Shown: piece after piece, positions 1-64,000 of the stretch
Position numbering within the stretch: the stretch's first letter is position 1
How the letters are laid out: every line of letters begins with the position of its first letter
Notes under the pieces: generated by a model
Seen by the model: the letters and a program-made list of their open reading frames with translations, nothing else
Told to the model about the DNA's origin: nothing
The model's database searches: none
Assembly (NCBI RefSeq): GCF_019469265.1
Contig: NZ_CP048268.1
Span: forward strand, 458,501 to 522,500
DNA from: Lactobacillus panisapium
GTDB taxonomy: Bacteria > Bacillota > Bacilli > Lactobacillales > Lactobacillaceae
Direction: 5' to 3'
Length of the DNA: 64,000 nt
Program-made: the position numbers and the translations under genes

Positions 1-7
1 TTTTCTG

Positions 8-322
8 ATGAGTAGAGAAGTTAAATTTATTGCTGCATGTGGTGCAGGAGTTAATTCGTCCCATCAAATTAAGGATGCGGTCGAAGAAGAAATGAAAAAA
101 AGAGGCTACAACGTTAAAGTTGATGCCTATATGGTGAAGGATGTCAACGAAGACTTGCTTTCAAATTATGATGGCTATTTGACAATTGCCAAAACCGATC
201 TTTCATTTAAGCCAAAAGTGCCGCTTATTGAAGCAGGTGCAATTTTGTACCGAATTCCTGCGATGGCTAAGCCAGTCTATGATGAAGTCGAAAAAGTTGT
301 AAAGGACGTTAACGCTAAGTAA
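8..322 (+). CDS. gatB: PTS galactitol-class IIB component
   Basis: 104-residue cytosolic phosphocarrier that takes phosphate from IIA and passes it to sugar on the IIC permease. The N-terminal loop AACGAGVNSS around Cys11 is the IIB-Gat phosphocysteine motif, and the length is normal for the family. It is followed 23 bp later by the matching IIC, so the two are one operon. The IIA and any dehydrogenase would lie upstream of the window. Substrate is uncertain: galactitol by class, but the nearby agaS and lacD suggest something entering tagatose-6-phosphate metabolism. Confidence 0.9.
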   Translation: MSREVKFIAACGAGVNSSHQIKDAVEEEMKKRGYNVKVDAYMVKDVNEDLLSNYDGYLTIAKTDLSFKPKVPLIEAGAILYRIPAMAKPVYDEVEKVVKDVNAK

Positions 323-345
323 CTCTTTTTTGAAAGGAGAAAAAA

Positions 346-1767
346 ATGAATGGGATAATTAATTTCGCTAATTCTCTTTTTAAACCCCTAATTGACATGG
401 GGGCGGCAACAATCATGCTAATCGTTTTAACACTGATTGCAGTGCTCTTTCGGGTAAAGTTTACTAAAGCGCTTGAAGGTGGTCTAAAGTTAGCGATTGC
501 GATTACTGCAATTGGCAATATTATGAATATGCTGACGACGGCTTTTCAAAAGCCAATGCTGCAATTCGTCAAGCATACGGGAATTCACATGGATATGCAG
601 GATATGGGCTGGGCACCGTTAGCCACAATTACTTGGGGCTCGCCTTATACACTGTTTTACCTATTAGTTTTAATTATTTTAAATGTTGTTTTATTGCTCT
701 TGAATAAAACTAATACTTTGGATGTTGATATTTTTGATGTCTGGCACCTAGCCTTTGTTGGTTTATTTTGTGTCTATGTCGGTGCGCCGCTTTGGCTATC
801 AACTATTCTAGTTTTATTTATTGGTACGATGAAAATCATCAATTCAGATTTAATGAAGCCAACCTTTAACGATCTCTTGGATGCGCCTGAAGGCAACCCG
901 ATGACGACTACGCACATGAACTACATGATGAACCCGATCATTATGCTCTTTGATAAGTTTTTTGATAAATGCCTCCCTTGGCTTGATAAATTTGACTTTG
1001 ACTCAACTAAGTTAAATGAAAAAATCGGCTTTTGGGGTAGTCGATTTGCAATCGGTGTCTACTTAGGTATCTTTGTTTCTCTGCTTGCCGGCAACAATTT
1101 TGCGACCGAACAAGGTTGGAAAGATATGTTCACGCTATCATTTATTGGCGGCTCTTGTATTGAACTGTTCTCAGTTATTGGTTCTTGGTTTATTGCATCA
1201 GTTGAGCCCCTATCACAGGGAATTGCCGATTTTGCTACCAAGAAGTTTTCTGGTCGGACCTTTAATATTGGCCTTGACTGGCCATTTTTAGCAGGACGTT
1301 CAGAGATTTGGGCAGCAGCTAACGTCTTAGCTCCAATTATGATGCTTGAAGCAATGGTCTTACCGGGCAATCGGTTAATGCCACTTGGCGGTATCATTGC
1401 AATGGGTGTTACCCCAGCTTTGCTAGTAGTTACTAGAGGAAAAATTATTCGAATGATTATTATCGGAACAATTGAATTACCAATTTTCCTTTGGGCAGGA
1501 ACAATGGTTGGTCCATTTGTTACTAACATGGCGCACTCTGTTGGTGCAGCCATTCCGGCTCATACTCTAGTTTCAGATACCACGATGGAAGGCCCAGTAG
1601 AAAAATTCTTAGCTTATCTTGTCGGTAATGCTTGGAAACAACAGGGGATGTTCATCGTTTATGCCTTAATTGCTTTAGCCGTTTATCTGCTCTTATTCAT
1701 CTGGTACGCTAAGCAAATGAAGAAGAGAAATGCGGAATATGCCGCAGCAGCTAAGAAATTAGGTTAA
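346..1767 (+). CDS. gatC: PTS galactitol-class IIC permease
   Basis: 473-residue polytopic membrane protein of the EIIC-Gat family, which forms the sugar channel and substrate site of the galactitol-type PTS. It is hydrophobic almost throughout, with a soluble stretch near residues 165-230 containing the family-like run GNPMTTTHMNYMMNP. A good ribosome-binding site (aaaggaga) precedes ATG 346. It follows gatB and precedes a small membrane protein in the same direction before a strong terminator. A GatC-class assignment is firm; the actual sugar is not shown by the sequence. Confidence 0.9.
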   Translation: MNGIINFANSLFKPLIDMGAATIMLIVLTLIAVLFRVKFTKALEGGLKLAIAITAIGNIMNMLTTAFQKPMLQFVKHTGIHMDMQDMGWAPLATITWGSPYTLFYLLVLIILNVVLLLLNKTNTLDVDIFDVWHLAFVGLFCVYVGAPLWLSTILVLFIGTMKIINSDLMKPTFNDLLDAPEGNPMTTTHMNYMMNPIIMLFDKFFDKCLPWLDKFDFDSTKLNEKIGFWGSRFAIGVYLGIFVSLLAGNNFATEQGWKDMFTLSFIGGSCIELFSVIGSWFIASVEPLSQGIADFATKKFSGRTFNIGLDWPFLAGRSEIWAAANVLAPIMMLEAMVLPGNRLMPLGGIIAMGVTPALLVVTRGKIIRMIIIGTIELPIFLWAGTMVGPFVTNMAHSVGAAIPAHTLVSDTTMEGPVEKFLAYLVGNAWKQQGMFIVYALIALAVYLLLFIWYAKQMKKRNAEYAAAAKKLG

Positions 1768-1798
1768 ATAATAGTCATTTTTGCTCAAGGTGATTAAA

Positions 1799-2035
1799 TT
1801 GAAAAAAGTAAAGGTGTCAGCAAAAGAACAGGCACGAAGAAACGGCATTTTATTATGGACAGTATTCGTTATTGTGATAAATTTTTTACAGCTGATTTGC
1901 AAAAACTGGTTAACTACGATAGTGGCCATGGTTGGCACAATTTATGCACTCTACCGAATCGTCGTTTATGATAATCCCCGAAATCGCCTTAGCCAAAAAT
2001 ATTATAATTGGCAAGGTAAAAAACTAAAGAAATAA
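1799..2035 (+). CDS. Small membrane protein after galactitol PTS, unknown function
   Basis: About 78 residues if translation starts at TTG 1799, which has AAGGTGAT correctly spaced upstream. In-frame TTG 1781 and GTG 1790 are alternatives with poorer sites. A basic N-terminus (KKVKVSAKEQARRN) is followed by two closely spaced hydrophobic segments (about residues 18-36 and 41-57) and a basic tail ending GKKLKK. That predicts a two-helix membrane hairpin with both ends inside. It lies 31 bp behind gatC and just before the terminator, so it is probably co-transcribed with the permease. I do not recognise the family. Confidence 0.6.
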   Translation: MKKVKVSAKEQARRNGILLWTVFVIVINFLQLICKNWLTTIVAMVGTIYALYRIVVYDNPRNRLSQKYYNWQGKKLKK

Positions 2036-2037
2036 TT

Positions 2038-2076
2038 TAATACCGTTAGGGAAAGTTTTCTCTAACGGTATTTTTG
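2038..2076 (+). terminator. Intrinsic terminator of galactitol PTS operon
   Basis: The hairpin pairs TACCGTTAGRGA with its complement TCTCTAACGGTA around a short loop and is followed by a T-run at 2071. It closes the gatBC/small-protein unit. Confidence 0.85.
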
Positions 2077-2145
2077 CTTCAAAACGGGAAGGTAAAGTGC
2101 TCGACTTAAGGAGAAAAATATTTTTGAAAAGGTTTACAAATCCAA

Positions 2146-2174
2146 TTGTATTTAACCGCTTTCTTTGCTACACT
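2146..2174 (+). promoter_or_regulatory. Promoter of gntR-agaS
   Basis: TTGTAT (2146-2151), 17-bp spacer, TACACT (2169-2174), with an extended -10 TG at 2166-2167. The inverted pair TACAA/TTGTA (2135-2151) overlaps the -35 region. Confidence 0.6.
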
Positions 2175-2177
2175 CGA

Positions 2178-2193
2178 AGTGGTATCAACCAGT
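2178..2193 (+). promoter_or_regulatory. dre-like operator for a NagR/AgaR-type GntR repressor
   Basis: AGTGGTATCAACCAGT differs little from the dre palindrome recognised by NagR/DasR-type HutC-subfamily regulators (AGTGGTCTAGACCACT as I recall it). It sits at the expected transcription start, between the promoter and the regulator's own start codon, as expected of an autoregulatory operator. Confidence 0.6.
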
Positions 2194-2212
2194 TAAAAAG
2201 GAGGGGATGTCA

Positions 2213-2932
2213 ATGCAAAAACCACTTTATCAGCGGGTTATTCTCGACTTAGAAAAGCTAATCAAAAAGATGAAACCCAATGAAAAGTTACCAAGCGAAC
2301 GGCAACTATTGGTTAAATATGGTGTCAGTCGCAATACTATTAGGTTAGCATTACAAAACTTAGAAGAGCGAGGGCTAATTTACCGACTTCATGGTAAAGG
2401 AACATTTGTCTCGAGCATTTATTTGGATCGACCAAATATTGGTGGAATTTACTCTTTTTCTGAAGAAGTAATGCGGGAAGGCCAAAAGGCAACTACGCAA
2501 AATCAAAGCTTGGAACTAGTAACGCCGACAAGAAAGATTGCCGAGCAACTTAACCTAGCTGAAAATGAGCAAGCCTATAAATTGGTCCGTTTGCGTCTTG
2601 CCAATAATGAGCCGCGAATGTTTAGTACAACTTATTTGCCAGAAAAATTGTTTCCTAAGTTAAAAATTTCCGATCTGAAGAACAAGACATTATACGGGGT
2701 ACTTAAAGAAAAATATAATCAATTATCCGTGATCGCGTTTGAAGATGTGCAAGCGGTCAGCCTAAGTAAACCCGAAAGTGAATATTTAGCGGAAAAAGAA
2801 GGTTCACCTAGTCTGAAAATTTACCGCAAAACAATTAATGATAAAAATATTCCGATTGAGTTTACTATTTCTTTAGCACGTGGTGATAAGTTTATTTATC
2901 GGTCAAGACAATATAACGATTTAGCAAAATAA
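2213..2932 (+). CDS. GntR/HutC-family regulator, probable amino-sugar repressor
   Basis: 240 residues from ATG 2213, chosen because AAAAGGAGGG ends 8 bp upstream; the in-frame TTG 2165 and ATG 2207 are poorly placed. Residues 1-70 form a GntR winged helix (KLPSERQLLVKYGVSRNTIR), and the rest is a UTRA effector domain. The domain pairing places it in the HutC subfamily, whose members bind phosphorylated sugars. It precedes agaS by 9 bp, and a dre-like palindrome overlaps its own start region. A role as repressor of galactosamine genes is inferred from this context. Confidence 0.85.
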   Translation: MQKPLYQRVILDLEKLIKKMKPNEKLPSERQLLVKYGVSRNTIRLALQNLEERGLIYRLHGKGTFVSSIYLDRPNIGGIYSFSEEVMREGQKATTQNQSLELVTPTRKIAEQLNLAENEQAYKLVRLRLANNEPRMFSTTYLPEKLFPKLKISDLKNKTLYGVLKEKYNQLSVIAFEDVQAVSLSKPESEYLAEKEGSPSLKIYRKTINDKNIPIEFTISLARGDKFIYRSRQYNDLAK

Positions 2933-2941
2933 GGAGAAAAA

Positions 2942-4105
2942 ATGTTTACGAAAACAGATGCAGAACTTGAAAAAATAGGTGCTAAGATTACTACCCGTGA
3001 GATTCAGCAACAGCCTGAATTATGGCAACAAACCTGGTCGATTTACCAAGATAATAAAGCCAAAATTGAGGAATTTCTCGCCAAGGTTAACAGTGAGTGT
3101 GGCAAGGTACGGGTGATTTTCACTGGTGCAGGAACCAGTGCGTACGTTGGCAACACCATCATGCCGTATTTACAAAAGCATGGTGATCGCAGCAAATATG
3201 ACTTTACAGCAATTGACACTACTAAAATTGTCTCCACCCCCGAAGATTACCTTGAGCCGGAAACGCCGACCATTTTAGTTTCCTTTGCCCGTAGTGGCAA
3301 TTCGCCAGAGTCGGTTGCGACAGTTGAATTAGCCAAAAAGCTGGTAAAAAATTTATACCAAATTGCTATTACTTGTGCGCCTGAAGGTCATTTAGCCCAA
3401 GACTTACAAGGCGATGCAACGGGGCTAGTTTTATTAATGCCGGAAAAATCGCTTGACCAAGGCTTTGCAATGACGGGATCATTTTCATGTATGACCTTAG
3501 CAGCATTATTAGTCTTTGATACTCTTGGTGACCAAGAAAAAGAACAGATTATTAAGCAAATTGCGACAATGGGCAAGAGCGTGATTGCCAGAGAAGACGA
3601 GATTGCAGCGCTTGTCAAAACAGATTTTGACAGAATTACTTATATTGGCAGTGGCTGCTTAGGTGGACTTGCTGAAGAAACGCGGTTAAAGATTTTAGAA
3701 TTAACTGCGGGTGAAGTGGCAGCATTATTTGACACGTCGATGGGCTTACGTCACGGTCCTAAGTCGTTTTTGGATAAAAAGACGATTGTTTTCGACTTTG
3801 TTTCCAACAATTCGTACACCAGACAATATGATTTGGATATTCTCAATGAAATTAGGGATGATCAAATCGTGCCGCTGGTAATGGCAGTTGGGCAAGAAAA
3901 AGCGGGGCAAGATTTTGCTGGTCAAACATTTACTTTTGCGGAAAAGAAACTTTTGCCAGATGTTTATTTAGCTCTGCCAGATGTCATGTTTGGTCAGACC
4001 ATTGCATTATTAACTTCAATTAAAGTAAATAACAAACCAGATACGCCATCGCCAACCGGAACCGTTAACCGGGTCGTTAAAGGTGTCACTATTCACAAGT
4101 TTTAG
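2942..4105 (+). CDS. agaS: AgaS-type SIS-domain galactosamine-6-phosphate deaminase/isomerase
   Basis: 387-residue cytosolic protein with two SIS sugar-phosphate binding folds. The N-terminal TTREIQQQPELW, the phosphate-binding loop FTGAGTSAYVG, and the second-domain signatures SFARSGNSPES and GLRHGPKSF match AgaS. AgaS proteins convert galactosamine-6-phosphate to tagatose-6-phosphate and ammonia. The length is typical. It is 9 bp behind the GntR gene, so they form one operon. Its product would need a tagatose-6-phosphate kinase and LacD (13,023), which are nearby. A start at ATG 2942 follows AAGGAG. Confidence 0.9.
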   Translation: MFTKTDAELEKIGAKITTREIQQQPELWQQTWSIYQDNKAKIEEFLAKVNSECGKVRVIFTGAGTSAYVGNTIMPYLQKHGDRSKYDFTAIDTTKIVSTPEDYLEPETPTILVSFARSGNSPESVATVELAKKLVKNLYQIAITCAPEGHLAQDLQGDATGLVLLMPEKSLDQGFAMTGSFSCMTLAALLVFDTLGDQEKEQIIKQIATMGKSVIAREDEIAALVKTDFDRITYIGSGCLGGLAEETRLKILELTAGEVAALFDTSMGLRHGPKSFLDKKTIVFDFVSNNSYTRQYDLDILNEIRDDQIVPLVMAVGQEKAGQDFAGQTFTFAEKKLLPDVYLALPDVMFGQTIALLTSIKVNNKPDTPSPTGTVNRVVKGVTIHKF

Positions 4106-4182
4106 TGTAATTACTTTGTTTATATAAAAAAAGATTTTATAACATAACGATAAAATTATTGTCAATAATTAAAAAGTGCATG

Positions 4183-4211
4183 TTGACAAAAATTGGTTGG
4201 TACCTTACTAT
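4183..4211 (+). promoter_or_regulatory. Strong promoter of mannose-class PTS operon 1
   Basis: TTGACA (4183-4188), exactly 17 bp, TACTAT (4206-4211). The spacer contains ATTGGTTGGTACC, a possible half-site of a dre-like operator. Confidence 0.8.
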
Positions 4212-4218
4212 GTAATTG

Positions 4219-4232
4219 TGAAAGCGTTTTAA
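4219..4232 (+). promoter_or_regulatory. cre site of PTS operon 1
   Basis: TGAAAGCGTTTTAA fits the catabolite-responsive element pattern and covers the expected transcription start. Repression by CcpA (encoded at 56,388) is therefore likely. Confidence 0.75.
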
Positions 4233-4271
4233 ATAATATTTAGATTTCCTTAAAGATATGGAGGAAGACAT

Positions 4272-4760
4272 ATGAATATTGTGGGTGCAAGAGTTGATGA
4301 ACGCTTGGTTCATGGTCAAGTTGCTAATCTTTGGACACCAAAGCTGCAAGTAGAACGAATTATCGTTTTAGATGAAAAAGCAGCTAAGGATGATATCCAA
4401 AAAAGTGGCCTTAGAATGGCAACGCCAATGACGACGAGACTAAGTGTTCTACCAACAAAAATTGCTGCTGATCATTTATTAAAAAATCGTTATGGTAAGC
4501 AGAGACTATTTTTAGTTTCGAAAGAGCCAGACAACTTTTTACAACTGCTTAATGCTGGAGTTAAATTCGACTCGCTTAATCTAGGCAATATGTCGCGCAA
4601 AGAAAATACGACAGAACTGACTAAGCAAGTAAATGTTACGCCGGACGATGTTAAGATTTTTAACCAAATTGCTGATCAGGGTGTCGAGATCATCGCACAG
4701 GTAAATCCAAGTGTTGATGCAACGAATGTCATGAAACTGATTGGCGAAAAGATGAAGTAG
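4272..4760 (+). CDS. agaV: PTS mannose-class IIB, probable GalNAc/galactosamine specific
   Basis: 162-residue cytosolic phosphocarrier of the mannose/fructose/sorbose (PTS_IIB) family. The phosphohistidine motif RLVHGQV places the active His at residue 14. It transfers phosphate from the IIA at 6557 to sugar bound by IIC-IID. It is the first gene of a IIB-IIC-IID-IIA operon with its own promoter, cre and GGAGG site. Assignment to the AgaV subgroup rests on the neighbouring agaS, lacD and GH31 genes, not on a substrate-specific residue. Confidence 0.85.
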   Translation: MNIVGARVDERLVHGQVANLWTPKLQVERIIVLDEKAAKDDIQKSGLRMATPMTTRLSVLPTKIAADHLLKNRYGKQRLFLVSKEPDNFLQLLNAGVKFDSLNLGNMSRKENTTELTKQVNVTPDDVKIFNQIADQGVEIIAQVNPSVDATNVMKLIGEKMK

Positions 4761-4770
4761 GAGGAAGAAA

Positions 4771-5697
4771 ATGATAGCTTGGTGGCAAATATTACTGCTT
4801 ACTTTGTATGCAGGCTTAGAAATTCTTGATGAATTGCAAATCTATTCGTCTTTAAATACTCCTGTCGGTGCTGGCTTAATTGCTGGTCTGATTATGGGTG
4901 ATTTACCTACTGGATTATTTATCGGTGCTTCAATGCAGTTAATGGTTTTAGGTGTTGGTACTTTTGGTGGTGCTTCAAGAATTGATGCAACTACTGGTAC
5001 AGTTCTTGCAACTGCCTTTTCAACAACTGTTAAGGGCATGACTCCTCAGGCAGCTATTTCTTCTATTGCTGTTCCTGTAGCAGCAATCATGGTAGAGCTC
5101 GACGTATTAGCAAGATTTGCTAATACTTACTTCTCTCACAGAATTGATCACTTAATTGATCAAGATAAGATTAACTATAAGGCCGTTGAAAGAAATGTTC
5201 TTTATGGTGCAATTCCGTGGTCATTATCTCGTGCGATTCCCGTCTTTATTGCCTTAGCCTTTGGTCAAGGATTAGTTCAAACCATTGCCAATGCTTTAAA
5301 TGGGGAATTCTTATGGCTAGGTCAAGGCTTAACCGTCGCAGGTGCTGCGCTTCCAGCGGTTGGTTTTGCGATTTTACTTCGCTACTTACCAGTTAAGAAA
5401 CATGTTGCTTACTTAATTCTTGGCTTTACCATTACCACTTTGTTCTCAGTCCTATTCACTGGTCTGCAGACTTTGGGTACTGGTCTAGCTGCTGTTAATA
5501 AAGGCTTTACTTCCATCTTCAATGGTTTACCAATGTTAGCAATTGCAATGTTGGGCTTAGCTTTTGCAATCTTACATTACAAGAACATTTCGATTAGCAG
5601 ACCTGCACCAACAAAGAGCGCTGAAAGTGCAAGCAATGAAGAAGCAAGTTCAAGTGTTAATAATGATGAAGGAGAGATCACTGATGACGAACTCTAA
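4771..5697 (+). CDS. agaW: PTS mannose-class IIC permease
   Basis: 308-residue polytopic membrane protein of the EIIC sorbose-specific type, which pairs with IID to form the translocation channel. Hydrophobic segments run over residues about 5-270, and the early glycine-rich run LIAGLIMGDLPTGLFIGASMQ is typical. The protein is longer than most family members because of a hydrophilic Ser/Glu/Asn/Asp tail of about 35 residues (SKSAESAS...ITDDEL). The last 14 bp overlap the IID start, which points to translational coupling. Confidence 0.88.
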   Translation: MIAWWQILLLTLYAGLEILDELQIYSSLNTPVGAGLIAGLIMGDLPTGLFIGASMQLMVLGVGTFGGASRIDATTGTVLATAFSTTVKGMTPQAAISSIAVPVAAIMVELDVLARFANTYFSHRIDHLIDQDKINYKAVERNVLYGAIPWSLSRAIPVFIALAFGQGLVQTIANALNGEFLWLGQGLTVAGAALPAVGFAILLRYLPVKKHVAYLILGFTITTLFSVLFTGLQTLGTGLAAVNKGFTSIFNGLPMLAIAMLGLAFAILHYKNISISRPAPTKSAESASNEEASSSVNNDEGEITDDEL

Positions 5698-6502
5698 ACC
5701 TAAATATAAATTAACTGATGCGGACTTTAAACAGATTAACCGGAGATCATTATTCGGTTTCCAGTTAGGCTGGAACTATGAACGAATGCAGAATAGTGGC
5801 TATCTGTACACGATTTTGCCGCAATTGAGAAAAATCTATGGCGATGATACTCCAGAATTGAAAGAAATGATGAAAACTCATATGCAGTTCTTCAACACTT
5901 CTAACTTCTTCAATACCATTATTACTGGTATCGACCTTGCGGTTGAGGAAAATGAGGGAATTGCTGGCAAAGATACTGTTGAAAGTATGAAAGTCGGCTT
6001 GATGGGTTCATTTGCCGCCATCGGTGACTCAATCTTTGCTTCATTAATTCCAACAATTTTCGGTGCTTTAGCTGCATCAATGGCTCATGAAGGTAATCCA
6101 ATTGGTGTGATTATCTGGGTCGCAGCCTGCTTGTTAATCTGTGTTTTCCGTTGGAAACAATTACATTTTGCCTATGATAAAGGTGTTTCATTGGTAACTG
6201 ATATGCGGGATCGGTTAAACGCATTAACTGATTCGGCTACGGTCATGGGTGTCTTCATGGTTGGTGCATTAGTAGCAACTATGGTTAACATTAAATTTGC
6301 CTGGACACCACAAATCGGCAAGGTTTCAATGAACATTCAAAATAACCTTGATATGATTATTCCAAAACTGCTCCCAGCTGCAGTAGTTGGTTTTGTCTAC
6401 TGGTTATTAGGCAAGAAAGGTATGACCTCAACTAAGGCAATTTTAATTGTTTTAGTTCTGTGCATTATCTTAGGCGGTACCGGAATTATTGCTAAAGTCT
6501 AG
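5684..6502 (+). CDS. agaE: PTS mannose-class IID component
   Basis: 272 residues from ATG 5684, which follows AAGGAGA by 8 bp inside the 3' end of the IIC gene; further upstream in-frame starts would lie wholly inside IIC. The hallmark FQLGWNYERMQNSGYLYT and the loop SLMGSFAAIGDS (here VGLMGSFAAIGDS) identify the EIID-AGA/mannose family. Amphipathic N-terminal part, then membrane segments near residues 120-160, 185-205 and 225-270. It works with IIC as a heteromeric permease. Confidence 0.88.
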   Translation: MTNSKPKYKLTDADFKQINRRSLFGFQLGWNYERMQNSGYLYTILPQLRKIYGDDTPELKEMMKTHMQFFNTSNFFNTIITGIDLAVEENEGIAGKDTVESMKVGLMGSFAAIGDSIFASLIPTIFGALAASMAHEGNPIGVIIWVAACLLICVFRWKQLHFAYDKGVSLVTDMRDRLNALTDSATVMGVFMVGALVATMVNIKFAWTPQIGKVSMNIQNNLDMIIPKLLPAAVVGFVYWLLGKKGMTSTKAILIVLVLCIILGGTGIIAKV

Positions 6503-6556
6503 CAAGCTGCTTTAACACAGTAATGTCATAAAATGATAGTAAGAGAAAGAATTCAT

Positions 6557-6958
6557 ATGGCTGAAAAAGAATTAATACTAATTAGTCACGGAAAAATGGC
6601 AGAGGGCGTAAAAGCCAGTGCCGAATTAATAATGGGCGAACAAGAACATGTCCATACAGTTTGCCTACTTCCATCCGAAGGACCAGAGGATTTCAAGCAG
6701 AAATTTGAGAATGAAATAGCAGGAATGGATGTTGCTGATATTACCGTTTTCGCTGATTTGATGGGTGGAACTCCTGCAAATGTTGTTAGTAGAATGATTA
6801 TGGGTGGACAAAAGATTCATTTGATTTCAGGAATGAATCTTCCACTTGTAATTGAATGGTTAAATAGTCAAATGAACGGGGTAGAATCTGACTATATCAC
6901 TGCCGGGAAGGCAGGAATGGTCGATGTTACCGAAATGTTGGCTAAAATGAATAAATAA
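6557..6958 (+). CDS. agaF: PTS mannose-class IIA component
   Basis: 133 residues from ATG 6557; the upstream in-frame ATG 6533 lacks a ribosome-binding site. The IIA-Man motif LILISHGKMAEG places the phosphohistidine at residue 11, and the second family signature FADLMGGTPANV is present. It receives phosphate from HPr and passes it to the IIB at 4272. It is the last gene of operon 1, 54 bp after IID, followed by a strong terminator. IIA in last position separates this operon from the two IIA-first operons further on. Confidence 0.85.
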   Translation: MAEKELILISHGKMAEGVKASAELIMGEQEHVHTVCLLPSEGPEDFKQKFENEIAGMDVADITVFADLMGGTPANVVSRMIMGGQKIHLISGMNLPLVIEWLNSQMNGVESDYITAGKAGMVDVTEMLAKMNK

Positions 6959-6969
6959 AATTACCAAAG

Positions 6970-7013
6970 TAAAAAAGCCTAATTCGGTGGATCATCGGAG
7001 TTAGGCTTTTTAC
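6970..7013 (+). terminator. Intrinsic terminator of PTS operon 1
   Basis: AAAAAGCCTAA pairs with TTAGGCTTTTT across a loop of about 18 bases. Confidence 0.85.
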
Positions 7014-7046
7014 TATTCGATTATTAAACTATGTATGATTAACTAA

Positions 7047-7090
7047 ATAAAATAGGATTAGCCTAGGGGGCCAATCCTATTTTTTATTTT
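7047..7090 (-). terminator. Terminator of the glycoside-hydrolase-like gene
   Basis: The stem AAATAGGATT/AATCCTATTT has an inner GCC/GGC pair and A/T flanks on both sides, so it can stop transcription both ways. It overlaps the last codons of the minus-strand gene at 7084. Confidence 0.75.
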
Positions 7091-9108
7091 GAAAAGATAA
7101 GTTGAATTAACTCAAGCGGTTTAAGTTCTTCGTTAATAGTTACGGAACTTCCCGTTTGCCGAAGATTGATTTGCTTGCGCGTTACTGTCGAACCATTTTT
7201 TCTAATTAAAGTGGCCTGATTATGAAGTAGCTTTTTACCAGTGTGCCAGTTAATTTCCCGGTATGAATCAGACGAAAAATTAGCTAGCCAGGCAATTTTA
7301 CCGTCAGCTTGCAGCAATAATTTTACGTTAGGCATCTGTTCTAGGTAATCAAGGGATGTGATGCTAGTAAGCATTTGTTGCAGTAACCCTTGCTTATAAG
7401 TAGAAAATTGTGCTTCCCAGCCGTGACGTGGATCTTGGTCAACTGGCAGAACAAGTAGATGATTATCAATTACGGCCATAAAATTGCCTAAGCGCTCATC
7501 AACTGAATTATAGGCAGAAGACCAAATATTAACGTTACTTTCTGGATCGTAGGTAAGTTGCAGGTAATTACCGGTATGTTGCAGCATCGTAATGCGGGGA
7601 TTAATGACACCATCAACTTTCTTCCCATCTGCTTGCTCAAAGGACTGGTAGCCAGTACGGCACTTATGCCAAACCGCTTTTTGAATATGAAGTAAGTTTT
7701 CTAAGCCGCGGTCCAGCAATACTTGAATGCTTTCACCATCTAACAAGACAACATTGTCCTGCAGAAGTTGCGTAATTTGTTGATTATTAAAATTTCTAAG
7801 AAGCTGGCCGGCAATAGCGATAATTTGCTTTTGTAATTTAGTGTCAGCACTGACTGGCAAAATTGTTATAGCAAATCCCATGGCACCTAGTAAACTGGCC
7901 CAATTTTTTTCATGCGGCAATAATTCCGTTACATCCAAGCCACGTTTAGTTTGTAAGTTATAGCAAGAATCCTGGTCGACCAGGACCTTAATGCCACACA
8001 AGTGCTCGATAGGCAGTCTATTTTGCAATAATTGGTTAACAAAGGGCTTGGTTTCAGCCAGCATTTCTGCGTAATGCCAGCTTTGGTTAATTCCATTACC
8101 CATCATATCAAATAGGTTTAGTAAAATTCCCTGGCTACCGATTAAGGCAGCCGTAATTATTTGAAACTGACTAAAAGTCGTTGATTTTACCAGGGGTGAA
8201 TACATGTAATTTTCAAGTTCAGGATAAAGTTCAGTTTTTTCTCCTAAAAAAGCAGCTGTAATTCTCGTGTACTCTTCAAAAAAACGTCCATATTGATTTG
8301 GCGCAATTTCATTATAGGCTGGCAAGTGGGGACGGGCAATTTGGGGATGGTCCTTTCCGGCTTGTGCCAAAAATAGGTTATTCCAATCACGTCCTTCTAA
8401 TGCATGCCAATCAGGATAAGATGTCATCTGCGCTAAGTCTGTTTCTGGGCTTACTTGGTGAACAGCTTGTTCGAGTAAGTGTTCTGTTTCGATCATTTCA
8501 GTTCGTGCTTGATCAAGGTAGATTTTCCGTTCCATGGTCGGTGGACCTGGCTGCAGCATTTTTTTAACGAATTCACTTCTAGCTTCTTTTCGGCCAAGCT
8601 TTTTCTCATAAAGGTGCATGTGGTAGTCACAAAAGCACATTAACCCAAGTGGTGTGTGATTATAATGACGAAAATCATCTTCTAACCATAATCGTTTAGG
8701 ATGAATACTTGCATATTGCGCGTATATCTCTGTTAGGTATTTTCGCCATGTTGGATCAGCTGGGCAGGCCATATCGTTAGCCTTTTGGCCATTAAGATCA
8801 ACAAACGTGTTAAAGCCAATTTGCGGATTAACATGATAGCCGCGATCTGAATGCATGATTGTTGTCCAAGGATTTAAGCTGGTGGTAACACCAATTGCAG
8901 CTAATTTTGCCTGCAGCAGCTTAATTGCATCAAGCCAAACCTGAGTTTCTCTTTTAGTCAAATGGCTATGATTGAGCTCTTCACCATTAATGAAAAAAGC
9001 AACATCATCAATCTGTCCTTTTTTTACAAAGTCTAATAATTGCTGGTCTTTTTCTGCTGTATTGGTAAGAGGATCAAGCATATAGCGCAAAGTATAAATA
9101 AATTTCAT
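7084..9108 (-). CDS. Cytosolic glycoside-hydrolase-like protein of unrecognised family
   Basis: 674 residues, no signal peptide and no membrane segment, so it should act on imported (possibly phosphorylated) sugars. The first 350 residues look like a TIM-barrel glycosidase: acidic motif LWLEDDFRHYNH at 140-151, then a Cys/His-rich CFCDYHMHLY. Residues about 375-500 resemble the glutamine-amidotransferase-like domain found after the barrel in GH42-type beta-galactosidases, and the C-terminus is probably a beta-sandwich. It is divergent from the secreted GH31 gene and shares its promoter region with a cre. I cannot name the family or substrate. Start ATG 9108 has only a weak GGATGG site. Confidence 0.6.
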   Translation of the reverse strand: MKFIYTLRYMLDPLTNTAEKDQQLLDFVKKGQIDDVAFFINGEELNHSHLTKRETQVWLDAIKLLQAKLAAIGVTTSLNPWTTIMHSDRGYHVNPQIGFNTFVDLNGQKANDMACPADPTWRKYLTEIYAQYASIHPKRLWLEDDFRHYNHTPLGLMCFCDYHMHLYEKKLGRKEARSEFVKKMLQPGPPTMERKIYLDQARTEMIETEHLLEQAVHQVSPETDLAQMTSYPDWHALEGRDWNNLFLAQAGKDHPQIARPHLPAYNEIAPNQYGRFFEEYTRITAAFLGEKTELYPELENYMYSPLVKSTTFSQFQIITAALIGSQGILLNLFDMMGNGINQSWHYAEMLAETKPFVNQLLQNRLPIEHLCGIKVLVDQDSCYNLQTKRGLDVTELLPHEKNWASLLGAMGFAITILPVSADTKLQKQIIAIAGQLLRNFNNQQITQLLQDNVVLLDGESIQVLLDRGLENLLHIQKAVWHKCRTGYQSFEQADGKKVDGVINPRITMLQHTGNYLQLTYDPESNVNIWSSAYNSVDERLGNFMAVIDNHLLVLPVDQDPRHGWEAQFSTYKQGLLQQMLTSITSLDYLEQMPNVKLLLQADGKIAWLANFSSDSYREINWHTGKKLLHNQATLIRKNGSTVTRKQINLRQTGSSVTINEELKPLELIQLIFSK

Positions 9109-9228
9109 GATTTCATTCCATCCACATAGTAAATATGTAATATATTATTTTTTATAATCAATAAATAAAAGTTAATATTTTTCGTTAAAGTATGTCATAA
9201 AATCTATACCTATTATATAATTATATAA

Positions 9229-9242
9229 TAAAACGCTTTCCA
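9229..9242 (-). promoter_or_regulatory. cre site upstream of the GH31 gene
   Basis: Read on the minus strand it is TGGAAAGCGTTTTA, a good cre. It lies 40 bp before the GH31 start and next to a TATAAT at 9216-9221, in the intergenic region shared with the divergent gene. Confidence 0.7.
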
Positions 9243-9281
9243 GAAATCTAGTAATTTTAATTTTTATCAAGGAGATAGCTT

Positions 9282-12200
9282 ATGCTAGGTAAAAATAATC
9301 GATTAGGTAAACAAAAGAAAGTTAGTAAATGTATTAATCGTTGGTCTATTAGACGGTTAAATGCGGGCGCAGCGTCTGTCATAATCACTACGGGTTTTAT
9401 TGGTGCTAGTGCATTATATTGCGGTGTAAAGACGGAAAATGTATTGGCTGCTACTACAGAAAACATTAGTGAAAGTAGTAATTCACAATCACAAACTGAT
9501 AAGCAGGCAATAGGAGAAAATGGCTCTGAGCAAAATCCCGCACCAAATACTGAGCAGCCGCGAGAAACAAGTAAAGGAAATGAAGTAATGCAGCAATCAA
9601 TTATTAATATAGTTAAAAAGGAAAATTATTTTGAGGTTACGTATGCAAATGGTCAAGTTGCCAGACTATATGTTTTAAGCCCCAAGATGTTCCGCTATTA
9701 TCTTGACCCAACTAAAAAATATGATGAGCCCGAGCAATCAGAAGCGGATTTGAACGCTAAAATGCTGGCCAAGGGTCAGGATGCTTATGGTAAAAAGGGT
9801 TTGAAAAAAACAACTGCAACTAAAAGTAGTAAGGGCTGGAAGCTTTCGACCGGTGCAATCGAGATTAATTTTGATCAAGCAGCTGGCACTATGAGTGTGA
9901 CTAAGGGGAAGCGCACAATTTTACAAGAGGCTAAGCCAATCGAAATTACGGATAAGTCAAGTACACAGACTTTAAAGGATCCTGCCGGCAGTCATTATTT
10001 TGGTGGTGGTACGCAAAATGGCCGTTTTAATCTAACTGGTGACAATATTAAAATCGAAAATACAAACAATTGGGTTGATCAAGGTGTAGCATCACCTAAC
10101 CCATTTTACTGGTCCTCGAATGGTTACGGCGTTTTACGTTATACCTTTAAGCCGGGACGATATGACTTTGATAGTGCAGCTGACGGTTTAGTAACGACAA
10201 CGCACGATGAAAACCGTTTTGACGCAATCTACTTTTTCGATGATTCACCGTATGATTTAATCCATGACTATCAAGAATTAACCGGCTTGCCTGCCTTGAC
10301 GCCAATCTATGGTTTTTATGAGGCCCATTTAAATGCTTATAATCGTGATTATTGGGTTGAAGTTACTCCTGATACCAACGGTGCAATCAAATATCCTGAT
10401 GGAAAATACTATAAAGAGTATCAACCAAAGGAGTTGCCAGCAGAATACAAGGATAAAGCAATTCGTGAAACGCTAAATGGTGAACATGGTGGCACGAGTT
10501 ATCAGTTCAGTGCGCGTGCAATGCTTGACCAATATTTAGATCACGACATGCCGATTGGTTGGTTTTTGCCAAACGATGGTTACGGTGCAGGGTATGGTCA
10601 AACGGATACTTTAAAGGGAAATATTGCGAACTTGCATGACTTTATTAAATACGCTAATTCCAAGGGAATTCAGGTCGGTTTATGGACTCAACAAAACCTT
10701 TCTCCTGCAGATCCGGCTAACCCTAAGCCAGATGACCGTGATTTTGAGCAAGAAATTGCTGCTGGAGTGACCGCTCTTAAGACGGACGTAGCTTGGGTCG
10801 GCAATGGCTATTCCTTTGGTCTTAACGGTACGCAAACAGCCGCCAAAATGATCAAAAAAATTAAAGGCGACAGCTTGCGCCCATTTATTGTGACAGTCGA
10901 TGGCTGGGCTGGCACCCAGAACACAGCCGCAGTTTGGACTGGTGATGAAACCGGAGGAGAATGGGAATATATTCGCTTCCAAATTCCAACCTATATTGGT
11001 GAGGGTCTGTCTGGGCAACCTAATGCAGCCTCAGATATGGACGGTATATTTGGTGGAAAAAATGCAATCATTAACACCAGAGACTATCAATGGAAAGCTT
11101 TTACCCCAATTCAATTAAATATGGATGGCTGGGGCAGCAATCCGAAGAATCCGTTTGCCTTTGATGATGCCACCACCGCAATTAATCGCGCTTATCTAAA
11201 GCAAAAATCAATGTTAATGCCTTACATTTATAGTATTGCGTCTGAAGCGACTTTTGCTGGAAAGCCAATGGTACGGGCGATGTTCCTTGATTATCCTGCC
11301 GAACCTGCCGCATACACTGATTTGGTTAAGTACCAGTATTTGTGGGGAGACAATTTCTTAATTGCCTCAATTTATCAAAATACTGCTAGTGATCAAGCCG
11401 GAAATGATATTCGCAATGGAATTTATTTACCAGACAAGAACCAGGTTTGGATTGACTACTACACCGGTAAGCAATATCAAGGAGGCCAGGTTATTAATAA
11501 TTTTGCCGCTCCAATCTGGAAACTTCCAGTCTTTGTTAAAGCAGGTGCAATTATACCGGTTGCCCCAGCGACTAATACCCCGCAAGAATATCAGTCACTA
11601 AAGAATCAGCGCCAGTTTGAAATTTATCCTAGTGGACATAGCAGTTTTACTGTGTACGAAGATGACGGCATTTCGGCCCAATATCAATCTGGTCAGCACG
11701 CCGAAACTACCGTTACCAGCAACTTACAAAATACTACTTTAACTATTAATGTTGCTAAGACGAAGGGACAATATGCTGGCTTTGAACCGAATAGGACGAC
11801 TGAATTTGCTGTGAAAACCACGCAAGAGCCAGCAACAATTAAGGTGAAAGTTGGCAATAAGAATATTTCTTTACGACAGGCACATGATCTGGCTGACTTT
11901 AATAAATCTAATAACGTTTATTTCCTTGATCAAAATTACAGCACTAACTCATACCTAGATAAGATGGCAGGTGCAGTGAAGCAAACTTTCTTAAGAATCA
12001 AGTTGGCTGCAACTGATGTAACTCGCAATTCACTTACAGTTTCAATTACCGGGTTTAACAAAGATACTGCTATTGTTAACCAGTTACCGGCTGAGAATGC
12101 AAATATTGCTCAACCAACTGCTTTAAAACAAGACAATGAGGGAACAACTGAAAATGCAATCACAGTTACTTGGAATCCTGTAGTAGACAGTACAAGTTAC

Positions 12201-12827
12201 AATTTAAAGGTAGATGGAGTTTTACATACCAATATTAAAGAAATTAAATTTACCTTACCAAATATTAAGCCAGAGTCTGCACACACATTCCAGGTTCAGG
12301 CGGTTACACCTAACGGAGCTTCCAAATGGAGCGCTATTCAAACCTTCTCAGCGAAAGAAAGTATTTTGAAAAATACCGTAAAAATAACGTCAGTTAAGAC
12401 TAGTTCCAACATTAAAGACACCAATATTTGGGAAAACGATCAGCCGGTTGAAAATCTTTTTGACCATGACTTAAGCACAATTACACATTCTAATTGGTTC
12501 TCTGATGGCAACAAACAGGCGGCTACGCCAATGACGATAACCGCACAATTAGCTGAGCCGACAGATCTTGATCGTTTTGTTTATCTTCCGCGTAATGATG
12601 GTGGAACTAATGGAATTATTACGGCAATTAAGGTTGAAGTAAGTTTAGACGGAACTAATTGGCAAGAGGCTGGTAGTGCTTCGAATTGGGCAAAAGATAG
12701 TTCAACTAAGGAAATTAAGTTTGCGCCGGGAACCAAAGCAGCTTGGATAAGATTTATTATTCCAACTGGAGGTTCAGTTAATGAGTTTGTTTCGGGAACC
12801 GAATTCTTAATCTATAAAAAAGCCTAA
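9282..12827 (+). CDS. Secreted GH31 enzyme, probable alpha-N-acetylgalactosaminidase
   Basis: 1181 residues. A YSIRK-like export signal (WSIRRLNAGAASVIITTG, residues 21-38) ends near LAA57, followed by a polar linker. The GH31 N-terminal sandwich and TIM barrel follow; probable nucleophile Asp502 in ALKTDVAWVG and acid/base Asp555 in WTGDETGGEWEYIR. After the barrel come beta domains, an FN3 module (about 947-1030) and an F5/8-type C (CBM32-like) module (1031-1181). The loop motifs differ from ordinary alpha-glucosidases and resemble my recollection of the GH31 group active on alpha-GalNAc; the surrounding galactosamine genes support that. No LPXTG sorting signal is present, so attachment to the cell is unclear. 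Confidence 0.8.
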   Translation: MLGKNNRLGKQKKVSKCINRWSIRRLNAGAASVIITTGFIGASALYCGVKTENVLAATTENISESSNSQSQTDKQAIGENGSEQNPAPNTEQPRETSKGNEVMQQSIINIVKKENYFEVTYANGQVARLYVLSPKMFRYYLDPTKKYDEPEQSEADLNAKMLAKGQDAYGKKGLKKTTATKSSKGWKLSTGAIEINFDQAAGTMSVTKGKRTILQEAKPIEITDKSSTQTLKDPAGSHYFGGGTQNGRFNLTGDNIKIENTNNWVDQGVASPNPFYWSSNGYGVLRYTFKPGRYDFDSAADGLVTTTHDENRFDAIYFFDDSPYDLIHDYQELTGLPALTPIYGFYEAHLNAYNRDYWVEVTPDTNGAIKYPDGKYYKEYQPKELPAEYKDKAIRETLNGEHGGTSYQFSARAMLDQYLDHDMPIGWFLPNDGYGAGYGQTDTLKGNIANLHDFIKYANSKGIQVGLWTQQNLSPADPANPKPDDRDFEQEIAAGVTALKTDVAWVGNGYSFGLNGTQTAAKMIKKIKGDSLRPFIVTVDGWAGTQNTAAVWTGDETGGEWEYIRFQIPTYIGEGLSGQPNAASDMDGIFGGKNAIINTRDYQWKAFTPIQLNMDGWGSNPKNPFAFDDATTAINRAYLKQKSMLMPYIYSIASEATFAGKPMVRAMFLDYPAEPAAYTDLVKYQYLWGDNFLIASIYQNTASDQAGNDIRNGIYLPDKNQVWIDYYTGKQYQGGQVINNFAAPIWKLPVFVKAGAIIPVAPATNTPQEYQSLKNQRQFEIYPSGHSSFTVYEDDGISAQYQSGQHAETTVTSNLQNTTLTINVAKTKGQYAGFEPNRTTEFAVKTTQEPATIKVKVGNKNISLRQAHDLADFNKSNNVYFLDQNYSTNSYLDKMAGAVKQTFLRIKLAATDVTRNSLTVSITGFNKDTAIVNQLPAENANIAQPTALKQDNEGTTENAITVTWNPVVDSTSYNLKVDGVLHTNIKEIKFTLPNIKPESAHTFQVQAVTPNGASKWSAIQTFSAKESILKNTVKITSVKTSSNIKDTNIWENDQPVENLFDHDLSTITHSNWFSDGNKQAATPMTITAQLAEPTDLDRFVYLPRNDGGTNGIITAIKVEVSLDGTNWQEAGSASNWAKDSSTKEIKFAPGTKAAWIRFIIPTGGSVNEFVSGTEFLIYKKA

Positions 12828-12893
12828 AATAAATGGTTAAATGTGGAAAAATAGTTTTTACCTTTAATTTTCTAATAAAGGCTGTTAGGGAGC

Positions 12894-12936
12894 TGTAAAC
12901 TTTTTCAAAATTGATCTCAAAGCTGAAAAGTTTTTC
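12894..12936 (+). promoter_or_regulatory. Dyad region between GH31 and lacD
   Basis: AACTTTTTCA (12898-12907) pairs with TGAAAAGTTTTT (12924-12935) and could be a weak terminator of the GH31 gene. The left arm TGTAAACTTTTTCA (12894-12907) matches in 11 of 14 places the reverse of a site before the pfkB gene (14,986), so it may instead be a RpiR or degenerate cre site. Confidence 0.35.
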
Positions 12937-12953
12937 GTAAATCCGACCGCTTC

Positions 12954-12982
12954 TTTAAATGCGCTTACAATGAGTATATAAT
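12954..12982 (+). promoter_or_regulatory. lacD promoter with overlapping cre
   Basis: TTTAAA (12954-12959), 17 bp, TATAAT (12977-12982). The spacer holds a cre-like element at 12956-12969 (minus strand TGTAAGCGCATTTA). Confidence 0.65.
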
Positions 12983-13022
12983 AACAGTGTGCGATTAAAG
13001 AGAATGTTAAAGGAGATTTATA

Positions 13023-14015
13023 ATGAGATCAATATCTTCCGCAGTTGCAAAACATCTGGAAAATTTGTCAACTAAAGATGGCGTAATTAGTGCGTTAGCA
13101 ATCGATCAGCGTGGTTCTTTAAAGAAAATGCTGGCTGATGCTGCTAATAAACCTGCTGATGAAACAACAATTGTTGATTTTAAAAAGGCAGTTTCAAGTG
13201 AATTAACACCTTATGCTTCGTCAATTTTGACTGATCCAGAGTATGGCTTACCGGCAACTAAAGTTCGAGACAAGAATTGTGGCTTGCTTCTTTCTTACGA
13301 AAAGACTGGTTATGATACTACTGAACCCGGCAGAATGCCAGATTTAATTGCTAATCAATCTGGGTTGCGCATTAAGAATGAAGGCGGGGATGCGATTAAA
13401 TTCTTGCTTTACTATGATCCGGATGAAGGCCAAGAAATCAATGATAAGAAGAAGGCCTTTGTAGAGCGGGTTGGCGCTGAAGCAAAAGCTAACGAATTAC
13501 CATTTTTCCTTGAGCTATTGACTTATGACAGCAAGATTGAAGATACAAAAAGTGCAGAGTTTGCCAAAGTTAAAGCTAATAAGGTTTTACAAGCAATGAA
13601 AGAATTCTCGGCGCCGCAGTATGATGTTACTGTTTTGAAAGTGGAAATTCCGTTTAATCTCAAGTTTGTCGAAGGCTTTAATGGAAATAATGAGGTGGTT
13701 TACACACAAGAACAGGCTAAAGACTTGCTTAAACAGCAATCTGATATTACTGATCTACCATTTATTTTCCTATCCGCTGGCGTAACGAGTGAAGAATTTA
13801 TTGCTGAAATCAAAATGGCCGAAGAAGCCGGAGCTGACTTTAATGGGGTCTTATGTGGACGTGCAACTTGGAAGCCTGCTATTAAGCCATTTGCCGGTGA
13901 AAGTGAAGCAGCTGGTCGCAAATGGCTATCAACTAAAGGTAAAGAAAATATTGAAAACTTAAACCAAGCGCTCAAAGGAGCAAAATCTTGGCGTGATAAA
14001 TTGACGGTTCAATAA
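13023..14015 (+). CDS. lacD: Tagatose-1,6-bisphosphate aldolase
   Basis: 330-residue class I aldolase that cleaves tagatose-1,6-bisphosphate to dihydroxyacetone phosphate and glyceraldehyde-3-phosphate. The N-terminal ALAIDQRGSLKKML and the Schiff-base region DVTVLKVEIPFN (Lys206) identify LacD, and the length is normal. It has its own promoter, a cre in the spacer, a clear AAAGGAG, and a strong terminator, so it is monocistronic. It lies between the galactosamine-type genes and the RpiR/PfkB/PTS group and can serve both, since each could deliver tagatose phosphates. Confidence 0.93.
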   Translation: MRSISSAVAKHLENLSTKDGVISALAIDQRGSLKKMLADAANKPADETTIVDFKKAVSSELTPYASSILTDPEYGLPATKVRDKNCGLLLSYEKTGYDTTEPGRMPDLIANQSGLRIKNEGGDAIKFLLYYDPDEGQEINDKKKAFVERVGAEAKANELPFFLELLTYDSKIEDTKSAEFAKVKANKVLQAMKEFSAPQYDVTVLKVEIPFNLKFVEGFNGNNEVVYTQEQAKDLLKQQSDITDLPFIFLSAGVTSEEFIAEIKMAEEAGADFNGVLCGRATWKPAIKPFAGESEAAGRKWLSTKGKENIENLNQALKGAKSWRDKLTVQ

Positions 14016-14042
14016 CTACAAATAAGTTAATAAAATTATTAC

Positions 14043-14085
14043 AAAAGCACGATTCTGTGATTAATAACAGAATCGTGCTTTTGCT
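14043..14085 (+). terminator. lacD terminator
   Basis: Near-perfect 15-bp stem AAAGCACGATTCTGT / ACAGAATCGTGCTTT followed by a T-rich stretch. Confidence 0.88.
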
Positions 14086-14133
14086 TGTGCACTTTTTTAA
14101 TTGTGACAAGAATTTACTGATAAAATTTAACAA

Positions 14134-14172
14134 ACCGGCTGACTAGTAGAAAAACTAGCAGCCTTTTTTAGT
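14134..14172 (-). terminator. Terminator at the end of rpiR
   Basis: GGCTGACTAGT pairs with ACTAGCAGCC. The T-run is clear on the plus strand and weaker on the minus strand, so it probably works in both directions. It touches the rpiR stop codon. Confidence 0.65.
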
Positions 14173-14929
14173 TAGCCTTGAAAAAGTTGGTTCTGACTGA
14201 ATACGCATCGCAAAAGATCCTCGTCATAATCTGCAATGGCAAGCGTGAGCGTACTTCATATTCGGGAAAGTAATTTGTCTTTGACTTATAGCCAATGAAG
14301 GACAGCGTTGAAGAAGTTAAAATGCTGCCAGCAGGATTAGTGGTAAACGTCAAAATAGGAATATCATTTTTTCGCAATGTTTTGGCAGCTTTGACCAATT
14401 CATCTGTTTCGCCATTCAGTGTAATAAAAATAGCGAGAGCATCCCGGTTTAATTTATTTGCAATTGTCATGATGATATTGGGATCAGAATGGAACTCACA
14501 GTATTTACCAGTTAGCTGCAATTTAACCATCATTTCATGTGCAATCGATTCTGACAGTCCCCGTGCAAACAAATAAACGATTTTAGCCTGCTTAGTCATG
14601 GAGATGCTATCTTCGATCGTACTGTAATTGAGATTGTGCAAGGTATTATTCATTTCAATCTCGTTTTTAGTAATAACGCTCCTAATCTTGTCATCTGCTT
14701 CATTTAAAACTGCGAAAGTAGAATTAGATTTACTTTTGAGTTTTAATGCTTCGCGATAAGAAGTATAGCCACTGTAACCCATCTTTTGCATGGTGCGAAC
14801 AATTGTGGCAGTAGAAACATTAGCAAATTGGCTTAACTTAACGATTGACATTTTAGCAATTTTATCCGGATTATTTTCGACAATATTCCAAAGATGCAAT
14901 TCAGCGGAACTTAGTTCTTTTGTCGGCAT
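14168..14929 (-). CDS. RpiR-family transcriptional regulator
   Basis: 253 residues: N-terminal RpiR helix-turn-helix (LSQFANVSTATIVRTMQKMGYSGYTSYR, about 27-55, split here for description) and a C-terminal SIS sugar-phosphate sensing domain (IVYLFARGLSESIAHEM). It is divergent from the pfkB-PTS operon and probably controls it, and perhaps lacD, in response to a sugar phosphate. A cre (14,968) and a candidate operator (14,986) lie in the shared 120-bp region. RpiR proteins can activate or repress; the poor -35 of the pfkB promoter would fit activation. Confidence 0.88.
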   Translation of the reverse strand: MPTKELSSAELHLWNIVENNPDKIAKMSIVKLSQFANVSTATIVRTMQKMGYSGYTSYREALKLKSKSNSTFAVLNEADDKIRSVITKNEIEMNNTLHNLNYSTIEDSISMTKQAKIVYLFARGLSESIAHEMMVKLQLTGKYCEFHSDPNIIMTIANKLNRDALAIFITLNGETDELVKAAKTLRKNDIPILTFTTNPAGSILTSSTLSFIGYKSKTNYFPEYEVRSRLPLQIMTRIFCDAYSVRTNFFKAN

Positions 14930-14967
14930 GATTATACCTCTTTTGTAAATAGTTTTCTGTTATTTTT

Positions 14968-14981
14968 AGTAAACGCTATCA
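14968..14981 (-). promoter_or_regulatory. cre between rpiR and pfkB
   Basis: Minus strand TGATAGCGTTTACT matches the cre pattern. It lies in the divergent promoter region. Confidence 0.6.
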
Positions 14982-14985
14982 TTTA

Positions 14986-15017
14986 TGAAAATCGTTACAC
15001 TTTATTCTCTTTATAAT
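14986..15017 (+). promoter_or_regulatory. pfkB-PTS promoter and candidate RpiR site
   Basis: TATAAT at 15012-15017 has no convincing -35 at 17 bp. TGAAAATCGTTACA (14986-14999) occupies that position and shares 11 of 14 bases with the motif before lacD, so it may be an activator site. It also resembles a cre with the CG shifted by one base. Confidence 0.4.
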
Positions 15018-15049
15018 AGTACAAAAGGCAAGGAAAAGGAGAAAAAGCA

Positions 15050-15979
15050 TTGATTTATACAATAACTTTAAATCCAGCAATCGATTTAGTAATTGTGACG
15101 AAAAAATTAGAACCAAAAGTTGTTAATCGAACGGAAAGTTTTGAATTGCAGCCTAACGGCAAGGGTGTCAATGTATCATTTATTTTAAAAAAGCTTGGCA
15201 TCAAAAGTGTTGCGACCGGTATTGGTGGCGGGTTCACGCTTGACTACGTTACTAATGGATTGGCGGCAAAAGGAATCAAAACTAAATTTTTGAAGGTGAA
15301 TGGTTTAACTAGAGTGAATGTTTTCACTAATGTCATTGACCAGAATACTGAATATAAAGAGGTTAATCCTGGACCAGAAATTAGTAAAGAAGTGCAGCAG
15401 CAATTTTTGGCTTATTTTGAGGAAACACTTACTGAAGAAGATTTAGTGGTAATTTCTGGTAGCTTTGCTCAGGGGATCGAACCAAGTTATTTGGTGCAAA
15501 TTGCCCGGATTGTCGCTGCCAAAAAAGCGAAGCTGGTAATTGATAGCAGCTATTTGGCGGTAGTTGATACCCTACCGTATCATCCGTTTTTACTTAAGCC
15601 TAACGAAACCGAACTGGCCAGTTTTTACCATTATAAAGGTGAAATGACTAGTGCCAAAACGGTTGAATTAGCGCAGAAATTGGTGCAGGCGGGCTGTCAA
15701 AATGTCCTAGTTTCGCTTGGTGCAAGAGGAGCAGCATTAATTAATGAAAAAGAAGTTTTATTTGCCAATGCTCCTAAAATCAAAGTGGTCAATTCAGCGT
15801 GTGCTGGTGACACGATGTTGGGTACTTTTCTTGCCTTCATAGAAAAAGGTCAGTCAATTAGTGAAGCACTAAAAGTAGCAGTAGCTGCCGGCAGTGATAC
15901 GGCAAGCAGAACGGGCTTGACGGATTTTAAATTAGATAAATTATTGCCGCAAATTACGGTTAAAGAAGGGATGAAATAA
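15050..15979 (+). CDS. PfkB-family 1-phosphofructokinase / tagatose-phosphate kinase
   Basis: 309-residue cytosolic sugar-phosphate kinase. TLNPAID at the N-terminus, the PNGKGVNVS substrate loop (residues 35-43) and the C-terminal NSACAGDT with catalytic Asp254 place it in the FruK/LacC group; Cys replaces the usual Gly in GAGD. The start is TTG 15050 behind AAAAGGAG. The next gene, 1 bp away, is a fructose-type PTS, which suggests FruK. The lacD neighbour makes tagatose-1-phosphate or tagatose-6-phosphate equally possible substrates. Confidence 0.85.
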   Translation: MIYTITLNPAIDLVIVTKKLEPKVVNRTESFELQPNGKGVNVSFILKKLGIKSVATGIGGGFTLDYVTNGLAAKGIKTKFLKVNGLTRVNVFTNVIDQNTEYKEVNPGPEISKEVQQQFLAYFEETLTEEDLVVISGSFAQGIEPSYLVQIARIVAAKKAKLVIDSSYLAVVDTLPYHPFLLKPNETELASFYHYKGEMTSAKTVELAQKLVQAGCQNVLVSLGARGAALINEKEVLFANAPKIKVVNSACAGDTMLGTFLAFIEKGQSISEALKVAVAAGSDTASRTGLTDFKLDKLLPQITVKEGMK

Positions 15980-15980
15980 A

Positions 15981-17876
15981 ATGGCTAAATATGATTTAGT
16001 GGGTGCGACTGGGTGTGCAACCGGCGTTGCCCATACTTTTATGGCACAAGAGGCTTTGGAAAAAGCCGCCCAAAAATTAGGCTATACAATTAAAATTGAG
16101 ACTCACGGACAAACTGGGGTCGAAAACCGCTTGACTAGTGACGAAATTGAAGCAGCACAAGCAGTAATTGTCGCTTCAGATATTGATGTCGGTACAGAGA
16201 GATTTGCAGGTAAAAAACTAGTAGTTGTCCCAGTTGCCAAGGGATTAAAAGAGCCGGAAGAATTAATTAACAAGGCTCTGAATGCACCAGTTTATCGCCA
16301 AGATAAAAAACTGCAGTCAACGGAAGCTGTGGCAAATAATCAAACTATTGGTAATAAGCTTTATACTTCATTAATGAATGGGGTATCCCACATGTTGCCG
16401 TTTGTAGTTGCTGGTGGGGTATTGATTGCCATCTCCTTTTTTTGGGGAATAAACTCGGCTGATCCGAAAAATAGTGAATACAACCAATTTGCTGCAATGT
16501 TAAATACAGTTGGTAGCACAACGATGAACCTAATGGCGCCAGTTTTAGGAGCTTATATTGCAGAGGCATTAGCTCAAAGGACTGGCTTTGTAGTCGGACT
16601 AGCAGCGGGCTTTATAACTTTTAACGGCGGTGGCGGCTTTTTAGGCGCAATTGTTGGTGGTTATCTGGCTGTTATCGTTGTCTGGCTCCTGCAGAAATTA
16701 TTTCAACCTTTACCAGATGATAAATTTAGGGGACTAAAATCAATTTTTCTATTTCCAGTCTTAGGCGTATTAATTACCGGTGCAATTATGTACTGGTTAA
16801 ATACACCGATAAAAGCAATTAATCTGGGCTTGATGTCATGGCTAAAAGGCTTTGAAAATACTAGTCCAGTATTACTTGGAATTATCGTCGGGATGATGTG
16901 TGCTGCTGACTTTGGTGGTCCGATTAATAAGGCGGCTTATGTAACGGGCACGGTTTTACTAGCCCAAGGCAATTATTACTTTATGGCTGGCGTTTCTGCA
17001 GCATGTATTGCACCACCACTAGCTACGGGATTTGCTGTTTTAATGAATCCAAAAGCATATACCAAGAGTGAAAAAACGGCTGGCTATGTCAACTTCTTAT
17101 TAGGTTCAACGCATATCACAGAAGGAGCAATTCCGTTTGCTGCCAAGCACCCATTATGGAACATTCCTGCTTTTATGGTTGGCTCAGCTGTCGCATCAGT
17201 TTTAACTTACCTGACCCGGATCACAGTTCCTGCTCCCCACGGTGGTTTCATCGTTTTACCATTGGTCAATAAGCCATTTTTATGGGTACTTTGGATTGTC
17301 ATTGGAGCGATAATTTCTGGTGCATTACTGGCTTTAATTGCCGGCAGATTTGCTAAAAAAGAAGCTGTAGTTTCAAGTAATGAAAGTTCAATCATTACGG
17401 AAACTGCTCAGGCTAATCCCGAAGACCATGATCCAAGTAAAATTTTGGCACTAAATAATATTCAAGTTGACGTTGATGTAAATGACCGTGATGATGCCCT
17501 TAAGTATTTAGCTGACTTTGCAGTACAAAACAACTTGGCTACCGATGCCGCTAAGGTTTTGGCCAGTTACAAGCAGCGAGAACAAGAGGGCAGCACGGGA
17601 ATGACTGAAGGTTTTGCAATTCCGCATGCTCAATCAGCAGCAATTAATAAATCGGCGATGATAATCTTGAAATTAAAGAAACCAATTGATTGGCAGTCGC
17701 TAGATGGACAGAAAATCGATACTGTAATTTCATTCTTAATTCCAGAAGTAGATAGTAACTCACATTTAAAATATCTTTCCAATACGGCAAAATTGTTAAC
17801 TCATGAGGATTTCATTGCTAGTCTAAAAAAGGCTAATACACCGGAAGAAATCTATCACTTATTTAAAAATGAATAG
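15981..17876 (+). CDS. PTS fructose-class IIBCA fusion permease
   Basis: 631-residue membrane protein with domains in the order IIB (about 1-100; Cys12 in GATGCATGVAHTF), IIC (about 125-455, polytopic, with PAPHGGF near the end) and IIA (about 485-631; His549 in FAIPHAQS). All three phosphotransfer/transport parts are present, so only HPr and enzyme I are needed. FruA proteins commonly have the order ABC, and this BCA order is a variant. It is coupled to the PfkB kinase and followed by a terminator. The likely substrate is fructose or tagatose, giving the 1-phosphate. Confidence 0.88.
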   Translation: MAKYDLVGATGCATGVAHTFMAQEALEKAAQKLGYTIKIETHGQTGVENRLTSDEIEAAQAVIVASDIDVGTERFAGKKLVVVPVAKGLKEPEELINKALNAPVYRQDKKLQSTEAVANNQTIGNKLYTSLMNGVSHMLPFVVAGGVLIAISFFWGINSADPKNSEYNQFAAMLNTVGSTTMNLMAPVLGAYIAEALAQRTGFVVGLAAGFITFNGGGGFLGAIVGGYLAVIVVWLLQKLFQPLPDDKFRGLKSIFLFPVLGVLITGAIMYWLNTPIKAINLGLMSWLKGFENTSPVLLGIIVGMMCAADFGGPINKAAYVTGTVLLAQGNYYFMAGVSAACIAPPLATGFAVLMNPKAYTKSEKTAGYVNFLLGSTHITEGAIPFAAKHPLWNIPAFMVGSAVASVLTYLTRITVPAPHGGFIVLPLVNKPFLWVLWIVIGAIISGALLALIAGRFAKKEAVVSSNESSIITETAQANPEDHDPSKILALNNIQVDVDVNDRDDALKYLADFAVQNNLATDAAKVLASYKQREQEGSTGMTEGFAIPHAQSAAINKSAMIILKLKKPIDWQSLDGQKIDTVISFLIPEVDSNSHLKYLSNTAKLLTHEDFIASLKKANTPEEIYHLFKNE

Positions 17877-17919
17877 CATATAAAAAACAGGCTGAAAAAA
17901 ATTAAATATGTGTAAGAAA

Positions 17920-17962
17920 TTGCTAAATTTCGTTGATTAAACGATAATTTAGCTTTTTTATT
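17920..17962 (+). terminator. Terminator of pfkB-PTS operon
   Basis: GCTAAATTTCGTT pairs with AACGATAATTTAGC, followed by TTTTTTA. Confidence 0.85.
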
Positions 17963-18213
17963 TACAAATGCTGCTGAACAAATCTGTAGGAACTCATAGT
18001 TCGAACTATTTCTACCATTATATTTAAAAAGTCATTGACTTACTTTTAAGTTTTAGATTAAAGTTGGAGTTATGATAAAGCGCTTTATTAGCTAGATGTT
18101 TAAATTTACCAACCTGTATAATTGCGACTAAAGAGCCTTATTATATCAGCGAAAATAAGCAATTTGCAAAAACAAGTTAAAGACTATCTTGGGAGTATAA
18201 AAGGGAGGTTAAA
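17963..18213 (+). promoter_or_regulatory. Intergenic region before the LevR-type gene, with palindromic cre
   Basis: The 337-bp gap holds the preceding terminator, a TTGACT at 18035-18040 without a convincing -10, and the perfect palindrome ATAAAGCGCTTTAT (18075-18088). That is a cre-like element found again at 26,893. AGGGAGG at 18201-18207 is the ribosome-binding site of the TTG start at 18214. No coding potential was seen. Confidence 0.55.
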
Positions 18214-20988
18214 TTGAATCTGAAAGAAAAAATTTTTACCCAAATTCAGCAGCAAACAGCAAGTAATTTATACTCAACTACCGAAATTGCTCAAAATTTA
18301 GGGGTGAGAAGAAATACCGTAAGTTATTATTTAAATCAATTAGTAGCAGAGAAAAAAATTATTAAAATCGGTGGTAAACCTGTTGTTTTCGTTGACCGTG
18401 CTGCACCAAAATTGCGGGATTTAGCTCTTCAAAATAAGTATCAGAATATGGCTAGTTTTAAAGCTGCCCTGACAAAAAAGGATGTTTTTACTGAAGTTAT
18501 TGGCTATAACAGTTCACTATATAACCAGATTCGTGAACTAAAGGCAGCTGCATCTTACCCCGGCGGGTTACCAGTTTTGTTAACAGGAGCCACGGGAACT
18601 GGCAAGAGCTATTTAGCTGGCAAATTTTATGAATATTGCGTGAATAAGGGTTATCTTCAAAAAGATGGCAAGTTTGTTAGTTTTAACTGTGCCGAATATG
18701 CCGATAATCCTGAATTGCTTACCAGTACGCTATTTGGCTATACCAAAGGAGCTTTTACTGGTGCAGATACGGCTAAACCGGGCTTGTTTGATGAAGCCGA
18801 CGGCGGGATGCTTTTTCTGGATGAGGTACACCGGTTGGATGCAAAAGGGCAAGAAAAATTATTTTCTTACTTGGATAAAGGGGAATTTTCTCCTGTTGGA
18901 GCAGCTAGTGCAACGAAAAAAGTTCATGTCAGGTTGATTTTTGCTACAACTGAAAACATTAAAAGTAATTTTTTACGCACTTTTATTCGGCGAATTCCTG
19001 TCCAGATTACTCTACCGCCAATAAAAAAGCGGACAAGTGAGGAGATTCGCTCATTAATCTTACACTTTTACCTTGAACATGCTCGAAAAATTAACCGTGA
19101 GATTATTGTGGATGACAAAGTATTTTCAACGCTAGTTCATATTGGTTACGAAAATAATATTGGCCAATTAAAAAATATTGTTTTGCTATCTTTGGCAAAT
19201 GCGTTGAAGCGTCGTTCAGATGAAGAGAAAACTGCAATTTCGGTAAAGCTAGTTGATTTACCGTACAAGGTGTTAATGTCAAATTATGTAAAAGAATACG
19301 CCGTTTCAAGTCGTGAAGCTGCCCAACTGGTGATTAAGCCTACTAGTCACATCAAGGACTTTTTGATTCAAAGGTCAGACTCAAACCATATTGAAGAAAC
19401 GATGCGGCAAATTTTAACGGCCTATGCCAAACATTACCCGATTGCTATATTTAAAAAAATGGCTGACGAAAAAATTGCGGAACTATGCGATTTTTTGGTT
19501 TTCAAGCAACAACGATTAGGTGTCGGGCCATTACCGCTCAGTTTTTTTCAGGAAATACTAAATCAAAAATTTGGTTATTTACAAAATGATTTTGGTAATG
19601 ACCTCAATGGTAATGTCATTTTAACCCTGGCATTTTATTTTTATTACAGGCAAGCTAATCAGTGGCACTTGTCTTTATCAGAACAAAAAACTTGTAAGCA
19701 AATAATGCAGGAATGGGATATCACCAGTGACAATGATCAGCTTACTTCCCTAATTATGTCCACGGCTACCGAGATTTTTAATCTTCACGTAGACGAATTT
19801 GATAACTTATTTTTACTGCTTTTTCTCAATAGTATTCAAAAAAGTGAAAACCCTGATATTATTCATGGCGTTGTATTGGCGCATGGTTATTCAACGGCCA
19901 GCAGTATTGCTAATGTCGTTAATAAATTAGAAGGAAAGAATTTATTAGACTCATTCGATATGCCAATTGATATTGAGCCCGAGGATATTGCCCAAAAAAT
20001 TCGCAGTTATGTCAAAATTCATCAGGTTAAAAATGGCTTGATATTAATGGTTGATATGGGTTCATTGGAACAGATTCCGCAATTGCTAAAAACCAACCTA
20101 GATTATCCCATTGCGATTTTTAATAATGTTTCAACGCAACTAGCCTTGTTTGTGGCAGACTGTCTAAAGAAAAAGATGACCCTGGAAATGATTGTTAAAG
20201 AAACCAAGGCAGCCGTTAACAATGATTACAAAATTATTTATCCAGCGGTATTAAAGAAAAATATTTTGATTATTTGTTGTAATACCGGTGTGGGTACAGC
20301 CAGCAAAATTAAGCAGCTGCTCCTTGCCAGTTTGCCAAAAAAGATAAACTTATTGATCAAAACCTATGATTATGACTTCTTAAATTTAGCCGGTCAAGAA
20401 AAATTACTAAAGGAAAAGTACCATATCTTAGCGATTGTCGGCACGGTTAATCCTAAATATCAGGATATTGCTTATATCTCTCTTGATCAATTAGTCAACG
20501 GGGAAAAGATTGAAGACTTGCAAAATGCGCTGGCTGGTTTCTTAACTAAGAAAGAGTCACTGGAATTTAATAGTAATGTTGTTCGCAACTTTACCATTGA
20601 AAAAGTGCTGAACTCGTTAACAATTTTGGATACTCATGTGGTCATGAAAAATATCGACCTTGTTTTAAAAGAGCTCGATGCATTTTTAACCAAACCGTTG
20701 AAAAATCGAACAAGGATGTTACTGTATGTTCACATTAGCTGCATGATTGAACGGATTATTCGAAAGCAGCCGCTAACGTCGGAACCAGAAGGCTTGTCTC
20801 TTGCCAATGAACAAGAGCTTTTGGATAAATTAAAAAGTTCGCTCAATATTCTGGAAACAATATACAGTATTAGTATTCCGAAAAATGAGGTGAAGTATAT
20901 TTGCGAATTAATCATTAATTCTGAAAGTGATATCAATACGTCTGCAGATGATAACAATTCTTTTGACACTTCTACAATTACCGAATAA
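18214..20988 (+). CDS. LevR-type sigma-54-dependent activator with PRD and PTS-like domains
   Basis: 924 residues. N-terminal winged helix (about 5-60); AAA+ domain with Walker A GATGTGKS (125-132), the sigma-54 contact loop GAFTGA (179-184) and Walker B MLFLDE (199-204). PRD1 spans about 390-490, an EIIA-Man-like domain has His557 (VLAHGYS), an EIIB-Gat-like domain has Cys688/689 (ICCNTGVGT), and PRD2 has His840. This is the full LevR layout, in which PTS phosphorylation tunes activity. The start is TTG with GGGAGG. It directly precedes an operon with a consensus sigma-54 promoter, so it is almost certainly its activator. rpoN must be elsewhere in the genome. Confidence 0.93.
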   Translation: MNLKEKIFTQIQQQTASNLYSTTEIAQNLGVRRNTVSYYLNQLVAEKKIIKIGGKPVVFVDRAAPKLRDLALQNKYQNMASFKAALTKKDVFTEVIGYNSSLYNQIRELKAAASYPGGLPVLLTGATGTGKSYLAGKFYEYCVNKGYLQKDGKFVSFNCAEYADNPELLTSTLFGYTKGAFTGADTAKPGLFDEADGGMLFLDEVHRLDAKGQEKLFSYLDKGEFSPVGAASATKKVHVRLIFATTENIKSNFLRTFIRRIPVQITLPPIKKRTSEEIRSLILHFYLEHARKINREIIVDDKVFSTLVHIGYENNIGQLKNIVLLSLANALKRRSDEEKTAISVKLVDLPYKVLMSNYVKEYAVSSREAAQLVIKPTSHIKDFLIQRSDSNHIEETMRQILTAYAKHYPIAIFKKMADEKIAELCDFLVFKQQRLGVGPLPLSFFQEILNQKFGYLQNDFGNDLNGNVILTLAFYFYYRQANQWHLSLSEQKTCKQIMQEWDITSDNDQLTSLIMSTATEIFNLHVDEFDNLFLLLFLNSIQKSENPDIIHGVVLAHGYSTASSIANVVNKLEGKNLLDSFDMPIDIEPEDIAQKIRSYVKIHQVKNGLILMVDMGSLEQIPQLLKTNLDYPIAIFNNVSTQLALFVADCLKKKMTLEMIVKETKAAVNNDYKIIYPAVLKKNILIICCNTGVGTASKIKQLLLASLPKKINLLIKTYDYDFLNLAGQEKLLKEKYHILAIVGTVNPKYQDIAYISLDQLVNGEKIEDLQNALAGFLTKKESLEFNSNVVRNFTIEKVLNSLTILDTHVVMKNIDLVLKELDAFLTKPLKNRTRMLLYVHISCMIERIIRKQPLTSEPEGLSLANEQELLDKLKSSLNILETIYSISIPKNEVKYICELIINSESDINTSADDNNSFDTSTITE

Positions 20989-20998
20989 TGTGTCAAAA
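20961..20998 (+). promoter_or_regulatory. Candidate upstream activating sequence for the LevR-type regulator
   Basis: TTTTGACAC (20961-20969) and GTGTCAAAA (20990-20998) form a perfect 9-bp dyad with a 20-bp spacer. It straddles the regulator's stop codon, about 130 bp upstream of the expected sigma-54 transcription start, the usual place for an enhancer of this class. Confidence 0.6.
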
Positions 20999-21025
20999 AT
21001 GGCGCAATTAAAATAAGCAAAATAA

Positions 21026-21070
21026 CGCCCAATCATGATTATGGAGGCAATCATGGTTGGGTCTTTTTTT
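21026..21070 (+). terminator. Terminator of the LevR-type gene
   Basis: CCCAATCATGATT pairs with AATCATGGTTGGG, then TCTTTTTTT. It isolates the regulator from the operon that follows. Confidence 0.88.
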
Positions 21071-21082
21071 ATCTGACAGATC

Positions 21083-21099
21083 TTGGCACGAAATTTGCT
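21083..21099 (+). promoter_or_regulatory. Sigma-54 (-24/-12) promoter of PTS operon 2
   Basis: TTGGCACGAAATTTGCT has GG and GC separated by exactly 10 bp and matches the TGGCAC-N5-TTGC consensus completely. The 11-bp palindrome ATCTGACAGAT (21071-21081) abuts it. Confidence 0.9.
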
Positions 21100-21131
21100 A
21101 TTAAATAAATGAAAGTGGGGGTGAGAAGTAG

Positions 21132-21551
21132 ATGAAGCGGCATTTAGAATTAGCTTCACATGGACATTTGGCATCCGGGGCATTAAGTGCCTTAAAGATT
21201 TTAGTTGGAAACAAAAATAATATTTCGGCAGTGGATTGTTACGTGGATAATTCTTTTGATTTGCAAAAAACGGTGGAAAAAGTCATCAGTGATCATAAAG
21301 AAGAGGACTTAATTGTGGTAACAGACTTATTTGGCGGCAGTGTCAATAACGAATTCATGCAGCATCTGACTGATAACGTCTTTTTGATTGCGGGGATGAA
21401 TTTGCCATTCTTATTAGAATTAGCAGTCAATTTAGATTCGCCTGTGCCAACTAAAGAAATTATCCAAAATGCACTGAATGCCTCAGCCAAGAGCTTAAAA
21501 TTTTGCAACGCAATTGACTTGTCCGAGACACTTCAAGATGAGAACTTTTAG
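21132..21551 (+). CDS. PTS mannose-class IIA, operon 2
   Basis: 139 residues. ELASHGHLASG puts the phosphohistidine at residue 10, and VVTDLFGGSVNNE is the second family signature. It passes phosphate from HPr to the next-door IIB. It is the first gene behind the sigma-54 promoter, with GGGGTGAG as ribosome-binding site before ATG 21132. In sigma-54 systems of this kind the PTS components also feed back on the LevR-type regulator, so this protein may act both in transport and as a signal. Confidence 0.9.
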   Translation: MKRHLELASHGHLASGALSALKILVGNKNNISAVDCYVDNSFDLQKTVEKVISDHKEEDLIVVTDLFGGSVNNEFMQHLTDNVFLIAGMNLPFLLELAVNLDSPVPTKEIIQNALNASAKSLKFCNAIDLSETLQDENF

Positions 21552-21563
21552 AAAGGAAAAATT

Positions 21564-22028
21564 ATGATTGTTTTAACAAGAGTAGATCACCGTTTATTAC
21601 ATGGTCAGGTAGCTTTTTCGTGGACGTCACATTTATCAGCTAATTGTATTTTATTAGCTAATGATAAAATCGCGCAGGATGAAACCCAAAAGGCAATTAC
21701 CAAGTTAGCTAAGCCAAGTGGGGTCAAATTAGTAATAAAAACCGTTGCTGATTCGATCAAAGCGCTTAATAGCGGTGTGACAGATAAATATAAATTGTTT
21801 ATTGTTGTTGCCAGTGTTGACGATGCTTATCAGCTTGTCAAACAGGTGCCACAAATCAAGGCACTTAATTTAGGTGGTACTAAGGCCGGTGAAAACAAGA
21901 AATCCTTATCGGCAGCTATTTTTGTTACTGCTGATGAAGAAGCCAAGTTAAAAGAATTGAGTGATGCCGGGATAGAAATCTATTGCCAGCAGGTACCAAC
22001 AGAAAAGAAAAAAGAGCTTTTTAAGTAA
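21564..22028 (+). CDS. PTS mannose-class IIB, operon 2
   Basis: 154-residue cytosolic phosphocarrier; RVDHRLLHGQVAFSW places the active His at residue 13. Start ATG 21564 follows AAAGGAAA and lies 12 bp behind the IIA stop. It is closer in sequence and layout to the IIB of operon 3 (28,626) than to that of operon 1, which suggests the second and third systems share ancestry. Substrate is inferred from the SIS gene that ends the operon. Confidence 0.9.
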   Translation: MIVLTRVDHRLLHGQVAFSWTSHLSANCILLANDKIAQDETQKAITKLAKPSGVKLVIKTVADSIKALNSGVTDKYKLFIVVASVDDAYQLVKQVPQIKALNLGGTKAGENKKSLSAAIFVTADEEAKLKELSDAGIEIYCQQVPTEKKKELFK

Positions 22029-22042
22029 AAGGAGGAGCAATT

Positions 22043-22810
22043 ATGCAAACCTTTTTAATTTTTCTAGTGGCGATCTTTGGTTATGCCGAATATTTTTTAT
22101 TTGGAAGAAGCCAAACTTATCGGCCAATCGTGATGTGCGCTCTGACAGGATTGGTATTAGGTAACTTATCTGCCGGAGTTATTATTGGCGCACAAATGGA
22201 ACTAGCTTTTATCGGGGTGCAGGAAATTGGATTGTCAACGCCGCAGGATATGGTTTCCGCCAGTATTGTGGGCACTAGTATTGCAATTCAGTCAGGCAGC
22301 AACTTTGCAACGGCAATTGCCTTCGGTTTGCCAATTTCGATGGTAGTGCTATTTGTTCAAAATCTCGTCTATGTTTTAATTTCTCCGGCATTTGTTGCTA
22401 AATGTGAGCAGATTGCTGGTGAAGGAAAAACTAAGTTATTCAGTCGGTTTACTTTTTGGGGCGGAACCATTCTACACTTTGCGCCTTCCATAATTTTAGT
22501 TACGGCAACTTTTGTTTTAGGTAATCATTTTGCCAAAAGCATTATTAACTTGATTCCCAATTTTGTTCAAGACGGTTTAATTGTTGCAAGTGAAATTTTA
22601 CCTGCCTTTGGTTTTGCCATGCTACTTGAAGTCATTATGAAAAAAGAAATTTTTCCCTTCTTCTTTCTTGGCTTCCTGATTGCAGCCTACTTAAAAGTCC
22701 CAATAATGGGAATTGCCTTCTTTGGCGTAATCTTGATTGCAATCATGTACTATCGTGACCAAAAACTAGCAACAGAAACGGAGAGTGAAGCAAATGACGA
22801 CGACTTCTAG
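22043..22810 (+). CDS. PTS mannose-class IIC, operon 2
   Basis: 255-residue polytopic membrane permease subunit of the EIIC sorbose/mannose family. Hydrophobic helices alternate over the whole length, with the early run GLVLGNLSAGVIIGAQMELAF (first 20: LVLGNLSAGVIIGAQMELAF) and an acidic tail ESEANDDDF. Start ATG 22043 is preceded by AAAGGAGG. Its 3' end overlaps the IID start by 17 bp, implying coupled translation of the two channel subunits. Confidence 0.88.
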   Translation: MQTFLIFLVAIFGYAEYFLFGRSQTYRPIVMCALTGLVLGNLSAGVIIGAQMELAFIGVQEIGLSTPQDMVSASIVGTSIAIQSGSNFATAIAFGLPISMVVLFVQNLVYVLISPAFVAKCEQIAGEGKTKLFSRFTFWGGTILHFAPSIILVTATFVLGNHFAKSIINLIPNFVQDGLIVASEILPAFGFAMLLEVIMKKEIFPFFFLGFLIAAYLKVPIMGIAFFGVILIAIMYYRDQKLATETESEANDDDF

Positions 22811-23618
22811 TAAATTACGGCCGAAAGATTTTCGGCGCGCTTTTTGGCGCACGTTTTCAATGGGTGCTTCTTGGGAGTACAGTAAGCAGTTAGGCGTTGG
22901 CTATGCTTATGCAATGACACCGCTATTAGAGCGGATTTTTCAAAATAAACCGGACAAGTTGAAGGAGTCATTAAAGCGAAACACTGAGTTCTTCAATGTC
23001 TCTAACTTTTGTGCATCAACCATTATGGGCATTTCGGCTTCAATGGAGGAGCGCTATGCTGACAGCGATGATTTTGATCCCAATACAATTAGTAATATTA
23101 AGGCTAGTTTAATGGGACCTTTATCAGCAATCGGTGATTCGCTAATGATGGGGACTTGGCGAATTATTTGTACTAGCATTGCTACTGTGTTTGCACTGAA
23201 GGGTAATTTCTTAGGACCGCTTTTGTTTATCCTTGCTTACAATATCCCATGCACATTGGTCAGATGGTATGGCTTAAAATACGGTTACCAATTTGGCGTT
23301 GGCTTTTTGGATAAGCTGAATATGTCGGGAGCCTTTGAAAAATTATCATATTACTCTTCAATCTTGGGCATGATTGTGATTGGCGCAATGACCTCTAATT
23401 ACGTTGTGATTAACACGCCACTGAGCTTTGGCAAGGGAAAAGCCAAATTAACGCTGCAAGGCGATGTCTTAAACCAAATAGTTCCGGGTTTATTACCGTT
23501 ACTAGCAGTTTTCATCATGTATAAATTGCTGAAAAAGGGTGTGAATGTGGGCTGGATAATTTTTGGGACATTTGTTCTGGGAATTGTTTGTTCATACTTT
23601 AAAATCTTTGTCCCATAA
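22794..23618 (+). CDS. PTS mannose-class IID, operon 2
   Basis: 274 residues from ATG 22794, preferred over GTG 22785 because CGGAGAG then lies 8 bp upstream. The family hallmarks are MGASWEYSKQLGVGYAYAM and SLMGPLSAIGDSLMMGT. Membrane segments are in the second half. It completes the IIC-IID permease. A 38-bp gap with AACTGAGG leads to the SIS gene, with no terminator between. Confidence 0.9.
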   Translation: MTTTSSKLRPKDFRRAFWRTFSMGASWEYSKQLGVGYAYAMTPLLERIFQNKPDKLKESLKRNTEFFNVSNFCASTIMGISASMEERYADSDDFDPNTISNIKASLMGPLSAIGDSLMMGTWRIICTSIATVFALKGNFLGPLLFILAYNIPCTLVRWYGLKYGYQFGVGFLDKLNMSGAFEKLSYYSSILGMIVIGAMTSNYVVINTPLSFGKGKAKLTLQGDVLNQIVPGLLPLLAVFIMYKLLKKGVNVGWIIFGTFVLGIVCSYFKIFVP

Positions 23619-23656
23619 CCAAAAATAAGAAAGAATTTTAAAACTGAGGTAAAAAA

Positions 23657-24652
23657 ATGAAATTAAATGAACAAGAATTAGTTAAGAAGTTAACTGAGCG
23701 TGAGATAACCGACTTTTATTTTGCAGCTTGCGGAGGCTCATTAAATGATCTTTATCCGGCACACTATTTTATTGAAAAAGAGAGTCGTCGGCTCCATTCC
23801 ACCTATCTGCCAGCAAGAGAATTAACGTTGACTGATCCGCCACGCTGGAATGAGCATAGCGTAACCTTTGTCTTGTCTCATAGCGGTAATACGCCAGAAG
23901 TAATTGAAGCAGCAAGATTGGCTAAACAGAATGGTTCGTTTGTCATTGCTATTAGTCATGACCCAGAATCAAAGCTTGCTAATCCTGACTTATACGATGT
24001 TTTTTATACCTATGAGTGGGATGAAAAGACGTCACAACAAGATGTTCCAATGGGAATGGAGTTGCGTATTTTAAATGAATACTTGCATCAAACAGAGGAT
24101 ACTTACCAAAATTATAGCCAGATGCTTGCTGGCTTAGGTAAAATCGATCAGATTATTGCTAATGCGGAGAAGTATCAACTGCCAGCTGCCCAAAAATTTG
24201 CGCAAAAGTATCGTAAACAGGATTTTATGTATATTCTAGGTTCTGGTGCAGCAAGATCACAAGCGTATGGCTTTGCGATTTGTTCTATGATGGAAATGCA
24301 ATGGATGGATTGTGCTTTTATTGATTCAGCCGAATTTTTCCATGGTCCATTCGAAGTATTGCAAGATGATAAATTATTCATTCAATGTGTCAATGTGGGG
24401 AAAAATCGGGTTCTGGATACTCGTTCCAGAGATTTTATTCAAAAATATCACGGGCAAATTGAAATTATTGATGCTAAAAACTTTGGCATGGAAGATATTG
24501 ACGATGCTGTTGTTGATTACTTTAACCCATTTGTCTTTTACAAGATGGGCGTTCTGTACCGTGATCAACTAGCATTAAAGAGAGCCCATGACACAGATTT
24601 TAGACAATATATGGGAAAAGTCGATTATTCTTATAAATCAATTTTTTCTTAA
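23657..24652 (+). CDS. FrlB-like SIS-domain deglycase, operon 2
   Basis: 331-residue cytosolic protein with two SIS domains: first-domain loop FAACGGSLNDLYP, serine-rich phosphate loop LSHSGNTPEV, second-domain SGAARSQAYG and a catalytic-region EFFHGPFEV. Size and motifs match the FrlB/GfrE/GfrF group, which hydrolyses fructosamine-6-phosphates or glucosamine-type conjugates to glucose-6-phosphate and an amine. It is the last gene of a sigma-54-controlled mannose-class PTS operon, the same plan as the gfr operon of Salmonella. The exact amine partner cannot be read from the sequence. Confidence 0.8.
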   Translation: MKLNEQELVKKLTEREITDFYFAACGGSLNDLYPAHYFIEKESRRLHSTYLPARELTLTDPPRWNEHSVTFVLSHSGNTPEVIEAARLAKQNGSFVIAISHDPESKLANPDLYDVFYTYEWDEKTSQQDVPMGMELRILNEYLHQTEDTYQNYSQMLAGLGKIDQIIANAEKYQLPAAQKFAQKYRKQDFMYILGSGAARSQAYGFAICSMMEMQWMDCAFIDSAEFFHGPFEVLQDDKLFIQCVNVGKNRVLDTRSRDFIQKYHGQIEIIDAKNFGMEDIDDAVVDYFNPFVFYKMGVLYRDQLALKRAHDTDFRQYMGKVDYSYKSIFS

Positions 24653-24680
24653 ATAGCGGTAGATTAACACGGATAAATAC

Positions 24681-24724
24681 CAAAAGCCTTTGTTTTAGCG
24701 GTCACTAGATAAAGGCTTTTTTGG
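24681..24724 (+). terminator. Terminator of PTS operon 2
   Basis: AAAAGCCTTT pairs with AAAGGCTTTTTT around an 18-base loop. Confidence 0.85.
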
Positions 24725-24728
24725 GTAA

Positions 24729-24760
24729 AGAAAAAAGCTTCTTTATATGAGAAGCTTTAC
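24729..24760 (-). terminator. Terminator of the 38-residue gene
   Basis: On the minus strand AAAGCTTCT pairs with AGAAGCTTT, followed by TTTTC. It lies 20 bp after the small gene's stop. Confidence 0.75.
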
Positions 24761-24779
24761 TGCATCAAATTAAGAGAAC

Positions 24780-24896
24780 CTAATCTGCAATTTTTTTAGC
24801 ATTTGCTAATGCCTTCATGATTGATGGGTTCTTTAAGTGACAATCCTTAATCATTTGAATGTCTTTTTCGTCTAATTCAACAGTATATTTACTCAT
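24780..24896 (-). CDS. Short 38-residue protein, unknown function
   Basis: Encodes 38 residues starting MSKYTVELDEKDIQMIKD, then a polar helix-like stretch with one Cys and ending ANAKKIAD. AAAGGAAA lies 8 bp before ATG 24896, and a clean minus-strand terminator follows, so the unit is complete and monocistronic. No signal peptide or membrane segment. The first residues could form a short beta strand followed by helices, as in small DNA- or protein-binding polypeptides, but I recognise no family. Confidence 0.6.
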   Translation of the reverse strand: MSKYTVELDEKDIQMIKDCHLKNPSIMKALANAKKIAD

Positions 24897-25170
24897 AATT
24901 AGTTTCCTTTCTCCAAAATATAATTTAACTATAGCATTTTGGATCAAGGAATGAAAAGCCGGACTAGAAGTTTTTCATTTTTGTTGCAAATTACTAATTC
25001 GTCTAGACCATTTGCTTGGTACAAACGGACGTTCTTGTATTTAGCAAATTTAGTGTAATTAGTTGCTATGATAGGAACTTACTAAATGCTGTTTGCTGTA
25101 ATAAATATGTTACAAATATGACAAGCAATTTTTACCAAGTAACTTTTTTTTAAAAATCGAGTGATAACTT

Positions 25171-25249
25171 TGTTATGATTCTGAAATTTTTACGCTGTAG
25201 TATATATACAATCAAATTGATCAGTAAGAACTTTACTTGTTAGTTTGAT
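25171..25249 (+). promoter_or_regulatory. apf promoter and leader hairpin
   Basis: The 395-bp gap before apf shows no gene. An extended -10 (TG then TATGAT, 25171-25179) is the best promoter. The leader has an imperfect hairpin at 25211-25249 (ATCAAA...TAAG with TTACTTG...TTTGAT) 30 bp ahead of AAGGAGAG, of the kind that stabilises abundant surface-protein mRNAs. Confidence 0.45.
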
Positions 25250-25291
25250 ATAGAAAAAAGATAGGGTTTTTTTATTAAGGAGAGATATTTT

Positions 25292-25954
25292 TTGAAGGTA
25301 AAATCTATCTTAGCTAAAACGGCGGCAGTAGCAGCTGTATCAGTTACTGGTGTAGTTGCAATGAACAGTGCAAATCAGGAAACTGTTCACGCTGCAACAG
25401 TAGAAAATGATGCAGAAGTCGTAACTGTTAACTACGTTGATGGTAACTCAATCCACGTTTGGAACAGCTACAAGACTCCTGAAGCTACTGGGCAAATTTT
25501 ACCAAGTAATTCTTCATGGAAAGTTATTAAAACTGCTTATGATAAAAATGGTCACAAGTGGTATGACTTGGGTAAGAATCAATGGGTAAAAGCTGAGTAT
25601 GTTAACAAAGGTTATTACCCAGAAAACGCTTCTAACCAAGAAGCAGTAGTTGCTGATAACAGTGCTGCAAATACAGCTAGCACAAATGTTTCTTACAATG
25701 CTACTACTCAAAATTATGCTGGTGGTTCTGATTCTGAATCTTCTGCTAAGGCATGGATTGCAAATCGTGAATCAGGCGGCTCATACAGTGCTCAAAACGG
25801 CCAATACATTGGTAAATACCAACTTTCAGCTTCATACCTTAACGGTGACTACTCTGCTGCCAACCAAGAACGTGTTGCCAACAGTTACGTTGCTAACCGG
25901 TATGGTTCATGGTCAGCTGCTAAGGCCTTTTGGCAAGCAAATGGCTGGTACTAA
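25292..25954 (+). CDS. apf: Aggregation-promoting-factor-like surface protein
   Basis: 220 residues from TTG 25292 (AAGGAGAG upstream). A signal peptide (residues 1-34, ending VHA/ATVEN) is followed by an SH3/SLAP-like cell-wall segment (about 45-110, NSIHVWNSYKTP...KWYDLGKNQWV), an Asn/Ser/Ala-rich linker, and the C-terminal Apf domain (about 148-220) with WIANRESGGSYSAQNGQYIGKYQ. That domain resembles a lysozyme-like/transglycosylase fold with catalytic Glu in NRESGG. Apf proteins coat lactobacilli and affect shape and aggregation. The gene stands alone between terminators. Confidence 0.88.
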   Translation: MKVKSILAKTAAVAAVSVTGVVAMNSANQETVHAATVENDAEVVTVNYVDGNSIHVWNSYKTPEATGQILPSNSSWKVIKTAYDKNGHKWYDLGKNQWVKAEYVNKGYYPENASNQEAVVADNSAANTASTNVSYNATTQNYAGGSDSESSAKAWIANRESGGSYSAQNGQYIGKYQLSASYLNGDYSAANQERVANSYVANRYGSWSAAKAFWQANGWY

Positions 25955-25995
25955 TCGCCTGAAATAGATAATAAATATAAATAACAACTTAATAA

Positions 25996-26034
25996 GTAAA
26001 AAGGGTCTAGTCAATTCGACTAGGCCCTTTTTTG
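25996..26034 (+). terminator. Bidirectional terminator between apf and gntR
   Basis: AAAAAGGGTCTAGTC pairs with GACTAGGCCCTTTTTT. A-run and T-run on both sides serve both convergent genes. Confidence 0.9.
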
Positions 26035-26044
26035 GTAGTTAATT

Positions 26045-26767
26045 TTAATGATCAATGGCATAAGTGAACTTGTCACTGCGCAAAACTTGTTGCGAAATGT
26101 GCATTGGCAAGTTGTGGTTATCATACACAAAGTCTTTAATTTGCATTAAGGCTGTTTTTTCGTCTACGTTTAATAAGAAAGATTCTTCTCTAGTGGCAAA
26201 AGTGATTTTAAAAGTTTTTTTGCCTGTGCTTGGAGATACCATGAAGTTCTTTTTCAGTAGTTGGTATAACGGCGAATCAAGATCAGATTTTTCAATCCCG
26301 GCAAATTTAGGTGGTAGCCAAATCCACTCAACGCAGAAAGGCACCTCATCAATGTATCTTAACCGTTTAATTTCAATTAATTGCTCATCGTCTTGTAGTT
26401 GCAAAAAACTTCTTTGCTCAGGTTGACCTGGGACTTTCTGAACGCTAATTAGCCGGGTAGACATCGTCTTTCCGGCTTTTTTTACGCTATCAGTGAGACT
26501 AGAAAAATGATGATTCTGTGTTTTGACCTCGTTACCCTGATCTGAAACATAAGTTCCTTTTCCCGGTAATTTAATCAAAATATTTTGATCAGACAATAGT
26601 TTTAATGCCTTACGCACAGTAGTCCTGCTTAATTTGAATTCCTCTTGCAAAGTCATTTCTGAGGGGATGGCGTGACCTTCTCGATACTTTTTGTCATCAA
26701 TGCGTTTTTTGATAATATCCGCTAAATGAATATAAAGGGGCGTATGTCCTTCTTCTTTTTCTAACAT
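26045..26767 (-). CDS. GntR/HutC-family repressor beside a FrlB-like gene
   Basis: 240 residues. GntR winged helix at 10-75 (AIPSEMTLQEEFKLSRTTVR), then a UTRA domain ending YAIDH. FrlR-type regulators of fructosamine operons have this architecture. It is divergent from the SIS gene at 26,951, and the shared region has two near-identical palindromes (ATACATGTAT and ATACAGGTAT), a cre and a good promoter. It probably represses the SIS gene, and perhaps PTS operon 3, until a phosphorylated Amadori product binds. Confidence 0.87.
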   Translation of the reverse strand: MLEKEEGHTPLYIHLADIIKKRIDDKKYREGHAIPSEMTLQEEFKLSRTTVRKALKLLSDQNILIKLPGKGTYVSDQGNEVKTQNHHFSSLTDSVKKAGKTMSTRLISVQKVPGQPEQRSFLQLQDDEQLIEIKRLRYIDEVPFCVEWIWLPPKFAGIEKSDLDSPLYQLLKKNFMVSPSTGKKTFKITFATREESFLLNVDEKTALMQIKDFVYDNHNLPMHISQQVLRSDKFTYAIDH

Positions 26768-26856
26768 TAATCTGCCTATACCTTAATTAGTTTATTAATA
26801 TTATAGCAAAAGAAGTTTACTTAAGCACAGGTGTTAGTTTTTATTTGCCAAAAATA

Positions 26857-26868
26857 AATACATGTATT
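26857..26868 (+). promoter_or_regulatory. Candidate GntR operator 1
   Basis: AATACATGTATT is a perfect 12-bp palindrome upstream of the -35. Its core recurs with one change at 26,922. Confidence 0.5.
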
Positions 26869-26880
26869 ATATTTTTAGCC

Positions 26881-26909
26881 TTTACTTTTTAAATAAAGCG
26901 CTTTATTAT
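26881..26909 (+). promoter_or_regulatory. Promoter of FrlB-like gene with palindromic cre in the spacer
   Basis: TTTACT (26881-26886), 17 bp, TATTAT (26904-26909). AATAAAGCGCTTTATT (26892-26907) fills the spacer and overlaps the -10, so CcpA binding would block RNA polymerase. Confidence 0.65.
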
Positions 26910-26920
26910 GATAACTAAAA

Positions 26921-26932
26921 GATACAGGTATC
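26921..26932 (+). promoter_or_regulatory. Candidate GntR operator 2
   Basis: GATACAGGTATC lies just after the expected transcription start. It shares ATACANGTAT with operator 1, 64 bp upstream. Confidence 0.5.
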
Positions 26933-26950
26933 ATTTGAAGGGAGGAAAAG

Positions 26951-27946
26951 ATGAAAATACAAGAAGAAGTGAAAAAGGTAGTCAAGCAGGCGATAGCCAA
27001 GATAGCAAAGCACGGCAAGATTAAACAAATTTTGTGGGTAGGAGCTGGTGGCTCATTTGGTGGCTTTTATGCAGCTAATTATTTTTTGCAACAAGAAGCA
27101 AAAAACATTTTTACCGCAATGTATACCAGTGGTGAATTTATTTATGCAGCCCCGAAAAATCTGGACCAAAACACCTTAGTAGTTTTGTGTTCAATGAGAG
27201 GTACTAAGGAAACAATTGCTGCTTCCCAAATTGCACAAAATGCGGGCGCAACCACAATCTCCTTATATGTTGAAAAATCAGCACTATTAGACTACTCTGA
27301 CTACCAAATTAAGTATGAGAGTTTGGCACTTGATGAAAGTAGGATTGAACGAGTTAATAGCAGTATTGGTTTATGTATTGCTATGAATGTATTAAATGAA
27401 GTTGAAGGCTATGATAATTATGCAGCTGCGATGGCGGCTTTTGCCGATTTAGATCCAATTTACCGCAGGGCGGTCGAATACACGACTCCTTTAGCCAAAA
27501 AATGGGCAGAATTAAATAAAAAGCAAAGGACAATCTACGTTATTGCTAGCGGGCCCGCCTATGGAGCTGCTTATATCTTCTCGATTTGTAATTTGGAAGA
27601 AATGCTGCAGTTGAATTCACCCACCATTCACAGCTACGAGTACTTCAACGGACCATTTGAAGTGACCGATAAGGGAAAATCAATTTTTCAATTGCTCGCT
27701 ACTGGAAAAACGCGTCCAGAGGATGAACGTGCTTTAAGATTTGAACAAAGATTTGCTGGGGAGAAATTATACGTATTAGATGGTAAAGAAATTGGCCTAG
27801 ATGATCTCCCAGAAGAGATTGCCCCATATTTTAACCATTCAATTTTTTCTTCTATCTTAAATAACGTTTATATGAGGGAGCTATCATATACAACACATGA
27901 AAGTTATCTGACTCGGCGCTATATGTGGAAAGAAGAGTATAAGTAA
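26951..27946 (+). CDS. FrlB-like SIS-domain deglycase, stand-alone
   Basis: 331-residue two-SIS-domain cytosolic protein: VGAGGSFGGFYAANYF, CSMRGTKET (the serine loop), ASGPAYGAAY and EYFNGPFEV, ending LTRRYMWKEEY. The C-terminal RRYMWK signature is shared with the SIS gene at 30,809 and is typical of fructosamine-6-phosphate deglycases; the operon 2 paralogue ends differently (DFRQYMGKVDYSY). It is transcribed from its own regulated promoter, 260 bp ahead of PTS operon 3. Two SIS enzymes around one PTS parallels the two deglycases of gfr systems, where each handles a different amine linkage. Confidence 0.78.
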   Translation: MKIQEEVKKVVKQAIAKIAKHGKIKQILWVGAGGSFGGFYAANYFLQQEAKNIFTAMYTSGEFIYAAPKNLDQNTLVVLCSMRGTKETIAASQIAQNAGATTISLYVEKSALLDYSDYQIKYESLALDESRIERVNSSIGLCIAMNVLNEVEGYDNYAAAMAAFADLDPIYRRAVEYTTPLAKKWAELNKKQRTIYVIASGPAYGAAYIFSICNLEEMLQLNSPTIHSYEYFNGPFEVTDKGKSIFQLLATGKTRPEDERALRFEQRFAGEKLYVLDGKEIGLDDLPEEIAPYFNHSIFSSILNNVYMRELSYTTHESYLTRRYMWKEEYK

Positions 27947-28039
27947 TGCTGCTAATTGCTGTAGCCCTTAACAAGAGCGCAGCTTTTGGCAGAATACCCT
28001 TAAGATTGATCAATAATTAAAAATCTCATTAAAAAGCAA

Positions 28040-28128
28040 TGACACCGCTTTAAAATGATAATAATGCAAAAATAATTTAATTATTTTCAAAGAAAAGCTT
28101 TACAGAATTTAGGCATTATAATATTATT
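28040..28128 (+). promoter_or_regulatory. Promoter and possible cre of PTS operon 3
   Basis: TTTACA (28100-28105), 17 bp, TATTAT (28123-28128). TGACACCGCTTTAA (28040-28053) is a moderate cre. ATACGTGTTA (28135-28144) at the start region is a degenerate match to the GntR operators at 26,857 and 26,921. Confidence 0.5.
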
Positions 28129-28206
28129 TATATATACGTGTTAATACATCATACTTTTAGAAAAGACATTTTAGAATATTTGATTTTTGATTAGGGGTGA
28201 AAAGAA

Positions 28207-28629
28207 GTGAAAATAATTTTAGTTAGTCACGGCAAGCTTGCAAAAGGCATGAAGGATACAGTTGAGATGATTGCTGGTAAGCAAGACAATCTTGAGGCGT
28301 ATGAAGCTTATGGCAGTGGTTCCGAAGACGAAGGTTTTATTACCGAAGTCAAACAATCTGTTGCTGCAAGTAAAGAGGACAAAGTTATTGTTGTGACGGA
28401 TGTATTGGGTGGATCTGTTAATAATGAAATGATCCAGTTATTAAAAGATCACCATAACTTAACGCTTTTGACTGGCATGAATTTACCTCTGATTATTACT
28501 TTAGTTACCACAGTGAATGCGCAGGATAGTGAAGATGCTATTTTGGAGGCAATTGCCGAAGGACAGAAGGGAGTTTTATCAGTTAATAAGTTAATGAGCG
28601 AAGATGATGATGAAGGAGATTTATTATGA
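28207..28629 (+). CDS. PTS mannose-class IIA, operon 3
   Basis: 140 residues from GTG 28207 (AGGGGTGA upstream). ILVSHGKLAKG places the phosphohistidine at residue 8; VVTDVLGGSVNNE is the second signature. An acidic C-terminal tail (SEDDDEGDLL) is unusual for the family but short. The stop overlaps the ATG of IIB (ATGA), so the two are coupled. It relays phosphate from HPr to that IIB. Confidence 0.9.
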   Translation: MKIILVSHGKLAKGMKDTVEMIAGKQDNLEAYEAYGSGSEDEGFITEVKQSVAASKEDKVIVVTDVLGGSVNNEMIQLLKDHHNLTLLTGMNLPLIITLVTTVNAQDSEDAILEAIAEGQKGVLSVNKLMSEDDDEGDLL

Positions 28630-29096
28630 TAAAGGTAATTAGGGTTGATCACCGTTTATTGCACGGACAGGTAATATTTTCGTGGACCAAGTTTGCAAAT
28701 ATTGAGCGCGTAATCGTAATTGACACAGCCACTGCTAAAGATGATTTTAAGAAAATGTCGTTAAAGTTAGCTAAACCAGAAGATGTTCGCTTAAACGTTT
28801 TTAGTGTCGATGCTGCAATTGCTAAAATCGATCAAATCAAGGCCTTGAAAGATAACATTATGTTGATCTTTGAAAATGTCACTGAATTGAGTAAATTTAT
28901 TGATCAATTCGGACCAGTTGAAGAAATTAACTATGGCTTAATTCCAGCAAAGCCTGATGCCAAGCGCTTTAGCAATGCTGTTTACTTGACGCCTGAAGAG
29001 GTTAAATTATCAAAAAAGATGTGTGATCAAGGAATAAAGATTTCAATGCAACAGGTTCCTTCATCTAATAAAGAGCTTCTAAATAATGTTATTTAG
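28626..29096 (+). CDS. PTS mannose-class IIB, operon 3
   Basis: 156 residues; RVDHRLLHGQVIFSWTKF gives active His13. It starts within the IIA stop region (GAAGGAGA upstream). Close similarity of motif and spacing to the IIB of operon 2 suggests a shared substrate class or a duplication of the whole IIABCD set. It donates phosphate to the sugar moving through the IIC-IID channel. Confidence 0.9.
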   Translation: MIKVIRVDHRLLHGQVIFSWTKFANIERVIVIDTATAKDDFKKMSLKLAKPEDVRLNVFSVDAAIAKIDQIKALKDNIMLIFENVTELSKFIDQFGPVEEINYGLIPAKPDAKRFSNAVYLTPEEVKLSKKMCDQGIKISMQQVPSSNKELLNNVI

Positions 29097-29113
29097 AAAG
29101 AAAGGCTAGAAAA

Positions 29114-29905
29114 ATGTTTTGGAAAGCATTAATCGTCGGACTAATTGGTGTTTTTGCCATGTTCGACTCAAGACTTCTTGGACGTGAAAATTTTGAACAA
29201 CCATTAATCATCAGTACCCTAGTGGGGTTGGCATTAGGAGATCCTGCCAAAGGACTAATGGTTGGTGCCACACTGCAATTAGTATCAATGGGGATTGTGG
29301 CCGTTGGAGCCGCTGTTCCTCCCGATATGGTTCTGGGCTCAGTTGTAGCCTCAGCTTTTGCGATTTTATCGCATACAAGTGCTCAAGCGGCACTAACTGT
29401 GGCTTTGCCAGTTGCGGTTTTAGGTCAATTGGTTGCTATTGTCGTCAGAATGCTGTTTTCTTCATTTAACTCGCTAGTTGAAAAAGCAATTGATGATGGC
29501 AAATTTAGAAAGGCCCGTAGTTACCATATCGTCTATGGTCCAATTATTTATGGCTTGCTTTATTTCATCCCAATCTTTTTTGCAATCTACCTAGGAACCG
29601 ATGCGGTTACCGCATTGGTAAAAATGATTCCTGCTTGGTTGACAAACGGCTTGACCTTAGCAAGTAAAATTTTGCCAGCATACGGATTTGCGTTACTAAT
29701 GTCAACCATGATTGATAAGAAAAATGCTGTTTACTTATTCTTAGGTTTCTTTATTGCGGCATACGGAAAGATGTCGGTAATCAGCGTTGCTATTTTTGCA
29801 GTGATTTTAGTAATCATCCTGAATAAGTTTATGAATAATAATGGTAATAACGATTCTGGCTCTTCTGCCAAAGATGATAGCCTAGATGATTTGGAAGAAT
29901 TATAG
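29114..29905 (+). CDS. PTS mannose-class IIC, operon 3
   Basis: 263-residue polytopic permease subunit. The N-terminal GLIGVFAMFDSRLLGRENF and the glycine-rich LGDPAKGLMVGATLQLVSMG fit the EIIC sorbose/mannose type. The tail is Asn/Asp/Ser-rich and acidic (SSAKDDSLDDLEEL), as in the IIC of operons 1 and 2. It follows IIB by 17 bp with GAAAGAAAGG and precedes IID by 11 bp. Confidence 0.88.
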   Translation: MFWKALIVGLIGVFAMFDSRLLGRENFEQPLIISTLVGLALGDPAKGLMVGATLQLVSMGIVAVGAAVPPDMVLGSVVASAFAILSHTSAQAALTVALPVAVLGQLVAIVVRMLFSSFNSLVEKAIDDGKFRKARSYHIVYGPIIYGLLYFIPIFFAIYLGTDAVTALVKMIPAWLTNGLTLASKILPAYGFALLMSTMIDKKNAVYLFLGFFIAAYGKMSVISVAIFAVILVIILNKFMNNNGNNDSGSSAKDDSLDDLEEL

Positions 29906-29916
29906 GAGTAAAAATT

Positions 29917-30753
29917 ATGGCTGAACAAAAACACACAGATAAGCAATTACGTCATAAATTTTGGCAATTCTTCTGGCGGTCATGGGCCATTCAAACTTCG
30001 TGGAACTATGAGCGGCAGATGAACATGGGCTTTATGTATGGCATGGCGCCAACAATTGATGAGATTTATGGTGAAAAACCGGATAGCCCAGAAAAATTAC
30101 AGAAGAAAAAAGAGGCCTATCACCGGCATATGGCATTCTTCAACTGTACTCCACAGTTAACCTCGTTTGTTTTAGGTTTATCTTCGGCAATGGAAGAAGA
30201 ATATGCGGAAAATCCTGATACCTTTGATCCGGAGTCAATCAACAGTGTAAAGACTTCATTGATGGGGCCATTGTCAGGAATTGGTGATTCCTTTTTCCAA
30301 GGAACAATAAAGATTATTGCTTTTGGGTTAGGAGTTAATATGGCCCAGCAAGGCAATATCTTTGGTCCAATCTTGGCAATGATAATTTCCATCATTCCGT
30401 CCGCTGCTGTTACCTATTGGGGCGGCAAATGGGGCTATCTGCAAGGAAAGAAGAATATCCAAAAGCTGATTGGCAACGGAACGATTAACCGCATTATGTC
30501 ATTGATGAATGTGGTTGGTTTGATGGTAATTGGGGCCATGATTGCCACAATGATTGGGATTACGACGCCAATTAAATTTGGTAAGACTTTTGTTTTACAA
30601 ACGACGTTGGATTCGATTTTCCCACAGATGCTGTCCTTGGCCTTTACCTTTGGCATGTTTTACCTAATCAAGAAAAAGGTTAATACCGCTTGGATTATGG
30701 TGATCTGTATTGTCGGCGGTATCTTGCTGAGTGTATTAGGAATTTTTAACTAA
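29917..30753 (+). CDS. PTS mannose-class IID, operon 3
   Basis: 278 residues with the IID signatures IQTSWNYERQMNMGFMYGM and SLMGPLSGIGDSFFQGT. Membrane helices are in the C-terminal half. TAGGAG precedes ATG 29917. It pairs with the IIC just upstream. The gene is followed by a 55-bp gap without a terminator and then the SIS gene. Confidence 0.9.
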   Translation: MAEQKHTDKQLRHKFWQFFWRSWAIQTSWNYERQMNMGFMYGMAPTIDEIYGEKPDSPEKLQKKKEAYHRHMAFFNCTPQLTSFVLGLSSAMEEEYAENPDTFDPESINSVKTSLMGPLSGIGDSFFQGTIKIIAFGLGVNMAQQGNIFGPILAMIISIIPSAAVTYWGGKWGYLQGKKNIQKLIGNGTINRIMSLMNVVGLMVIGAMIATMIGITTPIKFGKTFVLQTTLDSIFPQMLSLAFTFGMFYLIKKKVNTAWIMVICIVGGILLSVLGIFN

Positions 30754-30808
30754 ATATTGGTAACCAGTTATTTAAAATTTGATTTTATTGATAGGAGAAA
30801 AAATTATT

Positions 30809-31786
30809 ATGGATTTTGAAAAAGTTAAGGCAATTGTTAGTGATATCAAGTCAAAGCAACCTAACATTGACCGGGTTTTGTTTGTTGGCTGTGGTGCTTC
30901 AATGGCTGATTTGTATCCAGGCTACTACTTTATTTCTCATGAAAGCACTAAGTTGTTGTCTGCGATTTATACTGCCAATGAATTTAACTATGATACGCCA
31001 AAGGGTGTTGGTGAAAATACCATTGTCATCACAGCATCACTTGGTGGTACTACACCGGAATCAGTTGCTGCTACTAAGAAGGCCAGAGAGCTTGGTACCC
31101 ATGTCGTAACTTTATCAATGGCAGAAGATTCACCTATTATTAAGGAAACTGAATATAAGGTAGTTCACGGCTTCCACGAAAACTATGCTGCTAAAACTGA
31201 AAAGATGACCTATTGCTTGGCTTTGGCAGTCGAGATTGTACAAGAATTTGAAGGCTATGAATTCTACGATGAGGCTTTGGACGCATTCAAAGGGATGCCA
31301 GATTTGATTGAGAATGCAGTTAAGTCAGTTGGACCAATGGCAAAAGAATTTGGTGAAAAATACCGGGACGAAAAAACAATTTATGTTTTGAGTAGCGGTG
31401 CTTCACTTGGTGTAGCATACTCAACCGCTTCGTTCTTATTCATGGAAATGCAGTGGATTGCTGCCCCAACAGTTCATACTGGTGAATATTTCCACGGACC
31501 ATTTGAACTTACAGAAAAAGACGCACCATACTTGTTGTTCATGAATGATGGCAAAACTCGTCATTTAGACGCCCGCGCATTGACCTTCTTGCAAAGATTT
31601 GATGCACAAATCACTAATATTGATGCCAAAGATTATGGCTTAAATGAAGTGGCTAGTGAGAATGTGATTGACTACTTCAACCCAATGATTCACACCGGCG
31701 TAATGCGTGTCTTTGCTGAAGAATTAGCTAAAGCAAGAAAGCATCCATTAACTAAGCGTCGCTATATGTGGAAGTTGACTTATTAA
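30809..31786 (+). CDS. FrlB-like SIS-domain deglycase, operon 3
   Basis: 325 residues from ATG 30809 (AGGAGA 10 bp upstream); an in-frame TTG 30779 lacks a site. Two SIS folds: VGCGASMADLYPGYYF, ASLGGTTPES, SSGASLGVAY and EYFHGPFEL, ending KRRYMWKLTY. The PHP-type order after IIABCD is the same as in operon 2. It should split a phosphorylated Amadori-type sugar amine into glucose-6-phosphate and amine. The first-domain serine loop differs from that of the stand-alone paralogue (LGGTT versus MRGTK), so specificities probably differ. Confidence 0.8.
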   Translation: MDFEKVKAIVSDIKSKQPNIDRVLFVGCGASMADLYPGYYFISHESTKLLSAIYTANEFNYDTPKGVGENTIVITASLGGTTPESVAATKKARELGTHVVTLSMAEDSPIIKETEYKVVHGFHENYAAKTEKMTYCLALAVEIVQEFEGYEFYDEALDAFKGMPDLIENAVKSVGPMAKEFGEKYRDEKTIYVLSSGASLGVAYSTASFLFMEMQWIAAPTVHTGEYFHGPFELTEKDAPYLLFMNDGKTRHLDARALTFLQRFDAQITNIDAKDYGLNEVASENVIDYFNPMIHTGVMRVFAEELAKARKHPLTKRRYMWKLTY

Positions 31787-31814
31787 TTAAGTTAATTGAG
31801 CAATTTTAAGTGAT

Positions 31815-31853
31815 TAGAAAAAGGATCCTATGAAAAGTAGAATCCTTTTTTAT
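31815..31853 (+). terminator. Terminator of PTS operon 3
   Basis: AAAAAGGATCCT pairs with AGAATCCTTTTTT around a short loop. Confidence 0.85.
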
Positions 31854-32189
31854 TACAAATTTTATTTTAACTGATATAGTAAAATGACTTTAACTAGTAG
31901 GACAACTTTTGATTATCGGCGATTAAAAGCATACCGCCTACTAATTTTGCTGGAACAAGCTGTTAAAATGAAAGAATGGCTCGTTAGTTTAATAGCTGAA
32001 TTGTTAGTTTCTATGCTATTAAGGCTAATATGAAAGCTATTTGCGCATAAAGTTGTAGCGTACTTTAATCTGATTTTGTTTTATACTGTTCATAATAAAA
32101 AGAAACAATTTAACTGGATAGATAGAAAAGTTTTTGGATAACTAATGCCGTTGGGGCAAAGTAAAGAATGATATAGGTAGTGGTGACTT
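31854..32189 (+). other. Non-coding gap with a two-turn direct repeat
   Basis: No gene or RNA was recognised. GTTAGTTTAATAGCT (31983) and GTTAGTTTCTATGCT (32003) repeat with a 20-bp period (12 of 15 bases). TATACT at 32082 could be a -10 of the following gntR, without a clear -35. Confidence 0.35.
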
Positions 32190-32894
32190 TTGAAAGAGAC
32201 AGGTTCGTTATATTCTCAGGTAATGGAGAAAATCAGACAAAAAATTATTACTAATGAATACCCCGTTAACAGTAAACTGCCAAATGAGTTTGAGCTAAGT
32301 GAACAATTTGCAGTTAGCCGGGTTACTTTGCGTAAAGCAATTAAGGGACTAGCTGAAGACGGCTTAGTCGAAAAAATCCAGGGAGTTGGGACGTTTGTCC
32401 GCAAACCGCAAAAAGTAAAAAGAATTATTAGTTCACCGGCAGCTGAAAGTTTTTCTCAGATTGCTAAAAAAGAGGGTTTTAAGGCAAGCGTTGAGGTAAT
32501 AAAGGTTAAGGAAGTAGAAACACCACCTAAGTTACGCAAAATTCTGGAAACTAAGCATTCGTTGTTTATTGAAAGAGTTCACTCTGTCAATGACGAACCA
32601 ATTATGTTGGAGTGCAATTATTTCCCATTACCACGTTTTGCTGGGTTAGCAAAAGAAGACCTAAGTCAGTCTTTGTACCAAATTTTGCAAGATAACTACC
32701 AAATTACCAAGTTGAATTCTCGCGACTTGATTATTAGTGTTGCACTAGCCAGTTTAAGCGAAGCCAAATTTTTAAAGAAATCGATCGGCTTCCCGCTACT
32801 TCTTTTGCAAGTCTGTATTGAAGATGAGCATAATAATGTTGTTCATGCTGGGGAACAGTATATTATCTCCGACAGATATGAATTTCACGTATAA
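32190..32894 (+). CDS. GntR/HutC-family regulator
   Basis: 234 residues from TTG 32190; ribosome-binding site weak (AGTGGTGA). GntR winged helix at 8-72 (KLPNEFELSEQFAVSRVTLR) and a UTRA effector domain ending ISDRYEFHV. It is transcribed alone after PTS operon 3 and faces no divergent partner, so its target is uncertain. It may be a second regulator for the sugar-amine genes. Conserved dimer and DNA-contact features are intact. Confidence 0.85.
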   Translation: MKETGSLYSQVMEKIRQKIITNEYPVNSKLPNEFELSEQFAVSRVTLRKAIKGLAEDGLVEKIQGVGTFVRKPQKVKRIISSPAAESFSQIAKKEGFKASVEVIKVKEVETPPKLRKILETKHSLFIERVHSVNDEPIMLECNYFPLPRFAGLAKEDLSQSLYQILQDNYQITKLNSRDLIISVALASLSEAKFLKKSIGFPLLLLQVCIEDEHNNVVHAGEQYIISDRYEFHV

Positions 32895-33047
32895 TTAGCT
32901 TGTTAATCGACCAATATGGTTAAAGGGTGTATTGTAAGTAATGATTAAATTCCAACAAATGCTTCTGACACTACACCTAATTTATTTGCTTTAACGGTTG
33001 AATTGTCTAATTTTGTTATTTTTAGTGGAAAAATTAATTGGCATTAA

Positions 33048-33067
33048 ATTCTAAATAGATTTAGAAT
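33048..33067 (+). promoter_or_regulatory. Palindrome upstream of the SEC10/PgrA-type gene
   Basis: ATTCTAAATAGATTTAGAAT is a perfect 9-bp dyad with a 2-bp centre, 52 bp before the start codon. It looks like an operator; the protein that would bind it is unknown. Confidence 0.4.
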
Positions 33068-33118
33068 GACATATAAAGCCATCAGAGCCAATCAGTAAAT
33101 ACTCTTGAGGGAAGATAA

Positions 33119-34177
33119 ATGAAAAAAAGCAAATTAGCTATTGCCATTATTAATGTTATTTTTTTGACAACTATTCCTGCGCTTGTACTGCATGAACCTA
33201 CACCAGTTTCAGCTGCTACAGTTAAAGGTTTTGTCAAAACAAAGAAAAATAAAAAAGTCCGGCTTTATAAGCTTTCTGGAAAGCATTCCAATTATTATGC
33301 CAGTCCTAAGTATCAATACCCATATAGCAGTAAAAAGAAGATTGGTAAAAAGAAGCTAACAGCTTATAAGATAGGTAATAATTCACATTGGCTTTTAGCT
33401 AAGGATGCTAAAGTTATTAAAACGATTAAGCCAAATGTCAATGTTCAAGCTACAATGAAATTGCCAGCGGGTTATACCAGAGCTGAATTGCTTCAGGCTT
33501 ATCAAGGGAATCCATCTAAGGAGTTTATTGATGCCTCAATGAGCGGAATGGATACTAATGATTTTAGTCGGATTAAAAACGGTGAAACTAAGGCCGATGA
33601 TCAAACTATCGTTGATTTAAGCCAGCTTACGCCGGATCAAACCGATACTTTAACGACCTTTTCTCTGCGTCTGATCAATCAGGCTCGCAATGACTTGGGG
33701 TTAGATCCTTGGCGCGATAGTATTGGTGCGTGCAAATTGGCTCAAGATATTGCGACTGAATATGCGGTAAATAAGAAGACCATTCGCGATAGTCATTATG
33801 TTCCAGGCATCGTTCGTGCATGTAAAGCTAACGGCCTAGATTTAAATGATAATTATGTTGAAGACATGGCCGGCTTTTATAATCAAAATAATACGATGAC
33901 AATGACTGAACTTAAAAAGAGTGTCTATTTTGGCTTAAAGCAAATGATGTTCGGCTATACTGGCAGTGGCGAGCAAGGACGAAAGCAGCGTAGTAATTAC
34001 CAGGAATGGGAACATGCCGGTGACTTGTTTAATACGCAAGGTTCGCTTCACGATGGCGATTATAATTACTATGGTTTCAGTATCTCGCATACTGATGACA
34101 TTTGTTCAATGCATTTTATTAGCGTACCGACTTATATTGCTAAGAATAAAAAGTATAATACTGGTTTTAAACCTTAA
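33119..34177 (+). CDS. Secreted SLAP/SH3-like and SEC10/PgrA-type CAP-domain protein
   Basis: 352 residues. The signal peptide ends near PVSAA (about residue 34). Residues about 36-105 are a very basic SH3/SLAP-like segment (KKNKKVRLYKLSGK...) that could bind wall polymers. Residues about 175-345 resemble the SEC10/PgrA surface-exclusion/CAP fold (FSLRLINQARNDLGLDPW, HYVPGIVRACKANG, WEHAGDLFNTQG). No LPXTG anchor. It has a strong GAGGGAAG site and its own terminator. The function of such domains in lactobacilli is not established; a cell-surface or wall role is inferred. Confidence 0.75.
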   Translation: MKKSKLAIAIINVIFLTTIPALVLHEPTPVSAATVKGFVKTKKNKKVRLYKLSGKHSNYYASPKYQYPYSSKKKIGKKKLTAYKIGNNSHWLLAKDAKVIKTIKPNVNVQATMKLPAGYTRAELLQAYQGNPSKEFIDASMSGMDTNDFSRIKNGETKADDQTIVDLSQLTPDQTDTLTTFSLRLINQARNDLGLDPWRDSIGACKLAQDIATEYAVNKKTIRDSHYVPGIVRACKANGLDLNDNYVEDMAGFYNQNNTMTMTELKKSVYFGLKQMMFGYTGSGEQGRKQRSNYQEWEHAGDLFNTQGSLHDGDYNYYGFSISHTDDICSMHFISVPTYIAKNKKYNTGFKP

Positions 34178-34195
34178 TTAAATAATTTTTAGTTT

Positions 34196-34226
34196 TGAGA
34201 CAGCTGCAAGAGGCTGTCTTTTTTGT
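34196..34226 (+). terminator. Terminator of the SEC10/PgrA-type gene
   Basis: AGACAGC pairs with GCTGTCT, then TTTTTT. Confidence 0.82.
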
Positions 34227-34296
34227 CCTATTTTTTACTGCTAAAAAGAAATAATTGCGCTAAAATTAACCTTATTATTAAAGTGAGGATTTATGC

Positions 34297-34815
34297 ATGG
34301 CAATTTATATTCGATTAGCGCAAGAAAGTGATTTAACGCAAATAATGGCAATTATTAATGAAGCAAAGCAATTGCTGAAAAGCGATGGTATCCCGCAATG
34401 GCAAAATGGTCGCCCGAATGAACAAATTTTACTGGATGACATTGTCAAAAAGCGGGCATATTGTTTAATGGTTGATCAAGTCGTTGCCGGTATTGCTGTT
34501 TTGCAAACTAGTATTGAGCCTAGCTATGCTGCGATAGACGGCGAGTGGCAAAATGAAGCCGATCAGTATGCCACTATCCACCGGATTGCGATTTCGGCTA
34601 AATTTCGCGGACAGCATTTAGGACAAATATTTATTTCTAACTTAATTTCTCGTGGCCTGTTTTTAGGAATATCAAATTTCCGCATTGACACTCATGCAGT
34701 TAATCTCCGGATGCAGGCGCTGATTAAATCTGCTGGCTTTAAATATCGCGGCGTCATTCGCATTGATCAAACAAAAGATGGGCTCAGAAATGCCTATGAA
34801 CTAAACTTAGTTTAA
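34297..34815 (+). CDS. GNAT-family N-acetyltransferase
   Basis: 172 residues with the GNAT layout: N-terminal IRLAQESDLTQIMAII, a QW-N-GRPNEQILLDDI loop, and the acetyl-CoA binding motif A IHRIAISAKFRGQHLGQIF (about 104-122). It transfers an acetyl group from acetyl-CoA to an unknown amine. The start ATG 34297 is preceded by a GTGAGGA site. It is a lone gene between the terminator at 34,196 and a tRNA. Confidence 0.82.
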   Translation: MAIYIRLAQESDLTQIMAIINEAKQLLKSDGIPQWQNGRPNEQILLDDIVKKRAYCLMVDQVVAGIAVLQTSIEPSYAAIDGEWQNEADQYATIHRIAISAKFRGQHLGQIFISNLISRGLFLGISNFRIDTHAVNLRMQALIKSAGFKYRGVIRIDQTKDGLRNAYELNLV

Positions 34816-34843
34816 AAGTTCTAGTTACCGTGCCACGTAAAAA

Positions 34844-34867
34844 TTTGCGCTAATTAATTAGCGCAAA
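34844..34867 (-). terminator. Perfect 24-bp palindrome, possible minus-strand terminator
   Basis: A perfect inverted repeat centred on TAATTAATTA with arms TTTGCGC/GCGCAAA. A run of A lies on its left, so as a terminator it points leftwards although no minus-strand gene ends here. It follows the GNAT gene by 29 bp. Confidence 0.4.
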
Positions 34868-34956
34868 ATAGGACTCTGTTTTAACTAATTAAGGAAATGC
34901 AATATTTGCTTAAGCGACTGCATGTGAGCTCAAATCAGAAAAAATAAATTTTTCTC

Positions 34957-34985
34957 TTGACTTGCGCACGACATTTTTCTATACT
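34957..34985 (+). promoter_or_regulatory. Promoter of tRNA-Gln copy 1
   Basis: TTGACT (34957-34962), 17 bp, TATACT (34980-34985), about 38 bp ahead of the tRNA. Confidence 0.8.
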
Positions 34986-35023
34986 ATTAAATGTTGAGCG
35001 GTCAAGTAAAAGCTCAATTGCAT

Positions 35024-35095
35024 TGGGTTATAGCCAAGCGGTAAGGCACTAGTTTTTGGTACTAGTATGCGCTGGTTCGAATCCAGCTAACCCAA
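35024..35095 (+). tRNA. tRNA-Gln (TTG), copy 1
   Basis: A 7-bp acceptor stem TGGGTTA/TAACCCA, D-arm GCC...GGC, anticodon stem CTAGT/ACTAG with loop TTTTGGT (anticodon TTG), and T-arm GCTGG TTCGAAT CCAGC. The 3' CCA is not encoded. The sequence is identical to copy 2 at 36,660. Confidence 0.95.
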
Positions 35096-35119
35096 TTGTT
35101 CTTACGAACACCCAACCCA

Positions 35120-35157
35120 AGAAAGACAGTTCATTAAGTTGAGCTGTCTTTTTTTGC
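35120..35157 (+). terminator. Terminator of tRNA-Gln copy 1
   Basis: AAAGACAGTTC pairs with GAGCTGTCTTT, followed by TTTTTT. Confidence 0.85.
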
Positions 35158-35326
35158 CGTAAATTATTACTGGGTGCCGGGAGTAATTGGCTTGATTAGC
35201 CTTTGTAAATAAGTACACGATTAATTAAAGTGACTAAAATGAATTAGATATTAAAAAAATATGGTAGAAAATAGTTTTTATTAAATGTATAATTAACAAA
35301 AATGAAAAGGAAAGTTTGGTGAAAAA

Positions 35327-36505
35327 ATGGTTGATTTAATAAAGTACACGAGAAAGGGTTTAGCAGACGCACCCTCGAATCCAATTTTGAAGTTTTCGGA
35401 TTATGCCAGCAAGATTCCTGATGTAGTCAAGTTTACCTTAGGTGAACCTGATTTTAATACACCGGATCATATTAAAAATGCTGCCAAGAAAGGGATTGAT
35501 GAAAATCACTCCCATTATGCACCGTCAAACGGAACGATGGGCTTACGCAAAGCGGCGGCCGACTTTTTGGCGCAAAAATATGGGCAAAAGTATGACCCAG
35601 AAACTGAAGTGCTGGTTACAAATGGCGTAACGGAATCAATTTTTGATACGGTTTGCGCTTGCTTGAATCCGGGAGACATTATGGTGGTTCCGACTCCAAT
35701 ATTTCCGCTCTATATGTCTGATGTCAATATTTTAAATGATGGTGCTAAAATCGTTACGATTGATACTTCAAAAGATGGTTTTAAGTTAACGCCAGCTAAG
35801 TTGCAAGCAGTTCTTGATGAATACGGTGACAAAGTACGGATGTTGGTCATGAATTATCCGACAAATCCGACTGGGGTAATGTATAGCCAAGAAGAGCTTG
35901 ACGCCATCGCAGATGTGATTCGGGACAAACCAATCTTTGCCTTATGTGATGAAATATATAGTGAACTGAATTATGATCAGCCTCATGCTTCAATGGAAAA
36001 ATCTCTGCATGACCAGGTAGTTCTGATGAACGGTGTGTCCAAGGCTTGGGCAATGACCGGGTATCGAATCGGAATTGTTTGTGCACCGCAGGCTATTTTG
36101 GAACAAATTGCTAAGGTCCACCAAACCATCGTGACTACTGAGCCAACGCCAATGCAGGACGCTGCTGAGGAAGCCTTCAAAAATGGTATGAATGATTCTG
36201 AACCAATGAAGCGTGAATTTCAAAAACGGCGAGATGTTTTGTACCAGGGCTTAACCGATATTGGCTTTGAATGTGCAAAACCGCAAGGGGCTTTCTATAT
36301 TTTTGCTAAAATTCCGGCAGGATTAGAACAAGACGATTCTAAATTTATCTATGATTTGGTTGATAAAGCACACGTTGCTGTGACTGCGGGCTCAAGCTTT
36401 GCTCTGGGCGGCCAAGGCTATATTCGTTTTTCTTATGCTGTCAGCATGGATCAGATCAATGAAGGCTTGCGCCGAATTAAAAAATACGTTGAAGAAAATA
36501 AGTAA
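35327..36505 (+). CDS. PLP-dependent class I/II aminotransferase
   Basis: 392-residue fold-type I aminotransferase. FTLGEPDFNTP (substrate end), SHYAPSNGTMGLR, NYPTNPTG (ring-stacking/phosphate site), LCDEIYSEL (PLP Asp) and SKAWAMTGYRIG with the Schiff-base Lys near residue 235 are all present. It belongs to the aspartate/aromatic aminotransferase group, moving amino groups to 2-oxoglutarate-type acceptors; the preferred amino acid cannot be read off. It lies between two tRNA transcription units with GAAAGG upstream of ATG 35327. Confidence 0.9.
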   Translation: MVDLIKYTRKGLADAPSNPILKFSDYASKIPDVVKFTLGEPDFNTPDHIKNAAKKGIDENHSHYAPSNGTMGLRKAAADFLAQKYGQKYDPETEVLVTNGVTESIFDTVCACLNPGDIMVVPTPIFPLYMSDVNILNDGAKIVTIDTSKDGFKLTPAKLQAVLDEYGDKVRMLVMNYPTNPTGVMYSQEELDAIADVIRDKPIFALCDEIYSELNYDQPHASMEKSLHDQVVLMNGVSKAWAMTGYRIGIVCAPQAILEQIAKVHQTIVTTEPTPMQDAAEEAFKNGMNDSEPMKREFQKRRDVLYQGLTDIGFECAKPQGAFYIFAKIPAGLEQDDSKFIYDLVDKAHVAVTAGSSFALGGQGYIRFSYAVSMDQINEGLRRIKKYVEENK

Positions 36506-36570
36506 ATAATTTCGCAAATTTTTGCTTGCAATTACGCATGTTTTTAGTTAAGATAATTAACGTGCGTAAC

Positions 36571-36652
36571 GGAGGAGTAGCGAAGTGGCTAAACGCGGCG
36601 GTCTGTAAAACCGCTCTCTCTGAGTTCGGCGGTTCGAATCCACCCTCCTCCA
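36571..36652 (+). tRNA. tRNA-Tyr (GTA)
   Basis: 82-base class II tRNA: acceptor GGAGGAG/CTCCTCC, anticodon stem GCGGT/ACCGC with loop CTGTAAA (anticodon GTA), a long variable arm (CTCTCTGAG) and T-arm GGCGG TTCGAAT CCACC. Co-transcribed with the tRNA-Gln that starts 8 bp later. Confidence 0.95.
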
Positions 36653-36659
36653 TTATCAC

Positions 36660-36731
36660 TGGGTTATAGCCAAGCGGTAAGGCACTAGTTTTTGGTACTA
36701 GTATGCGCTGGTTCGAATCCAGCTAACCCAA
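36660..36731 (+). tRNA. tRNA-Gln (TTG), copy 2
   Basis: Identical over all 72 bases to copy 1 at 35,024. It follows tRNA-Tyr at once and is closed by the hairpin at 36,741. Confidence 0.95.
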
Positions 36732-36740
36732 TAAAAATTA

Positions 36741-36777
36741 TCGAAAAAAGGCAGCTTTTGGGTTGTCTTTTTATTTT
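36741..36777 (+). terminator. Terminator of the tRNA-Tyr/Gln unit
   Basis: AAAAAGGCAGC pairs (with G-U pairs) with GGTTGTCTTTTT. Confidence 0.65.
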
Positions 36778-36883
36778 TCTAAAGTTTTTCCTGTGAATTG
36801 CGTCAATTAAACTTACCATTTAACTAATCAGTCTAAAAAATAGTACAATAAAGGCTAGTTTACTTTTATAAGAAGGGAATTTT

Positions 36884-37999
36884 ATGTCGAGACTAGTTAA
36901 CGTTGGTGCTGGAGGCGGCGAAATCAGTTGGCATGAAGCCCTCAAGGACTTGCGTGCAGATGACGTTTTATTGCTGGAGCCAGGTTTTTATGAATTACCT
37001 GCAAAAACCTTGTTTTCCAACATTACGATTAAAGGCACTGGCAGTTTGCCAGAAGACACCACAATTCTAGGTTGTGTCAACTTAGCCACCGACAGTCAAT
37101 TTGTTAATTTAGAAAATTTATGTATTAACACTAACAATGATTCTAATAGTTTATATGTACCGGCAGAAGCTAATACATATTTGACGCTGCGAAATTGCGT
37201 TATTAAGGGCTTTGGCACGGATACGGCGGCAGTAGCTATTAATGGCAAGGCCACCTTGGAGTTATATTCAACGGTAATTTTAAATGGCTCTGTTTCAATT
37301 TATGCTGATGCTGATTTTCGGTTAGAAATGAATGATTCCTCAATTGAGCATGTTTCTGAAGAATTTGGTGCGCTAGCAATTGAGGGCCATGGGACGGCAA
37401 TTATCAATAACTCGCGTGTTTACGGCAGTATTGATACCTTTACTAAAACAAATGCAGAGGTCGATTTAAACAATTCAATTGCTGATTCAATGCTCTTGCA
37501 GGGGCAGGTTTGGTTAAATATGCTTAACAGCAAGCTTTTGTCTACTGATGATACCTGCATGTATATTACGGAAGAAACATGGGTTAACATTGTTGGCAGT
37601 AATTTTAATGGGGGCATTTATCTTGATCAAAAACCGCACGTAATTGTGCAAAACTGTCAGATTAATCGCTTAATTGCTGTCAATGACGCGGTCATTACGC
37701 TTAGTAATTCAGTTATTATTAATCACGCCGATTTTCAAGACCACGTTAAATGTACTGCGCGACGCGCTACTTTTAATGGCGGTGCGGATTACCAGTATTT
37801 CTTGGCATTAGGTGATTATGCACTTCTTGAAGGGCACGATTTAATTTTAAATTCTAACGGTGCTGATCTAGCCGTTAAAGACCAAGCTCAAATGCGTGCT
37901 AGTGTGATTGCCAGCAGTGATTCTTCGATTACAGTTGAATGCGGTCAAAAAGCTGATATTCGTCTTTTAGGAATGAAGTGGACCACTAAGAAAAAATAA
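36884..37999 (+). CDS. Cytosolic right-handed beta-helix protein, unknown function
   Basis: 371 residues without signal peptide or membrane segment. After an N-terminal cap (GAGGGEISWHEALKDL, like pectate-lyase-type proteins) the sequence is a long series of beta-coil repeats of about 20-24 residues rich in Asn, with rungs such as LTLRNCVIKGFG, LEMNDSSIEHV, AIINNSRVYGS, VDLNNSIADS and ITLSNSVIINH. This predicts a parallel beta-helix of about 12 turns. No catalytic triad is obvious. AAGGGAA precedes ATG 36884. A GntR gene follows 81 bp later. I cannot assign a function. Confidence 0.65.
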   Translation: MSRLVNVGAGGGEISWHEALKDLRADDVLLLEPGFYELPAKTLFSNITIKGTGSLPEDTTILGCVNLATDSQFVNLENLCINTNNDSNSLYVPAEANTYLTLRNCVIKGFGTDTAAVAINGKATLELYSTVILNGSVSIYADADFRLEMNDSSIEHVSEEFGALAIEGHGTAIINNSRVYGSIDTFTKTNAEVDLNNSIADSMLLQGQVWLNMLNSKLLSTDDTCMYITEETWVNIVGSNFNGGIYLDQKPHVIVQNCQINRLIAVNDAVITLSNSVIINHADFQDHVKCTARRATFNGGADYQYFLALGDYALLEGHDLILNSNGADLAVKDQAQMRASVIASSDSSITVECGQKADIRLLGMKWTTKKK

Positions 38000-38080
38000 G
38001 CTAAAAAAATAAATTTAATAAAGCTTGTGCAAGGTAGACCAATTTGGATTATAATAAGAATTATCGTTGGAGGTGTACTA

Positions 38081-38779
38081 ATGGAAGAGCCGATGTATAT
38101 AAAAATTCATAATCAGATTAAACGTGAAATTGAAAATCACGTTTATCAAGTTGGTAGCCGGATACCGGCTGAACGACAACTTGCACTAAAGTTTGGGGTT
38201 TCACGAATGACCTTACGCCAGGCTATTAAAACGCTGGAAGATGAGGGTATTTTAGAACAACGTCTTGGCAGCGGCACTTACGTGGCAAATCAAAAAGTCC
38301 AAGAGAAAATGTCGGGGATTATGTCTTTTACTGATATTACTCATGCTAACGGTCAGACACCTTCAAGTAAGTTGATTTCTTATCGTTTTGGTAAGCCATC
38401 TTTATCAGAAACTGAACGGTTAAATTTAAAAGACGACCAAGAGGTTCTGCGGATGGAGCGAATTCGCTATGCTGATAATGTTCCAATCTGCTATGAAGTG
38501 GTTACCATCCCGCAAGAGCTGATTAGTAAAATTTCTAAGGCCGACATTTCTTCGCACTTGTATCAGGCTCTTGAAAAGAACGGTTATCAAATTGGTCGTG
38601 TTACTGAACATATTTCGGCAGCTGTAGCCAACGAAAATTCTGCGCGGCTGCTTGATGCCAAAAAGGGCGAAGCACTAATAACGCGCTTGCAGGTAACCGA
38701 GCTGTCAACAGGGCAGCCATTTGAATATACGCGTGCAAGTTATGTGGCCGATCGCTTTGAATTCACTTTTTCCAAATAA
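38081..38779 (+). CDS. GntR/HutC-family regulator (NagR/YvoA-like)
   Basis: 232 residues from ATG 38081, which follows TTGGAGGTG; an in-frame TTG 38027 would overlap the promoter TATAAT (38050-38055). Winged helix with RIPAERQLALKFGVSRMTLR and a UTRA domain ending YVADRFEFTF, close to the NagR/YvoA pattern. GGTAGACCAATTTGG (38034-38048) in its promoter contains a dre-like right half AGACCAAT. Regulation of amino-sugar genes located elsewhere is inferred. Confidence 0.85.
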   Translation: MEEPMYIKIHNQIKREIENHVYQVGSRIPAERQLALKFGVSRMTLRQAIKTLEDEGILEQRLGSGTYVANQKVQEKMSGIMSFTDITHANGQTPSSKLISYRFGKPSLSETERLNLKDDQEVLRMERIRYADNVPICYEVVTIPQELISKISKADISSHLYQALEKNGYQIGRVTEHISAAVANENSARLLDAKKGEALITRLQVTELSTGQPFEYTRASYVADRFEFTFSK

Positions 38780-38823
38780 AAAACTCTGAACTGGTTAATA
38801 TCAACTAGTTCAGAGTTTTTTTT
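38780..38823 (+). terminator. Bidirectional terminator between gntR and tagD
   Basis: AAAACTCTGAACTGGTT pairs with AACTAGTTCAGAGTTTT, with A- and T-runs outside. Confidence 0.9.
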
Positions 38824-39208
38824 ATTTCAGGTCCTTTTTGATTTTAGTGGTTGAAATTCCCGGAGTGCGGGGCAGGTAGACGACATCGCAAACTGATTTC
38901 AGAAAATCGAATTTACCTTGCCAGTCACTGCCCATAACAAAAGTATCAATATGATACTTAGTGATATCCGTCACCTTTTGGTCCCAATCTTCTTCGGGAA
39001 TCACTTCGTCTACATAGCGAATAGCCTCAAGAATAAACTTGCGTTCAGCATAATTATTATATGATTCTTTGTGTTTTTGAAATTCATTAAATTCATCGGT
39101 TGAAAGGCCAACGATTAGGTAATCACCTAATTCACGTGCACGCTTAAGTAAACGAACATGACCATAATGCAATAAATCAAATGTGCCGTAAGTAATAACT
39201 TTTTTCAT
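38822..39208 (-). CDS. tagD: Glycerol-3-phosphate cytidylyltransferase
   Basis: 128-residue cytosolic nucleotidyltransferase forming CDP-glycerol for teichoic acid. The N-terminal YGTFDLLHYGHVRLL carries the HxGH catalytic motif, and the C-terminal RTPGISTTKIK is the RTxGISTT signature. Size is as expected. AGGAGC lies before ATG 39208. The divergent neighbours are teichoic-acid-type glycosyltransferases, although they are on the opposite strand with a 122-bp gap. Confidence 0.94.
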   Translation of the reverse strand: MKKVITYGTFDLLHYGHVRLLKRARELGDYLIVGLSTDEFNEFQKHKESYNNYAERKFILEAIRYVDEVIPEEDWDQKVTDITKYHIDTFVMGSDWQGKFDFLKSVCDVVYLPRTPGISTTKIKKDLK

Positions 39209-39330
39209 ATTTGGTGCTCCTATTGCTTTGACGATTTAATATTATCATATTTGTAGAAAAGGTAAAACATATCCCGTATTAACTAATAGTCTGCTAAAAT
39301 AAAGTTAATTAACCACGAGAGGAGATTATC

Positions 39331-40062
39331 ATGGATAAAGTAGATGTTTTAGGTGTTGATTTTGATAACAAAAGTTTTCATCAATTTCAAAACGAATTTA
39401 TCGGGCGAATCAATGTTCACCAGTCAACATTTGTGGTTACTGCTAATCCTGAGATTGTGCTGGCAGCCAACGAAAATCCTGAATTCATGAAAATTTTAAA
39501 CTATGATGCGGACTATATTACTCCTGATGGAATAGGAATTATTAAAGCTGCTAATATACTGGGTACACCGTTAAAGGAACGAGTAACTGGCTATGATTTA
39601 TTTACTTGGTTAATGAAACTAGCCAATGATCGTAGCCTTCGCGTCTACTTAATCGGAGCAAAGCCAAACGTTATCCATGCAATTCAAGCTAAAATAGCCC
39701 ATGAATATTCTGATATTCAACTAGTCGGTGCTGAGGATGGTTATTTTAAAGAAGATTTGGAAGTAATAGCCTATCAAATTGAACGCGCTGAGCCTGACTT
39801 AGTATTTGCTGCGTTAGGATCACCACGCCAAGAGCAGCTATTAGCACTTTTACGCCGTAATCTGCTCCCAGCCTTAATGATGGGAGTTGGCGGTAGTTTT
39901 GATGTCTTTTCGGGTATGGTTAAGCGTGCGCCACAATTATGGCAAAGAGCTCATCTTGAATGGTTTTACCGTTTGCTTAAAGAGCCATCGCGGTTTAAGC
40001 GTGTGAGCAAGTTGCCAAGATTTATGCTTGATGTTCATCAAGCTAAAAAGGAAAAGAAATAA
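39331..40062 (+). CDS. WecG/TagA-family glycosyltransferase
   Basis: 243 residues of GT26 type. Signatures: VTANPEIVLAANENPEF, TPDGIGIIKAANILGTPLKE (the catalytic Asp region), YLIGAKPNVIHAI and ALGSPRQE. TagA transfers N-acetylmannosamine to undecaprenyl-PP-GlcNAc, the committed step of wall teichoic acid linkage. tagD beside it supports that. Start ATG 39331 follows GAGAGGAG. The next gene starts 4 bp after its stop. Confidence 0.88.
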   Translation: MDKVDVLGVDFDNKSFHQFQNEFIGRINVHQSTFVVTANPEIVLAANENPEFMKILNYDADYITPDGIGIIKAANILGTPLKERVTGYDLFTWLMKLANDRSLRVYLIGAKPNVIHAIQAKIAHEYSDIQLVGAEDGYFKEDLEVIAYQIERAEPDLVFAALGSPRQEQLLALLRRNLLPALMMGVGGSFDVFSGMVKRAPQLWQRAHLEWFYRLLKEPSRFKRVSKLPRFMLDVHQAKKEKK

Positions 40063-40065
40063 AAC

Positions 40066-41166
40066 ATGAAAGTTTTGCATGTCAATGCTGGTCTTGAATC
40101 TGGCGGTGGGTTGACCCATATTATCAATTTGCTAAAAGAAGCTAAAAGCGAAAAAAAGGATTTTACATTGTTATGCTTAGCGGACGGACCAGTTGCTAAG
40201 GCCGCTCAAGAAGCAAAAATAAATTATCATGTTTTGGGGGTAAAGAGTCGCTATGATTTGACCAGTCTTCGCCGCTTATCCGACTTTATCAACCATGGTA
40301 ATTTTGACATTGTGCATACTCATGGACCGCGAGCTAACCTCTATTTAGCTTTAATTAAGGGAAAAATCACGGCGAAGTGGTGCGTTACCGTCCATTCTGA
40401 TCCCTATTTAGACTTCAAGGGGCGAGGTTTTTTAGGCAAAGTCTTTACCCGCCAAAATGTTCGTGCGCTCAAAAAAGCTGATTGTATTTTTGCGATAACC
40501 AAAAGATTTGCCGACTTAATCACTACCAAAACTGGCATTTCGGCCGCTAAAGTGCATGTGATTTATAACGGTACTTTTTTTCATGATGATTCAGCCATTC
40601 CGGCTAAATATGAGCATCCGCATTTTAACATTGTCAATGTTGCCCGCTTAGAAAAAGTAAAGGGGCAAGAATTGCTTTTGCAGGCGCTAAAGAAACTCGA
40701 CAATGGCAATGTTCACTTGTATATCGCAGGTGATGGAACCCAAAAACGGTCTTTGCAAGAGTTAACGCAAAAATTGGAGTTGGGTCCACAGGTGACTTTT
40801 CAGGGCTTTATGACTCATAAGCAGTTGAAACATCTCTACCGGCGAATGGATCTTGCGGTTCTAACTTCTTATTCCGAAAGTTTCCCCTTAGTCCTTTTGG
40901 AAGCAAGTGATAATCTCTTACCTATTTTATCGACTGATGTGGGTGACATTGAAATGATGATACCTGACAAACGCCATGGCTTCATCGCTAACACGGGCGA
41001 TGTGGCATCGATTACGGCGGCACTGCAAGCAGCAGTTAATACTCCTAAAGAAGAACTTAAGCAGATGGCATTTCGTGAAAAAGCTTATGTTGCGGATAAC
41101 TTCTCTTTGAATAAACAATTGTCTAGTATTCTTACCGTCTATCAGTCTTTAATAAAAGGTGACTAA
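40066..41166 (+). CDS. GT4-like glycosyltransferase
   Basis: 366 residues with the GT-B fold: N-terminal VNAGLESGGGLTHI acceptor domain, VHTHGPRANLY, and a C-terminal donor domain with IVNVARLEKVKGQELLL, FQGFMTHKQL and the catalytic-site ESFPLVLLEAS (E-x7-E pattern). It probably adds a sugar to a wall polymer or glycolipid using a UDP-sugar. It is co-transcribed with the TagA-type gene. The acceptor cannot be told. Confidence 0.87.
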   Translation: MKVLHVNAGLESGGGLTHIINLLKEAKSEKKDFTLLCLADGPVAKAAQEAKINYHVLGVKSRYDLTSLRRLSDFINHGNFDIVHTHGPRANLYLALIKGKITAKWCVTVHSDPYLDFKGRGFLGKVFTRQNVRALKKADCIFAITKRFADLITTKTGISAAKVHVIYNGTFFHDDSAIPAKYEHPHFNIVNVARLEKVKGQELLLQALKKLDNGNVHLYIAGDGTQKRSLQELTQKLELGPQVTFQGFMTHKQLKHLYRRMDLAVLTSYSESFPLVLLEASDNLLPILSTDVGDIEMMIPDKRHGFIANTGDVASITAALQAAVNTPKEELKQMAFREKAYVADNFSLNKQLSSILTVYQSLIKGD

Positions 41167-41233
41167 ATTGTTTAAACTTGCTTAAATGTTTATAATTAAA
41201 CCAAAACTATTATAGATAAGTTAAGAGGACATA

Positions 41234-42712
41234 ATGTTTTACCAAGAATTAGATCAAGATGATTCCTTGACCTTACATACAGATTTGTATGAAATTAATA
41301 TGATGTATACCTACTTTAAAAAAGGGATTTCCGAACGTAATGCCGTTTTTGAAGCTTATTATCGCAAAGAGCCATTTGGCAACGGCTACTCGGTTTTTGC
41401 CGGTCTTGAGCACGTGATTTTATATCTCCAAAACCTGCATTTTAAGGAAAGCGATTTGAAGTATCTTAAAGATGAAGTAGGTTATGATGATGACTTCATC
41501 GATTATTTACGTAATTTCAAATTGCAACTAACTGTTCGCTCAATGAGTGAAGGCGAAATTGTTTTTGCCAATGAACCACTTATTCAAGTGGAGGGCCCGT
41601 TAGCACAGTGTCAATTGGTTGAAACAGCAATTTTAAATATTATTAATTACCAAATTCTTTTAGCAACTAAAGCAGCGCGGGTGAAGCTGGCTGTTCAGGG
41701 CGATGGCGTCATGGAATTTGGAACGAGAAGAGCCCAGGAAACAGATGCTGCATTATGGGGAACAAGAGCGGCTTATATCGGCGGTTTTGATTCAACAAGC
41801 AATGTTCGTGCCGGTAAGTTATTTGGAATCCCTGTTTCTGGAACCCATGCGCACTCTTTAGTTGAGGCTTTTGGCAGCGAATACGAAGCCTTTAAGGCTT
41901 ATGCCGAAACTCATCATGATTGTGTCTTTTTGGTCGATACCTATGACACAGTCAGAAGCGGCGTTCCAAATGCAATTCGGGTAGCCGATGAAATGGGTGA
42001 TAAAATCAATTTCCAAGGTGTCAGGATTGATTCGGGTGACATGGCTTATATCTCTAAGCAGGTAAGACATGAACTAGATAACGCTGGCTATCCTGATGCC
42101 AAGATTTATGCGTCTAATGACTTGGATGAAACGACAATTACTAGTTTAAAAATGCAGGGAGCTAAAATCGACGTTTGGGGAATTGGTACTAAGTATATAA
42201 CAGCTTACGACCAGCCGGCTTTGGGTGCAGTTTATAAATTGGTTTCAGTTGAGGATGATCAGCACCAAATGCGTGACACGTTAAAGATTTCTTCTAATGC
42301 GGTTAAGGTTTCCACCCCAGGTAAAAAACAGGTTTGGCGGATATCTGCTAATACTGAAAAGAAAAATGAGGGTGACTGGATTGCCCGTGCTGGTGTCGAC
42401 CCGCGGAAATTTGATTCGCTCTATATGTTTCATCCGCAATATAACTACATTAATAAGATAGTGACAGATTACACGGCTCAGCCGCTGCTTCACGATATTT
42501 TTGTAAATGGTAAATTAGTATACGAAAAACCAAAACTAATTGATATTAAGAAGTTCTGTGCTGCTAACTTAGATGGTCTATGGGATGAATACAAGCGAAG
42601 CCTGAATCCGCAAGAATACCCAGTGGACCTTTCCCAGGATTTATATGACAGTAAGATGAATATGATTCAGGACATTCGCAGTCAAATCAATAAAGGAGAA
42701 ACTACTCGATGA
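41234..42712 (+). CDS. pncB: Nicotinate phosphoribosyltransferase
   Basis: 492-residue enzyme making nicotinate mononucleotide from nicotinate and PRPP. Signatures: [37 protein letters not shown] (phosphoribosyl binding), [13 protein letters not shown] and [10 protein letters not shown]. Length normal for Gram-positive PncB. Preceded by AAGAGGA before ATG 41234. Its last four bases overlap nadE (ATGA), so the NAD salvage steps are translationally coupled. A scavenging-only NAD pathway suits a lactobacillus. Confidence 0.95.
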
Positions 42713-43539
42713 GACCATTACAAAAAGAAATTATTGCTTATGAACACGTCTTGCCTAAAATAGATCCACAAAAGGAAATTAGACGGTCAGTTGATTTTTT
42801 GAAAAACTATTTAAAGGCTAACCCATTTTTAAAAACCTACGTATTGGGGATTTCTGGTGGTCAGGACTCGACTTTAACCGGTAAACTGTGTCAAATGGCC
42901 ATTACCGAAATGCGGAAGGAAACCGGAGATCAGTCTTATCAATTTATTGCGGTTCGCTTACCCTATGGCGTGCAAGCCGATGCTGCTGATGCCGCCGATG
43001 CGGTTGCTTTTCAACAGCCTGATCAAGATTTAATTGTCAACATTAAGCCTGCTGTTGATGCCATGGTAGCTAGTTTAACCGCTGCTGGCGAAAAAATTTC
43101 GGATTTTAACAAGGGCAATATCAAGGCCCGTGAAAGAATGGTTGTACAATACGCAATCGCTGGTGCCAACAACGGTGCAGTCGTTGGCACTGACCATGCT
43201 GCAGAGAATTTTAGCGGCTTTTATACTAAGTACGGTGATGGTGCAGCTGATTTAACCCCATTATTCCGTCTGGATAAACGGCAAGGCAAACAGATGCTGC
43301 AAGAATTAAATTGCCCTGAGCATTTGTATCTGAAGGCACCAACTGCTGATTTGGAAGAAGAACAGCCTGCTCTTCCAGATGAAACGGCTCTGGGCGTTCG
43401 ATACCAAGATGTTGATGACTATCTTGAAGGGCGTGAAGTTTCGGAAGAAGCTGCAGAACGAATTGAGGACTTGTGGCGTAAAAGTGAACATAAGAGACGG
43501 CTGCCAGTAACCGTTTTTGACGATTTTTATCTTAAGTAA
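42709..43539 (+). CDS. nadE: Ammonia-dependent NAD synthetase
   Basis: 276 residues; converts nicotinate adenine dinucleotide to NAD with ATP and ammonia. The P-loop [15 protein letters not shown] (about 45-59), [16 protein letters not shown] and [13 protein letters not shown] ([14 protein letters not shown]) are characteristic. No glutaminase domain, so ammonia is the donor. It overlaps pncB by 4 bp, with GGAGAAA upstream, and ends in a terminator. Confidence 0.96.
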
Positions 43540-43545
43540 AGAAAC

Positions 43546-43577
43546 AAAGAAGCTTATTAAAGCTTCTTTTCTTTTTC
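43546..43577 (+). terminator. Terminator of pncB-nadE
   Basis: AAAGAAGCTT pairs with AAGCTTCTTT, followed by TCTTTTTC. Confidence 0.82.
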
Positions 43578-43665
43578 CTTAATGTTATTGACAGTTTACT
43601 AATGCCGGACGTAAATTGGGTGTAATGATATTGGTAATTAAAAATAAGCTTAGGAGGAAAACAAG

Positions 43666-44103
43666 ATGATTCGATCTGCACAAGAAAGCGACGCGGAACA
43701 AATTCAAAAAATTAATCAAGAACAGCTTGGGTATGATTATCCTGTGGCCAAAACGGCTGCCAATCTCAAACGGCTACTTGCTGATCAAGAGCACCACCTT
43801 ATTCTCGTTTATGTTGACGATACATCTAAGAAGGTAATTGGCTATATTCATGTCGAACTATTTGAGGAACTTTATTTTGCCCCAATGTATAATATTTTGG
43901 CGTTAGCTGTTAGCCCGCAAACACAGCATCAAGGAATTGGTTCCAAGTTAATGACTGAGGTTGAGCACATTGCACAAAAAGCTGGTATTACTGAAATTAG
44001 GCTAAGTTCAGGGGAGGAACGAACCGGTGCGCACAAATTCTATGAACATTTGGGTTACACCTACCTTAAAAAGCAAAAACGCTTTGGGAAAAAGTTGGGA
44101 TAA
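43666..44103 (+). CDS. GNAT-family N-acetyltransferase
   Basis: 145 residues. GNAT fold with IRSAQESDAEQIQKI at the N-terminus and the acetyl-CoA motif LAVSPQTQHQGIGSKLM (about 84-100), then SSGEERTGAHKFYEHLGY. Close to small-molecule or protein acetyltransferases such as PhnO/RimI-like enzymes; the substrate is unknown. TTAGGAGG precedes ATG 43666. It is transcribed alone, ahead of the alaS T-box unit. Confidence 0.85.
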   Translation: MIRSAQESDAEQIQKINQEQLGYDYPVAKTAANLKRLLADQEHHLILVYVDDTSKKVIGYIHVELFEELYFAPMYNILALAVSPQTQHQGIGSKLMTEVEHIAQKAGITEIRLSSGEERTGAHKFYEHLGYTYLKKQKRFGKKLG

Positions 44104-44151
44104 ATTATTTAAATAAATATGCATACAGCAGTAATCAAACTTAACTGCTTA

Positions 44152-44179
44152 TTGACAAAGATAAGCCAAGTAGTACAAT
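44152..44179 (+). promoter_or_regulatory. alaS promoter
   Basis: TTGACA (44152-44157), 16 bp, TACAAT (44174-44179), about 220 bp before the start codon, leaving room for the T-box leader. Confidence 0.78.
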
Positions 44180-44185
44180 TGTTTT

Positions 44186-44380
44186 TGACTTAAGATATGT
44201 TTTTTAGGCTAATCAATCAAAGAGAGAATCGGTTGCTGAGAAAGATTTATTGATTACTTAAAAAATGCTCCTTACGTTTTTATATAATAAAGATTATTAA
44301 GAGGTAACAAGCACTGTTGCAATTGAGGTGGTACCGCGTTTTAGGCGTCCTTAAAGATAGCAATGGTGTTTTTTATTTTG
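44186..44380 (+). ncRNA. T-box riboswitch (alanine) upstream of alaS
   Basis: The T-box core GAGGTGGTACCGCG lies at 44324-44337, with a stem-I region containing GAGAGAATC and a GCT triplet in AATGCTCC (44266-44273) as likely Ala specifier. CACTGTTGC (44311) can pair with GCAATGGTG (44360) and is followed by a T-run at 44369, giving the terminator arm that competes with the antiterminator. Uncharged tRNA-Ala should allow read-through into alaS. Confidence 0.9.
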
Positions 44381-44398
44381 ACAAAAGGGAGAAAATTA

Positions 44399-47041
44399 AT
44401 GAAGAAACTGACAAGTTCTGAATTTAGACAAATGTTTTTAGACTTCTTTAAACAGCATGGTCACATGGTCTTGCCTAGTCAGTCACTAATTCCACAAGAT
44501 GATCCAACTCTTCTTTGGATTAACTCTGGTGTGGCGACAATGAAGAAATATTTTGACGGTTCCGTTGTGCCGAAGAATCACAGAATCACAAGTTCGCAAA
44601 AATCAATCCGGACTAATGATATTGAAAATGTCGGTAAAACGGCGCGACACCAAACTTTCTTTGAAATGCTTGGCAACTTTTCTGTAGGTGATTACTTTAA
44701 AAAAGAAGCAATTACTTGGGCTTGGGAATTTTTGACCAGTCCTGATTGGCTTGATTTTGATCCGCAAAAATTATACTGTACCGTTTATCCTAAGGATACC
44801 GAGGCCCAAAAGATTTGGCTTGAAGTCGGAATGCCGGAAGATCACATTGTCAAACTTGAAGAAAACTTTTGGGATATTGGGGAAGGTCCTTGTGGTCCCG
44901 ATTCCGAAATTTTTTATGATCGTGGGCAAGAAAATAATGATGTGGCCGAAGATGACCCTGAAAACTTCCCTGGTGGGGAAAACGCGCGTTACCTTGAAAT
45001 TTGGAACATTGTTTTCTCACAATACAACCACTTGGCAAATGGTCAATATGTTGATCAACCCCATAAGAATATTGATACCGGTATGGGATTAGAGCGTGTC
45101 TTGTCAATTTTGCAAGATGCTCCAACCAATTTTGAAACAGACCTCTTCTTACCAATTATCCATGAAACAGAAAAAATGACTGCCAATAAGAAGTATGGCG
45201 AAAATAAGGCAGATACAACTGCTTTTAAAATCATTGCTGATCACGTAAGAACGGTTAGTTTCGCAATTGCCGATGGCGCTTTGCCTTCCAACACAGGACG
45301 TGGCTACGTTTTACGGCGGTTAATCAGACGGGCAGATTTAAATGGTCAACGGTTAGGAATTAAAGGCGCATTTTTGTATAAATTGGTTCCAGTAGTCGGC
45401 AAGATTATGGAAAGCCATTACCCTGAAGTCACAGACCAGAAGAGCTTTATCGCTAAGGTAATCAAGAACGAGGAAGAAAGATTCCAATTGACACTTGATT
45501 CCGGCTTGAGCTTATTAGACGATTTAATTCAAGCTGCGAAAAAGGATCATGATAAAACAATTGCGGGTAAGGATGCGTTCAAGCTCTTTGATACTTACGG
45601 CTTTCCGTATGAATTAACCTTTGAGTCCGCTCAAGATGCAGGCTTAAAAGTTGATAAAAAGGGCTTTGATGCAGAAATGAAGGCACAAAAAGAGCGTGCC
45701 CGTAAGGCTCGTGGTAATCTGCAATCCATGGGTGCACAAGATGAAACCCTGATGAACTTAAAGGATAAGTCAGAGTTTGAATATGGTGTCTATGAAGAAA
45801 AGCACGCTAAGCTAATCGACATTATTGTTGATGATAAGTTAGTTGATAAAGCCGATGGCGAGCAGGCTACGTTAATTTTTGACAAGACCCCATTTTACGC
45901 TGAACGCGGTGGCCAAGTGGCTGATCACGGTGATATCTACAACCATGATGGTGATTTGGTAGCTAAAGTAACAGACGTGCAACATGCACCAAACGACCAA
46001 AACATGCACTTTGTTGATGTTATTTTGCCACTGGAAAAAGGACAAGAATATACCTTAAAAATTGACCGCGTCCGTCGTGAAGGCCTGCGTCATTCACATA
46101 CCGCAACGCACTTGCTGCACGCCGCTTTACGGAGTGTGCTCGGTGAACATACCCACCAAGCAGGAAGTTTAGTTGAACCAGATTTTCTCCGCTTTGACTT
46201 TACTGCCGTTGAGCCAATGACTCCTAAAGAACTTAAGTCAGTTGAAAACATGGTTAACCAAAAGATTTGGGAAGCAATTGATGTTAAAACGACTATTACT
46301 GATCCCGAAAGCGGAAAAGAAATGGGCGCTTTGGCTTTGTTTGATGGCAAATATGGCGATCAGGTTCGGGTAGTTCAAGTTAGTGATTTCTCCATTGAAT
46401 TTTGTGGGGGAACGCACTGTGCTAATACTAACCAAATCGGTATTTTTAAGATTACCTCGGAATCAGCTATCGGAGCCGGTTTAAGACGAATTGAAGCTGT
46501 AATGTCGAAGAAGGCTTATGAATACTTAGCTAACCGTTCAGAATTACTGGATGAGATTCAAGCTGAAGTAAAATCGACTAAACCGCAAGATATTTTGGAT
46601 AAGGTTGACAGTCTAGAACAAGACTTGCATGATAGCCAAAAGCAAGTAGAAGAACTTAATTCTAAGATTAATCAGATTAAAGCCGGAGCAATTTTTAATA
46701 ACGTTGAACAAGCCGGTGACTTAACGGTTATCGCTCAAAAAGCCGATGTTAACGGCATGAATGACTTACGTGAACTTGCAGATACGTGGAAGAGCGGTAA
46801 TAAGTCAGATGTCTTAGTTTTAGCTGCTGGAAAAGATGGCAAAGCAAACATGATTATTAGCTTGAATCAAAAAGCTCTTGATCACGGTTTAAAGGCTGGC
46901 GATTTAATTAAACAAGTTGCCCCAATCTTCGGTGGTGGCGGCGGTGGTCGTCCAAACATGGCTCAAGCTGGTGGTAAAAAACCTGAGTGTCTTGACGAGG
47001 CGATTAAGCAAGTTCTCACACTAGTTTCAAATAATAAATAA
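44399..47041 (+). CDS. alaS: Alanyl-tRNA synthetase
   Basis: 880 residues from ATG 44399 (AAAAGGGAG upstream); an in-frame GTG at 44363 lies in the T-box terminator and is rejected. Catalytic class II core with FFKQHGHMVLPSQSL and FEMLGNFSVGDYF, editing domain with HTATHLLHAALR and the zinc-binding CGGTHC, a coiled-coil segment (about 710-760) and the C-Ala domain with FGGGGGGRPNMAQAGG. Expected length. It heads the conserved alaS-ireB-ruvX-DUF1292 cluster. Confidence 0.97.
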   Translation: MKKLTSSEFRQMFLDFFKQHGHMVLPSQSLIPQDDPTLLWINSGVATMKKYFDGSVVPKNHRITSSQKSIRTNDIENVGKTARHQTFFEMLGNFSVGDYFKKEAITWAWEFLTSPDWLDFDPQKLYCTVYPKDTEAQKIWLEVGMPEDHIVKLEENFWDIGEGPCGPDSEIFYDRGQENNDVAEDDPENFPGGENARYLEIWNIVFSQYNHLANGQYVDQPHKNIDTGMGLERVLSILQDAPTNFETDLFLPIIHETEKMTANKKYGENKADTTAFKIIADHVRTVSFAIADGALPSNTGRGYVLRRLIRRADLNGQRLGIKGAFLYKLVPVVGKIMESHYPEVTDQKSFIAKVIKNEEERFQLTLDSGLSLLDDLIQAAKKDHDKTIAGKDAFKLFDTYGFPYELTFESAQDAGLKVDKKGFDAEMKAQKERARKARGNLQSMGAQDETLMNLKDKSEFEYGVYEEKHAKLIDIIVDDKLVDKADGEQATLIFDKTPFYAERGGQVADHGDIYNHDGDLVAKVTDVQHAPNDQNMHFVDVILPLEKGQEYTLKIDRVRREGLRHSHTATHLLHAALRSVLGEHTHQAGSLVEPDFLRFDFTAVEPMTPKELKSVENMVNQKIWEAIDVKTTITDPESGKEMGALALFDGKYGDQVRVVQVSDFSIEFCGGTHCANTNQIGIFKITSESAIGAGLRRIEAVMSKKAYEYLANRSELLDEIQAEVKSTKPQDILDKVDSLEQDLHDSQKQVEELNSKINQIKAGAIFNNVEQAGDLTVIAQKADVNGMNDLRELADTWKSGNKSDVLVLAAGKDGKANMIISLNQKALDHGLKAGDLIKQVAPIFGGGGGGRPNMAQAGGKKPECLDEAIKQVLTLVSNNK

Positions 47042-47089
47042 TTGAGTTTATCCTGCTTTTCAAGTAAAATTAAGCAAGGAGGAATAATT

Positions 47090-47347
47090 ATGAGTTCGCT
47101 AGATAAGACAATGCATTTTGACTTTAATGAAAATAAAGGCAAAAATGTTTATGATACTCTGCAAGATGTTTACAATGCCCTTGAAGAAAAAGGGTATAAT
47201 CCCGTTAATCAGATTGTTGGTTACTTATTGTCTGGTGATCCGGCTTATATTCCACGGCATAATGACGCTCGTAATTTGATTTTAAAGCACGAACGTGATG
47301 AAATTATTGAAGAGCTTGTTAAAAGTTATCTTGGAAAAAACAAATAG
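47090..47347 (+). CDS. ireB: IreB family regulatory protein (UPF0297)
   Basis: 85 residues from ATG 47090, which has an ideal AAGGAGG; an upstream TTG has none. Sequence features [21 protein letters not shown] and [19 protein letters not shown] are those of UPF0297/IreB, a small substrate of the IreK-type Ser/Thr kinase that affects stress and antibiotic tolerance in enterococci. The Thr in MDKTMHF-like N-terminus (LDKTMHF) is the family's phosphorylated position. Its stop abuts the ruvX start. Confidence 0.93.
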
Positions 47348-47776
47348 ATGAGACTGCTTGGTTTAGATGTTGGATCAAAAACTGTTGGTGTAGCTGTTAG
47401 CGATGAGCTAGGCATAACCGCCCAAAAGGTCACAACAATTCCAATTGATGAAACACGATTTAATTTTGGCATGCGCCCACTGAAAAAAATTGTCCGTGAA
47501 TACGATCCAGATGGTTTTGTCTTGGGCTTGCCCAAAAATATGGATGGCTCATCTGGAGCATCTGTTGCTCGCAGTAAGGCATACGGTAAAAGGCTGAAAG
47601 ATAAATTCGGATTGCCCGTTTATTATTCTGATGAACGATTAACGACAGTTGAATCAAGTCGGGTTTTGGTCGAAGAAGCCGGAATTCATGATCGGCACAA
47701 GCGTAAGAAAGTAATCGACCAAATGGCCGCGGTTTTGATTTTGCAGAATTATTTAGACTTAAACCGAAAGGATTAA
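47348..47776 (+). CDS. ruvX: RuvX/YqgF RNase H-like nuclease
   Basis: 142 residues: MRLLGLDVGSKTVGVAVSD (first Asp of the RNase H-like site), GLPKNMDGSSG, and YSDERLTTVES with the second acidic group. A pre-16S rRNA processing nuclease/Holliday-junction resolvase-like enzyme. It follows ireB with no gap and precedes the DUF1292 gene by 1 bp, the standard Firmicutes order. Confidence 0.95.
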   Translation: MRLLGLDVGSKTVGVAVSDELGITAQKVTTIPIDETRFNFGMRPLKKIVREYDPDGFVLGLPKNMDGSSGASVARSKAYGKRLKDKFGLPVYYSDERLTTVESSRVLVEEAGIHDRHKRKKVIDQMAAVLILQNYLDLNRKD

Positions 47777-47777
47777 T

Positions 47778-48083
47778 ATGACACAAGAAGTTCACGGTGA
47801 TGACCGTCAAATTACCTTAGTTGATGATCAAGGTAATGAAGAATTATACGAAATTTTATTCACATTTCATTCAGATGACTATGATAAGTCGTACGTTTTG
47901 CTTTATCCTGCTTCAGCTGGTGAGGATGAAGAAATTGAGGTTCTTGCTTTTAGTTATGATGCAGATGATGCAGGCGATGTAACCAGCAGTGATTTGCACG
48001 AAATTGAAGCAGACGATGAATGGAACATGGTTCAAGGAGTCCTAAATACCTTCTTGGATGATGATCGCTTAAGTGGTGAATAA
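47778..48083 (+). CDS. DUF1292 (YrzB-like) protein
   Basis: 101 residues, strongly acidic. The segment ITLVDDQGNEELYEILFTF and the closing DDEWNMVQGVLNTFLDDD are typical of DUF1292 proteins, which regularly follow ruvX. Cytosolic, with a beta-rich N-terminal half. Function unknown in the family. It is the last gene of the alaS cluster and is followed by a terminator 3 bp past the stop. Confidence 0.92.
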   Translation: MTQEVHGDDRQITLVDDQGNEELYEILFTFHSDDYDKSYVLLYPASAGEDEEIEVLAFSYDADDAGDVTSSDLHEIEADDEWNMVQGVLNTFLDDDRLSGE

Positions 48084-48084
48084 A

Positions 48085-48117
48085 CAAAAAAGACTGGCTT
48101 AGCCAGCCTTTTTTATT
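48085..48117 (+). terminator. Terminator of the alaS cluster
   Basis: AAAAAAGACTGGCT pairs with AGCCAGCCTTTTTT. Confidence 0.88.
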
Positions 48118-48138
48118 AATAGAAATTTTTTGAAGAAA

Positions 48139-50490
48139 ATGAATGACAAAATATTAGAAACATTAGAATTTGCAAAGATTACGGATCGCTTGCAGGAAAT
48201 GGCAATTACCGCCCCAGCAAAAAGCCAGGCGGCTAATTTGGTACCTAGTAGCAAATTTTCGTGGGTACAACAAGCTTTAAAGCAGACATTAACTGGCACC
48301 AATATGCTGCGCATCAAGGGGCAACTACCCTTAACGGACTTTATGGATGTGAAGCCCAGTACGAAACGACTGCGGATTAATGCTAATTTAAATGCGGCTG
48401 AGCTTGGTAATTTACTGCTGGTTTTAACTTTGGCTAATGATGTCAATGGCTTTTTAGAAGACGTTGATGATGAAGAGCTTGATCTGACTGCAATTGAAAC
48501 TATTCTGGAAGATTTAAACGTTCCAGAAGACTTTTTTAATCAGTTAAAAAAGTCGCTAACTTTTGATGGTGAAGTACTCGATACCGCGTCAAGCGCGTTA
48601 GCACAATTACGGCGAGAATTAAAAGCAAACGATGAAGAAATCAAAAAGCGCATGGACGGCTATCTTAAGGGAAATAGCAGTAAATATTTGTCTGAGCAAA
48701 TTGTTACCATTAGGGATGAACGTTACGTTATTCCGGTTAGACAAGAATACCGCAATAAATTTGGCGGTGTAGTCCATGATCAGAGTGCCAGCGGGCAAAC
48801 CCTGTTTATCGAGCCTAGCAGCGTCCTTAATTTAAATAATCGGGTGCAAAACCTGTTAGCTCAGGAACGCAGGGAAATTCAGCGGATTTTACATTCTCTT
48901 TCTTCGCAGGCACGGCAAGAAGTTGATTCGATTGAGCAGATTGCTGCTGCATTAACTGCGTTAGACTTTATTCAGGCTAAAGCAAAATTAGCACGTGAAC
49001 TGAAGGCAACAGAGCCTCAACTAACTGAAGACCATTCGCTTGTTTTTTTGCAGGCGCGACATCCGTTAATTGATCCCAAAAAAGTAGTTGCTAATGATAT
49101 TCGTTTGGGTGAAGATTTTGATACAATGCTGATTACTGGTCCGAATACCGGTGGTAAGACAATTACATTAAAGACCGTGGGCATTTTGCAATTAATGGTG
49201 CAAGCAGGACTATTCATTCCTGTTGCTGAAAATAGTAAGGCTGGCGTTTTCAAGGATATTTGTGCCGATATTGGTGATGAACAGTCAATCGAACAATCAC
49301 TTAGTACTTTTTCTTCGCATATTAATGGCATCATTAAAATAATGAAAAATGTTGATGAGCAAACTTTAGTGTTAATCGATGAGATTGGAGCTGGAACTGA
49401 TCCCGAGGAAGGGGCAAGTTTGGCAATTAGCATCTTGGATTTCTTGCGAAAAAAGCAAGCTAAGATAATTGTTACTACTCATTACCCTGAGTTAAAACTG
49501 TATGGCTACAACCGCCCCAAAGCAATAAATGCTTCAATGGAATTTGATTTAAAAACTTTATCACCAACTTATCGCCTGCAAATCGGTATTCCTGGGCACA
49601 GTAACGCCTTTGCAATTGCACGGCGCTTAGGAATGCGTGAAGATGTTGTAAAAAATGCGGAAGGTCTAATGTCTGATGATAATGCAGATATTAACCAAAT
49701 GATTGCCGAACTAGCCAAACAGACTAAAAAGGCGTCAACCGCACGCCGGCATTTAGAAACCAGCCTTGATCGGAGTAGAAAACTTGAAGTAAAATTGCAG
49801 CAAGCACTTGATTGGTATAACCAGCGTGTGCAAAAGCAGTTAGAATTTGCCCAGGAACGGGCCAATGAAGTTGTCGCCAAAAGCCGAAAGAAAGCCGAAA
49901 AAATCATTGAGCAGCTGCAAAAGCAGCCGAATAATGTTAAGCAAAACGAACTGATTGATGCGAAGGGAAAGTTAACGCAGCTTGAAAAGCAAAATGAAAA
50001 CTTAGCTCATAATCGCGTCCTGCAAAAAGAAAAAAGACGGCATCACGTCAAGGTAGGCGACCAGGTTAAAGTTTTATCTTACAATCAAACAGGAACAATC
50101 ACTAAAAAACTATCTGAGCATCAATATGAAGTCCAGATGGGCATTATTAAAGTAAAAGTGAGTGATCGTGATGTTGAAAAGATAAATCAGCAAAAGCAGC
50201 AAACTAAGAAAACCGTCCGTGCTGTTAGTTCCAACCGGCGAAGTAACGCCCGTAGCGAACTTGATTTACGTGGACAGCGTTATGATGAGGCAATGACCAA
50301 CCTTGATCGGTATATTGATTCTGTTTTGCTTGCTGGCCTTGATGTTGTCACAATCATTCACGGAATTGGAACAGGTGCAATCAGAAAAGGTGTGTGGCAA
50401 TATTTGCGTTCGAGTAGTCACGTAAAAAGCTTTAATTATGCCCCTGCTAACGAGGGTGGTAACGGTGCAACTATTGTCCATTTGAAATAA
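48139..50490 (+). CDS. mutS2: MutS2, endonuclease/ribosome-rescue ATPase
   Basis: 783 residues from ATG 48139 (MNDKILETLEF, the usual MutS2 start); TTG 48130 is an alternative and neither has a strong site. Core ATPase with Walker A TGPNTGGKT (about 332-340) and IDEIGAGTDPEEG, a long coiled-coil clamp (about 515-635), a KOW-like stretch (VKVGDQVKVLSYNQTG) and a C-terminal Smr nuclease domain with LDLRGQRYDEA and HGIGTGAIRKG. MutS2 acts in recombination control and, in Bacillus, in splitting collided ribosomes. It is transcribed between two terminator/promoter boundaries. Confidence 0.96.
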   Translation: MNDKILETLEFAKITDRLQEMAITAPAKSQAANLVPSSKFSWVQQALKQTLTGTNMLRIKGQLPLTDFMDVKPSTKRLRINANLNAAELGNLLLVLTLANDVNGFLEDVDDEELDLTAIETILEDLNVPEDFFNQLKKSLTFDGEVLDTASSALAQLRRELKANDEEIKKRMDGYLKGNSSKYLSEQIVTIRDERYVIPVRQEYRNKFGGVVHDQSASGQTLFIEPSSVLNLNNRVQNLLAQERREIQRILHSLSSQARQEVDSIEQIAAALTALDFIQAKAKLARELKATEPQLTEDHSLVFLQARHPLIDPKKVVANDIRLGEDFDTMLITGPNTGGKTITLKTVGILQLMVQAGLFIPVAENSKAGVFKDICADIGDEQSIEQSLSTFSSHINGIIKIMKNVDEQTLVLIDEIGAGTDPEEGASLAISILDFLRKKQAKIIVTTHYPELKLYGYNRPKAINASMEFDLKTLSPTYRLQIGIPGHSNAFAIARRLGMREDVVKNAEGLMSDDNADINQMIAELAKQTKKASTARRHLETSLDRSRKLEVKLQQALDWYNQRVQKQLEFAQERANEVVAKSRKKAEKIIEQLQKQPNNVKQNELIDAKGKLTQLEKQNENLAHNRVLQKEKRRHHVKVGDQVKVLSYNQTGTITKKLSEHQYEVQMGIIKVKVSDRDVEKINQQKQQTKKTVRAVSSNRRSNARSELDLRGQRYDEAMTNLDRYIDSVLLAGLDVVTIIHGIGTGAIRKGVWQYLRSSSHVKSFNYAPANEGGNGATIVHLK

Positions 50491-50500
50491 AACAGCTTAC

Positions 50501-50529
50501 TTGTAAAAAGTAAGTCGGCTTGCTATAAT
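50501..50529 (+). promoter_or_regulatory. trxA promoter
   Basis: TTGTAA (50501-50506), 17 bp, TATAAT (50524-50529) with extended TG. The inverted repeat CTTACTT/AAGTAAG at 50496-50514 covers the -35 and may be the mutS2 terminator or an operator. Confidence 0.7.
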
Positions 50530-50578
50530 GAATTTTATAAGATAAGAAATATTGCATTATATATAGGGAGGTATATTC

Positions 50579-50890
50579 ATGGTTGATGAACTAACAGATC
50601 AGAACTTTGAAGAAGAAACAAAAGATGGCGTTGTGCTAACAGATTTTTGGGCAACTTGGTGTGGTCCTTGCAAGATGCAATCGCCTGTTGTCGATGAATT
50701 GGCTGAAGAACGGCAAGATGTTAAGTTTACGAAGATGGATATTGATCAAAATAAAGAAACACCAAGTTCTCTTGGCATTATGGCTATCCCAACTTTACTC
50801 ATTAAGAAAAATGGGGAAATTGTTGACCGGATAACTGGCTATACCCCAAAGGCCAAGCTTGATCAAATTCTCAATCAATATACTGATTAA
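50579..50890 (+). CDS. trxA: Thioredoxin
   Basis: 103 residues. WATWCGPCKM contains the redox-active CGPC, and the cis-proline region AIPTLL is present. It reduces protein disulfides in the cytosol with electrons from thioredoxin reductase. A near-perfect AGGGAGG site and a strong extended -10 promoter suggest high expression. It is a single gene closed by a bidirectional terminator shared with mscL. Confidence 0.96.
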   Translation: MVDELTDQNFEEETKDGVVLTDFWATWCGPCKMQSPVVDELAEERQDVKFTKMDIDQNKETPSSLGIMAIPTLLIKKNGEIVDRITGYTPKAKLDQILNQYTD

Positions 50891-50892
50891 AC

Positions 50893-50936
50893 GCAAAAAA
50901 AGAGGCTTTCTCAGAAGAGAGAGCCTTATTTTTTTA
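50893..50936 (+). terminator. Bidirectional terminator between trxA and mscL
   Basis: AGAGGCTTTCTC pairs with GAGAGAGCCT, with A-run before and T-run after. It ends on the mscL stop codon. Confidence 0.85.
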
Positions 50937-51299
50937 GTTATTTTTTGCTTGAAGCAAATCCCGAATATCTTTTAAGTAATCTTCAGCAGATGGCTGAGCT
51001 GGAGCCGGTTGCGGTTTGGTTACTTTATTGACAGCCTTCACAAGTAAGAAAACAATGAATGCAATAATTAAGAAGTTAATCACAGTGTTAATAAATGAAC
51101 CATACCTAAAGGTTGCGCCGCCAACCTTGACTACTAAATTTGATAAATCAATTTTGCCAATAAATAGACCAATTAATGGGTTAATTAAGTTTGTTACTAA
51201 TGAATTTACAATATTAGTAAAAGCTCCGCCGATGATAACACCAACAGCCAAGTCGATTACATTTCCACGTTCAATAAATTGTTTAAACTCTTTTAGCAT
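50934..51299 (-). CDS. mscL: Large-conductance mechanosensitive channel
   Basis: 121 residues from ATG 51299 ([20 protein letters not shown]), preceded by GGAGGAAATAAAG; in-frame upstream starts add residues foreign to the family. TM1 is about 14-40, TM2 about 63-85, with a short cytoplasmic helix at the C-terminus ([14 protein letters not shown]). It opens under membrane tension to release solutes on osmotic downshock. Length is typical. Confidence 0.95.
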
Positions 51300-51371
51300 C
51301 TTTATTTCCTCCATTCTCACTTTAATCATATTGCAAAAATGGGCAAAAACTCAATTAAAAAGCTTTTAAAC

Positions 51372-51779
51372 TTAGTCAAATTTGGCTGCTATTTGAACGA
51401 TTTTCCTTTTATCATCAATCTTTAGTTCGCATTCTGTAGTCCGACCAGTTTCTTTTTGGACTGCTTCTGCTAAAATTCCGGCTTCTAGAGAAAACTCATG
51501 ACTATCGCTGTTCAAGCGATCGGTTACACTTTGGCCGCTTAATTCAAAAACGGTCTCAGTTCGCCGCTGCTTTACTCTTGTTAAATCGCCAAATTCAGTG
51601 GTAGCAAAAAAACTGACTACGTCGTCAAAAGACGACAAATCATATTTGCGGGCAATTTTTTTGCCACCCCAATATAAGATTGCCTCATTGTCTTCACCTA
51701 AAATGGTGGGTAAAAGAAAGTCGCGGTATAACTGATTAACAAAATACACGTGTTCGCTTTGTTGCTTGTTGTCTTGCAT
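51372..51779 (-). CDS. YslB-family protein (DUF2507)
   Basis: 135 residues from ATG 51779, which lies 11 bp after AAAAGGGA; ATG 51791 overlaps that site. It shows the DUF2507/YslB pattern: YRDFLLPTILGED, ILYWGGKKIARKY and FSLEAGILAEAVQ. In Bacillus YslB lies near the glutamate racemase gene, and here it is divergent from murI with a short shared region. Function unknown; the fold resembles V4R/heterodimeric transport-type proteins. Confidence 0.85.
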   Translation of the reverse strand: MQDNKQQSEHVYFVNQLYRDFLLPTILGEDNEAILYWGGKKIARKYDLSSFDDVVSFFATTEFGDLTRVKQRRTETVFELSGQSVTDRLNSDSHEFSLEAGILAEAVQKETGRTTECELKIDDKRKIVQIAAKFD

Positions 51780-51858
51780 AAAGAATTTCATCCCTTTTAT
51801 TTTCTTTTATTTTACCGTAAAATTGAGAGAAATAGAAAAAATTGAGGGGATTTATATT

Positions 51859-52647
51859 ATGGATAATCGGCCAATCGGCCTGTTAGATTCTGGCGTTGGT
51901 GGTTTAACTGTTGTCAAAAAAATCATTCAAAAAATGCCAGGCGAATCAACTGTTTTTATCGGTGATAATGCCCATATCCCATATGGTGATAAGACGAAAG
52001 AAGAAATAGTCGAACTGACTAGAAACAGTGTCAATTTTTTATTAAGTAAAAATGTTAAGTTGATTATTTTTGCTTGCAATACTGCCACGGCAGTCGCGAT
52101 GGATATCATCCAAAAAGAAATAACCGTTCCAATTATCGGCGTGATTCAATCTGGAAGCAGTGCGGCAATTCGCGCAACTCAAACTAATCGGGTTGCAGTA
52201 GTTGCCACGCAAATGACAGTGGCACTCCATGCTTACCAAACAGAAATTAATGCGCGCGATCCTAAAGTTCAGGTGACAGAGCTTGCGGCACCACAATTAG
52301 TGCCTTTGATTGAAAAAAATGCTGGCAGATCAAACTATTTGTCAGCCTTGCAGCAAACCCTAAAGCCACTAGAAAATAGCACATTTGATACCTTGATTTT
52401 AGGGTGCACGCATTATCCAATTATTCGTGATGAGTTCGTTCAGTGTCTCCCGACTGGGGTTCAGGTAGTCGATCCTGCAGATCAGGTAGCGGAAAGTACC
52501 TTTGAATTGATGAAGCAAAAAGGGCTGTTAGGTGCCAGTACCCAATCTGCTCAACATGAATATTACACAACTGGTGAGGTTGAGTTAGTAGAAAAATTGG
52601 GCAAAATAGTGCTTAATGACGCTAATTTTACCGCTCATCATTTATAA
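51859..52647 (+). CDS. murI: Glutamate racemase
   Basis: 262 residues from ATG 51859 (GAGGGGA upstream), beginning MDNRPIGLLDSGVGGLTV. The two catalytic cysteines lie in FACNTATA and LGCTHYP. It makes D-glutamate for peptidoglycan. rdgB follows 17 bp later, as in many Firmicutes. An upstream in-frame TTG would add 31 unrelated residues and is rejected. Confidence 0.96.
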   Translation: MDNRPIGLLDSGVGGLTVVKKIIQKMPGESTVFIGDNAHIPYGDKTKEEIVELTRNSVNFLLSKNVKLIIFACNTATAVAMDIIQKEITVPIIGVIQSGSSAAIRATQTNRVAVVATQMTVALHAYQTEINARDPKVQVTELAAPQLVPLIEKNAGRSNYLSALQQTLKPLENSTFDTLILGCTHYPIIRDEFVQCLPTGVQVVDPADQVAESTFELMKQKGLLGASTQSAQHEYYTTGEVELVEKLGKIVLNDANFTAHHL

Positions 52648-52664
52648 AAAAGAAAAGGCAAGTT

Positions 52665-53279
52665 ATGAAAGAAATTTTGTTTGCTACGACCAATTATGGC
52701 AAGGTTAAGGAATTAAAAGAGGCTTTTAAAAAAGCCAAAATAGATGTTGCTATCAAAACTAACAAAGATTTGGCTCATGCGCCAATTGTTGAGGAATATG
52801 GAACAACCTTTGAGCAAAATGCTAAATTAAAGGCGCATGCTCTGGCTGATTACAGTCAAATGGTGACCATTGCTGATGACTCAGGATTAATGGTGGATGC
52901 TCTTGATGGGGCCCCCGGAGTTCGGTCCGCTCGGTTTGCCGGAGAGGAGCATAATGACAGCAAAAATAATGCTAAATTGTTGGTAGAACTTGGCGGGGTA
53001 AAACCTGAAAAAAGGACAGCACGTTTTAATACCACGATTGTGGCTTCGATGCCGGGCAATTTTGCTCAGGATCTAGTCGTTTCGGGTCAGTGTAGTGGCC
53101 TTATTCTGGCGGCTCCTCGAGGAGAAGATGGTTTTGGCTATGATCCTTTGTTTTATGTTCCAGAAAAAGGCAAAACCTTTGCTGAAATGACGGTTGAAGA
53201 AAAAAATAGTTTGTCACACCGTGGCAGGGCAATCCAAAAATTATTGGCTGCTTTTCCTGCCTGGCTAGCGCAATTTTAA
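52665..53279 (+). CDS. rdgB: dITP/XTP pyrophosphatase (RdgB/HAM1)
   Basis: 204 residues; hydrolyses non-canonical purine triphosphates to keep them out of DNA. FATTNYGKVKELKEAF (start loop), IADDSGLMVDALDGAPGVRSARFAG (DDSG active site, first 20: IADDSGLMVDALDGAPGVRS), and the closing MTVEEKNSLSHRGRA are diagnostic. AAAAGGCAAG precedes ATG 52665. Co-transcribed with murI and ended by a shared terminator. Confidence 0.95.
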   Translation: MKEILFATTNYGKVKELKEAFKKAKIDVAIKTNKDLAHAPIVEEYGTTFEQNAKLKAHALADYSQMVTIADDSGLMVDALDGAPGVRSARFAGEEHNDSKNNAKLLVELGGVKPEKRTARFNTTIVASMPGNFAQDLVVSGQCSGLILAAPRGEDGFGYDPLFYVPEKGKTFAEMTVEEKNSLSHRGRAIQKLLAAFPAWLAQF

Positions 53280-53313
53280 AAAGGTTAATCCTAACTATGG
53301 GATTAACCTTTTT
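53277..53313 (+). terminator. Bidirectional terminator between rdgB and mscS
   Basis: AAAAAGGTTAATCC pairs perfectly with GGATTAACCTTTTT. Confidence 0.9.
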
Positions 53314-53315
53314 CA

Positions 53316-54131
53316 TTATTGTGCTAATAAAATGCCATTTGCTTGCAGCGTTTTTAAGTAATGCGTCAAATATTGATCTTGGACAGCTTTTTCATGCCCT
53401 GGTTCGACTTGAAAATGAATGACATATGTAGCTGTTTGGGCTGTCTGTGCGGTAATCCCGATAATATTGGGACCTTGGACAAGGACATTTTTACCTATGT
53501 CTATGTCATTATTTACTTGCTCAATGAGTTGATGAACCTTGTTAAAGTCATTGGAAACTTTTAACTGCAATTCAATATCAAGACCAATACCGCCGTGGGC
53601 GAGATTTTGGACAATTGAGATATTGCGGTTAGGGATGTAGATAATCGAACCATCTGTTCCTTTTAGTCTGGTCGTCCGTAATCCTAGCTGAACAACCACC
53701 CCAGTTTGATTATTAATCTGGACAATGTCACCAACATCAAATTGATCTTCACTCAAAATGAAAAAGCCGTTGACTAAATCACTGACAAAGCCCTGAGCTC
53801 CCATGCCTAAAGCAAGAGAAAAGATACCAGCACTAGCTAGCAAAGTCCCAATTGGAATACCCAATATTGATAAAACAGCAAATAAATAAAAGAAGATAAC
53901 TGTATAAGAAAAAATACTATTAATTAAAGCCGCAACTGTTTTCGATCGCTTGGTTTGTGGGCGCTTGCTATGATTTAAATAATGATTAATAATTTTTTTG
54001 CCAAATTGATTAATTAAATAGAATATCAAAGATGATATTGCTAATTGCCACACAACTGAGATTAATTGCTCGCCAATTTGATCCCAATTGATTTTTAAAA
54101 CTTTTTGGTTGATTTGAAACGCTTGTTTCAT
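53316..54131 (-). CDS. mscS: Small-conductance mechanosensitive channel (MscS family)
   Basis: 271 residues from ATG 54131 (AAAGGCGGG upstream). TM segments near residues 20-45, 70-95 and 100-125; the pore helix GIFSLALGMGAQGFVSDLVNG carries the Gly/Ala packing pattern of MscS TM3 and is followed by the beta domain (FDVGDIVQINNQTGVV) and a C-terminal alpha/beta domain. It gives a second tension-gated channel within 4 kb of mscL. Promoter and start are separate from the ytxG-type unit that diverges from it. Confidence 0.9.
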   Translation of the reverse strand: MKQAFQINQKVLKINWDQIGEQLISVVWQLAISSLIFYLINQFGKKIINHYLNHSKRPQTKRSKTVAALINSIFSYTVIFFYLFAVLSILGIPIGTLLASAGIFSLALGMGAQGFVSDLVNGFFILSEDQFDVGDIVQINNQTGVVVQLGLRTTRLKGTDGSIIYIPNRNISIVQNLAHGGIGLDIELQLKVSNDFNKVHQLIEQVNNDIDIGKNVLVQGPNIIGITAQTAQTATYVIHFQVEPGHEKAVQDQYLTHYLKTLQANGILLAQ

Positions 54132-54242
54132 GGTTCCCGCCTTTCTTATATGCATATTAACTATAGCAAAATATTACATATAGATTGAGATTGAAGCATT
54201 TTCATGCTAGACTTTTTTTAGGTATAGAATTGGAGGTTGAAG

Positions 54243-54671
54243 ATGATAATGTCTTATGGTGCATTAGCAGGTATAATTGCTGCGGTTGCATTATTAATTT
54301 TAGTACTTTTCACAATTCCTGTGCTTATTCGTGCCACAAAGGCGACAAAACAAGCAGAAGAAATGATCAAGAGTGCCAATGAATCAATACAGCAGATTTC
54401 GAAAGAAGCTGATGTCTTGCTTCAGCAAACAGGTGATTTACTTGATAAAACCAATGTGTTATTGGCGGACGTGAACGTTAAAATGGAAACCCTAGATCCA
54501 GTGGTTCAAGCAGCCGCAGATTTAGGAGTTAGCGTTTCGGATGTTAACGCGTCCTCCCGTAAGATGGCAAAACGCGTCAGCAACTTCCGTCTGAAAGGCA
54601 ATAACGGAATAATGTCTTCTGCTTTATCGTCGATGTTTGCACGTCGTAGGCGTCGTAAAGGTAAGGATTAG
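54243..54671 (+). CDS. DUF948 (YtxG-like) membrane protein
   Basis: 142 residues from ATG 54243, 6 bp after TGGAGG; ATG 54249 and TTG 54237 are alternatives. One N-terminal membrane helix (about 5-30), then a long helical, coiled-coil-like stretch (KATKQAEEMIKSANESIQQI...) and a very basic C-terminus (RRRRRKGKD). Matches the YtxG/DUF948 family, which sits beside ytxH and near ccpA in Bacillus, as here. Function poorly known; envelope stress is suggested in the family. Confidence 0.88.
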   Translation: MIMSYGALAGIIAAVALLILVLFTIPVLIRATKATKQAEEMIKSANESIQQISKEADVLLQQTGDLLDKTNVLLADVNVKMETLDPVVQAAADLGVSVSDVNASSRKMAKRVSNFRLKGNNGIMSSALSSMFARRRRRKGKD

Positions 54672-54689
54672 TAAAAAGGAGTTACTACG

Positions 54690-55067
54690 ATGAGAAAATT
54701 TACTGATTTTGTATTAGGTGCTATTGTAGGTGGAGCAGCAGGTTTTTTAGCTGGCTCATTGCTTGTTAGCGATAATCAAATTGATGAATTAAAGAGAAAA
54801 GTTAAGAATAATGATACCGTTCAAGATTTAAAGAAAAAATATGATAACGGTACAGAAGTAGTTAAAAATCAATTGGCATCATTCCCTAAGAATGTCGAGG
54901 ATGATTCTGAATTAAAAGATTTTGATGATATTGTCATTGATAATTCAAAAGATGATGACCCAATTCAAAAGGACAATGCAGAAAAATCAGTTGATGATCT
55001 GCATAATGCTGAAGGTCCAGAGGATCCAGGCGTTTTGCCAAAGGATGACACTTTACCAAGACCTTAA
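54690..55067 (+). CDS. YtxH-domain protein
   Basis: 125 residues. The N-terminal hydrophobic, glycine-rich helix (FVLGAIVGGAAGFLAGSLLV) is the YtxH signature, followed by a charged helical part and an acidic tail (DDDPIQKDNAEKSVDDL...). Probably a membrane-attached cytosolic protein. It follows the DUF948 gene by 18 bp with AAAAGGAG and is ended by a strong terminator shared with pepQ. Confidence 0.87.
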   Translation: MRKFTDFVLGAIVGGAAGFLAGSLLVSDNQIDELKRKVKNNDTVQDLKKKYDNGTEVVKNQLASFPKNVEDDSELKDFDDIVIDNSKDDDPIQKDNAEKSVDDLHNAEGPEDPGVLPKDDTLPRP

Positions 55068-55080
55068 CAATTAAGTTAAC

Positions 55081-55128
55081 AAAAAATGCACTAGCAGGAG
55101 CAATCTCCCGCCAGTGCATTTTTATTAT
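55081..55128 (+). terminator. Bidirectional terminator between ytxH-like gene and pepQ
   Basis: AAATGCACTAGCAGGAG pairs with CTCCCGCCAGTGCATTT, followed by a T-run. Confidence 0.9.
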
Positions 55129-55135
55129 AGAGAAA

Positions 55136-56242
55136 TTAGTCGTTGAGCGGAATGTACTTAAGCTCTTTGTCAGTATGTGTAAATGGTTGGTAACCGTCTT
55201 TAGTGACAACGCCGCAGTCTTCGATTCTTACACCTGCAACACCAGGGATGTAAATGCCAGGTTCAATCGAAAAGCACATGCCTTCCTCAATAATTAAGTC
55301 ATTGCCTTGAACAATTGAAGGATATTCGTGCACATCCTTGCCAATTCCGTGACCTAAGCGGTGAATGAAATATTCGCCGTAGCCGGCCTTAGTAATCACG
55401 TCACGGGCAACGCTATCTAGTTCAGAAGCTGTCATCCCTGGTTTAACAGCATCAATTGCGGCTTGTTGTGCTTCACGGTCGATCTCGTAGATTTCTTTTT
55501 CCTTTGCGCTTGGTTCACCATAAGCAACTGTTCGACTAGAATCGGATGCATAGCCGTTGTGCATAGTTCCAAGATCAAATAGCACTAATTCATTAGGTGC
55601 TATTTTGTTCATTGTTGGGCCTAAATGAGGATTAGCAGCATTTGCACCGGCTTGCACGATAGTTTCAAAACTTTCGTGCATAACACCTTTTTGCAGTTTT
55701 AACTGATAATCAATTTGACCAGCAATATATCTTTCGGTTACGCCAGTCTTAATGGCGTTAAAACCGATTTGGAAAGCAAAGTCAGCTTCTTCACCGGCAG
55801 CTTGTAATTGCTTAATTTCTTCAGGCGTCTTATACAAACGAATTTTAGCGATAAAGTTAGACACATCGGCATCAAAGTTGGCATCAGGGAATTGTTGATG
55901 AAGCAATTGGTAGTGAGAAACAGACAAATTATTTTTCTCAAGCGCCCATTTTTGGTATGCTGTAGTTCTGTGCTTAACTTTGTCAGCAATTACAGCCCAA
56001 GGATCTTCTGAATCAAGGTAGCCATAAACATCGCCATTCCAAGCAGAATTTTTGGCTTCTTCTACATTTAGGGCAGGAACAAAGACGAATGGGTCTTGGT
56101 CCTTGAAAGCTAGAAGAGCGAAAATTCGTTCATGCGGCTCCATATCATAACCTGTAAAATAGGCTATTGTGGTTGGATTTGAAATATAAGCTACGTCGTT
56201 ATTAGAACTCTGTAGCCATTCTTGCAATTTGGTTAAATTCAT
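55136..56242 (-). CDS. pepQ: Xaa-Pro dipeptidase
   Basis: 368 residues from ATG 56242 ([24 protein letters not shown] upstream). Pita-bread metalloprotease fold with dinuclear metal ligands in [41 protein letters not shown] and RIEDCG. It cleaves X-Pro dipeptides from casein- or protein-derived peptides. It is divergent from ccpA, a conserved pairing in lactobacilli, and the shared region has a perfect cre. Confidence 0.95.
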
Positions 56243-56318
56243 AAACTTTTCCTTTCGTATCAAGCGGTAATTAAGAAAAGTATATCATGTTCTTGAGTTG
56301 AAAAAATGAAAGAATAGC

Positions 56319-56332
56319 TGTAAACGTTTGCA
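56319..56332 (+). promoter_or_regulatory. cre between pepQ and ccpA
   Basis: TGTAAACGTTTGCA matches the cre consensus at every conserved position. It lies upstream of a TTTGCA-N16-TATACT promoter (56336-56363), giving autoregulation of ccpA and possible control of pepQ. Confidence 0.85.
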
Positions 56333-56387
56333 CTTTTTGCAAAAGAATGATAAATTTTATACTAGTACATAAGATAGGGGAAATAAG

Positions 56388-57389
56388 ATGCGTAAACAAG
56401 ATATTACAATTTATGATGTTGCTCGCGAGGCCAAGGTATCGATGGCCACAGTTTCACGGGTTGTTAATGGTAACACCAACGTGCGTAAAGATACACGTGA
56501 TCGGGTAATGAAAGTGATTAATCGTTTGCACTACCAACCAAATGCTGTAGCGCAGGGACTAGCCTCTAAGAGAACAACAACTGTCGGGTTGATTGTGCCG
56601 GATTTAACCAACCTTTATTTTGCTGAACTTTCAAAAGGAATCGACGATATTGCCCTTTTGTATAAGTATAATATTATTATTACGAGCATTGAGAATCGTT
56701 TGATGCGTGAAGATCAAGCAATCCAGGGCTTGCTGAATAAGCAGGTTGATGGGGTTATTTACATGTCTGATAGTTTGCCAGAAGAAGCTGTCGAGGCTTT
56801 TAAACGGACTGATACACCCGTAGTTTTGGCAGGAACCAAGGATAACCACCAAGAATTTCCTTCCGTTGCAATTGACTACAAGAAAGCCGATACTGAGGCT
56901 TTGAACTTGCTTTATAACGATGGTAAAAAGAACTTAGCACTTGTTTTGGATAATCCTGATACGGTTGTTAACGCTGAGAATCGCATTCCAGCCTACAAGA
57001 AATTCTTAGAAGAACATAATTTAGGTGAAGGTCATATTTATAGTCACATTAAGGATCATTCTGACGGCTATAACCTCTTCTCGCAACTAAGTCAAGATGG
57101 TATTGATGGTGTAATCGTAACTAGCGATGTTACTGCTGTCGGTATTTTGAATTCAGCAATTGATGCTGGAAAGAAAGTTCCAGATGACTTGGAAATTATT
57201 ACGGCTAGCGCAACTCAAATCGCTTCTGTCGTTCGTCCGGCTCTAACAGCTATTCGTCAACCCCTTTATGATATTGGTGCTGTAGCAATGAGAATGCTGA
57301 CCAAATTGATGAATAATGAAAAAGTAGACAATATGCAAATTGAATTGCCATATGAATTACTGAAAAAACAGAGTACTTCAAATAACTAA
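56388..57389 (+). CDS. ccpA: Catabolite control protein A
   Basis: 333-residue LacI-family regulator. The N-terminal HTH TIYDVAREAKVSMATVSRVVNG (first 20: TIYDVAREAKVSMATVSRVV) and hinge PNAVAQGLASKRT are followed by a periplasmic-binding-protein-like core that binds HPr-Ser-P. It is the master of carbon catabolite repression and would act on the cre sites listed in the sugar genes of this window. AGGGGAA precedes ATG 56388. Divergent from pepQ, ended by a bidirectional terminator. Confidence 0.96.
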   Translation: MRKQDITIYDVAREAKVSMATVSRVVNGNTNVRKDTRDRVMKVINRLHYQPNAVAQGLASKRTTTVGLIVPDLTNLYFAELSKGIDDIALLYKYNIIITSIENRLMREDQAIQGLLNKQVDGVIYMSDSLPEEAVEAFKRTDTPVVLAGTKDNHQEFPSVAIDYKKADTEALNLLYNDGKKNLALVLDNPDTVVNAENRIPAYKKFLEEHNLGEGHIYSHIKDHSDGYNLFSQLSQDGIDGVIVTSDVTAVGILNSAIDAGKKVPDDLEIITASATQIASVVRPALTAIRQPLYDIGAVAMRMLTKLMNNEKVDNMQIELPYELLKKQSTSNN

Positions 57390-57399
57390 ATGATTTAAC

Positions 57400-57437
57400 T
57401 AAAAACCCGTTACACATTTGTGTAACGGGTTTTTGCT
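57400..57437 (+). terminator. Bidirectional terminator between ccpA and the GDPD gene
   Basis: AAAAACCCGTTACAC pairs with GTGTAACGGGTTTTT around a 4-base loop. Confidence 0.92.
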
Positions 57438-57440
57438 ACG

Positions 57441-58808
57441 CTAATTTAATTGCGCTGCTAATTTAATTTTTTGGGTAAAAGTAAGTTCTCTTGGCGCTTG
57501 TAGCGGCTGATATTGCGTCAAGGCAATATTAGGATAACGGCTCATTCGCGGCAAATTATGATAGTTTTTCCAACTGGTTTCGTCGAAAAAGCCGTAAAAG
57601 AGAATATCACGGGCCTTAACCCAGCCTAGAGATGTTTTGAGCCACATGCTCTTAGGACTACCATTGAAATTATAGATGCGATAAAGCTGGTTAAGGGGCA
57701 TTTTCTTCTTAGTTTTTGCCTGATTTTCTGGATAACGGTAAAGCGCAACTTCTTTTTGCGGCCGTGCGATAACTTGCTTATCTTGGTACGGGGCAACATC
57801 TTGCGGCTTTAAATCCAGGGTAACAAATTCAGCGGAAATAAAGGTTTGGTTGTCTATTTGATAATAAAGCTGGTTATGTGCCCGCACACCATACGATACC
57901 TCTAATTTTTGCCCAGGATAAACAAACTTTTTGCGTTTAATTCGAACATATGGGTTCATCATTGTGGCAGCTTTTTTATTGCCGAAGTATAACCCCTTGC
58001 GGTGGATATCGTATTTATGCGTTCCTTCTTTTGCCAATTTGTACTTGAAACCGGTACTGGGAAAGTTGGTCACGACACCGTCAATGTTTTTGTTAATTAG
58101 CCAATGCCACAATTCAGGCGATTCGTCCATTTCTGTCCAAACAAAAACCTGTTTGTTTAGCTGGTGCAACCAGTGAATTAGCCAAGAGTGATTTAAAATT
58201 AAATCAGATGATACGTTGACTGCATTAACTTGCGGAAGATTGCTGAAGTTCATTCGTTTTAAACTGCCGACAATTAAGATTAAATATGCATCAGGCATAA
58301 TTTCCCGAAAATGAAATAAACTGGCAGCAGAAAATGAGTGAATCATGACCCGTTTTTCCATGTGATATTTTTTAATTGTTGCCGCAATTTTATCTTCAAG
58401 TTCATAAGAAGAATCAATTGAGTGATCTATTTTTGTTTCTAAAATAAATTTTGTATCTGGCTTTTTTTGATAATGTTCAAATAGTTCCGCTAAACTCAGC
58501 ACATGTTCACCATTATCATATGTTAATTGACTAAGTGCTTGCCAAGTATTTTGTGATACAATTGCATGTGTATGGGTAACTCGAAACAAATCATCATCAT
58601 GCGAAACGACCAGTTCTCCGTCTGATGACAGATGAAGGTCGAGTTCAACGTAATCGGCGCCGGAGTTGAAAGCAGAATCATCACTCTGAATAGTTTCTTC
58701 AGGGTATTTAGTGGGATCCCCGCGGTGCCCGACAACAGTGAAACCAGTTGTTGTCAAAAAGATTAAGCTAAAAAAGAGAGCCGTAATTAGATGGCTTTTA
58801 CGTTTCAT
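57441..58808 (-). CDS. Extracytoplasmic glycerophosphodiester phosphodiesterase with wall-binding tail
   Basis: 455 residues from ATG 58808 (AGAGGTG upstream). A signal/anchor segment (about 5-24) is followed by the GDPD domain (about 25-250): VVGHRGDPTKYPEETI, ELDLHLSSDGELVVSHDDDL with the metal and catalytic His/Arg/Glu/Asp residues intact. Residues about 255-440 hold SH3/GW-like repeats (RKGLYFGNKKAATM, YDIHRKG) that could bind teichoic acid. It probably cleaves glycerophosphodiesters or glycerol-phosphate polymers outside the cell. Convergent with ccpA. Confidence 0.88.
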   Translation of the reverse strand: MKRKSHLITALFFSLIFLTTTGFTVVGHRGDPTKYPEETIQSDDSAFNSGADYVELDLHLSSDGELVVSHDDDLFRVTHTHAIVSQNTWQALSQLTYDNGEHVLSLAELFEHYQKKPDTKFILETKIDHSIDSSYELEDKIAATIKKYHMEKRVMIHSFSAASLFHFREIMPDAYLILIVGSLKRMNFSNLPQVNAVNVSSDLILNHSWLIHWLHQLNKQVFVWTEMDESPELWHWLINKNIDGVVTNFPSTGFKYKLAKEGTHKYDIHRKGLYFGNKKAATMMNPYVRIKRKKFVYPGQKLEVSYGVRAHNQLYYQIDNQTFISAEFVTLDLKPQDVAPYQDKQVIARPQKEVALYRYPENQAKTKKKMPLNQLYRIYNFNGSPKSMWLKTSLGWVKARDILFYGFFDETSWKNYHNLPRMSRYPNIALTQYQPLQAPRELTFTQKIKLAAQLN

Positions 58809-58892
58809 GTGTACACCTCTATCGTTTATTACAATAGCATGGTTGCACATTTTTTGCTATATGTAACAGTTTTAATTTCATAGGTATAATTA

Positions 58893-59225
58893 ATGAATCA
58901 ACAATATGAAGAATTAGATTTAATTGAAGAAATCACTCGTAATGATAACAGCAAGTATTTTGAAATTTCAAATATCGACCAAAATGGGATTGCTGAACTA
59001 GCAGTTGACCGGGGCAAAATTAAGAATGTGCGCATTTTGCAGTTGAACATCCCGCGAACGACGGCATTAGTTACTTATGAAAAGTACATCAATAAAACTT
59101 ACCAGCTTGAAACGTTGACTAATGAGGAAGATTGGAAAAATCCTGACTGGGTAGAATGGGAAAAGCCTAAGGGTAAAATCTTGGACGCTTATAAGATGAT
59201 TTTAAAATCCAATCAGATTGGATAG
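58893..59225 (+). CDS. Conserved small protein of unknown function
   Basis: 110 residues, acidic first half (EELDLIEEITRNDNSKYF), no signal or membrane segment. A central beta-rich part (IKNVRILQLNIPRTTALVTY) and a Trp-containing C-terminal (EDWKNPDWVEWEKPKG). No ribosome-binding site is visible, and a TATAAT sits only 2 bp before the ATG, so the true start or promoter may differ. It precedes the YunD-type gene by 3 bp and so belongs to that operon. Family not recognised. Confidence 0.65.
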   Translation: MNQQYEELDLIEEITRNDNSKYFEISNIDQNGIAELAVDRGKIKNVRILQLNIPRTTALVTYEKYINKTYQLETLTNEEDWKNPDWVEWEKPKGKILDAYKMILKSNQIG

Positions 59226-59228
59226 AAA

Positions 59229-60608
59229 GTGGGAGAAATGGAAAAACTACGCATTTTACATACTAATGATTTGCATTCACACTTTGAACACTTTCCCAAA
59301 ATTGGCCGGTATCTTCATGAGGCACAAAAAGATCAATCAGTTGATCAAGTTTTCACGTTTGATGCCGGTGATTTTATGGACCGTTCCCACCCTTTAACGG
59401 ATGCAACATACGGGCAAGCTAACATTAAATTAATGAATTCTTTTCATTATGATGCAATTACGATTGGTAATAATGAGGGGATTTCCAACTCACATGAGGT
59501 GGTTGAGCATTTATTTGATCATGCTAAATTTCCCGTCATTTTGGCCAACCTCCGTGAGGAAGATGAGTCAATGCCGCACTGGGCCGTTCAAAATAAGATT
59601 ATCACTACCAAAAAGGGTACCCGAATTGCCTTAATCGGTCTAACTGCCGCATATCCGCTTTCTTATGAGCCTAACCACTGGCACGTTAAAATGCTAAAAG
59701 AAACAATGGATGATGTGTTACCTAAAATTGCTGGACAGTATGATGTGCTCATTTTATTAACACATGTTGGTCTAAACATGGATGAGTTTTTGGCAAAAAA
59801 TTATCCCCAGATTGATTTAATTGTTGGCGGTCATACGCACGATTTATTGAAGCATGGCAAAAGGGTAAATGGTGTTTGGATTACGCAAACCGGTAAGTGG
59901 GGTAATTACGTTGGTAATACTTACGTGGAAATTGATGATCAGCACCATGTAAAGAAAATAACGCCGCATGTCGAGCCAACAAGCTTGATGAAAGAGCATA
60001 ATGGCGATATTGAAACAATTCTAGGTTATTGTGAATGCGGTAAGGAAATTCTAAGTCGTGAACAAGTAGCGAATTTACCGGAAAAATATGATGACGATTA
60101 TGAGGCAACAATTAATGTTTCAATGGATGCCATTGCTGATTTTGCTAAAACCGACTTGGCAATGCTGAGTACTGGACTCTTTCTGCAACCTTTTAAGCGC
60201 GGCATCTTAACCAAATATGATTTACAAGTGGCTTTACCACACTCCATGCACGTTGTTAGATCAAAATTAAAGGGCAAGGATTTGTGGCGCTTGGTCATGG
60301 AGATTGAGAAGAATCGTCATTACCTTGATCATTTTCACTTGCAGGGGATGAGTTTTCGCGGCAAAATTTTTGGTCAAATGCATTACCGTGGAATCAAATT
60401 TGACCCGATAAGCAGAATAGTTTACGTTAAAGGCAAAGAAATTGATCCTGCTAAGGAATATGAAATTGCGGTGTTAGATCACTATGTTCTAGTGCCGTTT
60501 TTCCCTACTTTAGCTATAGTTGGTGATAATAAGTTTTTATTCCCACAATTTTTACGTGAAGTAATTGGGGATTATTTGGCCAAAAAATATCCTATTAACA
60601 GGAAGTGA
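59229..60608 (+). CDS. YunD-like metallophosphatase/5'-nucleotidase-family protein
   Basis: 459 residues from GTG 59229; ATG 59238 (MEKLRILHTND) is an alternative, but GGGAG is only 2 bp from it. The calcineurin-like metallophosphatase domain (about 1-230) has HTNDLHSHFE, DAGDFMDRS, IGNNEG and VGGHTHD; the C-terminal 5'-nucleotidase-type domain follows (about 285-455). No signal peptide, so it should be cytosolic, unlike classical UshA. It heads the yunD-yutD-HAD-TIGR01906 cluster known from Firmicutes. Substrate uncertain: nucleotides or nucleotide-sugars. Confidence 0.87.
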   Translation: MGEMEKLRILHTNDLHSHFEHFPKIGRYLHEAQKDQSVDQVFTFDAGDFMDRSHPLTDATYGQANIKLMNSFHYDAITIGNNEGISNSHEVVEHLFDHAKFPVILANLREEDESMPHWAVQNKIITTKKGTRIALIGLTAAYPLSYEPNHWHVKMLKETMDDVLPKIAGQYDVLILLTHVGLNMDEFLAKNYPQIDLIVGGHTHDLLKHGKRVNGVWITQTGKWGNYVGNTYVEIDDQHHVKKITPHVEPTSLMKEHNGDIETILGYCECGKEILSREQVANLPEKYDDDYEATINVSMDAIADFAKTDLAMLSTGLFLQPFKRGILTKYDLQVALPHSMHVVRSKLKGKDLWRLVMEIEKNRHYLDHFHLQGMSFRGKIFGQMHYRGIKFDPISRIVYVKGKEIDPAKEYEIAVLDHYVLVPFFPTLAIVGDNKFLFPQFLREVIGDYLAKKYPINRK

Positions 60609-60613
60609 ACCTA

Positions 60614-61204
60614 ATGACGGAAAAAGCCGTTGAAGTAGTTAAGATAAAAACTGACAAGGAAAATAAGTTTGAGAAACAGCAGCCTCTTCGGCATCCATTG
60701 GCTGCTGTTTCGTTAGAAAACGATCGTTTAAAGATTAATAAACAGTTATACCAGGTCATGGTGAATAAGGAAGATGCCCTTGATCTTGAGGTATTAAGCC
60801 AGAAATATGACCCATATCTTGATCAATATGATTTTTTGGTTGGGGATGTTTCCAGCGAACATTTACGTCTCAAAGGCTTTTATAAAGATAACGTACAGAC
60901 AGCAATTGATCGAAAAGAACAGACGATTGCTGACTATCTAATGGAATATTGCAATCCTGGTGGCCCTTATTTTATCTTGCAATTGCTGAGCCCAGTGCAC
61001 CATTATCGTAATAATAACCGGAAAAAATGGGGTAGTTCATATCGTAAGCGTAAGAAGGGCCAACCTAATAAAAAGAATGGTGTTGCTTTCAAGCGTTACA
61101 AGGTTCGACCTGCACATTATAAAAAGCCGGAAACGGTAGCGGTTAAAAAAGAACAGAAAAATAATCATACTTTTGTAATTAAAAAAAGAAAGGGCAGCAA
61201 GTAA
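60614..61204 (+). CDS. YutD-family protein (DUF1027)
   Basis: 196 residues from ATG 60614 (AGGAAG 9 bp upstream); GTG 60605 overlapping the YunD stop is an alternative. Residues about 50-125 form the DUF1027 core (DQYDFLVGDVSSEHLRLKGF, YCNPGGPYFILQ). Beyond it is a Lys/Arg-rich tail of about 60 residues (RKRKKGQPNKKNG) that is absent from the shorter Bacillus protein and may bind nucleic acid. Its stop touches the GTG of the next gene. Confidence 0.85.
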   Translation: MTEKAVEVVKIKTDKENKFEKQQPLRHPLAAVSLENDRLKINKQLYQVMVNKEDALDLEVLSQKYDPYLDQYDFLVGDVSSEHLRLKGFYKDNVQTAIDRKEQTIADYLMEYCNPGGPYFILQLLSPVHHYRNNNRKKWGSSYRKRKKGQPNKKNGVAFKRYKVRPAHYKKPETVAVKKEQKNNHTFVIKKRKGSK

Positions 61205-61981
61205 GTGAAAGATTACCATTTATTTTTAGTGGACCTCGATGGCACTATTTATCGTGGAAAAGACACTATTGCGTCCGGAGTGCGTTTTATTCACCGAATT
61301 AAAGAAGCAGGTAAAGAGTGTCTTTTTTTAACCAATAACACTACCAGAACGCCTCAAATGGTTGTTGACAAATTGGCTCATCATGGCGTTAAAACGGACG
61401 TTTCTCATATTTATACGCCGAATATGGCAACAGTTAGTTATATTTTGGAGCAAGAAGATTGGCAAGCCAAGAAAATTGGCGTTTATTTAATTGGCCAAAT
61501 TGGCTTACTACAAGAATTTTTAAAGCATCCAGAATTCGAATTAAATGAGTCCAATCCGGATTATGTTGTCGTGGGGCTTGATACTGATTTTACTTATCAT
61601 AAAGTTCAAGTTGCATCTACTGCAATTCAAAATGGGGCTAAGTTTATTGGTACTAATGCTGATGTTAATTTGCCTAGTGATCAGGGGCTAATGCCGGGAA
61701 ACGGCTCTTTGTGTGCAATGGTTGCTGTTGCCAGTGGTCAAGAACCGCTATATATTGGTAAACCATCTGCAATCATTATTGAAAAAGTGTTGGCTAAATT
61801 TCATTGTTCTAAAAAAGACGCTCTTTTAGTGGGCGATAATTATGAAACCGACATAAAAGCTGGCTTTAACAGTGGGGTTGACCAATTATTGGTAACCACA
61901 GGAATTACCCAAGCTGCTGATCTAATTGGCAAAAAGCAGCCAACGATTTTGGTCGATAGCTTGGATAAGGTAAAATTATGA
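61205..61981 (+). CDS. HAD-superfamily phosphatase (NagD/YutF type)
   Basis: 258 residues from GTG 61205. HAD class IIA: motif I FLVDLDGTIYRGK, motif II LTNNTTRTP, motif III region IGKPSAIIIEK and motif IV LVGDNYETDIKAG. It hydrolyses phosphomonoesters such as p-nitrophenyl phosphate-type substrates, and NagD prefers nucleotide monophosphates; the in-cell target is unknown. The last 4 bp overlap the next gene (ATGA), so translation is coupled. Confidence 0.9.
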   Translation: MKDYHLFLVDLDGTIYRGKDTIASGVRFIHRIKEAGKECLFLTNNTTRTPQMVVDKLAHHGVKTDVSHIYTPNMATVSYILEQEDWQAKKIGVYLIGQIGLLQEFLKHPEFELNESNPDYVVVGLDTDFTYHKVQVASTAIQNGAKFIGTNADVNLPSDQGLMPGNGSLCAMVAVASGQEPLYIGKPSAIIIEKVLAKFHCSKKDALLVGDNYETDIKAGFNSGVDQLLVTTGITQAADLIGKKQPTILVDSLDKVKL

Positions 61982-62586
61982 GCAAAAAAAGTAACATTTT
62001 GACAATCATTTATCACTTTATTTTTGGCGTTACTAGTAGTGTTGTGGGCGCTATTATTGCCAGCTGGCCATTATTGCTAGTTTTTGTAATTGTGCAAAAA
62101 ACTAATAAAACTGTTAATTTGTCAATCGGGCAGGTTATGCACAACTACAATCAGTTAATGTGGTACTTAATCTGGCCGTTTAAGCACAAACTGAAGATGA
62201 GTAATTTACCAACTTCGTCTTTAGCTGCACAGCATTTTGCGGATGTGAAGAAACTGCTAGTTCTAGCCGTTTTAGCCTTTTTATGTTGTCTGCTTATTTT
62301 TTTGTGGAACAGGAGTCAAAAAAATAAAGCACTGAAACTAAATAAAGTTTGGGCGCTTTTATTTTTACTATTGCCAATTGCTGTTTTACCATTTGCACTA
62401 ACAAATTTTGATAACTTTTTTGTTGTATTTCATCATTTGCTATTTGCTGGTAGCAGTACTTGGCTGTTTGATCCGGCTACTGATCCAATTATTAATGTGC
62501 TGACTGAGGGCTTTTTTGCCTCATGTTTTGCAGTCGCAGGAATTATTTACGAATTATATTTTGCTAATCAGCTTTTAGAGCGCTAA
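61978..62586 (+). CDS. TIGR01906-family integral membrane protein
   Basis: 202 residues with about five hydrophobic segments (near 10-38, 90-108, 122-142, 148-165 and 180-200). The pattern of an extracellular loop with VNLSIGQVMHNYNQLMWYL between TM1 and TM2 is typical of TIGR01906, which routinely follows the NagD-type HAD gene in lactobacilli and streptococci. Function unknown. It is the last gene of the yunD cluster. Confidence 0.86.
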   Translation: MSKKSNILTIIYHFIFGVTSSVVGAIIASWPLLLVFVIVQKTNKTVNLSIGQVMHNYNQLMWYLIWPFKHKLKMSNLPTSSLAAQHFADVKKLLVLAVLAFLCCLLIFLWNRSQKNKALKLNKVWALLFLLLPIAVLPFALTNFDNFFVVFHHLLFAGSSTWLFDPATDPIINVLTEGFFASCFAVAGIIYELYFANQLLER

Positions 62587-62622
62587 AAAAAGAAGTTCCT
62601 TAGTGGAGCTCCTTTTTTTGTG
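62584..62622 (+). terminator. Bidirectional terminator overlapping dedA 3' end
   Basis: AAAAAGAAGTTCC pairs (with G-U pairs) with GGAGCTCCTTTTT. On the minus strand it lies within the last codons of the DedA gene. Confidence 0.7.
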
Positions 62623-63250
62623 TTAGCCGTTTTTTGAGGGCAACAATTAAAATCGGTAATACTGAAATTAGAATAATTGCAAGAATTAACATGGAAAAAT
62701 GCTCTTTGACGAATGGAATATTACCAAACAAGGCACCGATTATTGTAAAAAGACCACTCCAGATAATTCCGCCAATTACGTTGTAAATTGCAAATTTACC
62801 ATAATGCATTTTGCTTCCGCCAGAAATGAAGGGAACAAAGGTCCGAATGAATGGAATGAAACGACCAATAACAATTGTGATCGGACCATGGCGCTCAAAG
62901 AATTTTTCGGCTGCCATTCGATTTTTCTGATTAATCAGTTTATTAAACCAAGAATGTTTTTCTCCTGCATTAACTGAGCGTGCCCCAATTTCATAGTTAC
63001 ATGCATCACCTAAAATGGCGGCTAATAAAACTGCTAAATAAACTAACCAGATATTAATGTGATATTTGGGGTTTACTGCCATTGAACTTGCTGCAAAAAT
63101 CAGCGAATCTCCTGGTAAAAAGGGGAAAATAACAAGTCCGGTTTCGATAAAAATAATGCCAAAAATAATCAAGTAGGTCCAGTTGCCAAACTGGTTGACT
63201 ATTTCAATCAGATGGTGATCAATGTGAAGAATAAAATTGATTATTGTCAT
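62600..63250 (-). CDS. DedA-family (VTT domain) membrane protein
   Basis: 216 residues with about five membrane segments. The family core PFLPGDSLIFAASSMA and the conserved FERHGPITIVIGRFIPFIRTF (first 20: FERHGPITIVIGRFIPFIRT) followed by FISGGSKMHYGKF carry the essential Glu, Asp and Arg residues of DedA proteins, thought to work in lipid scrambling and proton-motive-force homeostasis. A short 9-bp gap separates its start from the reductase gene stop, so both belong to one minus-strand operon. Confidence 0.92.
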   Translation of the reverse strand: MTIINFILHIDHHLIEIVNQFGNWTYLIIFGIIFIETGLVIFPFLPGDSLIFAASSMAVNPKYHINIWLVYLAVLLAAILGDACNYEIGARSVNAGEKHSWFNKLINQKNRMAAEKFFERHGPITIVIGRFIPFIRTFVPFISGGSKMHYGKFAIYNVIGGIIWSGLFTIIGALFGNIPFVKEHFSMLILAIILISVLPILIVALKKRLTQKKELH

Positions 63251-63259
63251 AAATCGCTC

Positions 63260-64000
63260 CTAAATACTGGTTGAATGAATTGTTAAGGTTTTTTCTGGGA
63301 AAAGCGAGCGCATAATTGCGGTAATTGCAATTTGAGCTTCGCCAAAGCCTAGTCCGATTACAGGAACGCGACCAGGGTAAGTGGCACTATCACCAATCGC
63401 ATAAATACCTGGTATATTAGTTGCCATTTCCCGCGTGACATCAATTTGGCCGTTGGTCAGATTAATGCCCCACTTACGGGCAATACTGTTATCTGCTCTA
63501 AAGCCATAGGCAACAATGATTTGATCAAAGTGGCGCTTAATAATGTCGGTTTCTCCCATTTGTTTGAGACCAACCTCAAGTTGATTATTCCTTAATGTAA
63601 TTGTTTTAGGAAGATAAGGGGTTAGAATTTCAACATTTTTTAAACTTTTCAGTTGCTGTATTGAAGATTCTAAACCGCGAAATTCATTTCGGCGATGAAT
63701 TAATTTGACTTGCGTGTTGCTTTCCTCCGCAAGTTCAAGTGCCCAATCAAGAGCTGAATCACCACCACCAAAAACGGCAACTGTTTGACCGGCGTATTTA
63801 GCTAAATCTTGAACAAAATAATGCACGCGTTTTTCAATTGCCTCATCCATTTTTAGAGGCAATTTCTTTGGTTTAAATGAACCAGTTCCGGTAGCAATAA
63901 TGACGCTTTTTACCTCAAAATCACCATCAATAAGAAATTTGTCTTCTTCTTGCTCAATAGAAGTAACGCGATGGTTTAATGAAAAAGTGGTCTTGCCAGT
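63260..64000 (-). CDS. Ferredoxin/flavodoxin-NADP reductase, 5'-truncated by the window
   Basis: The frame is open to the last base, giving at least 246 C-terminal residues; an internal ATG near 63,850 is not the real start. VKSVIIATGTGSF is the ATGxG motif, FGGGDSALDWALELA is the NADPH-binding GGGDSA motif, and YAIGDSATYPG...GLGFGEAQIAI is the C-terminal FAD site of the YumC type. There is no CxxC redox pair in the visible part, so it is not a thioredoxin reductase. It supplies reduced flavodoxin/ferredoxin with NADPH. Its operon continues with dedA. Confidence 0.9.
   Translation of the reverse strand, partial: TGKTTFSLNHRVTSIEQEEDKFLIDGDFEVKSVIIATGTGSFKPKKLPLKMDEAIEKRVHYFVQDLAKYAGQTVAVFGGGDSALDWALELAEESNTQVKLIHRRNEFRGLESSIQQLKSLKNVEILTPYLPKTITLRNNQLEVGLKQMGETDIIKRHFDQIIVAYGFRADNSIARKWGINLTNGQIDVTREMATNIPGIYAIGDSATYPGRVPVIGLGFGEAQIAITAIMRSLFPEKTLTIHSTSI

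Follow-up and report, generated by a model that had tools for sequence, protein, structure and literature searches.

A GH42-like protein, MYST, in a candidate GalNAc utilisation locus of Lactobacillus panisapium

Organization of the locus and its candidate operators

The locus lies in a 64,000-nucleotide stretch of the L. panisapium genome (hereafter the window, to which all positions refer). It begins on the plus strand with a gene for a GntR/UTRA transcriptional regulator (2213..2932; Pfam GntR 63.3 bits, UTRA 107.8 bits), whose ATG at 2213 was picked from the sequence, followed on the same strand by a gene for an AgaS-family SIS protein, a proposed galactosamine-6-phosphate isomerising deaminase (2942..4105; TIGR02815, 432.7 bits, cut-off 529.2). 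The next four plus-strand genes encode a phosphotransferase system (PTS) of the mannose/sorbose class, namely IIB (4272..4760; PF03830, 148.7 bits), IIC (4771..5697; PF03609, 203.9 bits), IID (5684..6502; PF03613, 294.2 bits), and IIA (6533..6958; PF03610, 78.1 bits). AgaS and all four PTS subunits scored under the cut-offs of the NCBIfam models, and thus the PTS substrate is not named by these models. On the minus strand, a terminator-like hairpin with a 15-pair stem (7049..7083) lies 3' of a gene (7084..9108) for a 674-amino-acid GH42-like protein, designated MYST, which we propose to be a (phospho-)beta-galactosidase from its predicted fold, conservation, and HMM alignment. This gene, which is absent from the first-pass annotation, runs divergently from a plus-strand gene for a GH31 enzyme (9282..12827), and a promoter region (9109..9281), recognized by reading the sequence, separates the two. 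A LacD-type tagatose-1,6-bisphosphate aldolase is encoded at 13023..14015 on the plus strand (NF009065, 495 bits, cut-off 458; TIGR01232, 404.5 bits, cut-off 432.2). Open reading frames and family models thus bear out the earlier description of a GH31 gene between agaS, a mannose-class PTS, and lacD.

Neighboring genes encode an RpiR-family regulator (14168..14929, minus strand; PF01418 and SIS) and a PfkB-family kinase (15050..15979, plus strand), which scored as a 1-phosphofructokinase (TIGR03828, 324.4 bits, cut-off 292) and reached 133.5 bits with the lacC model (cut-off 409.6); none of the five lacC matches exceeded that cut-off. It is possible but unproven that this kinase is a tagatose-6-phosphate kinase. 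The deacetylase had been noted as missing from the window, and the genome indeed holds a single NagA match over the cut-off (277 bits, cut-off 226) outside it, at G000:C1:2012575-2013603. A PTS that is gnb-type by sequence likeness and AgaS therefore lie in the window, with NagA elsewhere in the genome.

Candidate GntR operators were found before the regulator gene (TGGTTGATACC, 2181..2191, minus strand, an exact match) and, by motif search, in the promoter region of the PTS genes (TGGTTGGTACC, 4194..4204, plus strand). With at most one mismatch, the motif matched seven times in the window against 1.14 expected, and 0 of 100 shuffles gave as many matches. A form of it precedes gntR in 10 and IIB in 11 of the 13 close relatives examined. 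In the window, no copy turned up between MYST and the GH31 gene, though two other loci (L115 and L102) have one before MYST. The minus strand of the MYST-GH31 promoter region carries CTGGAAAGCGTTTT, which we take to be cre-like. RGGTATAGAT, from the same promoter, had 6 matches where 5.1 were expected and was dismissed as a shared operator, and promoter-like sites numbered 34 against 37.5 expected.

The GH31 enzyme and its relatives

The best PDB match of the GH31 protein was the alpha-N-acetylgalactosaminidase of Enterococcus faecalis (6m76, 7f7q, and 7f7r; GH31_18), with 1006 bits over residues 104-1018, whereas other solved GH31 structures scored at most 120 bits. Its affiliation was judged by this gap in bit score, in place of a tree with characterised subfamilies, and on the same gap an assignment as alpha-glucosidase or xylosidase was rejected. 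The alignment retains the catalytic motifs KTDVAW and WTGDETGG with D502 and D555, which are presumably the nucleophile and the acid/base, respectively. Such an aspartate pair is present in 44 of 48 aligned GH31 rows, some of which represent one gene twice; the rows without it are the second GH31 of the window genome itself, L074, L075, and an unrelated GH31 of L092. The available text of one report describes GH31_18 as a subfamily of alpha-N-acetylgalactosaminidases (PMC13096917). By sequence, the window enzyme is predicted to be a GH31_18-like alpha-N-acetylgalactosaminidase, a designation by likeness. In the literature collection searched, no paper named both GH31_18 and Lactobacillus.

The protein comprises GH31 N-terminal, barrel, and C-terminal domains, DUF5110, and an F5/8 type C module. 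The predicted secretion and the FN3 and F5/8C modules, as annotated in the first pass, were upheld by a YSIRK-type signal of 20.2 bits (Pfam cut-off 20), the F5/8C match, and an fn3 module of 24.3 bits, slightly below its cut-off of 25. It shares the matched region and both catalytic aspartates with the E. faecalis enzyme but ends in the F5/8C module, and no LPXTG anchor was seen at its end. Among close relatives, nine loci carry such a GH31 beside MYST. In eight of the nine (L083 is the one not counted), the GH31 is short and without a visible signal peptide, and two (L081 and L082) additionally carry a long GH31 with a signal; the start codon is ambiguous in L083 and L084. The GH101 endo-alpha-N-acetylgalactosaminidase model gave no match in the window genome, but none in the control genomes either.

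The locus had been proposed to serve the utilisation of Tn-type GalNAc. Because the GH31 is nearest to the E. faecalis enzyme and nagA is present in the genome, neither a glucosidase- or xylosidase-type GH31 nor a missing deacetylase, the genomic findings that would speak against this proposal, was encountered. Release purely by a secreted enzyme fits less well with the short signal-less forms, and the proposal overlooked a second glycosidase-like gene, MYST, whose presence points to a Gal-GalNAc disaccharide as much as to free GalNAc.

Predicted fold and distribution of MYST

MYST gave no match to Pfam or NCBIfam models, and membership in any of their families was rejected. No match to the GH42 model PF02449 appeared at E values up to 10, the sole match among PDB sequences was a chance one (E 0.22), and no visible signal peptide was found. 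An AlphaFold model (pLDDT 88.1, pTM 0.90) was nevertheless closest, among PDB structures searched with Foldseek, to GH42-type beta-galactosidases, with GH164 and similar enzymes among the best matches; the top rows had E values of 1e-18 to 1e-16, TM scores of about 0.6, and about 11% identity. MYST thus resembles GH42 beta-galactosidases in its predicted three-domain fold, in a putatively metal-binding Cys cluster, and in the position of the nucleophile Glu. In the HMM alignment, a weak HMM-HMM match (probability 9%, P 0.0037), the GH42 Cys cluster falls on C115, C158, C160, and H163, one of the four Cys being His, and the Glu of the GH42 motif MExTPS falls on E299. Unlike GH42 enzymes, MYST lacks the Asn-Glu acid/base pair, and the strand reads W-L-E-D-D-F. 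E297, E299, D144, D145, and the four cluster residues were invariant in 60 of 60 proteins, and E143 was kept in 58 of 60. We regard E143/D144/D145 and E297/E299 as candidate catalytic residues.

Among 350 Lactobacillaceae genomes, MYST occurs in 40 and AgaS in 58, and 39 of the 40 MYST genomes have an AgaS match. Fisher values calculated across genomes overstate independence because the genomes are related. Counted by genus, all seven MYST genera fall within the 12 AgaS genera, out of 40 (P 4e-5). The sole MYST genome without an AgaS match, G070, has MYST in pieces and a 117-amino-acid agaS remnant, and IIB, IIC, and IID are missing between IIA and nagA. In G192, MYST carries eight stops, IIB is short, and IID is split. 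In G027, MYST is intact and the agaS match spans only residues 165-387 in a 226-amino-acid frame. In our named collection of 55 MYST loci, 38 have PTS genes or agaS no more than 9 kb away, and the other 17 have neither in the stretch examined. The operon of L. pasteurii (L099) holds galK and galT, and gal genes run divergently from MYST in four Lacticaseibacillus loci. Outside Lactobacillaceae, MYST was rare in the samples, being present in 2 of 397 other genomes of the phylum sample and in three plasmid records, and clostridial and Paenibacillus homologues sit amid other sugar genes, so the wider MYST family need not consist of galactosidases.

Exchange with GH35 and the proposed pathway

The locus resembles the gnb operon of L. 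casei BL23, which encodes a galacto-N-biose/lacto-N-biose PTS together with GnbG, GnbF, and GnbE, in its mannose-class PTS, AgaS-type deaminase, and NagA-type deacetylase. It differs in that nagA lies elsewhere in the genome and in that it has the GH42-like MYST and the GH31 alpha-N-acetylgalactosaminidase and no GH35; none was found in the window genome by a search that matched 4 of 14 control genomes. We defined gnb-type PTS loci by an IIC at least 50% identical (n = 46). GH35 was at the locus in 0 of 33 such loci in MYST genomes and in 12 of 13 in genomes without MYST, so that 45 of the 46 come with MYST somewhere in the genome or with a GH35 among the locus genes. Pfam models confirmed nine of these 12 GH35, and the 12 loci combine mannose-class PTS, AgaS-type, and NagA-type genes. 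The IIC tree requires at least two GH35/MYST changes. Two of 12 MYST genomes checked (G335 and G303) have an unlinked GH35 elsewhere. AgaS, a PTS, and a tagatose-phosphate route are also features of the aga/GalNAc pathways of Streptococcus pneumoniae and Escherichia coli.

From the sequences, the predicted fold, the co-occurrence, and the exchange at the locus, we infer the catalytic and transport steps of a GalNAc-centred catabolic locus, a reading that we hold to be somewhat probable. The secreted GH31 would cut alpha-linked GalNAc off glycoproteins, and the gnb-type PTS would take up and phosphorylate GalNAc and, most likely, also Gal-beta-1,3-GalNAc (galacto-N-biose). MYST, as a distant GH42-like retaining glycosidase in the cytosol, would cleave the imported disaccharide, filling the role of the GH35 phospho-beta-galactosidase GnbG of L. 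casei. NagA, AgaS, a PfkB-type kinase, and LacD would then lead to triose phosphates. As products of MYST, we favour Gal and GalNAc-6-phosphate over Gal-6-phosphate and GalNAc, since 6-phosphates are the substrates of NagA and AgaS, and five relatives have linked galK/galT.

The locus might instead serve only free and GH31-released Tn-type GalNAc, with MYST cleaving another imported glycoside. The GH31 assignment agrees with this, as does the fact that MYST lies at a distance from the agaS locus in several genera and separately from it in the johnsonii group. We nevertheless consider it unlikely, given that, among agaS loci whose PTS is distant (IIC 25-28% identical), four (G021, G069, G080, and G089) have neither GH35 nor MYST at the locus and belong to genomes without MYST, as against 45 of 46 gnb-type loci with either; in a fifth such case (G196b), the MYST of the genome sits in another operon. 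There is also a small chance that a GH42 enzyme rivals MYST in some relatives, since two members of the genus (G037 and G070) have GH42 over the cut-off, and in an L. johnsonii genome (G257) the GH35 model weakly matches a 688-amino-acid frame, as it does at the GH42 of G037. However, the window genome has neither GH42 (threshold E 1e-60) nor GH35, and G070 retains GH42 though its MYST and PTS operon are broken together. GH42 includes activities on alpha-L-arabinopyranosides and plant beta-D-galactosides, and such a substrate, for instance from pollen, in place of Gal-HexNAc would suit a Clostridiaceae homologue (L130, 40%) that follows genes resembling araD/araB/araA, with a GH3-like gene beyond (names by eye), but is improbable in view of the tie of MYST to agaS and nagA in Lactobacillaceae and its exchange with GH35.

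MYST thus most likely acts in the cytosol as a (phospho-)beta-galactosidase on disaccharides of the Gal-beta-1,3-GalNAc type, standing in for GnbG. More tentatively, at slightly less than an even chance, it may be the founder of a new GH42-like family of clan GH-A, a phospho-beta-galactosidase repeatedly swapped with GnbG and the missing enzyme of L. johnsonii, its novelty being judged against Pfam, NCBIfam, and PDB. Galacto-N-biose is the core-1 unit of mucin and lacto-N-biose a core of human milk sugars. According to the available portions of two reports, L. johnsonii and L. gasseri use both disaccharides without a GnbG homologue, by a route given there as unidentified (PMC6109692; PMC7366668). 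We found MYST in L. johnsonii, along with agaS, nagA, and PTS genes, the latter three at odds with a statement on L. gasseri and L. johnsonii in the first of these reports. One conserved gene, its partner operon, and two natural joint losses make the question of the L. johnsonii route testable. If our reading is true, MYST would represent a beta-galactosidase-like scaffold outside the families compared here. The locus also shows that a gene set for GalNAc glycans is present in a bee-type gut symbiont.

The GalNAc locus and its GH31 proteins

The L. panisapium genome (G000) is a single contig of 2.19 Mb, and the window corresponds to C1:458501-522500. ORF and family searches recovered in the window every gene named by the first-pass annotation, which had proposed a locus for the use of alpha-linked GalNAc (Tn-type O-glycans) at 2146..14015. 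That reading holds at the level of sequence, and all functions given here for the locus are predictions. The deacetylase, noted in the annotation as absent from the window, was found by searching the genome, which returned one NagA over the cut-off (C1:2012575-2013603), and AgaS and LacD are encoded inside the window. For the kinase step, the lacC model matched five frames in the genome, of which three scored 131 to 235 bits and none passed the cut-off of 410, and the PfkB kinase at 15050 scored as a 1-phosphofructokinase. On the 5' side of the window, lacA-, lacB- and gatA-like genes (named by eye) lead into gatB and gatC at 8-1767. A terminator-like hairpin of 18 pairs at 14041-14084 separates lacD from an rpiR-type gene; 19 terminator-like sites were counted in 1700-15200 against 10.6 expected. 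Farther on, 18214-31786 holds a long regulator frame and two more clusters of mannose-class PTS subunits with SIS-domain proteins of approximately 331-335 aa (named by eye), which in our view resemble fructosamine deglycase loci. The closest relatives by locus likeness were Lactobacillus kullabergensis, laiwuensis, kimbladii, melliventris, apis, huangpiensis, bombicola and further Lactobacillus, which we take to be bee gut species.

The GH31 protein encoded at 9282-12827 has 1181 residues and, aligned over 104-1018, scored 1006 bits against the GH31 alpha-N-acetylgalactosaminidase of E. faecalis; the next solved GH31 enzymes reached at most 120 bits. The alignment placed the motifs KTDVAW (D502) and WTGDETGG (D555) on the catalytic Asp pair, roles that we assume for this enzyme, and their spacing of 53 residues agrees with that in the E. 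faecalis chain. The protein stops after its F5/8C module, and no LPXTG anchor was seen on reading its sequence. According to two reports, one GH31_18 enzyme was active on pNP-alpha-GalNAc and inactive on Tn antigen and mucin (PMC13096917), and B. theta BT3169-GH31 was active on desialylated mucin and inactive on Tn antigen (PMC11992087). A GH31 at least 55% identical lies between lacD and the gene for MYST, a 674-aa protein treated below, in nine close-relative loci (L077, L078, L079, L081, L082, L083, L084, L086 and L108). Eight of them have a short form without a visible signal peptide, the start in L083 being ambiguous, and L081 and L082 carry in tandem with it a long form with the signal. 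Across L077-L086 and L108, GH31 of the same type with and without a signal alternates at one site. No GH31 was found between the two genes in L. bombicola (L087), ESL0246 (L088), ESL0679 (L080) or ESL0701 (L085).

A second GH31_18-like protein (997 aa, no obvious signal peptide) is encoded at C1:2013866-2016859 (L132:7867-10860), divergently from nagA. A comparison of 18 Lactobacillus genomes (this one and 17 relatives, L162-L178) showed its gene next to nagA or gntR-agaS in 14. Because no copy among the 18 has both catalytic Asp residues in intact motifs, it looks from its sequence like a conserved dead enzyme, perhaps a sugar sensor.

MYST, a probable far relative of GH42

The more interesting part of the locus is MYST, encoded at 7084-9108 on the minus strand and absent from the first-pass annotation. 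Family databases returned nothing for it (Pfam even at E 10, NCBIfam at E 0.001). A search of PDB sequences with the single protein was empty up to E 1, and one with a profile gave a lone chance match (E 0.22). A text search of the open-licence literature found no paper on MYST. The AlphaFold model was confident (pLDDT 88.1, pTM 0.90), and Foldseek ranked beta-galactosidases first, with a GH164 and a similarly built fucosidase within the top 20 (E 1e-18 to 2e-16, TM approximately 0.6, identity 9-12%). Some of the beta-galactosidases are GH42 by title, and others we assign to that family.

Sixty MYST proteins were compared: that of the window, 55 from collection loci, two from plasmid records and two from further genomes. 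In all of them E297, E299, D144, D145, C115, C158, C160 and H163 are invariant, whereas Glu occupies position 143 in 58 and Asp in the remaining two. In the model, residues 139-143 and 297-299 form strands; by our count these are numbers 4 and 7 of the barrel, where clan GH-A enzymes have the acid/base and the nucleophile. An HMM alignment of the 60 proteins with 13 GH42 proteins was weak (probability 9%, P 0.0037) yet collinear, the GH42 Cys cluster (HCP...CYCDNC) falling on C115/C158/C160/H163 and the Glu of GH42 MExTPS on E299. From the fold, the conserved residues and this alignment, MYST therefore looks like a far relative of GH42 and not a member. In L130:4779-11124, a clostridial homologue (40%) comes after araD-, araB- and araA-like genes, with a GH3-like gene further on.

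Co-occurrence with AgaS and exchange with GH35

Of 350 Lactobacillaceae genomes, 40 had MYST and 58 had AgaS at an E-value of 1e-80 or better, and 39 of the 40 MYST genomes had an AgaS match, which in G027 spans residues 165-387 only. In G070, the exception, MYST is fragmented and interrupted by stops, agaS is reduced to a remnant of 117 aa, and IIB, IIC and IID are missing between IIA and nagA. Decay is also seen in G192, with eight stops in MYST, an IIB of 105 aa and a split IID. Five johnsonii-group copies showed one stop, which was taken as the frame end because three of them (L033-L035) give uninterrupted frames 672 to 681 aa long. Among the 19 genomes sampled from the genus, both genes matched in nine (with MYST broken in one, G192) and neither in another nine, G070 making up the nineteenth. 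PTS or agaS genes lay within up to 9 kb of MYST in 38 of 55 collection loci and were absent from 17, some stretches being shorter. The usual order is IIA-MYST-IIB-IIC-IID-GntR-AgaS-NagA in Pediococcus and GntR-IIB-IIC-IID-IIA-MYST-AgaS-NagA in Companilactobacillus.

We then compared 60 loci (59 agaS matches and the G070 remnant), of which 46 encode an IIC at least 50% identical to that of the window; in the remaining 14 IIC was distant, or none lay in the stretch. Thirty-three of the 46 belong to MYST genomes, 21 of them having MYST itself in the stretch, and all 33 stretches lacked GH35. The other 13 are from genomes without MYST, and 12 of them contained GH35, a family represented in this operon type by L. 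casei GnbG according to a review (PMC10629584). Pfam confirmed all nine GH35 proteins tested (313 to 412 bits), and the other three were assigned by BLAST likeness. The thirteenth locus, G119, had neither; its protein, submitted to Pfam as a tenth, was a PTS-type regulator. Mapped onto the tree of IIC, the label for MYST has to change twice, and branches with good support force both changes. Genome-wide, GH35 exceeded the cut-off in two of 12 MYST genomes checked out of the 40 (G335 and G303, both away from agaS), and two GH35 controls were both detected.

Regulation, L. johnsonii and the likely products

The motif TGGTTGRTACC precedes gntR and IIB in the window, and forms of it precede IIB in 11 and gntR in 10 of 13 close relatives. 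A form also lies between MYST and lacD in L115 and L102; in the window, the interval from MYST to GH31 showed none. In the johnsonii group (L033-L035, L089 and L090), MYST lies away from agaS and is preceded by a cre-like site and a palindrome near CTTAATATAATAAG, which replace the GntR motif.

According to two papers, neither L. gasseri nor L. johnsonii has a GnbG homologue, yet both use lacto-N-biose and galacto-N-biose, so that other glycosidases must be responsible (PMC7366668, likewise PMC6109692). L. johnsonii ATCC 33200 (G257) has a MYST 68% identical to that of the window (L090, on C31); its agaS, nagA and PTS genes lie 100 kb away, at a locus without GH35. A GH42 enzyme in the L. johnsonii species group is a rival to MYST.

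Genes of galactose metabolism (gal names by eye) accompany MYST in several genera. In L. pasteurii (L099), GntR, AgaS, NagA, galK, galT, IIB, IIC, IID, IIA and MYST lie on one strand, and in four Lacticaseibacillus loci (L094, L095, L097 and L098) galR-galK-galE-galT diverges from MYST. Three of these four have a TTTTACTAAAA-like repeat, which we infer to be an operator, near both starts, and in L098 one copy is visible in the displayed stretch. Four Pediococcus loci (L110, L112, L113 and L114) have an adjoining galM-like gene and SASA-type esterase gene (PF03629, from one member scanned). The product of GnbG is Gal-6-P according to the same review (PMC10629584); the gal-type genes near MYST instead favor free galactose and GalNAc-6-P as its products.
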